A stretch of DNA of 64,000 nt, taken from Sipunculus nudus. Lineage: Eukaryota > Annelida > Sipuncula > Golfingiida > Sipunculidae. The stretch covers positions 21,880,008 to 21,944,007 of the forward strand of contig CM049313.1 in NCBI GenBank assembly GCA_026874595.1, read 5' to 3'. Under the pieces are notes generated by a model. The model was not told where the DNA came from. It ran no database searches and was given only the letters and a program-made list of their open reading frames with translations. The position numbers and the translations under genes are program-made. Shown here piece after piece: positions 1-64,000 of this stretch (position 1 is the stretch's first letter; each line of letters begins with the position of its first letter).

Positions 1-338
1 TAGGATGGAAAATATAATATATTTGTGCAGGTCGAAACATGCATAGTTAAATATAGCACTCGTTGAGAAAAGCGACATGTTTCTTCAGTTATCCCATAAA
101 TCTGTGCCAACTCTTCTGTTCAGCACCAGCCTTGTTGTTGGTGTTTGCAGCACATCGTAGGTCAACATCAACCAACGCATAATGGCCGAATCTGTAAACA
201 GCCACAATTTTAAATGTTAATGGTAAAGACAGCAATTCACAGATATTGATCATGTACTCACTATATTAAAATGTCCAAGTGTATATATAGAAATACATAT
301 ATACATGCATACATAAATACCAGCCATACTCATACCCT

Positions 339-392
<54 letters not shown>

Positions 393-2522
393 CACAAACT
401 TGCCAGCTGAAGTATGTGACCAAGTTGGCAGTGAGCTGCTGGCTGCAGCAGCTGAACACGGTTATGAATACATATTCACTCCAAGGCGGTCGTAGTGTAC
501 ACATTTTGACAGTACACGTAATTCCGGGAGCCAAACAGGCTGCCACTACCTGCTGAATCTCTGAATCTTACTAAATGAACGCCCAGAATACTATCTGGTT
601 CTACCTATATGATATTCCAAATACAGCAAATAGAGATAATTAATTTTTAACTTACACCTGCACTCAGCTGTCTGCGCAGTGCTCTATGTCTAAATGGCTG
701 CCTCGACGTTTAAATCGGACGGTACGGTATCATGTCACAAATCGCTGGTAGTGTTCCCTCGCGGTAAATATCAAAATAAGTATTAAGAGTTTCTGATCAA
801 TGAAAAAAAATTGGATTGAGCAGTTTTTGAGAATTTTGTGTCCGGAGAAAAAGTGACTAGGTAAAACTACTCAGGATGATGGATTTACATTTCTCATGTG
901 TTTTCAATACAATATACTACGGTTTGAAATTTATAAAATTATCAAACAGCATCTCTCCCGCGAGAAAACTGAACGATTCTTGGAACAAGAATTCACAGTG
1001 ATGTGTCTTAATCTTATAACTGTGAAAGATCTAAACACAGATAGTGCTGCCATTATATCCCAAACTGGCTCTTGTGACTTCTTTGGAGGAGAACGGTAAT
1101 TGGCAGGACACCCTCGTAGCATGAAGATGTGCTCTGCAGACCATAAACTACCACCATAATTTAGAGTCTGGATATATATATATATGTTGCAGGTTGGAAC
1201 CTTAACTTTGAACTGCTATTTCAGCCACCTCAGAATGTGTCTAACAATAATAAGGCCAGCTCATGTACCTAATCATTTGGTGAGAGCAACTACCGGACGC
1301 TGGGAAACAACTACTCGGGAGCAGTCTGTATGGTAGTTCCAATGTGGACCAAGCACTACGGAAAATCAGTGATCCTGGGCTTACTTCCAGTACCATGCCT
1401 GTGTTAACCGGACCACCAATACAACAAATATGTTCAGCATCAAATTAATTTCTCAAAAAGGTTTCCAGAGCCTACTTTAATTGTAGCCTGAATATGCAAG
1501 TATCATAAAGACCTTTAAATCGTCACGTACCAGTAGCCATAGGCCTATATACAACAATGAAATTAATATCTTTTTCTCAGGAAGAGTTTCAACTAAGAAA
1601 AATGCGGATATCTTTCTCTCATAGTTGGTTATGTTTTCATAAATGAAGCTTTTAAGCAAGCTTATCTGCACCTGCATATATTATCTGTAGTGTAAAAGGT
1701 AATAACTGACTTTCGAAGACTAAATTGACATAAGTCATAAGTTTATTTTGTTCTATTCTTTGCAGATATACCTGGTATCGTGACACATTCAGGACCCCTT
1801 TCATCTGCTGTGTTATCAATCTTGACGTATTGCCACCAAGACTTTGTCACTGATAAAACGCACGGATTATACTCCCTTCAACCAACCTTGTCCACCTGAT
1901 TTTTCGTGATATTTGTACAATGCACTATAGCTTACCTTTATTTACCTCGAAGCAAATCAGACATATATTGCGACTATCTACCAGCAACGTAATATTCTAC
2001 CGTGCATTGATTCCATATAATTAATGTAGAAAAAAATATGACTGAACAGATGAACGGTCCTGCGACATATCAGTGACGACCAATGACGAATTAAGACTAC
2101 TTCCACTTGACAATTCGCATGGATGACGTCGCGTCACAGTGGAATAACTATAAGTTACGTCCCTCCATCATCACATGGATAAACAGGTATGGCCACTTGA
2201 ACTGATGCCATCATTTTTGCACCTATTTCTAGAGAGGTCATCACTGTCCCGGCGTTGAAAAGTAAACATTTTTATTACATACTTATTTAAATCATCATAT
2301 ATCGCCACATTACCGCCTTTGATAAAAGCTAATTTGTTGTGCCAAATAAAATATATTTTGAAAGAAATATCGTCAAAACATAGATGGAATACATTGTTGG
2401 AACGCAGTACAATTGTACTTTCGTTAAAAAACTCATATATATTGTTACGGAACCTAATATAAACAGATCACGTATGCTTGACGAACACAAATTTTGTAAT
2501 GGGGATAAAAAAAATCAGATTC
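1..2522. other. Non-coding flank, no gene seen
   Basis: I find no convincing coding exon, RNA gene or transposon terminus in this stretch. It holds a compound microsatellite at 340-382 and a short TA run near 1171-1186. The short reading frames have no recognisable domain and are scattered over both strands with no consistent splice structure. Confidence 0.5.
340..382. repeat. Compound (CA)n(TA)n microsatellite
   Basis: A run of CA dinucleotides changes directly into a run of TA dinucleotides. Reading frames across it encode only low-complexity Thr-His or Ile-Tyr and are not genes. Confidence 0.95.
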
Positions 2523-3018
2523 TGTAACACTAGGCAGCGTGAAATGTCTAGGGGAATGAATAAAGATGTCAGTCGTTTTTTGTTAACAAAAACCATAATT
2601 TATTCTTTAAACAACCCTAACATTACAATACACTAAATCAATACAATTATACAGTAAAACAGCGGTATAACAACAAATCAATACAATCACACAGAAAAAT
2701 ACACAAAGTGCACAGTACCTGGATACCACTAGCGTCACAACGATAAGATCTTTAAATGTACACTCTCGGAGAATGACAGTCCAGTACAAAGCTCCTGCAA
2801 CAACCCAGAAAGAAAACCGAAGTCCAAACAAGGGTCTGAAGAAAATCTATAATTGCCGCACTCGTCGGATAAGGTCCCAGAAACTGACACAGACGCTTCT
2901 GCGTCCACTGGAATCCTCTCTGCTGCTCTCTCGGCTCTAAAACACAGCCCCTTTATATACTCTTCGCCCCAAGCCGAGAATTTTCCACTTCTCGAACAGT
3001 CTAAAAGATCTTACACAA
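2523..3018 (-). repeat. Older LTR-like sequence, 3' part (interrupted)
   Basis: On the minus strand this stretch has LTR-like promoter architecture: a TATATAAA box at 2952-2959, a polyadenylation signal AATAAA at 2599-2604, and a terminus ending in GTGTTACA at 2523. The Ty3-type element at 3019-8782 inserted into it, since the 5-bp target CACAA (3014-3018) is repeated at 8783-8787. Its continuation at 8788-8991 ends, read on the minus strand, with TGTTACAGG. Joined across the insertion the sequence would be about 700 bp with TG...CA ends. No coding capacity or outer target duplication was found, so it could be a solo LTR or some other promoter-bearing repeat. Confidence 0.45.
3014..3018. repeat. 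Target-site duplication CACAA (left)
   Basis: The five bases CACAA immediately precede the TGTTATG terminus of the left LTR. They are repeated at 8783-8787 directly after the right LTR, which ends in TTTTAACA. Five base pairs is the usual duplication for Ty3/gypsy integrases, and the match fixes both ends of the element. Confidence 0.85.
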
Positions 3019-3239
3019 TGTTATGTTTGTTATGTTATGTTCCAATGGATAAGAAATCCAGATGGTGTATATGTCTGTATTTATTATATCTGACATAGGA
3101 TACACATAAGCACTTGTAAACATGACTGTCCAGTCGGATGGTGTGGCACAGACTGCCCATACAGTACTGGGTCAGTGATTCATTGTAACAGATACACATG
3201 CATGAGGTTGTTGTATATGCATGAGGTCATATTAGAACC
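3019..3239 (-). repeat. 3' LTR of the Ty3-type element
   Basis: This is the partner of the LTR at 8541-8782. Its start is fixed by the CACAA target duplication at 3014-3018. Near the start it has a short duplication of TGTTATG absent from the partner. It ends beside the polypurine tract. Confidence 0.87.
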
Positions 3240-3250
3240 TCTCCCTTCTT
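3238..3250 (-). promoter_or_regulatory. Polypurine tract
   Basis: Read on the minus strand, AAGAAGGGAGAGG lies directly against the 3' LTR, the expected position of the plus-strand primer of an LTR retrotransposon. Confidence 0.75.
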
Positions 3251-3670
3251 TGAAAAAAAAGAATAAAAAGTGCGTCATCTGGTTTGGGATTTTCACGGAA
3301 TAGTCTAGATATATATATGTGCTGCTAGAACTAATAAAAACAAAGATCCTGTTGTTTCAGTGAGTCCGTATCAAATAGGCTTAACCATATCTATCTCATC
3401 TTGATCTTGTAATATGTAACTATGATTTAACTTAATGAATGCTAATTTCTAATTGACTTTCAAACAAATATACAGTCTATCAAATACTAATATTATTATG
3501 AATAGGACATATTTACAGCAACTACCGTTTCATAAAATATAATAAAATATCAGTCTTTGCTGAGTAGAAGTGAAGATTGCAGCCTTATTGGTCGGCATAT
3601 TTCAGGTGATCTGATAGTACACGGAACTACTCTTCCTTAGTAATGTTTGAAAACAAGGACATTATTAACA

Positions 3671-3880
3671 TTAGAAATAAAGTCTCTGTGGTGGCTTCAC
3701 CATTCTGCCAGACTTTGTAACATATCGTGCACTGTTATAGGTTTTATTACTGCCTTGTGTATTCTGTGTGGTGTCCTCACTTTCTGAGTCTGTATCATCC
3801 AATGTGTTTTGTTTGAAGTTTTCTCCAGTTTCTCTTATGTGTCTTCTGTTCCTTCGGTATTTTACTCCTGATTTTGCCAC
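3671..3880 (-). pseudogene. C-terminal tail of the Ty3-type integrase
   Basis: A basic, Ser/Thr-rich reading frame with YRRNRRHIRETGENF near its start resembles the tail that follows the integrase of Ty3-like elements. It lies between the integrase core and the 3' LTR, separated from 4014-4358 by another frame change. Confidence 0.6.
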
Positions 3881-4013
3881 TATGTATGATCTTGGTTCGG
3901 CACTGGACTGGGTAATATTTGCCGGTTCCTATTTACTGATTGTCCTTTTGCCATTTTTGGCAGGTCTCTGCTTCGTGAATTATACTGCATATCTTGTTGC
4001 CGTCTGCGATCTT

Positions 4014-6408
4014 TCAGTTTTTGTGACATTTTTTTATATCTTTTTCTTGAGTGCTAACGAAGGGCAATTTTGATCTTAATTTCCTGTTGAACATTAGTTC
4101 TGCTGGAGATGGCACTCCAGAAGCAATTGGTGTAGCTCTCAAACATAGCAATGCCATTGCAGGATCTTCCTTTGTTCCTAATGCTTCTTGTAGTGTTCCT
4201 TTCATGACAGCTACATACCTTTCACTTTTGCCATTAGCCTCAGGGAAAAAGTGGACTGCTTGTTTTATGCACAAAATCAAACATTTCAGCAAAGCGTTTG
4301 AAATCATAGGATGTGTATTTCGGTCCATTATCACTAAATAGTTTTTCTGGAATTCCAAATTCAGAGAAAACAGCTTTCATTGCATTGATTACAGCAGTTG
4401 TTGTTGTTTTGTTGTGTTTTCTTATGATGGGATATGAGCTGTAATAATCTATTAGAAGCAGGTAGTTTTCATTATGCCAGTGAAATAAGTCAGAACCAAC
4501 TATTTCCCATGGCCTTTCTGTCTCAATGTGAATCGCTGGTTCTTTCTGTTGTGCGAGTTGGTGGCGCTGACAAGTGTCACATGTTTTGACTAATCTTTCA
4601 ATATCTATATCGATACCACACCAAAACACTGATGCTCTGGCCCTCAGCCTGCATTTCTCTATTCCTTGGTGTTCTGCATGGATGAGCATGAGAGCTTCAA
4701 CTTTCATTTCCTCTCGGGTTATCACCCGATTTCCTTTCACTAAAATCCCATAGTATACACTTATTTCATCCCTGAAATTCCAGTATTTCTTGACGTTTGT
4801 GGGCAGTCTCTTCTGTGAATTGGGCCACCCATTCATGACTGTTTTCATGAGTGTGATCAAGGTTTCATCCTTTGCTGTCATGTCCTTGATTTGGTCCAGT
4901 CGGTGTTGAGTTACATTTGTTACACTATGTACAGTTACGTCCATGTCTTGCATTTCCTTTGGTTCGTCTCCCATTGTCAGTCTAGACAGTGCGTCAACGA
5001 TTTGTATCTTTCTACCTGGAACATATTTTACCTCAAAATCATACCTCTGAATTCTCAGTAGTATTCTCATTGGTCTTGGTGGTGCGCTTGTGAGGTTTTT
5101 ATTTGCAATGCTTTCAAGTGGTCTGTGGTCGGATTCTATTAATACATGTCGGCCATACACATAGTGATGGAATCTCTCTAGGCCAAACACAATCCCAAGC
5201 ATCGCCCTCTCAATGTTGCAGTAATTTGACTCTGTGTTTGTTAGACTTTTGCTTGCATACGCGACAGGCCTTCCATCTTGTAGTAGGGCTGCCCCAACAC
5301 CTTTCTTGCTGGCGTCAGTTTGTAAAGCAAGTGGCTTCTTTGGGTCGAAGTATGCCAACACTTGTGTGGAACCAAGGGCTTCTTTCAGTTTATCAAAGGC
5401 TTTTTGGTGTTCAGGTGCCCATGTAAAGTCTACATCTTTCTTTGTCAGGTCTCTAAGGGGTACTGTTAGCAGAGACAAGTTTAGGATGAATCGACCGAGA
5501 TAATTCGCCATTCCAAGAAGTGATTGTACCTCACTTATGTTTTGGAGTGGTTTCATTCTTTCGATAGCGTCAACTTTCATAGGATATGCCTCTACACCTT
5601 TGTGAGAAATGTAGTGCCCAAAGAATTTTATCTTTTTCTGCTTTACTATACATTTCTCCTGGTTAAGTCTGAGTCCGACCTGTTGTGTACGCTGTAACAC
5701 ATTTTCTGTCATGGTGTTTTTCAGTCTTTCCATACACAACTATGTCGTCAGCAATTCCGATAATTCCAGGCAGATTGTCGAATGTCTGATCGATTGTCTT
5801 TTGGAAAATGTCCTGAGCTGAAACTAGGCCAAAGGGAAGTTTTTGAAGCAGTACGGTCCGAATGGAGTATTGAATGTCGTCAGCAATTTAGAGAATTCAC
5901 CGACTTTAATATTCTAGTATTCGGATCTAGCATCTAGTATGCTGAATATTTTTGCACCTGTGAGTTTTGGCAACACGTCGTCAAGGGTTGGTGTGTAGTG
6001 GTGTTCTCGTCTGACCCACTTGTGCAGATCACGGGGATCTAAGCATATCCTGAGATCGCCATTCGGCTTTGTGACATAAACTAAGCTGTTGACCAAGTCA
6101 GTTGGGCCATCAACTTTTTCAATTATGTCCAAGTCTGTCATTCTTTGTAGTTCTTTCCTTAAAGGCTCTTTCAGTGCCTCAGGCACAAGTGTGGGTGGTT
6201 GGATTACTGGTTCGGCGTGTGGTCTTAGCTTTATCTTGTATTCGCCTGGGAAAAATCCAACCCCTTTAAAACACTCAGTTGATTTGTCCATAAATTCTTT
6301 TTTTGGATCACCACTAATACTGCCAAGGTTGTTGTTTGAGTCGTCTGGGCTGTCATTGTGTACCACACATATTTGGCCTTGTTCGTGGCATGTCTCGTTT
6401 GTCTTCAC
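4014..6408 (-). pseudogene. pol: Broken pol: reverse transcriptase, RNase H, integrase
   Basis: Segment 5914-6408 holds the start of the reverse transcriptase, including KPNGDLRICLDPRDL. The middle of the RT (5740-5914) is spread over shifted frames but still encodes the GIADDIVVYG active-site region. Segment 4240-5739 continues through RT thumb (FFGHYISHKGV), RNase H (LQTDASKKGVGAALLQDGRP and a later ESDHRPL) and the integrase HHCC module ending in CDTCQRHQ, with the catalytic segment containing SDNGPKY. A one-base shift in a T run near 4246-4250 moves the rest of the integrase (EANGKSERY, the third acidic residue) into the frame of 4014-4358. At least four frameshifts in all show that it is inactive. 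Confidence 0.88.
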
Positions 6409-6416
6409 AGTTCAGC

Positions 6417-6926
6417 TCAGATTAGTCCGAGGTCTATGCATGATCTTAGGCCTAAGATTGCTGGACCTTCAGCCTCAGTTACATGAAAATCAAGGGCGAG
6501 TGTCTTGTCTTGGTGTGAGCACTGAAGTTCACATTGTCCATGTTGTTTAATCTTTGACCCACCATAGGCGAGAAGCTTGACCTTTGGTGTTCGTAGCCCA
6601 GCAGCTTGCCCGTTGTTTGTCAGTTGGTTTGGAAATAGCACTTTATACAGTATTGCTGGCATGATGTTTGACTGTGCCCCAGTATCGAGTTTACATCTCA
6701 CAGCATAGGTTCCTTTTTCTGTGTTAATGTCGATATTTGCAAATGCCTGATCACGAGGCCCCTCTTTGAACATGGTCTGTATTGTAATACCTGGCAATGT
6801 CAGTGAGCTAGAACATGATTCACTCATCCCAATGTGCTCAACATCAGTAGTGTCAAAAACAGATTCCTTAAAGTCTTCATCAATCTGTTCAATGTCGCGG
6901 TCTTCATTGGCAATTTCATACACCAT
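6417..6926 (-). pseudogene. Retroelement aspartic protease region
   Basis: The minus-strand frame contains the retropepsin active-site motif LDTGAQSNIMP and, near its end, an ILGLRSC segment typical of the C-terminal part of these proteases. It follows gag in the same frame after a TAA codon at 6951-6953 and ends at a TGA at 6417-6419. The reverse transcriptase continues in a different frame, so a frameshift separates them. Confidence 0.8.
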
Positions 6927-6950
6927 TCTGTCAGAAGAACGTGGCCGTCT

Positions 6951-7784
6951 TTATGTCTGTCCATACTGTCTAGGTCTAGATTGTGACCCCTGTCTGTCGG
7001 TTTGATACCTCATTCTATAATTGGGTTTGCTAATATTTTTTGATAAACACATTTTGCCCCAGTGACCTATTTTACCACACTCTTCACATGTAGATCTTGC
7101 TGCTGGGCATCTAGCCCAACGTGGATGTCCTTGTCCACAATTCCAGCACTGTCCTGTCCTGTGTGGTGCTGGTTTGTCTTGAGAATATCTTGTGGTTTGT
7201 CTGTTGTCCCGTCTGCTTCGAATCAAATGTACCTTTTTTGTGTCTTGAGCATAATTCATTTGTGTTTGTCTAGCCTCATATGATCTGACTATACCTAATG
7301 CACTGTCAAGTGAAAGCGATTCATCTTTAGAAATTAATTTTCTTTGTACATCGTCATTGCTGACCCCAGCTATTAGAGCGTCTAAAAGTTGCTCTTCATT
7401 GTCTGTGTAAAGGCAGTCATCAGCGTGAATTCTAGCTTTCGTCATGAAAGCATCAACTGTCTCACCAGCCTCTTGTTTTGAGGCACGTAACTGAAACCTG
7501 GCAACTCTAAAATTTGATTTTGGTTTTACATAGTCCCAAAATCGTTTCCAGTGCACGTCTAGTTTCTTTTGATGTGAATCTGTAAGTTTTCAGCTATTTC
7601 TGATGTCTCGGCTTTCCTCGCCAACCCATAACATTAGATACTGTACTTGAACAAGTTCTGAATTCTCTGCAAGTGGTCCATTGAATATAAATTCACATGT
7701 TTGTTTAAACTTTCTGAATGCTACTGCAAGGTTAAGTGATTTCCAGTCTAATGATGGTATGGGTACACCTGTACGCTCAGCCAT
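6951..7784 (-). pseudogene. gag: Broken gag: capsid region and two CCHC zinc knuckles
   Basis: The frame starts at an ATG at 7782-7784 (MAERTGVP...). It is cut by an in-frame TGA at 7590-7592 where a Trp codon is likely, then continues in the same frame to a TAA at 6951-6953. The C-terminal part holds two knuckles in tandem, CWNCGQGHPRWARC and CEECGKIGHWGKMC, which bind RNA during packaging. After the TAA the same frame runs on into the protease, so gag and pol may once have been a single frame. The stops make it non-functional. Confidence 0.85.
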
Positions 7785-8520
7785 TGTGACACAAGTAAAT
7801 GTTTCAAGTACTAACAGTAACATGCAAGATACAATTTCCTGTGATTAAAAACAAAAATGTTAAGTTATATAGTCCCTTATCTCTGGTAATCCAAAGCACA
7901 AAGTTCTATGATTATAGTTCACAGCAACTGTAGATAGGTATTCCATAGAAGATTGGTCCATGAATGTATTCACAATAGCTGTATATTTCGTTGTTCCTTT
8001 ATTCAGTGAAACAGGTGCTTGTCTCACATGCTTGTCTAATGTTCTTGATCTTGTGTTATTGTTGTTGTGGATGGGTCAAAGTTCTTGACCTGTCACACTT
8101 GTTGTTAGTTGCTAGCTCTTGTCTCTGTTTGTCCAAAAAGTGGAGCGGGGAGTTTGACCTTCAGGTCAGCTTAGCTGTGTCTGGAACAGGGTTATGGGAG
8201 GCTGGTGTCACTGACTGGTAAGTAATTTCAGGAATGTCTACTATTGGCTGTGCTTTGTCACAGTGCATGTTGCCTGATAAAAAATTGACCAGCCTGGATT
8301 ATTTTACTTGAAAAGTTTACAGATTGTATGTTTGGCATACATGTGACTGTAGAAAGTATTTTGGAACATACATACAAATTGCTGTTGTCTCTTAGTCTTG
8401 ACAACTGGTTACCAGCCACAATGTATGTAATCCTTTGTCTTCCAGTCCACTGAATATTCTCTTATTCCTAAGTCCATAGGATTAATTTTCTGTGCTGGAC
8501 CACATGTTTTCTGGTGGGTA
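7785..8520 (-). other. 5' leader of the Ty3-type element
   Basis: The untranslated stretch between the primer-binding site and the gag start. I see no domain-bearing reading frame. The plus-strand frame at 7991-8221 has no recognisable product. Confidence 0.6.
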
Positions 8521-8535
8521 GCACTTCTGACACCA
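8521..8535 (-). promoter_or_regulatory. Primer-binding site, tRNA-Leu type
   Basis: Read on the minus strand, the sequence five bases inside the 5' LTR is TGGTGTCAGAAGTGC. Its first 14 bases are complementary to the conserved 3' end of animal tRNA-Leu including CCA. It would prime minus-strand DNA synthesis. The identification of the tRNA rests on recalled tRNA-Leu 3' ends, not on a search. Confidence 0.75.
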
Positions 8536-8540
8536 TTATA

Positions 8541-8782
8541 TGTTATGTTTCAATGAATAAATAATCCAGATGGTGTATATGTCTGTATTTATTATGTCTG
8601 GCATAGGACACATATACAGACAGTTATTATGTCTGACATAGGACACATATAAGCACTTGTATACACGACTGTCCAGTCGGATGGTGTAGCACAGACTGCC
8701 CATACAGTACTGGGTCAGTGACCCATTGTTAAAGATACACAAACATAAGATTGTTGTATATGCATGAGGTCATATTTTAACA
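8541..8782 (-). repeat. 5' LTR of the Ty3-type element
   Basis: This aligns with 3019-3239 over most of its length, for example the shared block ending in the GCATGAGGTCATATT stretch. Its ends are TGTTA...TAACA on the plus strand. It contains an internal tandem duplication of a roughly 36-bp block around 8595-8660 that the other LTR lacks. The two LTRs also differ by scattered substitutions, so the insertion is not recent. Confidence 0.88.
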
Positions 8783-8787
8783 CACAA
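8783..8787. repeat. Target-site duplication CACAA (right)
   Basis: This matches CACAA at 3014-3018 on the far side of the element and lies directly after the right LTR terminus. Confidence 0.85.
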
Positions 8788-8987
8788 CACAGCAAACACG
8801 CCTTACAGGAATCATCTAGAAGAACATCGCCTGGAACATCTACATTCCAGGGTCCACACGTGACTCACGGCTAGGCGAGAAAGCCCCTAGCTAGCATGAC
8901 AACAAAAGTTTAACCGGTACGGATTAAACATAGAGTGCAACAACAACACGAGTTACGCCCGTGTCACACAATAAAAAGAGCACCTGT

Positions 8988-8991
<4 letters not shown>
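8788..8991 (-). repeat. Older LTR-like sequence, 5' part (beyond the insertion)
   Basis: This is the inferred continuation of the sequence at 2523-3018 on the other side of the Ty3-type insertion. It would be the upstream (U3-like) part of a minus-strand LTR starting with TGTTACAGG next to the TA microsatellite. The evidence is its position exactly outside the CACAA target duplication and its TG terminus. There is no second copy in the window to compare with. Confidence 0.35.

Positions 8992-9042
<51 letters not shown>
8992..9042. repeat. (TA)n microsatellite
   Basis: About 50 bases of uninterrupted TA repeat at the outer edge of the older LTR-like sequence. Confidence 0.95.
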
Positions 9043-9045
<3 letters not shown>

Positions 9046-9774
9046 TGTCTCTAGTCTGCATGGAATTAGATGAGAGAACCTGCGGGTAAGGTACCTTTGA
9101 GGTATCTGGGGTTGAGACCTTGAAAAACCTCTTTTCTTTCTCTTTGCCAATCTACACTTTCAACGACTATTGTATTTTTAACCCCTGCAAAAAACATGCA
9201 CAGACCAACCTTGACCTTTACCTTTGCCTGTCAGGATCTGGATGATATTCGACAGGAACCCATCTTGGGGCATCACACCAATGTACGTTTAGAGGTATGT
9301 GTACTGGCCGGCTTTAAGATTGTATTTTACAACGCGGCTGACACTATGGCCTGTGGCAGAGCATTCAAATCGTGAATTGTTTGAGAACTTATTAATATTT
9401 ATATTCATCTGAAGTGGCTCTTATGACTTGAAATTGATTATTTATTTGAAAAATACAATATCAATAGCTGCCTGCATCGTAACCGTTTTTAAATTATCGT
9501 ATACATTTGTAACAGTCTTTTGTTTCGCCTTTTCTTCTGCAACGAGTCCAACTTTTTAGCCTTAAACACAGAGATCACACTATCCTTAAATGACTAAGCA
9601 GCTGTTATCCCCCTTGCGGCCTGTCGCTGTATTCAGTGTAGTTTATCAGAAACCACCTTCTTGTGAGGAGCCAAAATTGCTGATGCAGAAATATATGCCA
9701 TTTTTTTTTTTTTACACTCTTTTCGGGCCTCCCTTAAAATATGCTTGATCAAACCAAATTTACACCCTGCTGTA

Positions 9775-9984
9775 TCAGACACATGGTCCATGTGTAGATC
9801 TTTTTAAGTCCTGATTTAGATGTACGTACACCAAGGTGGCGAACGTGAAATATGCATCATGTAGCAGCTTAGATGCGTCAAATACCACACCCCAAGTTGT
9901 AGCCATTTCTCCATCTAGCGAGGTCTTGCTGAAGTGTAAATTGGTCCTCAAAGTTTGATATAAGCCTATGCGTAACAGATTCAT
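9775..9984 (-). pseudogene. LINE ORF2 thumb-region fragment
   Basis: The frame reads LYQTLRTNLHFSKTSLDGEM then TTWGVVFDASK. This matches the post-palm stretch of CR1-like elements, where a Gln-rich helix is followed by W-x-x-x-F-N-x-x-K. It is degenerate, but co-linear with the RT fragment upstream. Confidence 0.55.
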
Positions 9985-10021
9985 CAGTTAACAGTCTTAC
10001 AGTTGTTCCTGGATCTTCTAC

Positions 10022-10267
10022 TTAGGGCAGATCATTAATTTGTAACAAAAAAGAAGAGGACCTAGAACTTTTTGGTGGACTTAGCTGAGCTGACGTAACA
10101 TTTGTGTATTCAGAGTGGACTCCGTCACAGATCACAAGCTGACGCCATTTGGTGCGGAACGACCAGATCCATTGTAATATATCACCTCCCAGACCATAAC
10201 GTCTATTTAAGAGACGCTTATGTGGTGCTGTGTGGAAAACTTTACTAAAACCAAGTATTCCAATCAC
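10022..10267 (-). pseudogene. LINE reverse transcriptase fragment
   Basis: The protein has a D-F/G-F-S-K-x-F-x-T-x-PH-type palm segment (GFSKVFHTAPHKRLL), the GGDILQWIWSF stretch, and ends with LQINDLP just before the position of the catalytic FxDD box. These are consecutive blocks of CR1/Jockey-like reverse transcriptases. The catalytic box itself is not in this frame. Confidence 0.8.
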
Positions 10268-11171
10268 TATTTGTTGGCCTGTATCACGTGATTTTAGTAA
10301 ATCGCAAGTAGTTCAAAGAAGTTGTGTTTTGCATAAGTTACTTGATCTGAATCCATGGTTTAGCGAGGTCAGTACGAGATACTTGTGAGTATATAACACG
10401 TTCTATTAGACTCTGGTATGTAGTTTGTTAGGTTACTCCGGACACCCTTCTTTTAAGCTGGCGTTATCCATTCATCTATCTTTGCTTTTGGTAGCATTCT
10501 GGTGGATAATGATGAGGATCACAGAGTTATACAACTGAGGATATCTGAGGCACAAGCCCTTTCAGAAGGCATTGTGTAGGGCTTCCATGTTGGCCTGAGG
10601 CCTATTCCGATTTAGGTTATTAGGAAGCTTGAGAATACATATTTCTTTTACTTTAGTGTAGAAGCTGCCTATTTTCTTTCACATGCGTTTCGATTCTTGG
10701 TTCATCCGTACTTAATGTTGTCCTGAACCAGTGGATTTGTTGGACAGGAGTTTGGGCATCAAGTCTTTCATTTTTTTCATAAAACGAACCCAGTTTTGGT
10801 CAACGCCATTTGATTGGTAGTCATGCGAAATGTCCGCAGCAAAATTCGAGTTTCATACTACCCCAATAAGCATGCGACATGTAGGGAGTATTTTTAAGAT
10901 TTTAAGTGCGCTCTTTGAAAAAATCAGCAATTATAATACCATCATGATCTGATATAAATATAATTGTCTGTATTGACTGCAAAAGAGAGGGCTTTGATGT
11001 CCATAACAGATCCTTTCCGTGTCGTTTCCCGTTGCAATTGTGTTAAGCTGACGTTGTTCAAAATATCTATAATTCATTTGTTCGCCTGTTTCTTCCTCGA
11101 ATCTTCTTTAATTATTTAAGCGTTCCAAGTATTCGACACTGAAGCCCCCCCCCCCCCCCCCCCACCGCCAA

Positions 11172-11501
11172 TCATAACCGTGGCTTTACTATTATTATTT
11201 GTTTTAATAATGAAGTGATCATATGGTGGAGGATGAAATGTACATATGTACAACTGATATGAGTTTTGAAAAGTAAAATCCAAACGCTAATAAATTCAGC
11301 GTGAATCTTTCGCAATGCTATTTTATCAACTTCAAGGTTGTTTCGTGCAGCAATCAGTACACCATCCCTTTGTGCAGCTGGCTGTCCCTGTAAAGCTGTA
11401 TAATTCAGTGAGAAGAAATCTGAAGAATAAACAGAACTATCAATCTTGGTTTCACTTATTAAAATAACATCCGGCCTTGTGTTATTGCTATTTGTGGCCA
11501 A
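11172..11501 (-). pseudogene. LINE endonuclease fragment
   Basis: The N-terminal part reads PDVILISETKIDSSVYSSDF, followed by DGVLIAARNNLEVD. This is the segment around the catalytic Glu of an APE-like endonuclease in non-LTR retrotransposons. The frame degrades after about residue 75, where the expected continuation moves to another frame. Confidence 0.75.
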
Positions 11502-11510
11502 CTCCGCTCT

Positions 11511-11741
11511 TCTCCCTCTTTACAACTGCAATCCTAAGGCAACTCCGATTCTTAATACCAAATTTAAAAGAAATTAAAAACGAAGAATAGGTTTCGTCAT
11601 CTGACAAACATGAGCCGAAACATACTTGGTCTGTTTTTGGACTACTCTAGGCTTAAAGTCAGTGGTAGGTGAGTATATACTTCTGATAAAAACGGGTTCT
11701 TCTCCCGGCATACCCGCAATAAGGTGGACGCTATTGCTCGC
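11511..11741. other. Spacer between LINE and duplication
   Basis: I see no feature here. It ends exactly where similarity to unit B begins. Confidence 0.5.
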
Positions 11742-12486
11742 ATTCACATTATAACATGGTAAATATACGGGCCACAGACCGCAGATCCACATGCAAAGCA
11801 TTTCAATGATGTAGATTCAATGCCTTTATAGTCCTCCGTGCATAAACTGACACAAGAATTATGATGCAAGATGTAACAGTTGTCACAGCTTACTGCAGTT
11901 AACATACCCCGCATAGATATACATAGATGTCACTGGTGGACCTGGGTTATACTGCATATCACCACTAAGAAGCAGCACAATCTGGTGGTGGCACTGTGAT
12001 GACTCGATGTATTGAGAAGTAAGAACTACTTAAGCTGAGAACACCTGTTTCAAGAATAACGAACGTTAAGCGATGGATCTTTTTCCGCCTTCCTTCCTTC
12101 CTTAATAGTATTATCAGATGACTAATAACTTTACTTTATATTCTGAACGAATTTTTTTTTCTGTAAATTTACAAATATATTTTTTTTATTGCTAACAAAC
12201 AAATCAACCAATTAACAAATAAGTTATCGAGTGGAAAAAAAAGCATAATACCTCTGACCGGAGGGCTTTTAAAAAATGAACGGCTCATGTGTAGGACTTT
12301 GTACATTAAGTGGAAACTTAGTGCATGAGAAATCTCCTGCATGTTGCAAGGAAACAAGTTGTGTTTATATGATCCAAATTAAAAGGGATTTGCGCTCTAT
12401 CGTAAAACAGCTGTCAGGAGTACAGATCAAGCCTTGGAAATATAAGAGGAAGGAATGAAGATCTGGGAAGTATTTTGGAGTAATGC

Positions 12487-12489
<3 letters not shown>

Positions 12490-12529
<40 letters not shown>
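12490..12529. repeat. (AT)n microsatellite, unit A
   Basis: A TA run of about 40 bases. The equivalent run in unit B (near 23331-23360) differs in length and is interrupted by CATACA. Confidence 0.9.
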
Positions 12530-12531
<2 letters not shown>

Positions 12532-12737
12532 AACATACACACATACATGCCCTGGCCTTTTTTCAGCCCCCGCAACATTTTAAAGGGTTTCGGATATATG
12601 TTTGCGTCCCTGATCCTTCTCTTTTCCGGACCTGTTGCCCTTTTTATGCGTTGTCATAACTCCTGCTGAGTTAGAACCCCGTTTTCTTTTTACCCCTGTA
12701 ATCCTCCCCTTTAATAGATGTATTAGATATATAGATA

Positions 12738-12746
12738 TGTATATAT

Positions 12747-12810
<64 letters not shown>
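12738..12810. repeat. (AT)n microsatellite at the pogo-like element's left edge
   Basis: A long TA repeat with one interruption, directly left of the element's CCCCGCTAACGCGACC terminus. The unit B counterpart is at 23594-23654. Confidence 0.9.
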
Positions 12811-12812
<2 letters not shown>

Positions 12813-13788
12813 AATCCCCGCTAACGCGACCCCTTGCGGGACCAGGCTAAGTGGTCGTGTTATGGGGGTGGTCGTCTTAGCGGGATGCTTGTACATTAGT
12901 CTGCCAAAATTAACGCAGGTGATAACATTGGTACTTCAAGTCAATGTTAAGTTGTTGTCCCTGTTTAATTTAAAATTTAAATATAAAGAAAAATAAATAA
13001 CACACATGAATATGATTCAAAAATGTTATTCACATAGAAATAAAACACACAAATGAAAGAAATCATTTGCATTAAAGTCATTCTTACAGCATTGGACTTA
13101 ACACGAAGATGATCTGATGTCGAACATGTAGTGAGAACAGAATAATCACATCAAGTTTTGTGTTATTTATATGTTCCTGTTTGATCCTTGAAATGTGATT
13201 TGTCACAGTTTTACTTTACTCACCTGAATATATGCGTGTGGTGTCAGTTATGTTTGCAAAACTCCTTTTTCTTATCAGTATGTTAAATGCTGATCTAACA
13301 GCCGTATTCAACAGACAAGGTAACGGACCATCGAGTCCAATATCTATTGATGTGTATAGGTTGGGCGGCATTTTAAACAAGCCTAACTGTGGCTGGTCAG
13401 ATGATTGTCCAGCTAATTAATCACGAGCTTTATCTAAGTCCAAGCTGGGCGGTGAGCCTGTCTGTCACCTGCTCAACGGGCCGTGGTCGTCACGGGCCAG
13501 TGGTCGTGATACGGTTAATTAATTACGGGCTATTATCTAAGTCCAACTGGGCGGTGAGCGTGTCATTGCTCAACGGGCCGCAGTCGTCATGGGCCAATGG
13601 TCGTGATACGGGGGCTAATCTGAAGGTCGGTACCAAAAAAGGTGGTCGTTGGTCGTGATAACGGGGTGGTCGTGTTACCGAAGTTTTTTATATGATAATT
13701 TATATAAGACAATTCTGGGACCAAGAAAAGTGGTCGTGTTAGCGGGGTGGTTGTGTTAAAGGGGTGGTCATCATACAGGAGTTCATTG
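12811..13788. mobile_element. Non-autonomous pogo/Tigger-like DNA transposon, copy A
   Basis: The left end carries CCCCGCTAACGCGACCCC and the right end, read inward, GACTCC/ACTCC then CCACCCC-type sequence. In the unit B copy the right terminus ends in CCACTG next to TA, which fits CAGT-type termini and TA target sites of the pogo group. The interior (about 0.97 kb) has no transposase; it contains A+T-rich filler and two imperfect roughly 100-bp tandem blocks at 13400-13612. Clusters of GGTCGTGTTA-like words recur near both ends. The superfamily assignment rests on termini only. Confidence 0.55.
13400..13612. repeat. Two imperfect 100-bp tandem blocks inside the pogo-like element
   Basis: The order TTAATYACGRGCT..ATCTAAGTCCA, GGGCGGTGAGC, GCTCAACGGGCCG, GTCGTGATACGG occurs twice in succession, at about 13408-13510 and 13513-13612. 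It looks like an internal expansion of the element. Confidence 0.7.
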
Positions 13789-13797
13789 TATATATTA

Positions 13798-13836
13798 AGA
13801 GAGAGAGAGAGGGAGAAAGAAAGAGAAGGAGAGAGA
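13798..13836. repeat. (GA)n-rich purine tract
   Basis: Short GA-rich run directly after the right end of the pogo-like element. It is repeated at about 24636-24673 in unit B. Confidence 0.85.
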
Positions 13837-13885
13837 TGAATATGTTGATCCATTGTATAGAGATAGAACATAAATATACAGAAAA

Positions 13886-13953
13886 GCCGGTTCACTCGAA
13901 CCAATGACTTCCGTTTTGCGGGGGTTTCTTCTACCACGAAGCTAATCGAGGTC
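13886..13953 (-). repeat. tRNA-derived SINE relic, unit A
   Basis: On the minus strand an A-box-like TTAGCTTCGTGGTAG is followed by CCCCCGCAAAACGGAAGTCA and a B-box-like GGTTCGAGTGAAC, with the spacing of a tRNA head. The B box deviates from the GGTTCGANNCC consensus and the cloverleaf is not intact, so I call a SINE relic rather than a tRNA gene. Confidence 0.55.
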
Positions 13954-13996
13954 CTCAATCCCTCAATGCATTAGCACACATTTAACATCACAGTAG

Positions 13997-14004
13997 TGAC
14001 GTCA
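13997..14004. promoter_or_regulatory. Perfect CRE (TGACGTCA), unit A distal
   Basis: An eight-base palindrome matching the cAMP-response element. Conserved in unit B at 24833-24840. It lies about 450 bases upstream of a second CRE and may be part of the channel gene's promoter region. Function is inferred from sequence only. Confidence 0.4.
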
Positions 14005-14439
14005 GAGTGATGATGAGGAGGATGTTGTTCGTCCATCACTGTGTGAAAGGTGACCATGAGTATCAAAGTTTTGCAGGTGATCTAGCTTTTTGTTTATGGA
14101 GATGACTTATAAGGCCAATACTGGTACGGAAGAACCTCCGATATTGTTGGACACATGTGATTGGTGGTTACTGTTGAAGTAGCCATGAGACCTTAAGTTG
14201 CAGAGCACAGGTGCCTCATTTGATGGTAATTTCAGTACAGTTTTATTCCCTGGGAGCCGTCTTCTGTCTAGAAGGTAACTTCAGTAGGTTGTTTACTAAA
14301 AATTTCAAGGCCAAACACCTGCTTATCTGCGTTTTCTCAGGGAATGATCTCAGAATGCGTGTTCATTTTGGTATTCATGTAATTAATGATAGTCGGCATA
14401 ATAGAGGGAAATGATTGGCAAGAAGACAGTGAGGATCTG

Positions 14440-14462
14440 TGACGTCAGCAAGCACATATAAG
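14440..14462 (+). promoter_or_regulatory. CRE plus TATA-like box, unit A
   Basis: A perfect TGACGTCA at 14440-14447 lies ten bases upstream of TATAAG at 14457-14462. The pair is conserved in unit B (25275-25297). Spacing of this kind is common in inducible core promoters. Downstream, a GTAAGT-type donor-like word occurs near 14590. No transcript evidence is available. Confidence 0.4.
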
Positions 14463-14946
14463 CCGTGTTTGATGAGAAATCGCGACAGTTGCCAGTTTAG
14501 CGCGCCAGTTAGGTGTAATGTGACGATTTTCTGCAGTCAGGTGGCAGGTCTGCGTTCATCAGAGTCAGGGCAGCTTAGAGACGATGTCTGTAAGTGTAAA
14601 TTGTCAGTGTCTGTGGAGGGCCATGCTGATACTTGAGTAAGGGACTTCAGATTGGAAATCGCATATACCAAAGGACTGGTAATTCCACGATATGTATCTG
14701 CTGTGAGCACTTCCAGTAACAGGCCAAGGGCATTAATCATACGCGAAAAGATAGAGGTAGTAAATGTCGTTCTGTGGAGACATGTTCAGTTACCTGGTGA
14801 GGTGCTGGACGAATCTAGGAGATATCAGCTGTGAAGGACATTGATATATAATAGCCTGTGCATCTATCTGTCAGTGCTTTGTGGACTTTCCCACTAGGGG
14901 GGAACGTGTACTCCAGCAAAGAAATGTTCATGGTTGGATCCCTGTG

Positions 14947-15148
14947 TATATAAACAAGAGCGATATGACTGAGCGAGCGGCTTAAGATTCCCGTGCTAAG
15001 TGTGCGCGATAGTCATGTGATCAGGAACCATGTAGACAAAGAGAACTTTCCTGTGCAGTGTACATAATTGACTAAGTAATTTTGTTATCTAATTTTGACG
15101 CTTGTGATCATAGATATTATTATGTGTGGAATGCCTCTGCTGAGAAAT
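14947..15148 (+). promoter_or_regulatory. Candidate TATA promoter and 5' UTR exon, unit A
   Basis: TATATAAA at 14947-14954 is followed about 195 bases later by a strong splice donor, AAAT|GTAAGT, at 15148/15149. No long frame lies between, so this could be a non-coding first exon spliced to the acceptor AAAG at 21712, 15 bases before the ATG of channel exon 1A. Unit B keeps both the TATA box (25782-25789) and the donor. This is an inference from motif order. Confidence 0.35.
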
Positions 15149-15855
15149 GTAAGTTTAATTTTAATATATTGATTTGTTTTTTAACTCGTTGCTTATCCAC
15201 CTTCTGTTGTGTATGAATGACTGACAGCCGGTTTGGTCTACCATTTAAAAGAACCTGGTCGTCAAGTCCTATGGGGCTGTGACAGCGATATTCGATATAT
15301 CATTTTCATATTCGCGATATCATGTTCATATCTCGAAAACCATTCTCTTTTTTTTGTCCAAAATGATTATTAAAGAAAAAGTTTCTGTTACAGATGCCGA
15401 CATCTTACTGGATATTGATTTCAGGTGGAAGTGAAAGCCGCTATTGTGTCAAAAGACACACTTCATGTCGTTTAGTATGACTTGATCGACAAGATGCTCA
15501 ATCATATATATTGCCTTGCATGCCTACATGATACACCCCTCTCAATTAGATTGTTAGTATTGCATCGATAATTCATTAAGAATATTACTAAGGATCACGT
15601 TATTTCTGGTTGACCCTTTTCAAACAAATTTTACTACACAATGAAGCTCTTTCCAACCCATTAATAAAGCATTTATAACAGCATTCCCAGGAACTGGACC
15701 TGCGTAGTTGGTCCCCTCCCCAGCGGATGTGTATTTAATTGTATGTATAATATATGTTCACCACTCATTTTGAATCGAACAAACTTTAAAAATTAAACAC
15801 TTTTGAAAATAACAGTAAGAGGGCTATAGTTATAACAATGTCATAGCGTCTGTGT

Positions 15856-15892
<37 letters not shown>

Positions 15893-16915
15893 CAGACATA
15901 CGCCATGAACTTGTATATATCGTCTTAGTGAACTACGTTACCGATAGGCCATTTTTAGATTCTACAGGTTTTATCCACTTATTAGCAGACAATAGCAGAC
16001 TCAGTGTAACGGTTTAAATTTTCCCCGCTTCCAATTACCAGCCACCACCCACCCAACTCGTAAATCTAGCTTGCAATCATATTCATGGGGGGGGGGGGGG
16101 GTTAGGATGACCTTGATTTGAGAATAACCTTCAGGTAATTTTAAATCGATTTGAGACTCTTACACATTAGTGTCATGCGCTTTTATTCATAAGCATGAGT
16201 CATTATCCATAATATTAAGAACAAAAATTACTTTGCACATCTTTCCTAGTTTTACATTGAATCTAGCTTTAAAGCCTGTATCTTTAACATGTTGTATTCG
16301 TATCATATATCATGCGTTAAATCACTATAATTTAACATTAAGTGAGGAATTCAGTGAGGAATTTTCTTAGTAGTGAAGGGTTCACCTGAAATCAAGTCTT
16401 AGCTAATCCTGGGGATAAACTGATTTCTGTCTCGGGGGCTGGGCAGTAGCTTGAAGTATTTACCCCGCGCAATTAACCCGAAACAAAGTCCGAGCTTCCT
16501 CCCAAGGTTAAAGAGAAACCTTTTCTGGGTGGAGGATGGGGATGGACTTGAAAAGAGGAGTAGCTTGAAGTATTTCCTTGCTCCGTGTCAAGTTCACAGT
16601 TCGTCTACAAGTATGCCCAAGTAAGTTGAGTCCATGTGCTTTCTGGCTGTCAACTATATTTCACTATTAGTAGATAAAACTTATTGAATTATTCACAAAG
16701 TAAAATCAGTGAACAAGTGTAATGCACCCTTCTGCTGGAAAAAATAATATCCTTTATTAAACAATCCACTTGTCATTAAAAGTTAATCGTGTCGATTGCA
16801 GTATATATTAGCAACACTGTTTAGAAACTGGCCATTTGTTTACATATTTCAGTAGCGGGTCGGGGGCGGGGGGGGGGGGGGTCAAGAGGCCACCTCCCTT
16901 TTTCATCCACCTTAA
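15149..16915. other. Unit A non-coding stretch
   Basis: No coding exon seen. It holds a TA microsatellite (15861-15890), G runs near 16087-16101 and 16868-16881, and A+T-rich sequence collinear with unit B. It ends at the TTAA (16912-16915) that borders the 2.7-kb transposon. Confidence 0.5.
15861..15890. repeat. (TA)n microsatellite, unit A
   Basis: About 30 bases of TA; the unit B equivalent at 26690-26728 is longer. Confidence 0.9.
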
Positions 16916-16933
16916 GGTCTAATCATCGTCAAA
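16916..16933 (+). repeat. Left terminal inverted repeat (18 bp)
   Basis: GGTCTAATCATCGTCAAA directly after TTAA; its exact reverse complement ends the element at 19615. Confidence 0.95.
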
Positions 16934-17695
16934 CAACCTTGGGTTAATTTAGCTTTAGAATTCATATTAATAATAATTTTGGACACAGTGATGTATATAT
17001 ATTTAGAATCCTCGGAAAATTCTCTATCAGATGAGGTATATTTAAAAGGTGTAACAGTGTCCACTTTGAAAATTTAAAACTTGAAATGATTTAAATAAAT
17101 TTTTTTTAATTGGATATATCTCAAAATTGGCATAGGGTATGTGTGTGGACATAGTATCATTTGAAACTACATACAAATATCTCCAGGCGTTTTTCTGGTT
17201 ATATATTTAAAGTCTTTTTTCATAATGAAATTTAAATTTAAAAAAAATGTGTGATGTTTACAATACTTATTTTGTTTAAATAACGTATTTCTACAATACT
17301 AAAAAGATATAGGAAAAAGAAAAAATTGCATTTTAAAATACTTGTTGATTTACCTATATTCAAAATTTGAAGACTCTATATTTGACGGTTTTTGAGAAAT
17401 ATCGCTTTAAAGACCGTACAGTCTCCTGAAATACTGTTTTGAGAAAACGGCCAAAAACTGTTTGGGAAAAGAAATTTCGTTTTGAGTGGAAAACAGGGAT
17501 ATAAGCGCAAGTGACAGTTGTATTTTTTCACTAAATGTTCCGATGAGAATCGGTTTCAAAATATAAATTATAAAATTTAATGGTTTATCAATGTTAAAAA
17601 AGGGATTTTGTTAGGCATCATGACAACTGGAGAACTGTCAAACTAAAGTAGGCGGAGCTTACTAGTCCGAGGGGCCGGTCATCGGTATTCAGGTC

Positions 17696-18154
17696 ATGGG
17701 TTACCGGGCCGGGGCACGCGTCAGGTGTGAAGTGACTGATAAGAACGATCACTCTGTTTCCTCTGCGCTCTCATTCAAACTACCATATGCCCTAATCCAA
17801 TTAACAACTTGTCTCTCCCGCTCACAATTATATACGAGACACTACATAGCTAGCAGCAACACATATCTCTCTCTCTCTCATTAGATTTATATACACCATT
17901 CATATATACCACACACAAATGCACACACCCAATTGCAATAATGAACACAGTACCAGACAAATATATGAATACATTTTTTTGCGTATACATAAATAAATAT
18001 AATATATATTTGTATACATAAATATTCACCTTTAAAGATTTATACACAGCCTGTACTCAGTATGTACATTCACTTCAGTATACATTATACATTCAGTATT
18101 TACATTCACGTATGAAAACGTCTATATCGTGTTCATTCATATAGGAAAGCACTA
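17696..18154. other. Interior of TTAA element, non-coding
   Basis: A+T-rich sequence with short TA and CT runs. No transposase domain was seen on either strand between the left terminal repeat and the Cys-pair fragment. Confidence 0.5.
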
Positions 18155-18531
18155 TTACTGCGTGCAAGGTCCTCTTAGATGACCCCGTTTTGGTTTGCCG
18201 CATGTACGACAAATAAGTTGCTTTGGTGCACGAGGGGTTTCTCCGTGAAATCCACCACTAACGATAAATTTCCTTCACGGCATATGTCACAGACTGCTGC
18301 GGTAGCCAACAAAATAGCAAGTTGGCCGCACTGCCACAGACGGTAGCTGACTGATTCTGGAACTCCAGGTTGTACTGATTCCATGTTTTCGTCACTTGAT
18401 GACTCAGAATCGTCATCTCTGTGTAGTTTCGTTACGGACACAGGAACCTTGTGATCAGCTGTATGTGACTGTCTCTCGTTCAAATAGCGAATTTTATCTT
18501 CGCTCATTCTATTCTTTTTTCTTCGACCCAT
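18155..18531 (-). pseudogene. Transposase-like N-terminal fragment in the TTAA element
   Basis: From an ATG at 18529-18531 the minus strand encodes about 118 residues to a stop at 18175: a basic start (MGRRKKNRM), an acidic Ser-rich linker, then VCDICREGNLSLVVD, a Cys-pair followed by GNL. Cys-pair plus GNL segments occur in Mutator-like/Kolobok-type transposases of invertebrates. Near 18205 a second Cys pair (LICRTCGKPKRGHLRGPC) continues in another frame up to a stop at 18155-18157, so a frameshift or a lost splice site splits the zinc-binding region. The frame can be extended upstream to 18837, but that part lies in the duplicated 450-bp block and resembles nothing known. No DDE domain is present. 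Confidence 0.45.
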
Positions 18532-18585
18532 GACGTTCAGTTTGTGGAGAGTGTATATTATATAAGAAGGAACGATGTATTCGGT

Positions 18586-19485
18586 AATTGTTTTGGCGAT
18601 GTAATGATGGACCCTCGGAGAAAATGTTATATTGAATAGCAGGGTCAATATCACAGAAATAACAATTGATAAATTCATATATCTGGGTATATTCTTGGTG
18701 CTAGGACCATTATTGGGTGACACTAACATATTATAGGGCAGTGACAAAGACATTATTCGGCGACTGGAGGAGTACGATGTACAGTTTACTTCTGGGTTAG
18801 GCGTATAGGGGGACGTGTTTGTATTAATTAGTGCCAATTCGTAAGTGCCGGTAATAAAGATTAGCTCTTTCCCGGCTGACTGACCGCGGCTTCCCCACGC
18901 CTGTCAATCAACCATTTGCCTAACGCCACGACCGCATGGTTAACCAATAAGCAACTGACACGCTGCTAACTCTCGCCGATCTGACAGTTGGTCCTGTTGC
19001 ACCCCACGTGGGGTTGACATCTGAAATAAAATACTAATTGTTTTGGCGATGTAATGATGGACCCTCGGAGAAAATGTTATATTGAATAGCAGGGTCAATA
19101 TCACAGAAATAACAATTGATAAATTCATATATCTGGGTATATTCTTGGTGCTAGGACCATTATTGGGTGACACTAACATATTATAGGGCAGTGACAAAGA
19201 CATTATTCGGCGACTGGAGGAGTACGATGTACAGTTTACTTCTGGGTTAGGCGTATAGGGGGACGTGTTTGTATTAATTAGTGCCAATTCGTAAGTGCCG
19301 GTAATAAAGATTAGCTCTTTCCCGGCTGACTGACCGCGGCTTCCCCACGCCTGTCAATCAACCATTTGCCTAACGCCACGACCGCATGGTTAACCAATAA
19401 GCAACTGACACGCTGCTAACTCTCGCCGATCTGACAGTTGGTCCTGTTGCACCCCACGTGGGGTTGACATCTGAAATAAAATACT
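18586..19485. repeat. Perfect 450-bp tandem duplication (2 copies)
   Basis: Positions 18586-19035 and 19036-19485 read identically base for base on inspection, both running from AATTGTTTTGGCGATG to CTGAAATAAAATACT. The block covers the region upstream of the transposase-like frame, so it may be a duplicated promoter. Zero divergence implies a very recent event, gene conversion, or an assembly error. Confidence 0.93.
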
Positions 19486-19597
19486 TATTTTTCTAACTGA
19501 TACAATATAACCCCAGGAACGTGTTTTTGTGAAAAAATAGATGTAGCAATCATCTATAAAACCAGATGTTTTTCAGAAAAATGTAATTTTCATGATT

Positions 19598-19615
19598 TTT
19601 GACGATGATTAGACC
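19598..19615 (-). repeat. Right terminal inverted repeat (18 bp)
   Basis: Reverse complement of 16916-16933, directly followed by TTAA at 19616-19619. Confidence 0.95.
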
Positions 19616-19619
19616 TTAA

Positions 19620-21712
19620 CCCTTTCTTAAGGGTCTCTGGGTATTTTGTGGGCGGTGTGCAATAATAACAAGTGATTTGTTTTTCAGATTTAGAATACCC
19701 AGAGCTAATTATCTTTCTTAACCCCTTTTTCAAAGTTTTTTTTTAATTGAAAGAACTTGATAATCTTCAAAAAAAGTCGTCTTAAAAATAAATAGGAAAA
19801 CAAAATGCCTGGGAATTTTAATCGTCGTACATTTATAAATAACATATCAAGTATTCATCTGGACTAGTTAAGTTTTTTTTTCAAAAACTAAATAAAAAAA
19901 ATCAGCTTGCTCCGTATCAACGTCCGTGGAACCAAATGTTGGTTTCTGGGATCTTACACACATTCCATCCGCGCGTGTTGTAAATCAATGGGCGATGAAA
20001 AAATAACCACTTTGGGGAAACGTTCGCGTGCAGCCACTGCCGTGTACGATTTCCGAATTTTATTGCATTCTTTCGTGCGGAATCCATATAGGAGCACCAT
20101 TTTGTATTATTTTAACCGATCTATTTGATATAAATCTGCATGCACATCCACAGCAAAAGTTTATCTACATTAAGTAAAAGTGTACTCCGCCAGAACCGTG
20201 AAAACTCATCTAAGTAGTACACATAGCTAATAATTGGTCTGGTAATTTTATAAGTGACAATGTAATGGAAAACATATGTTAAAAATGAAAAAAAATAGTG
20301 TCTCATAGAGTTTTCTAGGGCAGTTTTTATAGGAATGGGTCTAGCACCTTGACACATCTCTTGTGAGGAGGAGCAAAACCTCCGCTACACCTTTGTAAAT
20401 TAAATTCTTGCTGATCCCGGGCTGATTTTTTAGCAGATGTTCGTTTTATATTTTGCTTGCCGCCCATTACCAGTGTCGATTCAATGTTTGAAATAGGGAG
20501 CGAATCCGACGGCCTGCTTGGCTTGCTGCACCATTAATTATCCAATTTTTGTTCACCTTGAAAAAAAAATGTTTATGGGAGTAATATCACAGAATAGTAT
20601 TTATTAGTTGCTTTAATTTTTTTACAATACATTAAAAAAAATAATACATACAACTGCCCTCTGATATGTGACTCTTCATTGCAAATAGATCATTGATAAC
20701 GTATATATTTGTTAATGTTGACAAGTATAACCTAATTGTTTTTTGTAGGGGCTGCTAACAATGAGTATCGGATACCGTTTCTTCAAAATTGACTTTTTTG
20801 TTAAGTAAAAGGGCTTTATGTGGTTTTATCGATATTAATTATTCAAAATCTCGCGAATTTTTTAGCCGTTTATATATATTTTTGACAGGGTTAAATATGT
20901 AGAACCAGTCGAAGCGATTGAGACGAAGCTTGGTTGTATAAATCCCGGTAAAAGTTCCAATAGTGCGGACACTTAGCAATGGGACGTTAAAATCCCAATT
21001 TTACGGTTGCATGTCTAGCGAACAAACATCACAGCATTACGCTGCATAAGCTATCAGCAAACTCATTGGTTGTCATATCTACTGTCAGCAATAGATCGAT
21101 CTCTTGCAGTAAAACAAATAAATTTTTCAAGGAACCAATTGGGGGAAAAGGCAACCGGGAGACATCAATGGCAAAGACATCGACATAACACATCAGTGAC
21201 CTAAACTTCAGTGACTTTGAAGAGCTGAAAATTTATTCGCGTCGGTGTACAAGGGGCTTGGTGTTTTTAGCATGTTCTATAGAAGCATGTTCAACACAAC
21301 AAAGTGGCGTTTATACATATATATAGTCAAAAACTGTACAGATAGCGGTCAATAAAGACCGGTCGCTTTGCACGAAAACAAATTTTGCCAACAGTTTCTG
21401 ACGTTTTCGACAATGATTTGAGTGAAGAAAAGAGAAGCCGCGCTAATCCTCAGAAAAAAATAACGTTGTTTATTTGAGAAACCAGAACACATAAAAGTAC
21501 ATTTGGATTTGGACCATTTAATAATTCATGTTGTACTAATAGTACTATAAGTTCAATTAACAGTTATACTTCATGCGGATGAACTTATTTTAATACTAAA
21601 ACCAAAACAGGGGGTCTTTTTTTCACGAACCGAAGAATGGACAGGAAAGGTGCTTTCAAATGTAGAGGTTTGAAAGGACGGTTTCTCTTAAACCTATTTT
21701 CATTATTTAAAG
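19620..21712. other. Unit A sequence upstream of exon 1A
   Basis: Collinear with 27749-29840 in unit B. Short frames such as those at 19907-20128 occur in both units but lack any domain, and the unit B versions are shifted. A splice acceptor candidate (TTATTTAAAG) ends the stretch. Confidence 0.45.
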
Positions 21713-21727
21713 CAAAAAAGGATAAAA

Positions 21728-21928
21728 ATGGGGAGATTTAAGGACAAAATAAAAGAGTTTACGGAATACACAACCATTCACGGGGTTGGACGTCTGTCAG
21801 CATCAAAAGGTGTCTGGCAAAGATTCCTGTGGATAACATGTCTTCTCGCAGCGTTAGGGATACTTTCTTGGCAGATGTCACGTTTGTTTCGCAGGTACCT
21901 TGAAAAACCAGCTATTGTGGATATCCGG
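21728..21928 (+). CDS. DEG/ENaC channel coding exon 1A (N-terminus and TM1)
   Basis: Encodes 67 residues from the ATG: cytoplasmic start, FTEYTTIHGVGRLSASKG with the conserved His-Gly that controls gating, then a hydrophobic helix (about 32-54) and the first extracellular residues up to VDIR. The donor is CGG|GTAAGT, phase 0, joining exon 2 at 33831. The start has context AAAAATGG. Copy A differs from copy B at Ala25 and Ala41 (Gly in B) plus two silent sites. Splicing from here to exon 2 would have to skip exon 1B and cross about 11.9 kb. Confidence 0.88.
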
Positions 21929-23329
21929 GTAAGTTTTTTTCACAAATGAATTGCCTTATCAAGTTATCAAGCAGAGGTTTGATAGTTTTATCAAACATAA
22001 ACACAACAATATATATTATTCAGGCTTGATTAATGGATAAGTACTGCATATGTTTAGGGCATATATTATATAGTTCTAACAAATGTTTGCGTGAAAGAAA
22101 AAACTAAAATGTTTTAACAAATGTATTTATAATAAAAAAAAAACACATGAGTATCACCACAAGTGGATTAGGTAAATAAAAAAGGTAAGCATTTAAGCAG
22201 TATAACGTGCTCTATGGTAAATAAGAGTCAGTCTGAAAGGTGTCATCTTCCTCCCTACATATAGATTCATGTATATTTATCCTAGACACATCGAAGGTAA
22301 AGATTCCATTATGTTTGGTTTATTAGCTACTTCTCATTTCAAATTAAAGCTTCGTCGGCGAGAGAAGAAAAAGATGATTATTAGTGACTAATTGGCCAAA
22401 CAAAACAAAAATAAACGTACCAGGTGTGTAAACCATCGCACCTGGTGGGTAAGATCCTTGCCGGTAATAATTATATAACTGGTCATCACGGCCGAAGGTA
22501 TGATTGACAGAACGCGCCTGCTTGAACGGGGGACATTGATATTGGTCTGTCTGTATGTCCCTTTCTCTGTACGTCCGTCAGGTACTTATTTCCATGTGAT
22601 ACCTTCCCCTAATATTATTCGATTCACATTATAACATGGTAAATATACGGGCCACGGACCGCAGATCCACATGCAAAGCATTTCAATTATGTAGATTCAA
22701 TCCCTTCATAGTCGTCCGTGCATAAACTGACACAAGAATTATGATGCAAGATGTAACAGTTGTCACAGCTTACTGCAGTTAACATACCCCGCATAGATAT
22801 ACATAGATGCCACTGGTGGACCTGGGTTATACTGCATATCACCACTAAGAAGCAGCACAATCTGGTGGTGGCACTGTGATGACTCGATGTATCGAGAAGT
22901 AAGAACACCTTAAGCTGAGAACACCTGTTTCAAGAATGACGAACGTTAAGCGATGGATCTTTTTCCGCCGTCCTTCCTTCCTAAATAGTATTATCAGATG
23001 ACTAATAACTTTACTTTATATTCTGAACGAATTTTTTTTTCTGTAAATTTACAAATATAATTTTTTTATTGCTTACAAACAAATCAACAAATTAACCGAT
23101 AAGTTATCAAGTGGAGAAAATGTAGCTCATGTGTAGGACTTTGTACATTAATTGGAAACTTAGTGCCTGGGAAATCTCGTGCATGTTGCAAGGAAACAAG
23201 TTGTGTTTTATATGATCCGAATTAAAAGGGATTTGCGCTCTATCGTAAAACAGCTGTCAGGAATACAGATCAAGCCCTGGAAATATAAGAGGAAGGAATG
23301 AAGATCTGGGAAGTATTTTGGAGTAATCC

Positions 23330-23364
<35 letters not shown>

Positions 23365-23608
23365 CATATATATACAAATATACACACATACATGCCCTGC
23401 CCTTTTTTCAGCCCCCACAACATTTTAAAGGGTTTCGGATATATGTTTGCGTCACTGATCCTCTTCTTTTCCGGACCTGTTGCCCTTTTTATGCGTTGTC
23501 ATAACTCCTGCTGAGTTAGAACCCCGTTTTCTTTTTACCCCTGTAATCCACCCCTGTAATAGATGTATTAGATATATTAGATATATAGATATGTATATAT
23601 ATATATAA

Positions 23609-23639
<31 letters not shown>

Positions 23640-26600
23640 TATAAATATATATATTGTGAAACCCCGCTAACGCGACCCCTTGCGGGACCAGGCTAACTGG
23701 TCGTGTTATGGGGGTGGTCGTCTTAGCGGGATGCTTGTACATTAGTCTGCCAAAATTAACGCAGGTTATAAAATTGGTATTTCAAGTAAATGTTAAGTTG
23801 TTGTCCCTGTTTAATTTAAAATTTAAATATAAAGAAAAATAAATAACACACATGAATATGATTCAAAAATGTTATTCACATAGAAATAAAACACACAAAT
23901 GAAACAAATCATTTGCATTAAAGTCATTCTTACAGCATTGGACTTAACACGAAGATGATCTGATGTCGAACATGTAGTGAGAACAGAATAATCACGTCAA
24001 GTTTTAAGTGTTATTTATATGTTCCTGTTTGATCCTTGAAATCTGATTTGTCACAGTTTTACTTTACTCACCTGAATATATGCGTGTGGTGTCAGTTATG
24101 TTTGCAAAACTCCTTTTTCTTATCAGTATGTTAAATGCTGATCTAACAGCCGTACTCAACAGACAAGGTAACGGACCATGGAGTCCAATATCTATTGATG
24201 TGTATATGGTGGGCGGCATTTTAAACAAGCCTAACCATGGCTGGTCGGATGATTGTCCAGCTAATTAATCACGAGCTTTATCTAAGTCCAAGCTGGGCGG
24301 TAAGCCTGTCTGTCACCTGCTCAACGGGCCGCGGTCGTCACGGGCCAGTGGTCGTGATACGGTTAATTAATTACGGGCTATTATCTAAGTCCAGCTGCGT
24401 GGCATTGCTCAACGGGCCGCAGTCGTCACGGGCCAATTGTCGTGATACGGGGGCTAATCTGAAGGTCGGTACCAAAAAAGGTGGTCGTTGGTCGTGATAG
24501 CGGGGTGGTCGTGTTACCGAAGCTTTTATATGATTATTTATATAAGACAATTCTGGGACCAAGAAAAGTGGTCGTGTTAGCGGGGTGGTCGTGTTAAAGG
24601 GGTGGTCATCATACAGGAGTCCACTGTATATATTAAGAGAGAGAGAGGGAGAGAGAAAGAGAAGGAGAGAGATGAATATGTTGATCCATTGTATAGAGAT
24701 AGAACATAAATATACAGATAAGCCGGTTCACTCGAACCAATGACTTCCGTTTTGCGGGGGTTTCTTCTACCACGAAGCTAATCTAGGTCCTCAATCCCTC
24801 AATGCATTAGCATACATTTAACATCACAGTAGTGACGTCAGAGTGATGATGAGGATGATGTTGTTCGTCCATCGCTGTGTGAAAGGTGACCATGCGTATC
24901 AAAGTTTTGCAGGTGATCTAGGTTTTTGTTTATGGAGATGACTTATAAGGCCAATACGGGTACGGAAGAACCTCCCACATGTTGGACACATGTGATTGGT
25001 GGTTACTGTTGAAGTGGCCATGAGACCTTAAGTTGCAGAGCACAGGTGCCTCATTTGATGGTAATTTCAGTACAGTTTTATTTTCTGGTAGCCGTCTTCT
25101 GTCTAGAAGGTAACTTCAGTAGGTTGTTTACTAAAAATTTCAAGGCCAAACACCTGCTTATCTGCATTTTCTCAGGGAATGGTCTCTGGAGGCGTGTTCA
25201 TTTTGGTATTCATGTAATTAATGATAGTCGGCATAATAGAGGGAAATGATTGACAAGAAGACAGTCAGGATCTGTGACGTCAGCAAGCACATATAAGCCG
25301 TGTTTGATGAGAAATCGCGACAATTGCCATTTTAGCGCGCCAGTTAGGTGTAATGTGACGATTTTCTGCAGTCAGGTGGCAGGTCTGCGTTCATCAGAGT
25401 CAGGGCGGCTTAGAGACGATGTCTGTAAGTGTAAATTGTCAGTGTCTGTGGAGGGCCATGCTGATACTTGAGTAACGGACTTCAGAGTGGAAATCGCATA
25501 TACCAAAGGACTGGTAATTCCACGATATGTATCTGCTGTGAGCACTTCCAGTAACAGGCCAAGGGCATTAATCATACGCGAAAAGACAGAGGTAGCAAAT
25601 GTCGTTCTGTGGAGACATGTTCAGTTACCTGGTGTGGTGCTGGACGAATCTAGGAGATATCAGCTGTGAAAGACATTGATATAGAATAGCCTGTGCATCT
25701 ATCTGTCAGTACTTTGTGGACTTTGCCACTAGGAAGGAACGTGTACTCCAGCAAAGAAATAATCATGGTTGGATCCCTGTGTATATAAACAAGAGCGAGA
25801 TGACTGAGCGAGCGGCTTAAGATTCCCGTGCTACGTGTGCGCGATAGTCATGTGATCAGGAACTATGTAGACAAAGAGAACTTTCCTGTGCAGTGTACAT
25901 AATTGACTAAGTAATTTTGTTATCTAATTTTGACGCTTGTGATCATCGATATTATTTTGTGTGGAATGCCTCTGCTGAGAAATGTAAGTTTAATTTTAAT
26001 ATGTTGATTTGGTTTTTAACTCGTTGCTTATTCACCTTTTGTTGTGTATGAATGATTGACAGCCGGTTTGGTCTACCATTTAAAAGAACCTGGTCGTCAA
26101 GTCCTATGGGGCTGTGACAGCGATATTCGAGATATCATTTTCATATTCGCGATATCATGTTCATATCTCGAAAACCTTTCTTTTTTTGTCCAAAGTGATT
26201 ATTAAAGAAAATGTTTCTGTTACATATGCCGACATCTTACTGGATATTGATTTCAGGTGGAAGTGAAAGCCGCTATTGTGTCAAAAGACACACTTCATGT
26301 CGTTTAGTATGACTTGATCGACAAGATGCTCAATCATATATATTGCCTTGCATGCCTACATCATACAGCCCTCTCAATTAGATTGTTAGTATTGCATCGA
26401 TAATTCATTAAGAATATTACTAAGGATCACGTTATTTCTGGTTGACCCTATTTAAACAAATTTTACTACACAATGAAGCTCTTCCCAACCCATTAATAAA
26501 GCATTTATTACAGCATTCCCAGGAACTGGACCTGCGTAGTTGGTCCCCTCCCCAGCGGATGTGTATTTAATTGTATGTATAATATATGTCACCACTCATT

Positions 26601-26686
26601 TTGAATCGAACAAACTTTAAAAAATAAACACTTTTGAAAATAACAGTAAGAGGGCTGTAGTTATAACAATGTCAAAGCGTCTGTGT

Positions 26687-26731
<45 letters not shown>

Positions 26732-29700
26732 CAGACATACGCCATGAACTTGTATATATCGTCTTAGTGAACTACGTTTGCGATAGGCCATTTTTTAGAT
26801 TCTACGGGTTTTATCCACTGATTAGCAGATAATAGCAGACTCAGTGTAACGGTTTAAATTTTCCCCGCTTCCGATTACCAGCCACCACCCACCCAACTCG
26901 TAAATCTAGCTTGCAATCATATTCATGGGGGGGGGGGGGGGGGTTAGGATGACCTTGATTTAAGAATAACCTTCAGGTAATTTTAAATCGATTTGAGACT
27001 TACACATTAGTGTCATGCGCTTTTATTCATAAGCATGAGTCATTATCCATAATATTAAGAACAAAATTTACATTGCACATCTTTCCTAGTTTTACATTGA
27101 ATCTAGCTTTAAAGCCTGTATCTTTAACATGTTGTATTCGTGTCATATATCATGCGTTAAATCATTATAATTTAACATTAAGTGAGGAATTCAGTGAGGA
27201 ATTTTCTTAGAAGTGAAGGGTTCACCTGAAATCAAGTCTTAGCTAATCCTGGGGATAAACTGATTTCTGTCTCGGGGGCTGGGCAGTAGCTTGAAGTATT
27301 TACCCCGCGCAATTAACCCGAAACAAAGTCCGAGCTTCCTCCCAAGGTTAAAGAGAAACCTTTTCTGGGTGGAGGATGGGGATGGACTTGAAAAGAGGAG
27401 TAGCTTGAAGTATTTCCTTGCTCCGTGTCAAGTTCACAGTTCGTCTACAAGTATGCCCACGTAAGTTGAGTCCATGTGCTTCCTGGCTGTCAACTATATT
27501 TCACAATCAATAGATAAAACTTATTGAATTATTCACAAAGTAAAATCAGTGAACAAGTGTAATGCACCCTTCTGCTGGAAAAATAATATCCTTTATTAAA
27601 CAATCCACTTGTCATTAAAAGTTAATCGTGTCGATTGCAGTATATATTAGCAACACTGTTTAGAAACTGTCCCTTTGTTAACATATTTCAGAAGCGGGTC
27701 GGGGGGGGGGGGGGTCAAGAGGCCACCTCCCTTTTTCAGCCACCTCAACCCTTTCTTAAGGGTATCTGGCTATTTTGTGGGCGGTGTGGAATAATAACAA
27801 CAAGTGATTTGTTTTTCAGATTTAGAATACCTAGAGCTAATTATCTTTCTTAACCCCTTTTTGAAAGTTTTTTTTAAATTGAAGGAACTTGATAATCTTG
27901 AAAAAAAGTCGTCTTAAAAATAAATAGGAAAACAAAATGCCTGGGAATTTTAATCGTCGTACATGTATAAATAACATATCAAGTATTCATCTGGACTAGT
28001 TAAGTTTTTTTTTCAAAAACTAAATAAAAAAATCAGCCTGCTCCGTATCAACGTCCGTGGAACCAAATGTTGGTTTCTGGGATCTAACACACATACCATC
28101 CGCGCGTGTTGTAAATCAATGGGCGATGAAAAAATAACCACTTTGGGGAAACGTTCGCGTGCAGCCTCTGCCGTGTACGATTTCCGAATTTTATTGCATT
28201 CTTTCGTGCGGAATCCATATAGGAGCACCATTTTGTTTTATTTTAACAGTTCTATTTGATATAAATCTGCATGCACATCCACAGCAAAAGTTTATCTACA
28301 TTAAGTAAAAGTGTACTCCGCCAGAACCGTGAAAACTCATCTAAGTAGTACACATAGCTAATAATTGGTCTGGTAATTTTATAAGTGACAATGTAGTGGA
28401 AAACATATGTTAAAAATGAAAAAAAAAAATAGTGTCTCATAGAGTTTTCTAGGGCAGTTTTTACAGGAATGTGTCTAGAACCCTCACACATCTCTTGTGA
28501 GGAGGAGCAAAACCTCCGCTACACCTTTGTAATTTAAATTCTTGCTGATCCCGGGCTGATTTTTTTAGCAGATGTTCGTTTTATATTTTGCTTGCCGCCC
28601 ATTACCAGTGTCGATTCAATGTTTGAAATAGGGGGCGAATCCGACGGCCTGCTTGGCTTGCTGCACCATTAATTATCCAATTATTGTTCATCTTTGAAAA
28701 AAAATGTTTATGGTAGTAATATCACAGAATAGTATTTATTTGTTGCTTTAATTTTTTTACTATACATTAAAAAAAAATAATACATACAACTGCCCTCTGA
28801 TATGTGACTCTTCATTGTAAATAGGTCATTGATAACGTATATATTTGTTAATTATGACAAGTATAACCTTATTGTTTTTTGTAGGGGCTGCTAACAATGA
28901 GTATCGGATACCGTTTCTTCAAAATTGACTTTTTTGTTGAGTAAAAGGGTTTTTTTGTGGTTTTATCGATATTAATCATTCAAAATCTCGCGAATTTTTT
29001 AGCCGTTTATATATATTTTTGACAGGGTTAAATATGTAGAACCAGTTGAAGCGATTGAGACGAAGCTTGGTTGTATAAAATCTCGGTAAAAGTTCCAATA
29101 GTGCGGACACTTAGCAATGGAACGTTAAAATCCTAATTTTACGGTTGCATGTCTAGCGAACAAACATCACAGCATTACGCTACATAAGCTTTCAGCAAAC
29201 TCATTGGTTGTCATATCTATTGTCAGCAATAGATCGATCTCTTGCAGTAAAACAAATAAATTTTTCAAGGAGCCAATTGGGGAAAAAGGCAACCGGGAGA
29301 CATAAATGGCAAAGTCATCGACATGACACATCAGTGACGTCAACTTCAGTGACTTTGAAGAGGTGAAAATTTATTCGCGTCGGTGTACAAGGGGCTTGGT
29401 GTTTTTAGCAGGTTCTATAGAAGCATGTTCAACACAACGAAGTGGCGTTGATACATATATATAGTCAAAAACTGTACAGATGCGGTCAATAAAGACCGGT
29501 CGCTTTGCACGAAAACAAATTTCGCCAACAGTTTCTGACGTTTTCGACAATGATTTGAGTGAAGAAAAGAGAAGCCGCGCTAATCCTCAGAAAAAAAAAT
29601 AACGTAGAAACCAGAACACATAAAAGTACATTTGGATTTGGACCATTTAATAATTCATGTTGTACTAATAGTACTATTAATTCAATTAACAGTAATAGTT

Positions 29701-32700
29701 CATGCGGATGAACTTATTTTAATACTAAAACCAGAACAGAGGGTCTTTTTTTTACGAACGAAGAATGAACAGGAAAGGTGCTTTCAAATGTTGAGGTTTG
29801 AAAGGACGGATTCTCTTAAACCTATTCTCATTATTTAAAGCAAAGAAGGATAAAAATGGGGAGATTTAAGGACAAAATAAAAGAGTTTACGGAATACACA
29901 ACCATTCACGGGGTTGGACGTCTGTCAGGATCAAAAGGTGTCTGGCAAAGATTCCTATGGATAACATGTCTTCTCGGAGCGTTAGGGATACTTTCTTGGC
30001 AGATGTCACGTTTGTTTCGCAGGTACCTTGAAAAACCAGCTATTGTTGATATCCGGGTAAGTTTTTTTCATAAATGAATTGAACATTTTGTTGAAAATTG
30101 TCTTATCAAGTTATCAAGCAGAGGTTTGATAGTTTTATCAAACATAAACACAACAATATATATTATTCAGGCTTGATTAATGGATAAATACTGCATATGT
30201 TTAGGGCCTATATTATATAGTCCTAACAAATGTTTGCGTGAAAGAACAACATAAATGTTTTAACAAATTTATTTATAATAAAAAAGAAAACACACGAGTA
30301 TCACCACAAATGGATAAGTTAATTAAAAAAGGTAAGCATTTAAGCAGTATAACGTGCTCTATGGTAAATAAGAGTCAGTCTGAAAGGTGTCATCTTCCTC
30401 CCTACATATAGATCCATGTATGTTTATCCTAGACACATCGAAGGTAAGGATTCCATTATGTTTGGTTTATTAGCTACTTCTCATTTCAAATTAATGCTTC
30501 GTCAGCGAGAGAAGAAAAAGATGATTATTAGTGCCTAATTGGCCAAATAAAAAAATAAACGTACGAGGTGTGTAAACCATCGCACCTGGTGGGTAAGATC
30601 CTTGCCGGTATTAATTATATAACTGGTCATCACGGCCGAAGGTATGATTGATAGAACGCGCCTCCCTGAACGGGGGACATTGATATTGGTCTGTCTGTAT
30701 GTCCCTCTGTCTGTCTTATTTTCATGCGATACCTTCCCCTAATATTATTCGATACCTTCCCCTAATATAAAAGTCAGTGATTGCTTTTATGGATACCTTG
30801 AAAAGGCTTAGTTTTTGAGTGTCTGTCTAATTTTTTTCTCTCCAGCTCCAAAACAATAATATTAAATTTGGTCCGATTTCATAACCTAAAAGGCACCAGG
30901 AAAACTTAACACAACCACAATGACATGTTGAATCATCTTCAGGGAAACATAAAACTGAAACATATTGGTCCCGATAGTATGAAAGATAGCAAATGGCAGA
31001 AATTGGGACTTCAATTCCACAAATATGTTTGTTCATCTTTGTTCTTCTCTAACTTAGCGATTGCGGTGGATGTAAACAAAGGCATGAATGAGAACTTAAA
31101 AGAGATACGAGAAATCGTTTTATTTAAACTATAATTCTTTTAAGATCAAGAAAAGAGGTAGTAACTATGAAAATTGTTGAAAATTAAGGAACTGCATCCG
31201 GACAACACATGGCTTATCTACGAGTTTGTCCTTCCACCCTCAGTCGATGTTTGAAATTCCGTGTATTCTCAAAAAAAGTTAATTACCCAAATAAATTTCA
31301 TGTAGCAACATCATAGGTTAGACTAACAAATCAAAAAGTCATTATAAATTTATTTACATTTGATAATGTTTGATCCTAGCACCCAAGAATAATTTGTTTC
31401 AAAATCTTCAGTATCTCAATAATTAATGTATAAAATCCCATGTTTCCTAAGCTTTCCGAGCATGCGTAGTGTCATCAGGTGCTTAAGACTGTTGTCGCCA
31501 CCTGTATATATATTTATTAACTTTTAAGATAGTTTTGTTCTATGTTTGGACCTTCATTGACAGCAATTACATTAGTTTCTTAGCTTTGGTTTCATCTAGT
31601 GTCATGGAACCTTATATATGTCTGATCAGGACTAGTTTTATCAGTTCCTGCAGACTACTGGCGCCACCTTATTTTTTTTTTTTAATTTTATTTTCAACAC
31701 ACTTTTCCTTTACCATTATGTATCAGTGATATTTATTTCTCAACTGAGGTTTAATCAAGTGTCTTTTTTCATCATTTCAAAAAGACTGTTATTTTTATAT
31801 TTTCTGAGCATTTTCCTTTAATTATTAGACTGCCAAATCCATCTATAGTATCAGTTATCAATGTTGACTTTTGAGAGGATCTTCAGCTGAATTATGATAA
31901 TAATCATAATCATAGAATTTCATATGAACCTATTAACTTGAGAAGAATGCCATATTTTGCCCTCAATTTTGAATCACAACGTTTGAAGTACTGCATTTTT
32001 TTGTCCTCTCATTTCACACACACGTTGTTTAATCTAAGTTCTTGAATAAAATCGAACAACTTTGGCCAAAGTTTCAATGCAACACCTTCCATCATTGAAA
32101 ATCCCTTACTATTTAACTGAGGATGAATCTGTAATTTTAGAGTTCACAAGGTTGAAGGCCAATGTCACATGGTCCACTAGAAAGGCCTTTTAATGCATTT
32201 AATACCAAACTAACATCCCACACCTTCCATAAACACAATTGAATTTGCTGTCACAAGGTCAAATACAAGGGCCATGAAACTCTCTTCATTGACAATCTTC
32301 AGGGTACAATATAAGCATCCTGTCATCCAAAACCTTCCATTTTTCACAGTTGGCTCTTATACCTTACTCTTTGACTTTAAGGTCACAAGATCAAGGGTCA
32401 AGGTCACAGGGCCGGCCACCTTTTGGAAAAATCACAACTGAGCGTGGTTACACATGGGTCCCTAGTTTTTCTTGCTACTAGCTAGGAATAAACGATCCAA
32501 ACCCCCCTCCCCCTACCCTAGTGGCAAAAAGTAAATAATAATAATAAAAATAAGTAAATTATATCGCCAAGAGTGTCAAGAGAGAGACAAACACTACTGA
32601 GAGCCGAAAATATTATAACGACAAGTGGTTCTCCTTTGGGCAAAAAACACAATGTAGAGTATGTCATGAAGGACTAGATATATACATTATGGAAATCGCG

Positions 32701-35700
32701 AAATTCATGTAATTACATTCCTTTAGTTAAATATGTAGCGCGTAGACTTGACATCGCCTAATTTTACGCGATTTCTCTCAGTTTATTAAACTAAGTATTA
32801 GCTTATTCATGACTCAGGACATGTTTTCTACTCGTATGCCTCGTTTGTCATTATAAGCGGACTGAAAATGAAAGTAGACCTTTTCCCCTAGCAAGCCCTG
32901 ATTGTGTCCGGGATTTAATAAATGAGTCAATTGGAGAGAAAACAAATCTTGCTAAACAGAACACTGTTACCTTTGGGATAAGAAGAGTGAATCATATCGA
33001 TCAGTTTAAAAAAAAACAACAAGTATATACTTAATGTGGAGCTTTGGGAATTAAATCTGAAAACAGTCAAATCTTAATAACATATGACTACAATAAATAT
33101 GATTTTGTAAGACCGACAACATAAATTGCAAGTCTGGTGACTTGACATTGCTTCAAGTACACATATTTTATTCGCTTCGCGGATGGCATGCTTTGTTATA
33201 GCAACTATGTTCAGTACATGATCGATATAGGTTCCATTCATGCAATCGTGTTCGCAAAAATATGTGGCTTAATGTTGATTTCGTATTCAAATATTGACTG
33301 AGGTATACCGCTAGTTATATCGTAGTGAAAAAAAGTTGATATTCTATGGAAATCATTCTCAATTATCTGGCACGGTAATGCAAGACAGGTGATTAACAAA
33401 ACTAGTGGTACACCCAGAATTTCGACATGCGATACTGGTTTTAGTGTTTACGCAAAATGAAAGCCACAAGAGTGGTTTCGAGAAAATGTTAGAAAAAAAC
33501 CTGTGATAGTTTGTTAAAGGGATGGGGAAGTGGTACGAAAGTACTCCGAGGACAACGTCCCGGTAAGAAAGAGATTGGTAACAAGGGCCACGAATCGGTG
33601 AAGTTTATATCGGAAAAACGCTTTTGAACCACTCCAAAATCTTCAAATTATACTTAGATTCTGAGCAATATCAAACAATCTTTGTTTACGCGCTAGTCAA
33701 TCCTCTGACATACCGTAATAATTTGAGTGTGTTTCACTGGACTCGGTATTGATACTCGACCTATCGTTTCTGCCTCTTGGCTGAATATTCAGTACTTTTC
33801 GTGAATAACATTATATCATTTTCGTTACAGGTACATGTAGAGGAACTTGACTTTCCCGCTGTGACAATCTGTAATGTCAATCAGTTCCGCCGTAGCCAAG
33901 CAAGTAGGGATGAATACCTTGACGCGGCCATCAGTAACTTCGCTGAGGCACTGGAATCTCAATTATACTCTGGCTCTGGAGACAACTCGAGCTCTAACGA
34001 TTCGTCCAGTGCGACCGCACCGCAGACAGTGAGGAGAAAGCGCGAAGTAGCCTGGAAGTCATTTGAAGAAACATATGAGGCAATTCCTGCCGGGTCAAGT
34101 AACTTGGGAGAGGATGGAGAAAATCACATTGAAACATGGTATGATGAAGGGACTGATGATGATGATTATGATGCTGATGAAATCCTCGAGGTTCACCTTC
34201 GGAAAAAAAGGGATGTTACACCACTACACGGCATAACAGCTGAGGGTCCAAATGGCATGGCAACTGATGATTCAACAATAGGGCCAGATGAGGTAAGTTC
34301 TTATATTAAGTTAATGTATACGTATAGCTGTGTATATTAAAGTGGTTTACATTGGGATATAGAGGGCACATACCCTTTTGTTTATTTGATTTTAACTACG
34401 TGAAAATGGATTTCTTTACAAGTTCACTCCCTGTTACGGTTGTATTAAAAAACCTCCAAGTTCCATTTGTTTGTATCACGTCATATGTCCGCCTTCGAGT
34501 CGGAGTCATCCGGAACCCAAAGTTCGAATCCGAGCCCAAGTTCATTTAAATATTCTACCAAAGCATTTGTATATGATAATTTCAGGCTATCATGTACAAT
34601 TTTAACTTAGTTCAACTATGCTCTTACTATAATGGCTTATTACATTTAGCTCATGATGAAGAACTTGGTATATATAGTGTTATTATTTTATAATATTCTG
34701 TGTAAAGGTGTATAACATTTCTTGATTACATGTTACATCTGTTTTTTTTCTGTTGAACTCGAAATAGAATAACTACTTTTTCTCGATACCTTGCCTTCAA
34801 GTCCGAACACAGAACCCTCGAATCCAAGTCTTAGTCCTGGACATCCGCTCACATTTGTCTGGTTCTTGGCCCTGTGCCAGGAACGGTTTTTACCAGACCA
34901 AAGAGAGCGGGTATCGCATGTTTAAAATAAGGGGCATGATGCTCTATGAGATACCATGCTTTACTTTGTCTGATTACAGCTTATTCCAAGCACTCCATTA
35001 TGTCACCGACTGGCGTTTGATTATTTATAAGTGTTTCTTAAACCACTATTCCTGCCAAAATATTATAATGCGTCTCCCCTTGTTTCGATTAAAACAGCCT
35101 TTTTTATATGCTGCGGAGACCATGTAAGAGAAACAGGGGATATGAGTCAATCCCCCCTGCTATCGACCTCTCTTTTGTCCATTTTCATCCGATCTCATCT
35201 CCCCCCCCCCCCCCCCCCTGTGTGCGGCCTTCTGAATGACATTGCTTCAATGTTTTGTTTCAAAAGCTGCTATCTAAAGAATTAGCGATTACTTTAAAAT
35301 GCAAAACACTATAAACATATCTTATATATTTAAATATATATATTTTTATAAACAATATAAAACATATGTTATTCTTAAATCATTAAAAGTCTAGACTTTG
35401 AGGAAAAAAACTTTTATGACATGACCAAAGCGTCATACATTTATTCATTGTCAAGCGTGATTTATACAATGGTTCGCGCACTGGATTTGTGACTGCAAGG
35501 TTATGGGTTCAAACCCTACATCGCTCCAAGACATTTGACTATTGTCTTAATTGCGAGGGGGCGCCCTGCTCTCTCCTGAGTTAATAGGTATTGCTGATTG
35601 TGGGCCGGCAAATGTAGGATGAACAGCTTTTTACCCCCTATCTTTGATGCCTTGGTTACATCCTTTATGTTTTAATAAAGAGGCCAGAAAGACCAATAAT

Positions 35701-38700
35701 GCATTGTGAACAGTCGTGTGTGACTGGCAGAAAACTTTCTCTACCGTTTCATAACCCCGCGTGTATATTTATTCAATGGGTTTTCGTTTACAAACCCTCA
35801 ATCATCTAACTTCCGACAGGTTGATTAATTTCTAAATATAAATATCGTCGTTGGTCTCGTTCCACCAAAAATGTAAGTATGTATGGTTAAAGCTGCACCC
35901 CTCCTAGTATTACTTGTGTAATTCTTCCAAAATCCATGCATGTATGAATTATCATTGTCAGTGTCATGTATTTGTATGAATAGTAATATATATTTAGTTA
36001 TACATGAAACCATATAGGAACCATTTATGACCTTTTTTCATAACAAAAGTTTCGGAGGGACATCTTTAGTTAAGAGAACTCGGATATCGATAGGGACTAC
36101 GTTTAGTGTAACCGGGAGTTTTAAATGTTAATATATATGTTCATTAAGCAGGGGCGTATATTATCATAATCAGGTGTTGGCAAAATACGGGCGCCCAAGG
36201 GTTGTTGTTGGCTTGGAATGATTATTTAATATTTAAATAGGAATTTTTTAGACTCATTGAAACCTATCTGAATAGGAACTACATTAAGTGTAGCCGTGAC
36301 AACCCGACTCAGTAGGCAATCGGATAATTAGGCTGGTAAGCCTTCTCGAGTCGTGATACCAGTAATATGGAGGAATGTATCGTAGTGGTCTTGCATCTGG
36401 TTGCATTCATATTGTGGAAAACGGCCCATAATCTCATAAACTCATAAACACAATAGTATATATGTGAGCTCGCTACCCAAACTGAAACACCGTCTCCATG
36501 GACACGGGTCATTTCCTGTGTCGCCTGCAAGTTGACTGCGTCCTGTAACCCATGCGAGCCATGCTTGTGTTCATGCGGTCATAAATTCAACAAATATGCC
36601 GAGGGGTTTACTAATATGCTGGGTTAAACAAGAACTTTTCTCGCTCATATTTGGTATTATTAGAAAGTACTCAAAAAATGCTAACGAATGGTCTGGTTTA
36701 TGTTGATTTACAGTGTACCTGTAGCCCATGAAGCGTTATCAGATATGACGAAAATATTTGCATCTTCATAAAGCCTAATGATGCAATCCTCAGACGCAGA
36801 TGTCATGAAACTCTGGCGCCAGTAATCTGGTTATAATGCCAGAGGGTCAATATGACGCTACCTTAAGTGTAACCGAGAATTTTAAAAGTTACTGTATTTG
36901 TTCTAAAAGCAGGGGCCGTATATTATCATAATCAGGTGTTGACAGAACACGGCCGCCCAAGGGTGATTGTTGGCGTGGAGGGATTATTAGATATTTAAAT
37001 TGGATATATTTAGACTTATTGAAACCTAGCTAAATGATTTTTTCAGCTTAAATATATTTATATATATATATTTTTCAAACGAATATTAAGTATACACTGC
37101 CTCGTTTGGTTTGTTTATAATAACTACATGAAGAGTAACCGATAATTCAGACAGTATATCACTGAATGTATAGTTTATAATTTACTATACTATAAAACTC
37201 CAACAATCGGGTAACACATTCAGTAAGATTTCTTAAAACTAGTGATTCCTCTAACTTTTCAATCAAATTTATATGATTTCTGGCTAACTTTGCGTACATA
37301 TAAATGAACTCTAGGTAATTTCCGTTTAGAAATGAGGGTGTATGAACTAGTTTATCTACGAGCTGTTAGTAATATTTAAAAAATAAAAGAAAAAAAAAAA
37401 TAATATTACCTAAAATGATTGGTTGCTTAAGTGCTGAAGTTGAGAGGTCAGTAATACTGCCCTTTAAAAAATATTGGTTCGTCGACTTAACGCCAGATGT
37501 CCTTGTTGAGTGTGTTTGGAGGTCCCCCGCCCCCCGGCTGCTTACAAGTAGATATGATCAAACGAACAGCCTCTGTCCGGTGCGATTGGCGCTGTCTGGC
37601 CTAAATGGTTCAAAAGATTATCCACTCTCAATGTAAAGCATGAGAGACACCTTCAAATTTGAAACCACGTTTGAAAATATACATGTACACCCGACGAATG
37701 GTCACTCAGGGAAAAGCCTTATATCCTGACTATATTGTACGCCCCTGCTAAAATTATAAGAATTCCGTTGTATTATACAAATAATTCCATGAAGTTATAA
37801 AATCCGCACACTGTATAAACAGCCTTATTTTTTTATGAAGGCTTCGACAATCCCCCCTGATGAAGCTTCCACTACTGCCCCAGAAGACGCTGTTACCACA
37901 GAGAGTAACGACCGAACAACGGATAGTCCTGAAGTGAGCACAACGTCGGAAACTACTGAAAATGGAACAACCGACAGTCCTCAAGCGATTACGGCTCAAC
38001 CACGACCAAGAGCTACCCCTGCTGAAAGTAATTATGTGAGTCAACCTACGATTTTATTATGCTGAGGTTGACTGGCTCATGTGGTCTCGGGGTACACCAA
38101 AGCTGGTACTTAGCCCTGTCTCCTAGTCCCCGACTAAAACGGAATCATTCAGATGTACATACTGAAGCTAAGAACCAGGTATGTCAGTATTTAACGATAG
38201 AAACGGTAACCTCACCGGTTTAAGGCTGATAAAAAATAGAAGGCTGTGACATTTTGCATTGTTTGTGTTATATACATTCACTCCTCCAACGATGTCAGAC
38301 TTACAAATATCAATAGTGTCGACAAAGTTTCATTAACAAAAATATTCTCACTCTAAAACAAAGAAACAAATTTATTTGTCATGTTTTTTTTTAAGATGAC
38401 AACACGAGCCTTAAAACTAGTACCTCGACAGGGCAGTTCCGTAATTTTTACTAGAGCCACATGGTGTCAAATAAAAAGTACAGGAAACCCTCGAAATTAC
38501 GACCCCCTTCATTTAGGGGTGTCTTGATCTTCACCTTAAGGCATGGGAGTTTCCATAGATGTCCCAGTCAATTTGTCCCGGATGGAGAACAGTTTCCTTA
38601 TGTAACCTTTCACATTAAGTATCAAGTCATTCATGTAATTACTTTAAGCCCATCTATCACACTTTTTATAACAGTTCCCAACTATTTTGTATTCATCCCA

Positions 38701-41700
38701 AAAACTATATGTTATTAGCTTCATGGCCTTCCTTTTTAATGCCCTGTTTTGTGACTTCATTTTGTTTAGATGAGTGGTAAACAGGGCATACCACTTCGAA
38801 AAGTATCTGGTTTATCCTTGATGGCTGCATTTCATTTAGTGGCCTTTTTAACCCTTGATGATATATATCCAATGCATCAGTGATGCTACTTGTAGCAAAA
38901 ACATCAGCCGCTACCGGTTGCAACGAACACCTAAAGGAATTTCATGTTTTTAGTTTTAATTCGTTTTGTTTTAACCGGACCAGGTTGAGATACAGACATA
39001 CAGCTGAAGCATGCATTTATTATTGATGTAATCATCTTATAAAATATTTGCTGAGGAACCTGGAACTATGATTGACTGACAAACACAATGCTCAAAATCA
39101 TGCTCTTGGCCCATAGTCCTTAGAAAGTGTAATCAAGTCATGTTCTTTCACACAGCTCACATAATATAGGTTACAGTGACCGTACTTTGGGTTCCAGGAA
39201 GGATTTTCCTGGATCTGAGTTTCTTAGTCAAAATGCTACAATTTATGCCCATCTGACCAATAAGTATAAAATCATTTTCTTTCACATAGCGCAAAGAATA
39301 TAGGTTACAACGCCATTACTTCCGGTTTCGAACATACTTTAACAGAAACCTTCCAGGATCTTAAACAAATTAGGAATTTATTGGTCCAACAACTCATGCA
39401 AATCTTTGTTATAGGGTGCACACATCATGTTCATTCACATATCTTGCAGAATATGGGTCACAATGATCTTAATTCAGATGTCCATGGAGGCTTTACTAAC
39501 ATCCCTTTTACATTGAGAAAGACGTTTATAGACTCAACAGTTAAGATTGGTGCCGTTTCTGACTTTTTGGATGTTCATATTTAGGTGTTCTGTTTGTAGC
39601 TCACAGGGTATGGGTCATCATAAGTTAATCTCAGGGGCTGCAGCAGATTTGTCCAGGACCTGCCAGAATTTTTAAGTTAGAAAGTTCAAGGTCCTATAAT
39701 ATAGTTTTGTTCCCATATGGCTTTCAAGGTGCTAAATCATGCTTTTCCCAATAGTTCACTGAATATACGTCATAGTGACCTAATTTCAGGATTCAAAGGA
39801 GATTTGCCAAGGACATCCCTGGCTGTCATATTAGAAGGTTAGGTTCCATCATTAACATTTAGTGCCCTGCCTGACTGTCCGGATGCTCAGTCATGCTTTT
39901 GGAAGGAAGATCACAGAATATAGGTTACATACAATGGTCTAATTTTAGGTTTGCAGAGACATTTGCCTAAGACCTCTCTTAATGTCTCGTTAGAAGATTC
40001 TAGGCCCAATGGTTTTAATTTGTGTCCTGTCGGACTGTCGGAGTGCCCTTATTCATGTTTTTGGCCAGTAGCTCACGGAATATAGGTTCCAATGAATTAA
40101 TCTCAGTTTCTGAGACTGCCCTAGATGTCACAATTGAAGATTTTAGGTCTAACGGTACCAGTTTTTGCCCTGTTAACTGACCCGCCTTATTCAACCGAAG
40201 GTATAAATAAAGAGAAAAAGTGCTTAAAAATATATAACAAAAAATATAGGTGGCGCCACCTTCAGGACCTAATAAAATTGTCAGTAAATAACCAAGGCAA
40301 TCAAGGCTTTAGTGATACAGATACTGGAGCTTTAGTATAATTATTTTAATTATTCTTTGGTGCAGATTTGATCCCATGGCCCAGAAAATATAGGTCACAG
40401 TGAGCTCATATCAGATGCTCCTGGAGATTTTTAGGGACCTTTCTTCACGTCAAGTTCAGATATTCCAGGTCCAATGGTTTCGATTCGCTCCCTGTAACTA
40501 AATATCGGACGGCCTGCTGGGCGGACGACGGACAAGAGTGATCGCTTTTTGTCAGCTGAGCTCAACATGCTAGCATAAATGGTTTTACTGGGGGTTTATA
40601 AGATATTAAAATGAATTAATGTATTCTCTGAATATGTATGTTGTTAGATTTATTTCTAATACGTTCAATACTTTCACTGTAAGGGGAATGTTATCCCAAT
40701 AACGTTAACCACAAAAGCTATGAAAAACAAAAAACCTTGCGAATTGTTTGTGTAACAACAATATTCGTCTATATTCTGTGGATCTTGTGATGTTATTTCC
40801 TAAAAGTACAGAAATGAAGTGAATCTGGTTACCAGTTCAGGTTATAAACTGTTCCAACACTGTTGAAAACATCAAACCAAGACAACTTTGCCGCACAGTT
40901 TTGTAATTGCTGTGTCGGTTTAACTTGAAGTGTGGAAGCTGGTACATAATGGTGTTGCCCTAAATTTGGTTTTTAACACAAGTGTTTTCAAAAATCTATT
41001 TTCAGATATATTTACAACAACAACTAATTTCTTATTTAACCCTTTTTTAAGAATTTTAGCTCAGATTCAGACATCTGAGGAATATCTTTTACTCTTTGTC
41101 CGCCGTCTATCCCTCCAGCCGTCCTGTCACCTTTAATGGGGAACAAATAGGATCCGCTGGAGCTAGAATCTTCTAACTTGACATCCTTGGAGGTGAATAA
41201 AAAACTTCCTTCTTGAAATTAGGTTACTGTGACCATTGTTCTTCGTGTTATCAGGCCTGTTTGTGTATCCAAGACATTAAAACAATATATGCATATACAC
41301 AAAAGCTCAATAACTAGCAAAAAATGAGTACCATGATTCTTTCCATGCATATTGATTTATCAGTCCTGTATTTTCCAACTGTTCTTCCAAGGAGGTCTTA
41401 GGCAGATTGAAAAAAAAATGGAATAAGGTTATGGAATTCGAGCACCCAGCTGGGGTACATATTGTATCCATTGGGCCTAGAATCTTCTCATGTGACATTC
41501 AGGGAAGTTCGGAGAAAATATCTTTTGAAATGAAACTAGGTCTCTGTGACCTATGTATGTTGAGTATAGAGGAAAAAACATACTGAAAGTTCAGATGGGT
41601 TGAAATTATATGCATAAACCTTAACCGTTGGATTGAATGACTTAAATGACTTTCTACATTTAAAGGCAGGTCATTCCAATGTCCCCTTGGCTACTAAAAT

Positions 41701-44700
41701 GATGATCATTTTGGCATACATTCTGTGAGCTATGTGAACGAACCTGCATGATTTTAGTTCCCTTTAAGTCAGATGGAAACAAGTTTGACGTAAAAACTTC
41801 TAACTTAGCAGCTAGGGAGTATTTAGTTAAATCTTCCAGAAAACCTTAAATATGGAAGCTGTTACCTGTTTTCTAATGACCATTGGCAATGATTTTGAGC
41901 ACTCTTGAAGTCATTCCACCTATTGTTCAAGGTTCCTTGATAACTATATTTTTTCACTAGATCGTAAAAACGACGATTAATACATGTATATTTATCATGA
42001 CTAGCTTGATCAGTTCGAAAAGTCTGACGCCACAATCTGTATTTTGTTTTCTATTTTCACGCATTTTCCCCTATATTTTTAGACTTCCGAATTACAGCAA
42101 GATGTCAGTTTTTTAGCTGTAGCTTCATCTAGTGCCCTGAAATCTCAAATGTTTATTAATCATGACTAGCTGATCATTTCCGGAAAAGAGTGATGGTGTT
42201 AAACCTATGCTTCTTTCTATGCTTCATGCATTTTCCACTGTATTTTTAATATAACCCTATTGCAGTAAAGGTGTCAGCTATGGTTTCATCTAGTCTATTT
42301 AAACCTGGTGTGTTAATTATGTCACCTTTTGAATGCTAGACATATTCTTTTCAGTCCCATCTAGTACTCTTACATTCAGAAAAATTGCTCAGCCTACCCT
42401 CTGTACATAACAAATATGTATATTCGGCCTGTAAAGCTCTAGGGGTAATAAGGCATTCTCTCTTGAAGATAAAATCATTGTACATAACGCTTATCTTCTG
42501 GCAGTTCATTTTGTATGACTTGTGCTAATATCTGGAGTCCCTTTTACACTTTAATACCATTGACATAACCTCAGAATCGTCTTTCTCCTTATGTGCCGAG
42601 TCTCTACTTGACGATGAACTTAACCACATATAGTCACAACCGACTTATGATCAGTCTCTACAATAACGTCCGTTACCAGCAACTCCTTCAACATCCTGTG
42701 ATGCGTCTCTTGTGAAAGTTACTGGCTTTTGTACGCTGTAATATCTTAGTATAGGATAGCCAGATATTGGCTTCTCAAATTTATCGAATGCAGTCTGTTA
42801 CGATGCTAGCCTTGGTAACTCACACTCTTTGTGTGGAAGCTGACGAAGTGGCTCGGTCTCACCACTCAGATTTGGTGTGAATTCACCTAAATTTCCCATG
42901 GCCATAAATCTTTCCAGTTTAGTTACATTCTTGGGCTATAGTTTAACATTGATAGCCCTGACCTTCTGCGGGTCAGATTTGACGCATTCATCAGTGAATA
43001 CGGGAACCCTGAATGCAACATTGCTGACCTTGATTCCTTTCGCGAGTTCCAATTAATCCTGATCTCTGTAGCATGGCCATGGACTGCAAAGAAAAAAGGA
43101 GATTTCTATTATGGATTTCTGCTGAATCACCCCAAATCACATTGTCATCCATGATGATTTTTCATGATTTGCTTTAGAAGAAATGTTCAGGCGTTTTTGT
43201 ACACATATCTGGCTAGGAGGAAATCCAAAACTGAGCCTTTATACATTATTTATGTATATGCCTTTCTCAAAAGTTAGCAAAGCTTCCCTCAAAAATGTTT
43301 ACGTACATTTTTGCTGATTCAGCTTCACGATAGACAACACCATTGTCGTTTTTTTTCTCTTGCTAAACACCAGCACGCAATCGTTCCATTGCTTCAGTAC
43401 CTTTGTTTTTTGCACCACCTGCATATATATGCTTCACCAGTATAAAAAAAAACAATTCTGTTCCGTACAGAGTCCAGCTGATGACTACTACATCCCAAAA
43501 GTGAACCTTACGGGCAAAGACTGGTTCACTGCCGGCTCCGACAACGCTCTTGTGGCTAGCTCTGAGAACCTGACTCGCATTGTTGCCCAAATGGATCTAG
43601 AAGCACGTCGGGATTATGGCCATCAAGTCGGGGACTTTATTCAGGAGTGTACCTACAATGGGAAAACGTGTTCTCCTTTGTACGTGTCTCTGATATCTTT
43701 TTCTGTCACTCATAGTATGTATTGTATAATTTTAATGATGATAAATTACCACATTCATACCACATTTTAAAAAAGCTACTTAAAAAACAAAGATTTGTGA
43801 CACATAATATACATATATTATTTATCACATAAGTTTATTTTCTTTTAAATATGTAATATAAAACGTTCATTGGTTTTAATTATTTAAGATATTTAAGGTA
43901 TGTTTTTTTTTTTGGGGGGGGGGGCAGGTTTGGTAAAAGCCGTAAAATTGAAAAGATTAAAAAAAAAGTCAAATGGTCTTGTTCATGAGTCATCATTAAT
44001 AAATGTATCAATACATGCTCAGCATTTGGAGAAAATGATGCATTATGTCCCCTTTTCGTAAAGAGTTGCATATACTGATATTTTCACTGATAACCTGTAA
44101 AGTATATTGAATACACTTTCTAAAATTATTCTTCTGACTCCACAGGAACTTTACAGGTCTGAACCACCATAGATATGGCAACTGTTACACGTTCAACGCT
44201 GGTGTGAACGACCAGGCAATATTGAAGAGTTCAAAACCAGGCCCGCTGTACGGTGAGCTTTAGGTTTAACTTCTTACTGTGACGGTGACCAAAAAACTGT
44301 GTTGACAGATCAATGTAAAACTGAGTGTTTATTTATCAGGGTCACCTCTAAATATCAGGTTTCTACCTAGATGGAGCGCTATGTTATTGAGCGACTCAGG
44401 ATTGCTTTTGTCCTATACTGATTATCAGCCTTATTTGGGGGCATAATTAATAAAACTATATTGGTCTTTGTTTGCAATGTTTCTGCAATTAAACATATGT
44501 ATAAACTGTTTTGTTAAATACTTTAGTTTACTAGACTCGAAACATCTTAATGATGGGTTTACACGAAATACACATCGAAGGGAACTCATGACAACTTTAA
44601 TTTTTATAGATTTTTTTTAAAATATTTTATTCAGTCACGATTTAGATATCTTGGAACCAGAGATAACTCTAATCATCAATAAGTCGTCCTAGGACTACTT

Positions 44701-47700
44701 GCTGAGTAAATAAATACACGATCTGGTCTTTATAAACGAATTACGTTAACGTCCATTCCGAAATTATTTTGGCATATGTAAGAAAATTAAATATATTATA
44801 TTACTTGACAGGATAATTTTTTTTGTTCAATATCCTGACAATTTAACGATATGCACAGTCTTTCAAATGTTAATTTGCAAAAGTCATATGTAAAAGCTTC
44901 ATTGTAATGGAAGTCATGTTTGGAGAAAATATAGGACACAGCAGATTAAGCAATGATTTCAACAGCACTGAGAAGTAATCTATAAATCTCTACCCGCAAG
45001 GCTTGGGTTCAAATGCGACTAATTGGATATGAATGCAAACAATTCAAAACACTTTTTCCAATTGGAAATCCATATACGTATTACTGAATAGTATTATTAT
45101 CATACGTATGCAAAAGTAAAAAAAGAAGCTAAAAAAACATAATCTGTATTTGCATAATTCAGGAGGCCTTTTGACTCAAACTCAGATATGCTAAGGCAAA
45201 GGGAACTTATTCTGTATTCAAATACAAATGTGCCATTTTCAAATGAAAAATAAAATGCATTTCTTCTTGAACTGACTTCTGTACCCACCATAACTAAATT
45301 TAAGTTAACAAAAGTGTTCGAGCATTTTTTTAATGTTACCCATCATAAAAGTGCCTAAATCAACCTGGTGTAAATTCATTTCTATAGGCTTCACGGTCAC
45401 CCTGTATATCGAGCAACAAGAATACGTGGAGGCTTTGTCGCCGGCGGCGGGGGTCAGGGTCCTCATACACAGCCAAGACGTCCAGCCATTTCCGGAGGAA
45501 GAAGGAATTGACGTCAGCCCTGGGCAGAAGACGAGCATTAGCTTAAGACTGGTACGGTCTAAGCCACCAAGGGTGGCCAATCAGTTTTCGCGTGATTTAT
45601 TGAAAAATTGGTTCAATTTGAAAAAAATAAATCTTAGTAAGCCAACAAGTTATATCAGTTATTTTTTACAAGGAAAGCACCACCTTACCTTTCAAAGAAC
45701 TCGAACGAAATCATTAAGATATTAATTGATAAAACAGTTTATTCATGTCATGTCACTACAAAGTGATGAGGGTGACAGGGTCAAGGACATTTTTGACAGA
45801 CTTTGATTATATGGTGGTAGTGCTTTGTACCACAAATATGATAAAATGCATAGGCAGCTATAAGATCCAATCCTGCGCTGTCACTTCATGAGGAAGTGTT
45901 TTGAAAGTTGAAAGCATACATTCAGTTATTTGACTAAAATATTCTCTTTTACCGGAATGCTGATAATGTTCTGTCATTGTCACATTCATAGACGAAAATA
46001 AAAACATGTCTAAAAATTGTAAAATTCGTTATGCGCCCTTTGATTATATTGACAATAAGAAAATCTTGTTAATGTACTACATTTTGTTAGTCCTTTAACG
46101 ATTGTTTTTTAGCTGTTGACAAAGTTGTCCAGAATACAACATGCGATCATTATGCAAAATGATCGAAAAAATGGGTGTAATATTTTCCCCCGTGTGTCAG
46201 TTTCAAGATAGGACTGAAGTTTTTGATTGTTTTATAAATTATTAATAAAAAGGTACTGTATGCTTAAGATAAAAGAAGGAACTAATATGTTATACCTTTT
46301 GGCTGGATGGCCATGAATTTCTTCATCTTTTAGAAGGTTCTATGTAAACTAGGGTTTCTGACATATTTTGTGACAGGCATTGGCAACAAAGCCGTATTAT
46401 ACTTATTGCTTATCAACTATTGTAAATTATTACTACAGAGTACGTTTATTCTTCCAGTCCCTTGTAGATCGTCTGCGTTACCCATACAACAGCAACTGCA
46501 CAGATGGAACTGGACAAAAAATCATGTATAACAAGAACTACTCAGTGGCGGTAGGTTTCCATTCCTCTGTGGATACTGGTTCCTTTCCATTCTAATATAC
46601 TTGGCCGGTAAATGTCGGTTATGAATAAAGGTGGAATGAAATGTGATATTCCAATATTTTATCTTGATTAGAGTATATTATAATTCATCAAGAGGATAAA
46701 GAAAAATAAACTTACTGTTTAAAAAAAAATGCTATAAACTTTTAAAAAAACAGGCCTTTTAAAACTTCCCGTTTTTAAACAGAAACTAGCTGTTCAAGTC
46801 AGGTAAAGTGCGCGTTCAGACCTTGGCCAACGATACTAAATCCTAACATCATAAAGCCAAGGAGAAATGTGATTTAAGTCCATCTCAGATGGTGACCAGA
46901 ATGCCCTGAGTACGCTATATCGAAAAAAAAAAACAATCTGCCCATGACGCTTCAGCTGAATTTTACATACAAGTGAAGCATGTATAAATTATGAATATTA
47001 TAATCGGATGAACAATATTTGTTAAGGAACTTGATAAATAGAAGGATTTCCAGTGCTCAAATCAGGCGTATTGTCCATATTCGCCAAAGACCTCCTCGAA
47101 TTTAAAGTTAGAAGCTTCTTGATCAAACCATTATGATATGTGCCCATCAGACAGTTTTAAAAATCATGTGTTTTACCTATAGCTCACAGAATATATGTCA
47201 TAGTGAACTAATTTCAACAGAGTTACAATACAGAGTTGCCAAGGGCTTCCCTGGATTATACAATAGAAGGTTATAAACCCAACAGTTAAGGTTTGTATCC
47301 AATGCTCAGAATCATGTTGTTAGCCAATATCTCGCAGAATACAGGTCACCATGACGTAATCTCATGTTTCCATGGACATCTACCCAGTACCTCCATTAAT
47401 GTAACATTAGAAAGTTCTTAGAAACTAAAAGGCCTAAAGGATAAACTTTGTGTTCCATCTGACTGTTTGGGTGCTCAAAATCATGTTTTCGACGCTTAGG
47501 TCGCACTATTTAGTTCAACCTGTCCGCAAAATTGAAAGGAGAATTGCATAGAACCTCTCGGGATGTTGCGTTAGAAAATTCTAGGCCTAACAGATATCAT
47601 TTTTGTCAATCTGACCATCAGGGTGCTCATATGGCATCTTAACATGGATCGAAGAACATATGTTACGCTGGCCTCATTTCATGTTTCCATGGACATTTGC

Positions 47701-50700
47701 AAAGGACTTCCCTGAGTCTAACGTTAGAAGATTCTTGGCCCAATGGATACAATGTTTGATCCGTCTATCTTGGTGCTCAAACATGTTTTCGACCCATAGG
47801 TCACAGATTATAGGTCCCAATGACCCAATTTTATGTTTTCAAGGATAATTTGCCAAGGGCCTCTCTAGATGTACAGTTAGAAGTTTCTTTGACGGTTACG
47901 ATTTATGCTGTGTTAACGGGCGGATGGCCGGCCGGACTGACGCTGGACAAAGAGGAATCGCTATAGTTCAGATGACTTATAGCTAAAATAAACAGTTAAA
48001 CAAAAAAAAAAACAGTTTAATAACTTGCCCAGAGCTCATTCTACTCTACGTTTGATGTGTGCTTTTCAGAAAAAAAATTTCACACAGTGACCGAAATTAT
48101 AAAAAAGCCTGAAATAGTAATTCAGTATGATGGTCAAATCAATAATTTACCCATTTTAGATTTATTCTGATTACTTGATTATTCTGAGCGCTGACTGAGG
48201 CTCAAATTCATAAAAGTTACTGAACGATATAGCCCTTATAAGGTAACATTAAGAAAATTTTGATTATGACTATTCACAAACCAGTTTTTAGGCAGGAAGT
48301 CATTAATATGATGATAACAAAACACAAATAAACAAATGGTGAAAAATGACCTTTTCAGATTTCAACGTTTGCATATTTCATAATTTTATACAGTTAATTG
48401 TCAATTTACTAAACATGCCATTTGTAAATCTAGTCTCTCGAAATATTATAAATTGATAAAAGCAAGCATTTAAATGTCCATGTTAAGGCAATAGAAATCG
48501 CAGAACAGGATTAGTAGTCATCTTATTCAAAAGCATAATTAACACACAGTTACCCCACAGTTACCCCACAGTTATCTCCTCAAGGAGATTTGCCAGACAG
48601 GTTAGACATTGTATCCGTTTAATTACGAGTCTTCTGAGGTATCTTCAAAGGAAATTTTTGACAAATCGCCCTGAAACCTGAAATGAAGTCATGGTGACCT
48701 ATATTCGCGAGTTACTGGCCAACTCGTTGATTTTGAACACCCAAACAGTCAGTCATGATACACTTGTAAAATCCAGAGAAGTCCTTAGAAAGTCCTTTTA
48801 ATCCTAACATTTGGTAAGTATGAACAATATTATGTAAGCTGCGGGCCAAAAACATGATGTTAGGCATCCAGATGGTCAGACGGGGCAAATTGTAAGCTTT
48901 AGGAATAGAATCTTCTGTCGTGTTAGTCAGAGAGGGATACATTCTGGGCAAATGTCCATGAAAAAAGGTTCTGTGACCTATAGACTGCGAGCTATAGGAA
49001 AAAGATTTGAGCACCATGAATGTCAGAAGGACACAACATGTTTACATTATTCTTAGAATAACGCAACATCCAGGGCGATCCTTTGGCAAAACTCCTTTAA
49101 AACCTGAAGATAGGTCATTTTACCTATACATATCCTGCAAATTAATTGCGAGAAAAAAGATGTTGATGAATCAGTCAGTACACAAAATGTATCAGTTATT
49201 CCTAGAATCTTCTAGCATAACATCAAGAGAGGAAGTCCTTGAAAAATCTACGTGGAAACTTACAAATAGATCGTGATGACCTATAATCTGCAAGTATTGG
49301 CAAACAACATGATTTTCGATTAGCCCTAGGATCTTTTATGATCATATCAAGAGAGGAAATACTCGGAAAATCCTCTTGGGAACTTGCAATTAGGTCATAA
49401 TGACCCATATTTGGCGAGTTATTGGCCAACAACATGATTTTCAATCAGGCCACAAAACTAATAGACCAGGAACCTTCAATTGTAAATCCGGCGAATTTCT
49501 TGGCAATCCATTGAATCCTGAAATGAGATCCCTGTGACTTTATGTTAAAGGCATATCATTTAGAACAGCAAAAGTCAGATGGTCAGAAATCAAAATAGTT
49601 GCACCTTAAAGCTTCTAAATGCAAGGATAATAGGTCATGGTGTCCTACCTTTGGTCAGCTGAAAGCAGAAACCTAATTATGTGGCCCTAGAATGTCAGAC
49701 ATGGTCTAAATGTTAATGTTTTTTGCAGAAACGTCTTAATTAATCAATGCATAGGGAGGTCACTGTTATGTCTCTTACAACAACCGATATATTAGGCCAC
49801 TGTGACCTACATTCTGCAGGATAGATGAAAGAGGATGGTTTGAGCACCCTATTTGGCAGATTTGAACAATTTATCACATTTGTATATGAAAACATTTAAT
49901 CTGATTAAGATCCAAGGAAGTCCCTGAAGAAATTCCTTGGAGGTTGGAAATAGGATTACTAGTCACTGTTACTATATTCTGCGTATTATGTAAAAGAACA
50001 TGATTTTAACACCCTATTATTCGACGGAGACAAATTGTAGCATTTGATCCTAGAAATTTCTAATCAAAAAAAGATTCAGCGAGTAATATATGTAATATCC
50101 CCTTGGAAAACATAACTAAGATCATACGTGTGTTACAAGGCAATGTCAATATCTAGTGTATCATTGTTTAAATATTATTGTTGAAAATGGGGTACAGGTA
50201 AAAATATCTTCTTTATAGGTTACGCTAATAGTACTCTCTCTGTCCTAGTACAATGTTTTGGTCATGTTGGATAATATCTGTATTAAATGGTTCTAGTCGT
50301 ACCACAACAATCACAAAAGGAAAGAATGTAGAAACTTCCAACCACTCATAACACCCATATTGATAAACCATGGCTTAATTGTATGTGTTTTCTTATATTT
50401 ATATCCTCTGCTTATGTGGCATACACCAACATTTGATAAGGCTCCTGATAATAGGGCGGATGATGTGATTTATAATTATGCCGCTTTCTTTCTATATTAG
50501 AAAACTTTGTATAAATCCAGACGATTTTGAGTAAGACGCCTTGTATGTCCACATACAATTTATAAATATGTTAGGGCTGTATAGGATCTTATCTGCCGAA
50601 ACATCTAAGTGGTTGTCTTTAATGTTTAAGACGGGTTAAGCCTATGCTGTGGATATTATCATACTCCTTCCCCATAATATAGTATATAAGTATACATAAA

Positions 50701-53700
50701 GATTTACTCATTGAAAGCAGGCCATCGGTTTCTCAAGAGTACATGTGTTTCGTTTAAACGTATAATGGACCGTTTATTCTTTTTATCTTAATAAAAAAAA
50801 CAGGCATGTCTGCGAACTTGTTCCCAGAGGCACAAAATGGATGTATGCAAATGTGGAGATCCTTCTCTGCCAATCGTCGGAAAAACCTGTGTGTGCAATG
50901 ACCCTGAACGTAAGTGTGATAAAGATACATTTAAAGACTAATACGAGGGAAACAATATTATTTCATAATGTGCATATTTTTATATCATAACATATATTTA
51001 TTTAATGCAGTTATAATTAATTGTATTGTTTTACTATAGCACCAGGAGATGCAATTGATTGACCGATTCATTGTTGAAATAGTTTAAAGAATAGCTCAAC
51101 TTCGATATTGTGATACAATGGCTCCTTAATCTAGCGTCGTTCCACCTTAAATTTAGATCATAATAAGTTTGCTAAACAAAATGAGGTATAAACATATCAG
51201 CACATACATTGAACAGCTTTTTGCTAAACAACGATGTTCAAATCATGAATGGTCCATAGAAACAGGTCGTAAAAGTGACATAATCTACACAGTAAAGGAT
51301 TTGCAAATGTTGTTCAAAATATGCTTTCACATTGACGAAGATGAAGGTTTTGTTATGCAGGCATGTATGTAATATAATGATTTAAGATAAAATTATTTAA
51401 GAGAAGATTCACGGTATCTAGAAAAAGGAATTTATTATCCAAATATTCAACAAAATACTAACATTTGACGCATGTGTCACAATTCTGTATCAGACGACGA
51501 ATGGTAGATGGTTGATGTATGGTTGTTTGTGAATACGTTTGTTACTTTATTTATTTATTATTGTTATCTTTTTCTTCTGTTGTGTTTCTTATTATCCATT
51601 TGTAGTATTCTCATCATCACTTTTAATATTACTATCGTTTTCAAAAAGTATAATAACATTAGTTGAATTTACCTATAATAAGAAAAGGTGTATTAACAAA
51701 TTCACACGGCGATTAATATTAAGGATATGCATTATTATTTTTATTGTAGACTTTCTTTCAAACATTTTTTTATGATTGTTGTATTGATTGTTACTGGAAT
51801 GTTTGGAAATTAAGGGGCGAGGACGTATTCCTGCATAAACATCTGCTCTGTTCTGTTCATATCAGATATATGCCAACAGGAAGTACACATATTCCATTAA
51901 AACTCGAAATTATTATTTTAGAACTTGACTGTATCAAGCAGATTGATCAATATTTAGATGTCGGTGCTGTCAGATGCCACTGTCCTCAAAGATGCAGGTA
52001 AGAGTATTTTTCATGTTTTAGTGTATTACATGAAGTTTAATGGAGCTTGCTCATGCAAGCTAAAGCAATAATTAATGTTTTATATTCCTTTATCATATTC
52101 TAACTCTGATGCTCACCTTTTTCTGTTAAGGCAAATTATCCGTTCCATGTTACTTATTGATTTTGAATGAAAGTCCTCGAAAAGATTATTCTGTAACTTT
52201 TTCATTGAGGTGACTGCTTACAATTTTTCATAACTAGCATATTCTATTAGAAAGTATACGTTAGATAACAGGGCGAATGGCTAAAAATGAATGATTTTGC
52301 GTTAAACACACTACATAATATTTCAAAATGACATTATGCAAAACGTCTTCGCCAGTTTATCTATTTTCAGTAACATCTTTAAATATATTTCACTCGGTTG
52401 CATATGTGAATATATTAATTCTTGAAAGTTGGTATTATTTAAGGGAAACTTCCTACACCACGACAATATCCGCTTCTGACTGGCCAGGGAAAACATTCGA
52501 GGTAAACATGTTTATATTTTATATTCTTCAACATGTATGTCCCCAATACTATCTAGACTTCAGTCTTATCATCAGGACAAACAATTTAGAAACTACAGTA
52601 TAACATCACAAGAAAAACCTGCCTCTCTGGTGTAGGGTTAGATTACAAGGCTCAAAGCTAACTCCAATATAGGAAAAGGCTTTTAGTAAAATGGCATCAT
52701 TATATTTTTACGAATGTGTGCTTAATACTTAATTATTTTATCATGAGGACTCCGAAGAAATTTTATTTTAATTTTGTCGAAATCGTATTTCTTCCAAGCT
52801 TGTAAATTGGTGATAATGATCTCCCTATCTTCCAGATTAAAAGTCATCGATACGTTATTACTCATAAGCATTAAGAGCAAGATCTCCTATAACCAGAATC
52901 TCTGAATAAATCTGGTATTTTATCAGTTTTAAATATAAAACTTCGCATTTCTTTATATGTACATTGCATTTACTTAAGTGATTCCTATTGATATTTTCTC
53001 ACATAATTTTCCTTTCAGAGAGTCCTCAAGAAGCAATTTTCACGTCGTGACGCAAAGCTTCGAGAAGCTTTTAAAAAACATACGTTGAGGTAGGTGTCAT
53101 ACATATAGCATTCTTTCAGCGGCGTTCTATTAAAATTTTACTTTCAATCTCACCCTTTCAGTTGTTGTTCCTTAAAGTCTTTGTCCTTGTTATCTAATAA
53201 ATTCAGCTACGGAATGAGGTAAAGATTTCAAACCAGCTGTGAATACACTGTTACGTGGGTATTTTAATTAAACCAATAGGACCTGTTTTGGTCATGTCCT
53301 CCGTCATGGTGAAAACAGTACTGCAATACCAGTTCATGCTAATAGGTTTGACGTTCGCATCTCACTTTAGCGGTCACTCTATGTCCGTCGTCAGTCTGTC
53401 TGTCTGTCTGTCCGTCTGTCATTCGTAACCACTGGACCTAGAATCTTTTTACTCGACATTCCGAGGGACCCATAAAAATCTCACAGTAAACCTGTTATTA
53501 GGTCTCTGTTATTCATATCCACCGAGCTATGGGGCTCAGAATGTATATTTATCATGGAGTGTTCATCATTTCCTGTGAATGGTGGCGCACCTGCATTTTT
53601 TTTCAAATTTTTACGTAAATTTTCTTAATGTTTGAGACCTTCAAAGATAACGGTTGTCTATATCTTCACATCAAGGGCGGTCCTAAAAAATTTCCTTGGA

Positions 53701-56700
53701 AACCTTCAATTATGTCTCTTTTACCCACATCCTGGGAGCTATTGGGCTCGAAAGTACCTCCTAGCATGATTAAAAAATTTGATACAAATCTCAAGTATCA
53801 GAATAACAAATGCATTGATCACCATATTTTTGGATGCATATTGATCATGAAGGGTTTCAGCAGTTCCTGAAGACTGGTAGCGCTACCCTGATTTTCCAAA
53901 TTTTTACGAATTATTCTCTATTTTTGAGATCTTAATAGCAACATATGTCCCTTAACTGGGCACAACACGTAATCATTGCAACTAAAATCTTCAGATTTCA
54001 CATGCAGGGAGGTCCCTGAAAAAAATCTACGGAACCCTGGAATTAGGTCTCTGTTTCTCATATCCTGGGAGCTATGGGGCTCGAAATCACCTCCCAGAAT
54101 GATTTAACATTTGATAAAAAAAATAAAGAATCTTAAGAACCAATGCATTGATCACCATGATTCTTTGCACGCGTATTCTCCACGGAGTGTTTCCTTAGTT
54201 CCTGTAGACCGGGGGCGCATCCTGGAATTCTTTCTTTAAATTTTACACATTTTCTCTATTTGGAGACCTCTGAAGATGTGGTTGTCCGTTAACAAGGCAC
54301 AAATCGTAACAACTGGACCGAGAATCTTTTGTCTTGACGTCCAGGGATTTCCATGAAAAATCGCCTTGGAATCCTGAAATTGGGTCTCTGTTACTCATAT
54401 CCTCCGAGCTAAGGGGCTCAGATTAGCCGCCCCCCTCCAAGAATATTAAAATATGTCACAAAAACTGCAGTATGTGGACAGCTAATGCATTGATCAACAT
54501 GAGTCTTTGCATGCTTATTCATCACGGAATGTTTCCTCAGTTGCTGCATACTGGTGGCGCCACCTGGATTTTTTTTTTCCCAAATTTTACACATTTTCTT
54601 TATTTGTGATACCTTTAAGGATGTGGTTGTCTGTTCACAGGGCAAACATCCTAACAACTGGACCGAAAATCTTCTTTCATGATATCCAGGGAGGTCCATG
54701 AAAAAATTTCCTTGAAATCCTGAATTTAGGTCTCTGTTACTCATTGGGTTACTGTCTCAATTACGACAGGCACCCCCCCCCCCCCGTATCTGTCAAATAC
54801 TGTGATACTCGCGTTCCTTGACCATGTCCTGATATCCGAACGTTGGCCCTGGTCCTAGAAAAATACTAGTATATAGCAATAAAATACGTACCTATTTATT
54901 GGGCATTTCAGTGTATTTCTTAACTTTAGTATGTGACATTCAAAGTGTAATCATGTAGGTAAACCTCACTAATATGAAGATTGATTCGTTGATATTTATT
55001 TGAAATCAATGCGTGTAGATTTTTTTTTTCTTCCAGGGAAAATTTTCTTAAGATCGAGGTGTACTTCAAAGAGCTAACATATCAAAAGCTGACGGAAGTT
55101 CCAGCTTATGAGGTGCGTTGTTTTCTCATAATGATATTTCTACCAGTGTCACTGAAAATGTGAAAATGTCAATGTATTCTTGAAACTGTTTTAAAAGTAA
55201 AATACAAGCTTTTCAACAGTTTTTTGGGATAAGCATATTGGTCTGTTGAATGTTGACAACTATAAACCAGATTAGATTGTTATATTTTTGAGGTCCTTGT
55301 ATTAAAATGTAGTGCACAAGAAGCATCTAGGAATGATGGCAATTTCTTTGTTATTTGCGTGAATTCTAAACGCAAATAGTATTGAAAAGTCACTTTTTCA
55401 CCCTTGATAGCCCTAGTGTATATACATCTGTGTCTCTGCTAAGAAGGCTTTAGCATCATTTTAGAATTGCAAAAATATGGTCACCAGTTCACCAACAGTA
55501 ACAAAACAGTAAAAGTGAGACACGGTCGCAGTCGACGGCGACGGCGTGTTGGGGTTGGGGGGGGGGGGGGTAGGAGGATTTTATAAGTTTTGACAAACAT
55601 AAGTATTATTTGAATACGTTTCTTGTCATGGTTCTTCTGCAGGTCATGCTTAACATCTGTTCAGTGATCTCAACATAATGACTCTTACCTAATCCAGGCA
55701 TATCTCGTCCTTCAACTGCGCTGCGGTCACTGTTAAGTTCTCCTTTTATGCGTTTCATATAACTACTATATACTATAACTGCTGTTATTTGCGCTCAGAT
55801 TGTTTACATAATAACTCCGCCTCTTTTATTATCCTTGGTCCGTAATTGCTTTAACCTGCCAAATTGTTAGATCAAATACAAATTTAAAATTGTGTAGATA
55901 CATAGGTGTTACCAAAGCAGAAAAACCAACTAGCCGGTTCCGGCCCCTGGTTCCTTGAATTTTTCATATCGCTTCCTTTATACAAGAACCCCTGTGACAC
56001 GTTGAAATCATATTGTGGTATGAGAAAAAAACGTGTGTGTTTTAGGACTTCATTACATTTAAATGTTGAAACTGCAATTTCCTGATGTAAACACACGACA
56101 TACTGAGGAAAACTTTTATTATTCCTAATCAATTACATACCACTTTCACTTTATTATACCCCTATACTCGTATTCTACTGCTACAAATAAGCTAAATCTA
56201 ACAACATGGCCAATTCTGAACTTGACAAGACTGATCAGCCTCATTGTGTTTCGAAACATAACTTGGTCGTAGGAGATCACGTGTTCCTCAGATAATTACT
56301 GATGATTCATAAGACAACAGAGAGACCGGGCGGAGCGACATATTCTATCAATAGGGATGTCTATCATTTTTTATATCTTTTTGTAGGGATTAGCTATCTT
56401 TACTAAACGGATGTGATATTTTGTAGGTCGGGAGGGCTGTGCATGCTAAACTACTGTTTTATTTCTAGCTGGAGAACATAATTTTGGACATCGGTGGTCA
56501 GCTTGGACAAAGCGAAGGTTGATTTGTGTCTATCCTTATTAAACGACTTTCTTTCAATAATTGATGAACTTGCTTGAAAGTCATCGGAGCTATAGGGATC
56601 ACTCTCTGTCCGTCTTCCCTCCTGCCGTCCGTCCGACGGTCCATTAACATAGTACTAATCGTAACTTAATTTTCAAGTTATCGGGACATCTCTGATTTAT

Positions 56701-59102
56701 GGGGCCTGTTTTTGTACCCGAGCATAATTATAAATGTAATCCAGTTTCTCAATAACTGGCCGTTGATTGCCATGATTCTCGGCATGCATATAAATCTTGC
56801 AAAATTTCACCAGACTTTTAAGACTTGAGGCGCCACCTCTTCTAAATTTCACATTTTTTCTCTATTTTTAACACCTTCAATTGTAGCTGTCTGGCCGTTA
56901 ACAGGTCACAAACCATAACCAAAACTTCAAACTGTAGATCCAAGGAAGACCTTGGAACACCTCGGGAATTTGAAATTACGTAATGTGATCTATATTGTGC
57001 GAGCAACAATCCGAAATATAAGTTTAAGCACACATGCAGAAATACAGGGCTAAGATTGTATCGTTAGTCTTAGAATATTTTAAAGCAACATCCATGGAGG
57101 TTCTGGGCAAACATCTTTCGAACTTGATATTAGGTCACAATAACCTATTCTAGGAGCGACTGGCCAAAACGTTTGACAGGGCAAAAAATGTTTCCGTTAG
57201 CCCTAGAATCTTCTTATGTAACATAAATCATAATAAATCATTCAGGGACATCTTGGGCAATTGTGTTTTGAAAACTGTAATTTGGTCATGTTGATCCATA
57301 TTCTGCTAGATACTGGCCAAAAACGTGATTTTGAACACCCAGACAGACAGGTTAAAAAAAAACTTTTACCGTTGAATCTAGAGGCTTCTGATATGACATC
57401 TAGGGAGTTCCTTGGAAAGTCTCCTTTTAATCTTGAAAATGGGTGACTGTGACCTACAGTCTGTGAGCTACGAATGGAAAACCTAACTTGAGCACCTAGA
57501 GAGTCTGAGAGGACACAAATAACTAACGGATCTATAAATGTCTCTCTATAAGTAGTAGGAGGTCATTGTAATGTCTACATGGACATCCGAAATAAGGTCA
57601 CTTTGACATATTCTGCAAGCTATGTAAAGGAACATGAATTTAACACTTTTAGTCAGACGGTCACAGATGTTACCAGTTTGACCCAGTAACTTCTAATTTT
57701 AATTTTAATTCTAGTTAATTCCGTGTAAAATCTTATCCTAAATAAGGTGGCTGTAACCTATTTACTAAGGAATAGAAACTACTAATTGTATTCGTCAAAA
57801 CAGGTTCCGCCGTAGCCGCGATTTTCTTGAGATCTCCTCTGAGATCTTTCCGAAACCCGGCATAACTTTTCCCTCACCTATGTAGATGTGCGTAACAAAG
57901 AAAGGTAGCGCCATCTGCAATGCTTTCTGTGTAGTACGAATCTTGGTGTTTTTAAGATAACAGCCCATATCGCAGAAGTTTTCAATGTATTGATCTGAAA
58001 TTTTTCATGCCTTCAGATCTTGGATCTCCATCTCGTTGTTTACACTGGTGGCGCCAACTAAAATACTTTTTGCATAGCGTCCATCTTTGCATTTGCAATC
58101 TGGCATGGCATGTCCATCCATCTTGGAAAGTTTTCTCCTAAACCAGACAGGGGATGCAACCTTCCTTCCCGTGTCTGTTGAATAAGTTAATGCTTGTTTC
58201 TCAGGAGTAGTTTGTCGTATTACCTTGGAATTGTGCATGTCCAAAGATCTTTGATACCACCATCTCGTTTTCAAGACTGCAGTCGTTTTCGCCTGGCGTC
58301 CTTCCGTACGTTTGCTTTGGGTCAAAATTACTCTATTTCAGGAGCGGTTCAATGTGTTGGTCTAAAATTTGGCATGTCCATCCATTTCGCAGACTTTTCT
58401 CGTAAACCAGACAGGTGGCGTCGCCTATATTCCTGTTTTCGTTGAATAAAGTAATGCCCTTTTCAAAGAGTTTTAGTGGATTTCATTCAGGAGTTGTGTG
58501 ACATACAACTCAATCCATCACTCACTTAACCCTACATCTCTGATTTCGGCTGACACACGTTGTCTCTTGTCAAATTCTAGTTATATTTAGAACTGTGGGA
58601 GCCATTGTATCCATTGTTCAAGGTTCATTACAAAATATTTATTCACGAGTTCGTAAAATCAATAATTTATACATGCCTAACCTGTATGACTAATTCAGCT
58701 TAGCGTCAGGGGCCACTTGTTTTCTTGTACCTGTATACAATTTCTGGAGAAAATGAGAGATAACTTGGTCCATGAGTAGGGATTCCAGCCATTACTAAAC
58801 CGTTTTCTTTTCTTTTGTAGCTGGAGAACTTGCTCGGGGACATAGGTGGTCAGCTTGGTCTGTGGGTAGGAATGTCTATTCTGACGCTTATTGAAGTAAT
58901 TGAACTCGTCTTCAAATTGTGCAACATTTTCGCGACGAAACAGGCTTCGGTTGGCACACAAACTGCCAAGCCGGAAAAAGAAGCCGTCGATAGACCGCCA
59001 TACATAAAAGAAACCGCCTATAAAAGAAGTAAATTACCCATGAAGCATGGTGTTGGGTTTGATGCTACGGAATATGAAATGAGACTCCCGAGAGTTTACT
59101 AA
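21728..59102 (+). CDS. DEG/ENaC sodium channel subunit (spliced gene, 13 coding exons)
   Basis: A two-transmembrane, amiloride-sensitive-type sodium channel subunit; family members form trimers in the plasma membrane with a large extracellular domain. Joining exon 1A (21728-21928) or 1B (29856-30056) to the twelve downstream exons gives an open frame of about 699 residues with GT-AG introns throughout and matching phases. Landmarks: HG gating motif at residues 18-19, TM1 about 32-54, FPAVTICN at 75-82, two furin-type sites at 135-138 and 191-194, a Ser/Thr-rich exon at 222-286, YGNCYTFN at 366-373, HSQDVQPFP region from 419, Cys-rich segments at 478-538, WP at 551-552, and TM2 about 617-640 with filter GMS at 623-625. 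The gating stimulus (peptide, acid, constitutive) cannot be told from sequence. The C-tail has no PPxY ubiquitin-ligase motif. Confidence 0.93.
21929..22621. other. Start of intron 1 in unit A
   Basis: Begins with the exon 1A donor GTAAGT and is collinear with 30057-30752. It has no exon. It contains a run of TCTGTCTGTATGTCC-type sequence that also occurs at the ends of the tandem-repeat elements in later introns. Confidence 0.5.
23594..23654. repeat. (AT)n-rich microsatellite, unit B
   Basis: TA and TAAA repeat at the left edge of the unit B pogo-like element. Confidence 0.9.
23654..24626. mobile_element. Non-autonomous pogo/Tigger-like DNA transposon, copy B
   Basis: Duplicate of 12811-13788 inside unit B, with better preserved ends: GTGAAACCCCGCTAACG on the left and AGGAGTCCACTG followed by TA on the right. 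The second internal tandem block is shortened relative to copy A. Confidence 0.55.
24721..24790 (-). repeat. tRNA-derived SINE relic, unit B
   Basis: Duplicate of 13886-13953 with the same A-box and B-box-like words. Confidence 0.55.
25275..25297 (+). promoter_or_regulatory. CRE plus TATA-like box, unit B
   Basis: TGACGTCA at 25275-25282 and TATAAG at 25292-25297, the duplicate of 14440-14462. Confidence 0.4.
25782..25983 (+). promoter_or_regulatory. Candidate TATA promoter and 5' UTR exon, unit B
   Basis: TATATAAA at 25782-25789 and donor AAAT|GTAAGT at 25983/25984, the duplicate of 14947-15148. The matching acceptor before exon 1B is the AG at 29839-29840. Confidence 0.35.
29856..30056 (+). 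CDS. DEG/ENaC channel coding exon 1B (duplicate N-terminus and TM1)
   Basis: Same 67-residue structure as exon 1A with Gly at residues 25 and 41. The ATG, frame and GTAAGT donor are all intact, so either copy can supply the start of the channel. It is the copy closer to exon 2 (3.8 kb) and so the simpler choice for the main transcript. If the duplication is real, the two exons are alternative first coding exons with nearly identical products and separately duplicated promoters. Confidence 0.9.
30057..33830. other. Intron 1 downstream of exon 1B
   Basis: No coding exon fits between exon 1B and exon 2, which join in phase. After the duplication ends (30752) it holds relics of a repeat with CTGGCGCCACC and ATTTTCACACATTTTCC-like words (about 31430-31870). 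A stretch rich in GGTCAAGGTCACAGGGCC-type words lies at about 32150-32430. Confidence 0.6.
33831..34292 (+). CDS. DEG/ENaC channel exon 2 (finger region with two furin sites)
   Basis: Residues 68-221; acceptor TTCGTTACAG, donor GAG|GTAAGT, both phase 0. It begins VHVEELDFPAVTICNVNQFR, the family's hallmark just outside TM1. A helix-like segment and a Ser/Asn-rich stretch follow, then RRKR (135-138), a 56-residue tract with EGTDDDDYDADE, and RKKR (191-194). Both basic sites fit the furin rule R-x-K/R-R. In ENaC alpha and gamma, cleavage at paired sites in the same part of the finger domain releases an inhibitory peptide and opens the channel; the same role here is inference. Confidence 0.92.
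35455..35660 (+). repeat. tRNA-derived SINE
   Basis: A tRNA-like head with an A-box-like GGTTCGCGCACTGG at 35471 and a perfect B box GGTTCAAACCC at 35506-35516 is followed by a CTCCTGAGTTAAT-type body. The head lacks an intact cloverleaf and sits inside an intron. The 3' end is approximate. Confidence 0.7.
36095..36275. repeat. 190-bp direct repeat, copy 1
   Basis: Shares with 36855-37037 the words AGTGTAACCG, GTATATTATCATAATCAGGT, CGCCCAAGGGT, TTAGACT and ATTGAAACCTA in the same order and spacing. A diverged dispersed repeat of unknown family. Confidence 0.8.
36855..37037. repeat. 190-bp direct repeat, copy 2
   Basis: Second copy of the repeat at 36095-36275, about 760 bases downstream in the same orientation. 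Confidence 0.8.
37841..38035 (+). CDS. DEG/ENaC channel exon 3 (mucin-like Ser/Thr-rich insert)
   Basis: Residues 222-286; acceptor TTTTTTTATGAAG, donor AATTAT|GTGAGT, phase 0 at both ends, so it could be skipped without breaking the frame. It has no hydrophobic core and is built of Thr, Ser, Pro, Asp and Glu with repeats such as TTESND, TTDSPE and TTDSPQ, the composition of O-glycosylated linkers. It follows the second furin site. No equivalent is typical of ASIC or ENaC chains, so exon inclusion rests on splice signals and phase rather than homology. Confidence 0.72.
39080..40580 (+). repeat. Array of degenerate ~155-bp repeats with a unique end, forward
   Basis: The phrase ATAGGTYACARTGACCTAAT and its variants recurs at about 39170, 39300, 39456, 39610, 39768, 39920, 40082 and 40390, spaced about 130-160 bases. 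Each is followed by a TTTGCCAAGGAC-like word and TTAGAAGATTCTAGGCCCAA. The array ends with GGACGACGGACAAGAGTGAT then CAGCTGAGCTCAAC. A tandem core plus a unique end resembles the pearl/Helitron-type non-autonomous elements reported from bivalves. Confidence 0.75.
41045..41900 (-). repeat. Array of degenerate ~155-bp repeats with a unique end, reverse
   Basis: Opens with TTTAGCTCAGATTCAGACAT and CTTTGTCCGCCGTCTATCC, the inverted counterpart of the end at 40500-40580. It continues with inverted units such as AGAATCTTCTAACTTGACAT and TTAGGTTACTGTGACC. Confidence 0.7.
41930..42330. repeat. Relic of GACTAGCT-GATCAGTT repeat
   Basis: Two units share ATTTATCATGACTAGCTTGAT, a TCTATTTTCACGCATTTTCC-like word and TTCATCTAGTGCCCTGAAA. 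Related words occur at 31430-31870, so this is another dispersed tandem-unit family. Confidence 0.6.
43471..43679 (+). CDS. DEG/ENaC channel exon 4 (finger/thumb ectodomain)
   Basis: Residues 287-355 plus two bases of Leu356; acceptor TTCCGTACAG, donor TT|GTACGT. It encodes DWFTAGSDNALVASSENLT, then GHQVGDFIQECTYNGKTCSP, matching the segment that ends in two Cys before the NFT box in the family. Potential N-glycosylation sites occur at Asn298 and Asn319. The split Leu codon joins exactly to the next exon's G, which confirms the donor choice over the in-frame GTG three bases further on. Confidence 0.9.
43680..44145. other. Intron 4
   Basis: A+T-rich intron with a T/G run at 43902-43924. Nothing else recognised. 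Confidence 0.7.
44146..44252 (+). CDS. DEG/ENaC channel exon 5 (NFT and YGNCYTFN box)
   Basis: Acceptor CTCCACAG, donor TACG|GTGAGC. It completes Leu356 and encodes residues 357-391 starting NFTGLNHHRYGNCYTFNAG, one of the most conserved ectodomain blocks of DEG/ENaC channels, ending GPLY with one base of Gly392. Confidence 0.95.
44253..45387. other. Intron 5
   Basis: No exon or clear element. A single B-box-like GGGTTCAAATGC near 45004 may be a very degraded SINE. Confidence 0.6.
45388..45551 (+). CDS. DEG/ENaC channel exon 6 (palm, PFPEEEG block)
   Basis: Acceptor TTTCTATAG, donor CTG|GTACGG (phase 0). It completes Gly392 and encodes residues 393-446, including LYIEQQEYVEALSPAAGVRV, LIHSQDVQPFPEEEGI and SPGQKTSIS. 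These are the continuous palm-domain blocks shared by all family members. The donor is weak (GTACGG), but the next exon continues the expected sequence directly. Confidence 0.95.
45552..46457. other. Intron 6
   Basis: A+T-rich intron without recognisable features. Confidence 0.6.
46458..46550 (+). CDS. DEG/ENaC channel exon 7 (RLRYPY thumb segment)
   Basis: Acceptor TTATTCTTCCAG, donor GCG|GTAGGT, phase 0. Residues 447-477, SLVDRLRYPYNSNCTDG and MYNKNYSVA, match the RL-x-x-PY...C and Y-S/T-x-x-C approach of the family. Asn457 and Asn474 are possible glycosylation sites (NSNC is a weak one). Confidence 0.9.
47040..47990 (+). repeat. Array of degenerate ~155-bp repeats, forward, intron 7
   Basis: Units recur near 47190, 47340, 47655 and 47808 (variants of ATAGGTCACAATGACCTAAT), about 155 bases apart. 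It ends with CGGATGGCCGGCCGGACTGA and GGACAAAGAGGAATCGCTAT, the same kind of unique end as at 40500-40580. Confidence 0.72.
48590..50130 (-). repeat. Array of degenerate ~155-bp repeats, reverse, intron 7
   Basis: Inverted units with GGTCATGATGACCTATATTC, GAGTTATTGGCC, CATGATTTTGAGCACC and AGAATCTTCTA-type words recur every 130-155 bases from about 48700 to 50120. Together with the forward array it forms a degenerate inverted arrangement. Confidence 0.72.
50804..50909 (+). CDS. DEG/ENaC channel exon 8 (first Cys-rich segment)
   Basis: Acceptor AAAAAAAACAG, donor GAAC|GTAAGT. Residues 478-512 carry CLRTCSQRHKMDVCKCGDP followed by GKTCVCNDPE: six cysteines in the order of the family's thumb disulfide ladder. 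The polypyrimidine tract is displaced upstream by an A run. The exon follows a 4.2-kb intron full of repeat-element relics. Confidence 0.92.
50910..51921. other. Intron 8
   Basis: Very A+T-rich; the hydrophobic frame at 51539-51775 is low-complexity Phe/Ile/Leu and not considered a gene. No other feature. Confidence 0.6.
51922..51997 (+). CDS. DEG/ENaC channel exon 9 (second Cys-rich segment)
   Basis: Acceptor TTATTTTAG, donor GCAG|GTAAGA. It completes Gln513 and encodes LDCIKQIDQYLDVGAVRCHC then PQRC, residues 514-537. The closing C-x-C-P-x-x-C is the end of the thumb cysteine ladder in DEG/ENaC channels. Confidence 0.92.
51998..52443. other. Intron 9
   Basis: Short A+T-rich intron with no recognisable feature. 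Confidence 0.7.
52444..52501 (+). CDS. DEG/ENaC channel exon 10 (Y-x-x-x-x-S...WP)
   Basis: Acceptor TTATTTAAG, donor GAG|GTAAAC, phase 0 at its end. It completes Arg538 and encodes ETSYTTTISASDWPGKTFE. The Y...S...WP spacing is the conserved wrist-proximal block of the family. Confidence 0.9.
52502..53018. other. Intron 10
   Basis: Short A+T-rich intron with no recognisable feature. Confidence 0.7.
53019..53089 (+). CDS. DEG/ENaC channel exon 11 (lower palm)
   Basis: Acceptor TTTTCCTTTCAG, donor TTGAG|GTAGGT. Residues 558-580, a strongly basic helix-like segment (RVLKKQFSRRDAKLREAFKK) before the NFLKIEVYF strand. The sequence itself is variable in the family; inclusion is supported by both splice sites and the phase link through Arg581. 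Confidence 0.85.
53090..55036. other. Intron 11
   Basis: Holds the ~340-bp tandem repeat array at 53340-54750, a C run at 54772-54785 and nothing else recognised. Confidence 0.65.
53340..54750. repeat. Tandem array of ~340-bp units
   Basis: GGTCTCTGTTACTCATATCC and variants occur near 53503, 53714, 54045, 54383 and 54729; the last four are 331-346 bases apart. Each full unit contains TGGTGGCGCCACC-like, TTTTCTCTATTTTTGAGACC-like and AACTGGACCTAGAATCTT-like words. It opens with a GTCTGTCTGTCTGTCCGTC run like the unique ends of the 155-bp arrays. Confidence 0.8.
55037..55112 (+). CDS. DEG/ENaC channel exon 12 (IEVYFKELTY strand)
   Basis: Acceptor TTTTCTTCCAG, donor GAG|GTGCGT, phase 0. It completes Arg581 and encodes ENFLKIEVYFKELTYQKLTE and VPAYE, residues 582-606. 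This is the conserved palm strand that leads into TM2. It can splice either to the true TM2 exon at 58821 or to the decoy at 56469 in the same phase. Confidence 0.93.
56469..56522 (+). pseudogene. Truncated decoy copy of the pre-TM2 exon
   Basis: Behind an intact acceptor (TTTTATTTCTAG) the frame reads LENIILDIGGQLG, nearly identical to the true exon's LENLLGDIGGQLG at 58821, then diverges (QSEG) and stops at 56520-56522. The phase fits exon 12. If used, the channel would end before TM2 and lack the pore, giving a secreted or dominant-negative ectodomain. If unused, it is a relic of an exon duplication. Confidence 0.8.
56560..58460. repeat. Mixed tandem-repeat element relics
   Basis: Opens with ATAGGGATCACTCTCTGTCC and CCGTCCGTCCGACGG, then carries units with AGAATCTTCTTATGTAACAT, GGTCATGTTGATCCATATTC and TGGCGCCACC-type words in reverse orientation. 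The last part (57820-58460) holds two copies of a block with CATGTCCATCCAT and AAACCAGACAGG. It starts only 40 bases after the decoy exon's stop. Confidence 0.65.
58821..59102 (+). CDS. DEG/ENaC channel terminal exon 13 (TM2, selectivity filter, C-tail)
   Basis: Acceptor TTTTCTTTTGTAG. Residues 607-699 and the stop at 59100-59102. It begins LENLLGDIGGQLGLWVGMSI, the pre-TM2 and pore segment; the three-residue filter G/S-x-S is GMS (623-625, at 58869-58877). TM2 continues LTLIEVIELVFKLCNIF with the conserved Glu near its inner end. The cytoplasmic tail of about 55 residues is polar and basic, contains RPPYIKETAYKRS but no PPxY, and ends LPRVY. Confidence 0.95.
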   Translation: MENLLGDIGGQLGLWVGMSILTLIEVIELVFKLCNIFATKQASVGTQTAKPEKEAVDRPPYIKETAYKRSKLPMKHGVGFDATEYEMRLPRVY

Positions 59103-60480
59103 AGAGACTCGATAATTATATAGACTTATTATTCATGTTTTTGCATGCACATGGCCTTCCTTATAAATCATTTAAACACACTTATCATAAGAAAAGGTAG
59201 TATGTGTATCGACTCGGTGTTTACCTGTCAGATCTTATGTGTTGCAAGTGTTCGAGCTATCGCTATGTGTCAGACAAAAGATTGACAAAGTTCTCTTCTG
59301 ATTCCCAGCGAGACCTGCTGTGCTGTAGACAAAGCCTGACATCCCCAGTCCCTAGGTATGGAGACTATCAACGCCCTCTTTAGGCTTTGGCTTGGCCGAT
59401 ACATTATAGCAAGGCTATCTGATAACTTACCAATTAACTTCAAGAACCCGGATGAAAGTCGGGAATTAGCCGAACCTGCCATTGCTAATTTTTAAGGTCT
59501 ACCTCCCAGTTTACCAGATCAACAATGAGGCACGCCAACCATTCTCTCCCGGGAGAAGTTAACATATCGACATAATGAATAAAAAGTTGTGGACCGGGGG
59601 AATGATTCGATAAATACTGTCAGCATTAAATATGTATTTAAGTTCAAGGGATTTTTTACATAAATGTGATGTAACAACAGTCACTGCTAGCAAAATCAAA
59701 CGAAACGAAAACTCCCTGTTTCTGTTTTCCCTAAAATAATAGTCATGTAGCCGGATAGGCCGGGAAAAAAATTGAAAAAAGCTGACTTTGATGTAAACAT
59801 GAAAGTATACATCTGTTATGTGACAAAAATAAAAAAAAACAAGATTTATATTTTATATCTACAGAATTTTATATTCTAAAAGGTGAATTTAAAACAAATT
59901 ATTTGGGAAACATGATATTAAATCCATATAAACTGCTGAGGAACATTTGAGAGTTAACTGTTATATCTATATTAAATAACTCGTGAATCATTCAACTAAG
60001 GTGAAATTAAAAATCTTAATAAAAAAATGTGACTTGGATTGTTCAGGATGTTAATGAAACTAAACCAAATAATCAGCAACACAATTGTTATTCTGTGTGC
60101 ATGTTGACAATGTCCGTCCGTGAGATTATGGTGACATGGAAAAATACACTACTTTTTCAGACGCTTATTTTATTGCATGTAACTAGCCGAACTGATCTGC
60201 TAATTTATAAAAGTGCTGCAAAATTTCACAGGACACCCTTGGTAGAAAAGTATACAAACGAAGTATACCGCCAGCATCTGTTTGCTAATTGGCAGGGCAT
60301 ATATAAATTTGAATATCACTAACATTTCATAGTTTATTGGTACATTTAAACTATATAAACATTTCATATATCACATTATCATAGGATCTTTCTAGTTCAC
60401 AATAATCGATGGATGTTAGCATATGACATGGAATGAAGTTGCATTTCCTTTAAAATATTGAGAAAGCAGGTCTAAAGAAG
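59103..60480. other. 3' UTR and flank
   Basis: Follows the channel stop codon. The antisense frame at 59270-59482 has no recognisable domain. A+T-rich sequence with the candidate AATAAA at 59578; no second gene seen. Confidence 0.5.
59578..59583 (+). terminator. Candidate polyadenylation signal AATAAA
   Basis: The first canonical AATAAA after the channel stop codon, about 475 bases downstream, giving a 3' UTR of about 0.5 kb. Another AATAAA lies near 59828. Confidence 0.45.
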
Positions 60481-60900
60481 AGATCCATATAATTATTGAG
60501 GATCAGGTTACATGCAGTTGATCCGGATCCAAATGTTTATCATAAAGGAAATACCCGGGAGTTCACGCGGATAGAGGATTATTGCAGAACATGGTAACGG
60601 GGAGTTGACTCGCATCCAGATGTTCATATTGAACAAGGTAACCGTGAGTTTACTCAGATCCACGGATCCATATGTTTATATTGAACAACGAAGTTGACTC
60701 GGATCCAAATGTTTATAGTCAATAAGGTAGCAGGGAGATGATCCGGATAAAGGTATAAAATGTATTGTTATTTCTAAGATCCAGATGTTCATAAAATACC
60801 AAGTGATATGTTACATATATATTTTAGTGGTTGCTCCCTGTATAAAGAAACATAAAGAGTAAGGTAACTGCTTAAGATCCATATGTTCATCAAATAACAG
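60480..60900. repeat. Degenerate minisatellite (GGATCCAAATGTTTAT units)
   Basis: CGGATCCAAATGTTTAT and variants recur near 60524, 60615, 60662, 60702, 60777 and 60873, spaced 40-100 bases, with AAGGTAACAGGGAGTTGACT between them. Weaker copies with GATCCGGAT continue to about 61860. Confidence 0.7.
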
Positions 60901-61281
60901 GTCACGTGCTACATGTACATCCTAAGAAATTGTTTATTAAGGATCAGAGCATGCACCATGAGGTGTTTATTTCATGCATATCATCTCACATTCAGTACAA
61001 TAGTATGTCCACATTTAGTACTCATCTACTGATGAATCTGGAACACTTTTATATTTATTGTTATTTTCAACACATTGTGGTAAACATATATCTTGTTTGC
61101 AAAGTATGTCTAAAATATCAATTAAACATGTCATGAGTATTCATTCTCTTTAATTTGTTATTTACAATTCAATAGGAATATATTCTACACATGTTCACAC
61201 GTGTTATATAAAAAAGACAAATAGCTAATGGCAAAAAGGCTAAATGTACAAATAGTGTTAAATTTAACAATATAACACTAT

Positions 61282-61286
<5 letters not shown>

Positions 61287-61340
<54 letters not shown>
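61287..61340. repeat. (TA)n microsatellite
   Basis: About 54 bases of TA repeat. Confidence 0.95.
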
Positions 61341-61344
<4 letters not shown>

Positions 61345-62229
61345 GAAGGGAGTGTTACCCTCCGATGTAACGTGCTTTATATTCATATATAATTGAAAGG
61401 TTTGAATTCAAATTCAGATATGTATTAAGGAATACGGTTTTGCTGAATTGCTCCGGATCGGGATTTGTTTCCCAAGGTCACTTTAGTTGGAAATGTTCTG
61501 GAATTTAGTGTTTACAAGAGATGATATAATGTGAAATGTCACGTATCCAGATTTTTATAACTGGTCAGCTTTATTTCAGTTTAACTCGTTCAGTATATAG
61601 GCTTTGGGTATGTTATTGTCCTGGAGGTTTTAGGAAATAGGTCCGGATCTTGTATTTGCAGAGTATCAAATTAAAGAAAACTGATCCGGATAATAATGTT
61701 TATACTAGAAATAGTTAATCGGACTGGATATGGATATTTTAAGAGAATCAGGTTATATAAGTTGTTTCCAGTCTTGATACTATTAGACGATCAGGTTATT
61801 AATATAAAAAGATTAAGGTTATCAAGAGTTGATCAAGATCTTGATATAAAAAATAGATTCAGGCTATAGGATGTTTTTTTTATCAGATCAATACGTTTCA
61901 ACCAGACTTTACTGGCAGTAAATGTGGATCATTATGTGAGTTAGTTTATAAATATTATATGACACTAAGTCAATTCAAATTTGAGTTGAATCTGATCTAA
62001 ATGTTAAAACATTAATTCTTACACAGTTGATATGAAGCAATGTTACGTAGATTATTTTGTATTTAAAAAATGACACAATATAATGTCATTATATTTGCAC
62101 ACAGTAATGTTAAACCATTTATTTAATGAAGGCCACTAAAATCGGTATATATTTTGTAGAATAAAATAATCCATATGGAACCTTCATGTTTAGAGTATAC
62201 ATTAGAAATCTCATCACGAGTATCCTTTC

Positions 62230-62230
<1 letters not shown>

Positions 62231-62304
<74 letters not shown>
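62231..62304. repeat. Compound (AT)n(GT)n microsatellite
   Basis: A TA run changes directly into a GT run, the same arrangement as at 340-382 but in the opposite orientation. Confidence 0.95.
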
Positions 62305-62305
<1 letters not shown>

Positions 62306-62332
62306 TTTTTAATCCTAGCACCGAAATATTTA

Positions 62333-62489
62333 CAGTAAAAATCTTGAAATACCGACCATCTACGAGACCTCGATATATTTTCAAACTGGTCGACTGGTTT
62401 TAGAAGCGAATAAGAATTGGGTTCGTGAAAAGTTGGCGTTATTTTGACGTGGTCGCTAAAAAGTGGTGGTCGTTAGGGGAAGTTTACTG
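62333..62489. mobile_element. 157-bp pogo-type MITE
   Basis: Starts CAGTAAAAATC and ends, read from the other strand, CAGTAAACTTCCCCTAACGA; TA dinucleotides flank both sides (62331-62332 and 62490-62491). The inner words CGACCACC and GGTCGTTAGGGG match those at the ends of the larger elements at 12811 and 23654. It has no coding capacity. Confidence 0.6.
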
Positions 62490-62491
62490 TA

Positions 62492-64000
62492 TTCATTTTT
62501 TATTTATATGAATATATTTTTACGGTTTTTTTCAGCTGACTGTTCTGAATAAATCAAAGTATAATATCTTTGATTATTTAATTTGCCTTTTATTGCAGTT
62601 TTATATTTATTTCAATAAATCATGTAACACCTATAAAGGAACAATTATATTCCTAAAGCGAGTGTTTGTATACATATATATGAAACATACGAAACGTCTC
62701 ATTTTACAATATAATTCAGAATTTCTCCACCTAAATCACTCAACTGAATACCAAACTAATTATTAAAAACCATGTAATATCAAGATGTTTAGATTCAGAC
62801 AATCGGGGATGGATAGTGCGGTCACCCAACCGCAGCTGAAAATACTCTCCCTCAACACTGTGACAAATATGAAAACAGCCATATTACTTTGCCCCGAAAC
62901 ATATTTATATATTTACGATTCACGACCTATAGTAAATTTTATCTTATCATTTTGAGCAAATGCATCATAAGAAAGCACGGCGTGTTCTGATATCATTGCC
63001 GCGGTGTTTGATCTACATTTGTCAACTGCCGATATACTGACTAAGGCTGGAGTGCATGTCGCAGAGTCATCAAAGGCCACCCTCTGACCAATGTACACGA
63101 TTTATTGCAGTTTGAATTTGGTACATATGGCCCGTCAGTAAGTGGATGAAGGTAGGTTAGCATACGTTTCATCTTTTGAAATTAAGTTGATGACTTGAAA
63201 ATGGTTGGAGTTGGCTGAAAAGGGGGCCATGGAACTTTGGGTTAAAGTAGCAAAAACTATAAAACCACACTTAGAGAGTGTAGACCTTCGCAGCTCAATA
63301 CTCCATATGGAATAGTCTGGAATTTTCCTTCAAAAAATCTTCACCAGATGGTGATCCGGATCCCCCCCCCCCCCAGTAAATCAATATTCCTTCTATCATG
63401 ACCTATCAAGAGAAATTCATCAAAATCAGTTAATCACTTTTTTAGAAATATTGCTAAAAGATAAACAATTATCAGTAGTTATTTGATAAGTTGTTTTGAA
63501 TTACCCTTTTAACTTTTCAGGTTATCTTGATCCCCTTAAACAGTTAAGTAATCTTTACCATTGTTTCATTCAAGCAGAGGATCAGACCCAGTTCCTGGTA
63601 TTAGTGTCCTGGTTGGGACATTTGTTCCGAAAAGCATTGCTAGCCTTTGACCCAACCTTGAACTGATGAACTATGAAACACATTTTTTTCCTATGTAGCC
63701 CATTCCAATAATAGTTTAGGATTGTTGCAGAGGTATTTGTGAGGCCTCTCTCTACTTTCTAATTAGTTTATACCATCGGTCCACCAGGAAACTTCAGATG
63801 TCGTAGGTCTTAATATAAGTGAACAGTGCTGCACGTTTATACATGTTTAAATGGTTTCTGAATGAACACATAGAGTAGCTACAGTAACGTCAGTTTAAAA
63901 AGCTGGAATTTAACACAAAGTAGGAATTTATAAATAACTTGCTGAATATTTTATTATTTACCGTCCCTTATTTACACAATGTCCATTTGCAGAAATAAGA
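62492..64000. other. Downstream flank, no gene seen
   Basis: A+T-rich sequence with a C run at 63363-63374. The short frame at 62913-63098 has no recognisable domain. Confidence 0.5.

Follow-up and report, generated by a model that had tools for sequence, protein, structure and literature searches.

Paired polybasic sites around an acidic tract in the finger region of a predicted DEG/ENaC channel of Sipunculus nudus: a possible case of convergence with vertebrate ENaC

The window, i.e., the whole 64-kb stretch of Sipunculus nudus DNA analysed here, contains a predicted DEG/ENaC channel gene, the second exon of which encodes two polybasic sites, RRKR and RKKR, with a strongly acidic tract between them. 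We propose, tentatively and with somewhat less than even confidence, that convertase processing similar to that of the GRIP domain evolved convergently in this disordered acidic and mucin-like spacer, which would free the tract and raise the open probability of the channel.

The predicted gene lies on the plus strand at 29856-59102. Its 13 exons were located via motif conservation and splice signals and together form a single frame for a protein of 699 aa; GT-AG borders are found at 12/12 introns, splice sites having also been a criterion in choosing the exons. Exon 11 was picked among nine candidates by splice score, frame and fit. The exons are as follows:

Exon 1: 29856..30056, plus strand, N-terminus with the HG motif and TM1, aa 1-67
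Exon 2: 33831..34292, plus strand, palm strand FPAVTICN, start of the finger and insert with both basic sites, aa 68-221, phase 0 at both ends
Exon 3: 37841..38035, plus strand, Thr/Ser/Pro-rich (48% S/T/P) mucin-like spacer, aa 222-286, phase 0 at both ends
Exon 4: 43471..43679, plus strand, end of the insert, finger segment, QECTYNGKTC, aa 287-355
Exon 5: 44146..44252, plus strand, RYGNCYTFN, aa 356-391
Exon 6: 45388..45551, plus strand, AAGVRVLIHSQDVQPFPEEEGIDVSPG, aa 392-446
Exon 7: 46458..46550, plus strand, aa 447-477
Exon 8: 50804..50909, plus strand, aa 478-512
Exon 9: 51922..51997, plus strand, CHCPQRC, aa 513-537
Exon 10: 52444..52501, plus strand, ETSYTTTISASDWPGKTFE, aa 538-557
Exon 11: 53019..53089, plus strand, aa 558-580, the least certain exon
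Exon 12: 55037..55112, plus strand, ENFLKIEVYFKELTYQKLTEVPAYE, aa 581-606
Exon 13: 58821..59102, plus strand, TM2 with the GMS motif, C-tail and stop, aa 607-699

Exon 3 (37841-38035) forms a 65-residue phase 0-0 cassette, and an in-frame skip of it would shorten the spacer and keep both basic sites. The intron between exons 11 and 12 holds diverged repeats at 53663-54744 with 70-74% identity.

Upstream, the window shows a head-to-tail segmental duplication (11732-22623 and 22613-30753; 95.3% identity over 5.2 kb and 94.4% over 3.0 kb), which takes in channel exon 1 together with upstream DNA and could be either real or the result of two haplotypes assembled in tandem. The second copy of exon 1 (21728-21928) differs at 4 of 201 bases, giving two amino acid changes (both Ala here and Gly in the other copy), and has an intact GTAAGT donor; judged from its sequence, it is possibly an alternative first exon of the same channel gene. 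Only the first duplicate carries a 2.7-kb insertion (approximately 16915-19613) with terminal inverted repeats (GGTCTAATCATCGTCAAA) and TTAA flanks, while the place near 27740 in the second duplicate is without it. By its looks this insertion is presumably a piggyBac-type element; it contains a tandem duplicate of a 450-bp unit, and its 242-aa frame showed no Pfam domain. A retroelement remnant, apparently split over several frames, lies on the minus strand at 4243-7589; one frame encodes RNase H together with the zinc-binding and core domains of an integrase, and another has a zinc knuckle that scores under its cut-off. It is flanked by direct repeats (3031-3233 and 8539-8776; 77.7% identity), which, on sequence, might be its LTRs. 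The Pfam scan of frames took 10 of the 97 frames of at least 75 aa, and matches were obtained in 2; scanning the 64-kb window with Rfam (gathering threshold) and for tRNAs gave 0 matches.

An HG motif, two transmembrane segments and a G-X-S filter in TM2 are the defining marks of the DEG/ENaC family. In the predicted protein, the HG motif is found at aa 18-19 and the filter, as GMS, at aa 623-625 within TM2; both TM1 and TM2 were placed by alignment to ENaC gamma, residues 26-110 of which align with exon 1 and the start of exon 2. The Pfam ASC profile (PF00858) matches residues 11-635 with an E-value of 9.4e-104 and 348.4 bits (cut-off 23.6) and is covered over positions 1-455 of 455, as expected of a member of the DEG/ENaC superfamily. 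The channel identity named in the preliminary description is thus borne out by ASC over the full length, and full-length ENaC chains are nearest among solved structures.

The comparison with PDB comprised 32 distinct sequences at E up to 0.001. Best matches were the full-length ENaC chains gamma (222 bits), beta (206), delta (197) and alpha (192), which we take to be human, and further matches were ASIC1 (187 bits), ASIC2 (174), ASIC5 (161), Aplysia FaNaC (160) and Malacoceros FaNaC1 (125). The affinity to ENaC is modest, because the truncated ENaC constructs of 6bqn (158, 156 and 128 bits) score below ASIC1 and at or below the Aplysia FaNaC. The species names of the FaNaC chains follow PMC11026163 in part. 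Molluscan and annelid FaNaCs are likewise DEG/ENaC channels of lophotrochozoans, but their chains score lower against our channel than full-length ENaC chains and ASIC1; the closest similarity to FaNaC that marks a peptide-gated FaNaC/WaNaC channel is therefore not seen in the PDB scores. Among the NCBIfam models, ENaC (TIGR00859) is the best match with 377.7 bits, which is under its cut-off of 428, and degenerin follows with 341.8 bits (cut-off 598.45); no others matched at E up to 1. A PY motif (L/P-P-x-Y) has no match in the 699 aa. As an exclusion from ENaC this is weak, because delta ENaC also lacks the motif, which is ancestral in ENaC (excerpts of PMC8791634).

According to the available part of PMC10507113, clade B holds ENaC, MEC-4/MEC-10, FaNaC and uncharacterised protostome channels, and subclade I, near ENaC and MEC-4/MEC-10, includes uncharacterised protostome channels. 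By sequence similarity, our channel fits with clade B on the ENaC/degenerin side, and the invertebrate channels of subclade I would be its expected home, ENaC and degenerin being the two NCBIfam matches.

The twin sites and the tract map within exon 2 as follows:

Site 1, RRKR: 34032..34043, plus strand, aa 135-138, followed by E-V
Acidic tract: 34044..34199, plus strand, aa 139-190, 52 residues, no Cys, disordered by charge-hydropathy prediction
Acidic core, EGTDDDDYDADE: 34146..34181, plus strand, aa 173-184, coded by an imperfect GAT triplet run (GATGATGATGATTATGATGCTGAT)
Site 2, RKKR: 34200..34211, plus strand, aa 191-194, followed by D-V

The stop-free plus-strand translation of 34032-34211 reads RRKR-EVAWKSFEETYEAIPAGSSNLGEDGENHIETWYDEGTDDDDYDADEILEVHL-RKKR. 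The residue numbers given for both sites in the preliminary description are exact in the assembled protein, and its strongly acidic stretch is confirmed with 18 D/E against 1 K/R. The same cannot be said of the tract length of 56 residues, which is the start-to-start spacing of the sites; 52 residues lie strictly between them, and the released piece would amount to 56 only if RKKR leaves with the tract. There is one proline in the 52 residues (AIPAG). Both sites have the form R-[RK]-K-R with E/D-V after them, and by homology they are extracellular. Acidic P1' residues are tolerable for furin, although not ideal. In all 699 aa, RX[KR]R occurs only at 135 and 191, and the looser R-x-x-R is found also at 52, near TM1, and at 694 in the C-tail. 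Site 2 is encoded by CGG AAA AAA AGG, with seven consecutive A.

With respect to ENaC gamma, two anchors delimit the insert: residues 5-91 align with gamma 26-110 and residues 321-647 with gamma 235-565. The unaligned interval between them holds both sites and comprises 229 residues in our channel compared to 124 in gamma. In ENaC, the GRIP domain with its protease sites is situated between alpha1 and alpha2 of the finger (excerpts of PMC6197857), and, judged by the interval between anchors 91 and 321, the insert occupies the same location. In the available part of PMC10743461, the distal site of gamma is RKRK186 and its furin site is printed as '43'. Our channel likewise has two polybasic sites around a tract in the GRIP position. 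If the furin site of gamma is taken as 143, as we assume, the spacing of the sites is approximately 43 in gamma and 56 here. The channel hence resembles ENaC alpha and gamma as a DEG/ENaC subunit with two convertase-type polybasic sites in the finger between the same anchors, with a tract of comparable size between the sites, and with ENaC gamma as its best PDB match.

In contrast to the ENaC GRIP domain, the insert is longer, acidic, Thr-rich and free of cysteine. No Cys occurs in residues 82-345, so that the GRIP disulfide, common to alpha, beta and gamma (PMC6197857, in the part available), is impossible in it. For the GRIP strands P1-P4 no alignment was obtained, since the full-length match to gamma skips residues 92-320; a 158-aa fragment of exons 1 and 2 matched 22 sequences at E up to 10, of which 21 were DEG/ENaC, and its best stretches end by residue 35. 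The ENaC inhibitory peptides are 8- and 11-mers with prolines (excerpts of PMC6197857), and in its sequence the 52-residue tract is without evident counterpart. The channel further differs from ENaC in lacking a PY motif and in staying under the NCBIfam ENaC cut-off. Of the likeness to ENaC finger cleavage suggested earlier, the placement of the sites between the same anchors therefore stands, whereas GRIP homology does not, given the missing Cys and an insert that is unaligned past residue 91.

By charge-hydropathy, a crude method for short pieces, the insert (residues 92-320; 21% D/E, 30% S/T/P) is disordered overall, and 5 of the 6 sub-segments tested were called disordered, with the exception of 287-320, which scored as ordered. 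The cysteine-free spacer is predicted to be disordered over approximately 175 residues (112-286).

On the evolutionary scale, PMC8791634 infers that alpha and gamma each acquired their polybasic pair independently, at about the time of the transition to land, and ties the vertebrate pairs to terrestrial life; in the part of this source available, the lamprey subunits listed have no polybasic pair and no ENaC subunits are reported from nonvertebrate chordates. The presumed independent gains in vertebrates and the lamprey subunits listed without pairs make an "old regulatory mode", one of the two options in the preliminary description, unlikely. Common descent of the cleavage pair is very unlikely, because the vertebrate pairs are presumed to represent independent gains and no ENaC subunits are reported from nonvertebrate chordates. 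Any cutting of the channel studied here thus probably evolved separately from that of vertebrate ENaC, and convergence is the sensible form of the twin-site claim.

The mechanism that we have in mind is the following. The gene product would be a Na+-channel subunit of the DEG/ENaC family, on its ENaC/degenerin side, with a long Cys-free spacer that separates the beginning of the finger from its next conserved segment. During Golgi passage, furin or another proprotein convertase would cut after RRKR138 and RKKR194; convertases work in the Golgi and cut behind polybasic motifs, and in ENaC the functional effect requires double cleavage of one subunit (both from excerpts of PMC8791634), and exactly two RX[KR]R sites are present in our protein. 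An acidic piece of approximately 52-56 residues would be freed, and the two chains would stay joined by the folded disulfide-rich domain. Loss of this piece would alter the mobility between finger and thumb and, by analogy with alpha and gamma ENaC of vertebrates, would most likely raise the open probability. The piece would act mainly by charge, because no ENaC-type inhibitory peptide is evident. For cutting at both sites, as suggested by the motif, we see about an even chance, while activation by cutting, which draws on the analogy with ENaC, is rather doubtful. In its full form, the idea that release by double proteolysis evolved twice, with an invertebrate channel of the ENaC/degenerin clade shedding a 52-residue peptide extracellularly and a Cys-free acidic electrostatic clamp replacing the GRIP fold, appears unlikely.

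According to excerpts of PMC6197857, activation through proteolysis of extracellular tracts sets ENaC apart from all other DEG/ENaC channels. For invertebrate clade B channels, paired furin sites are not mentioned in the available portions of PMC9822975 and PMC10507113; the word 'furin' has 0 occurrences in the main text, as far as available, of these two and of three further DEG/ENaC papers, PMC10148893, PMC11026163 and PMC9234716, and PMC12919962 yielded nothing on paired furin sites in invertebrate DEG/ENaC channels. Among the matches listed for the terms used in the open-access literature, no invertebrate DEG/ENaC channel with paired furin sites was found, which leaves their absence unproven. 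Relatives were sought in viral and prokaryotic collections only, with no bearing on conservation in animals. In viral contigs, pattern matches numbered 8 for the full protein, 48 for exon 6, 13 for part of exon 13 and 8 for exon 2; in prokaryotic genome contigs, they numbered 224 for exon 6 and 169 for part of exon 13, with 0 confirmed in either collection.

The main rival to convertase processing is an unselected, fast-evolving, low-complexity extracellular linker, the basic clusters of which would be species-specific accidents or be cut without consequence for gating. We consider it possible, if well short of probable. It is the main rival because polybasic motifs can stay uncut, as human delta ENaC has RLQR and yet remains uncleaved (excerpts of PMC8791634). 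Finger helices 1-3 are, moreover, hard to align even among FaNaCs (PMC11026163, in the part available). Predicted disorder of the insert and of five of its six sub-segments is consistent with such a linker. Acidic and Thr-rich low-complexity sequence tends toward fast change. The acidic core is coded by a GAT triplet run and hence may be unselected; together with the A7 run in site 2, this means that slippage could have created, or could alter, both features. Upon shuffling of the whole protein, at least two RX[KR]R were seen in 460 of 20000 cases (2.3%), so that chance comes into question as the origin of the pair, and shuffles of the ectodomain gave at least two in 729/50000. An RX[KR]R pair 20-80 residues apart appeared in 58 of 20000 whole-protein shuffles and two R[RK][RK]R at this distance in 2/20000. 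Against the linker, two four-basic runs are rare when residues 92-320, which contain 15 K/R, 8 of them within the two sites, are shuffled (at least two RX[KR]R in 5/50000; the region was chosen after the sites had been seen); in addition, both runs end in R and their spacing suits excision. The clustering of the sites is unusual for the composition, and as one protein was judged post hoc, the shuffles are no demonstration of selection.

Quite unlikely, in our view, is that a two-chain subunit requires cutting in order to fold, be sorted or assemble, and that relief of inhibition is not its purpose. The same sequence evidence for the sites, and the same Golgi cleavage after polybasic motifs, would speak for this role; however, one site would suffice for it, and two sites with a tract between them are unneeded.

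Three further explanations are far less probable. An ancient GRIP domain including its cleavage sites, shared with vertebrate ENaC by common descent, could draw on the same interval between the same anchors and on the ENaC-like sequence affinity; it was rejected in view of the missing Cys and the missing alignment of the insert to ENaC GRIP, and the presumed independent gains in alpha and gamma and the lamprey subunits listed without pairs (PMC8791634, in part) also argue against it, leaving it highly improbable. That the channel doubles as a precursor, with the excised acidic peptide as a secreted signal or ion-binding peptide, is suggested only by the prohormone-like layout of a peptide-sized piece flanked by convertase sites. 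Neither basic site is preceded by a Gly for amidation, and with a single such peptide in the protein and no precedent among the literature matches listed, we give this explanation very little credence. Removal of the segment from the mature mRNA by alternative splicing was thought unlikely from the donor scores of exon 2: its own donor scores 12.4 and no internal donor exceeds 3.4, and the exon, of phase 0 at either end, is not skippable as a whole because it includes the conserved FPAVTICN strand. The two best internal donors (3.4 and 3.3), neither in phase 0, come near the lowest-scoring true donors of the gene (3.5-4.2 in leave-one-out scoring), and exon 3 is a skippable phase 0-0 cassette, but the basic sites are located in exon 2, so that this explanation retains only a slight probability.

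If convergent processing at the twin sites is true, the same layout with a different insert would mean that this finger corner of the fold has repeatedly been turned into a protease switch. It would, furthermore, provide an independent test of the role of the excised tract, i.e., of a sequence-specific wedge versus bulk charge.
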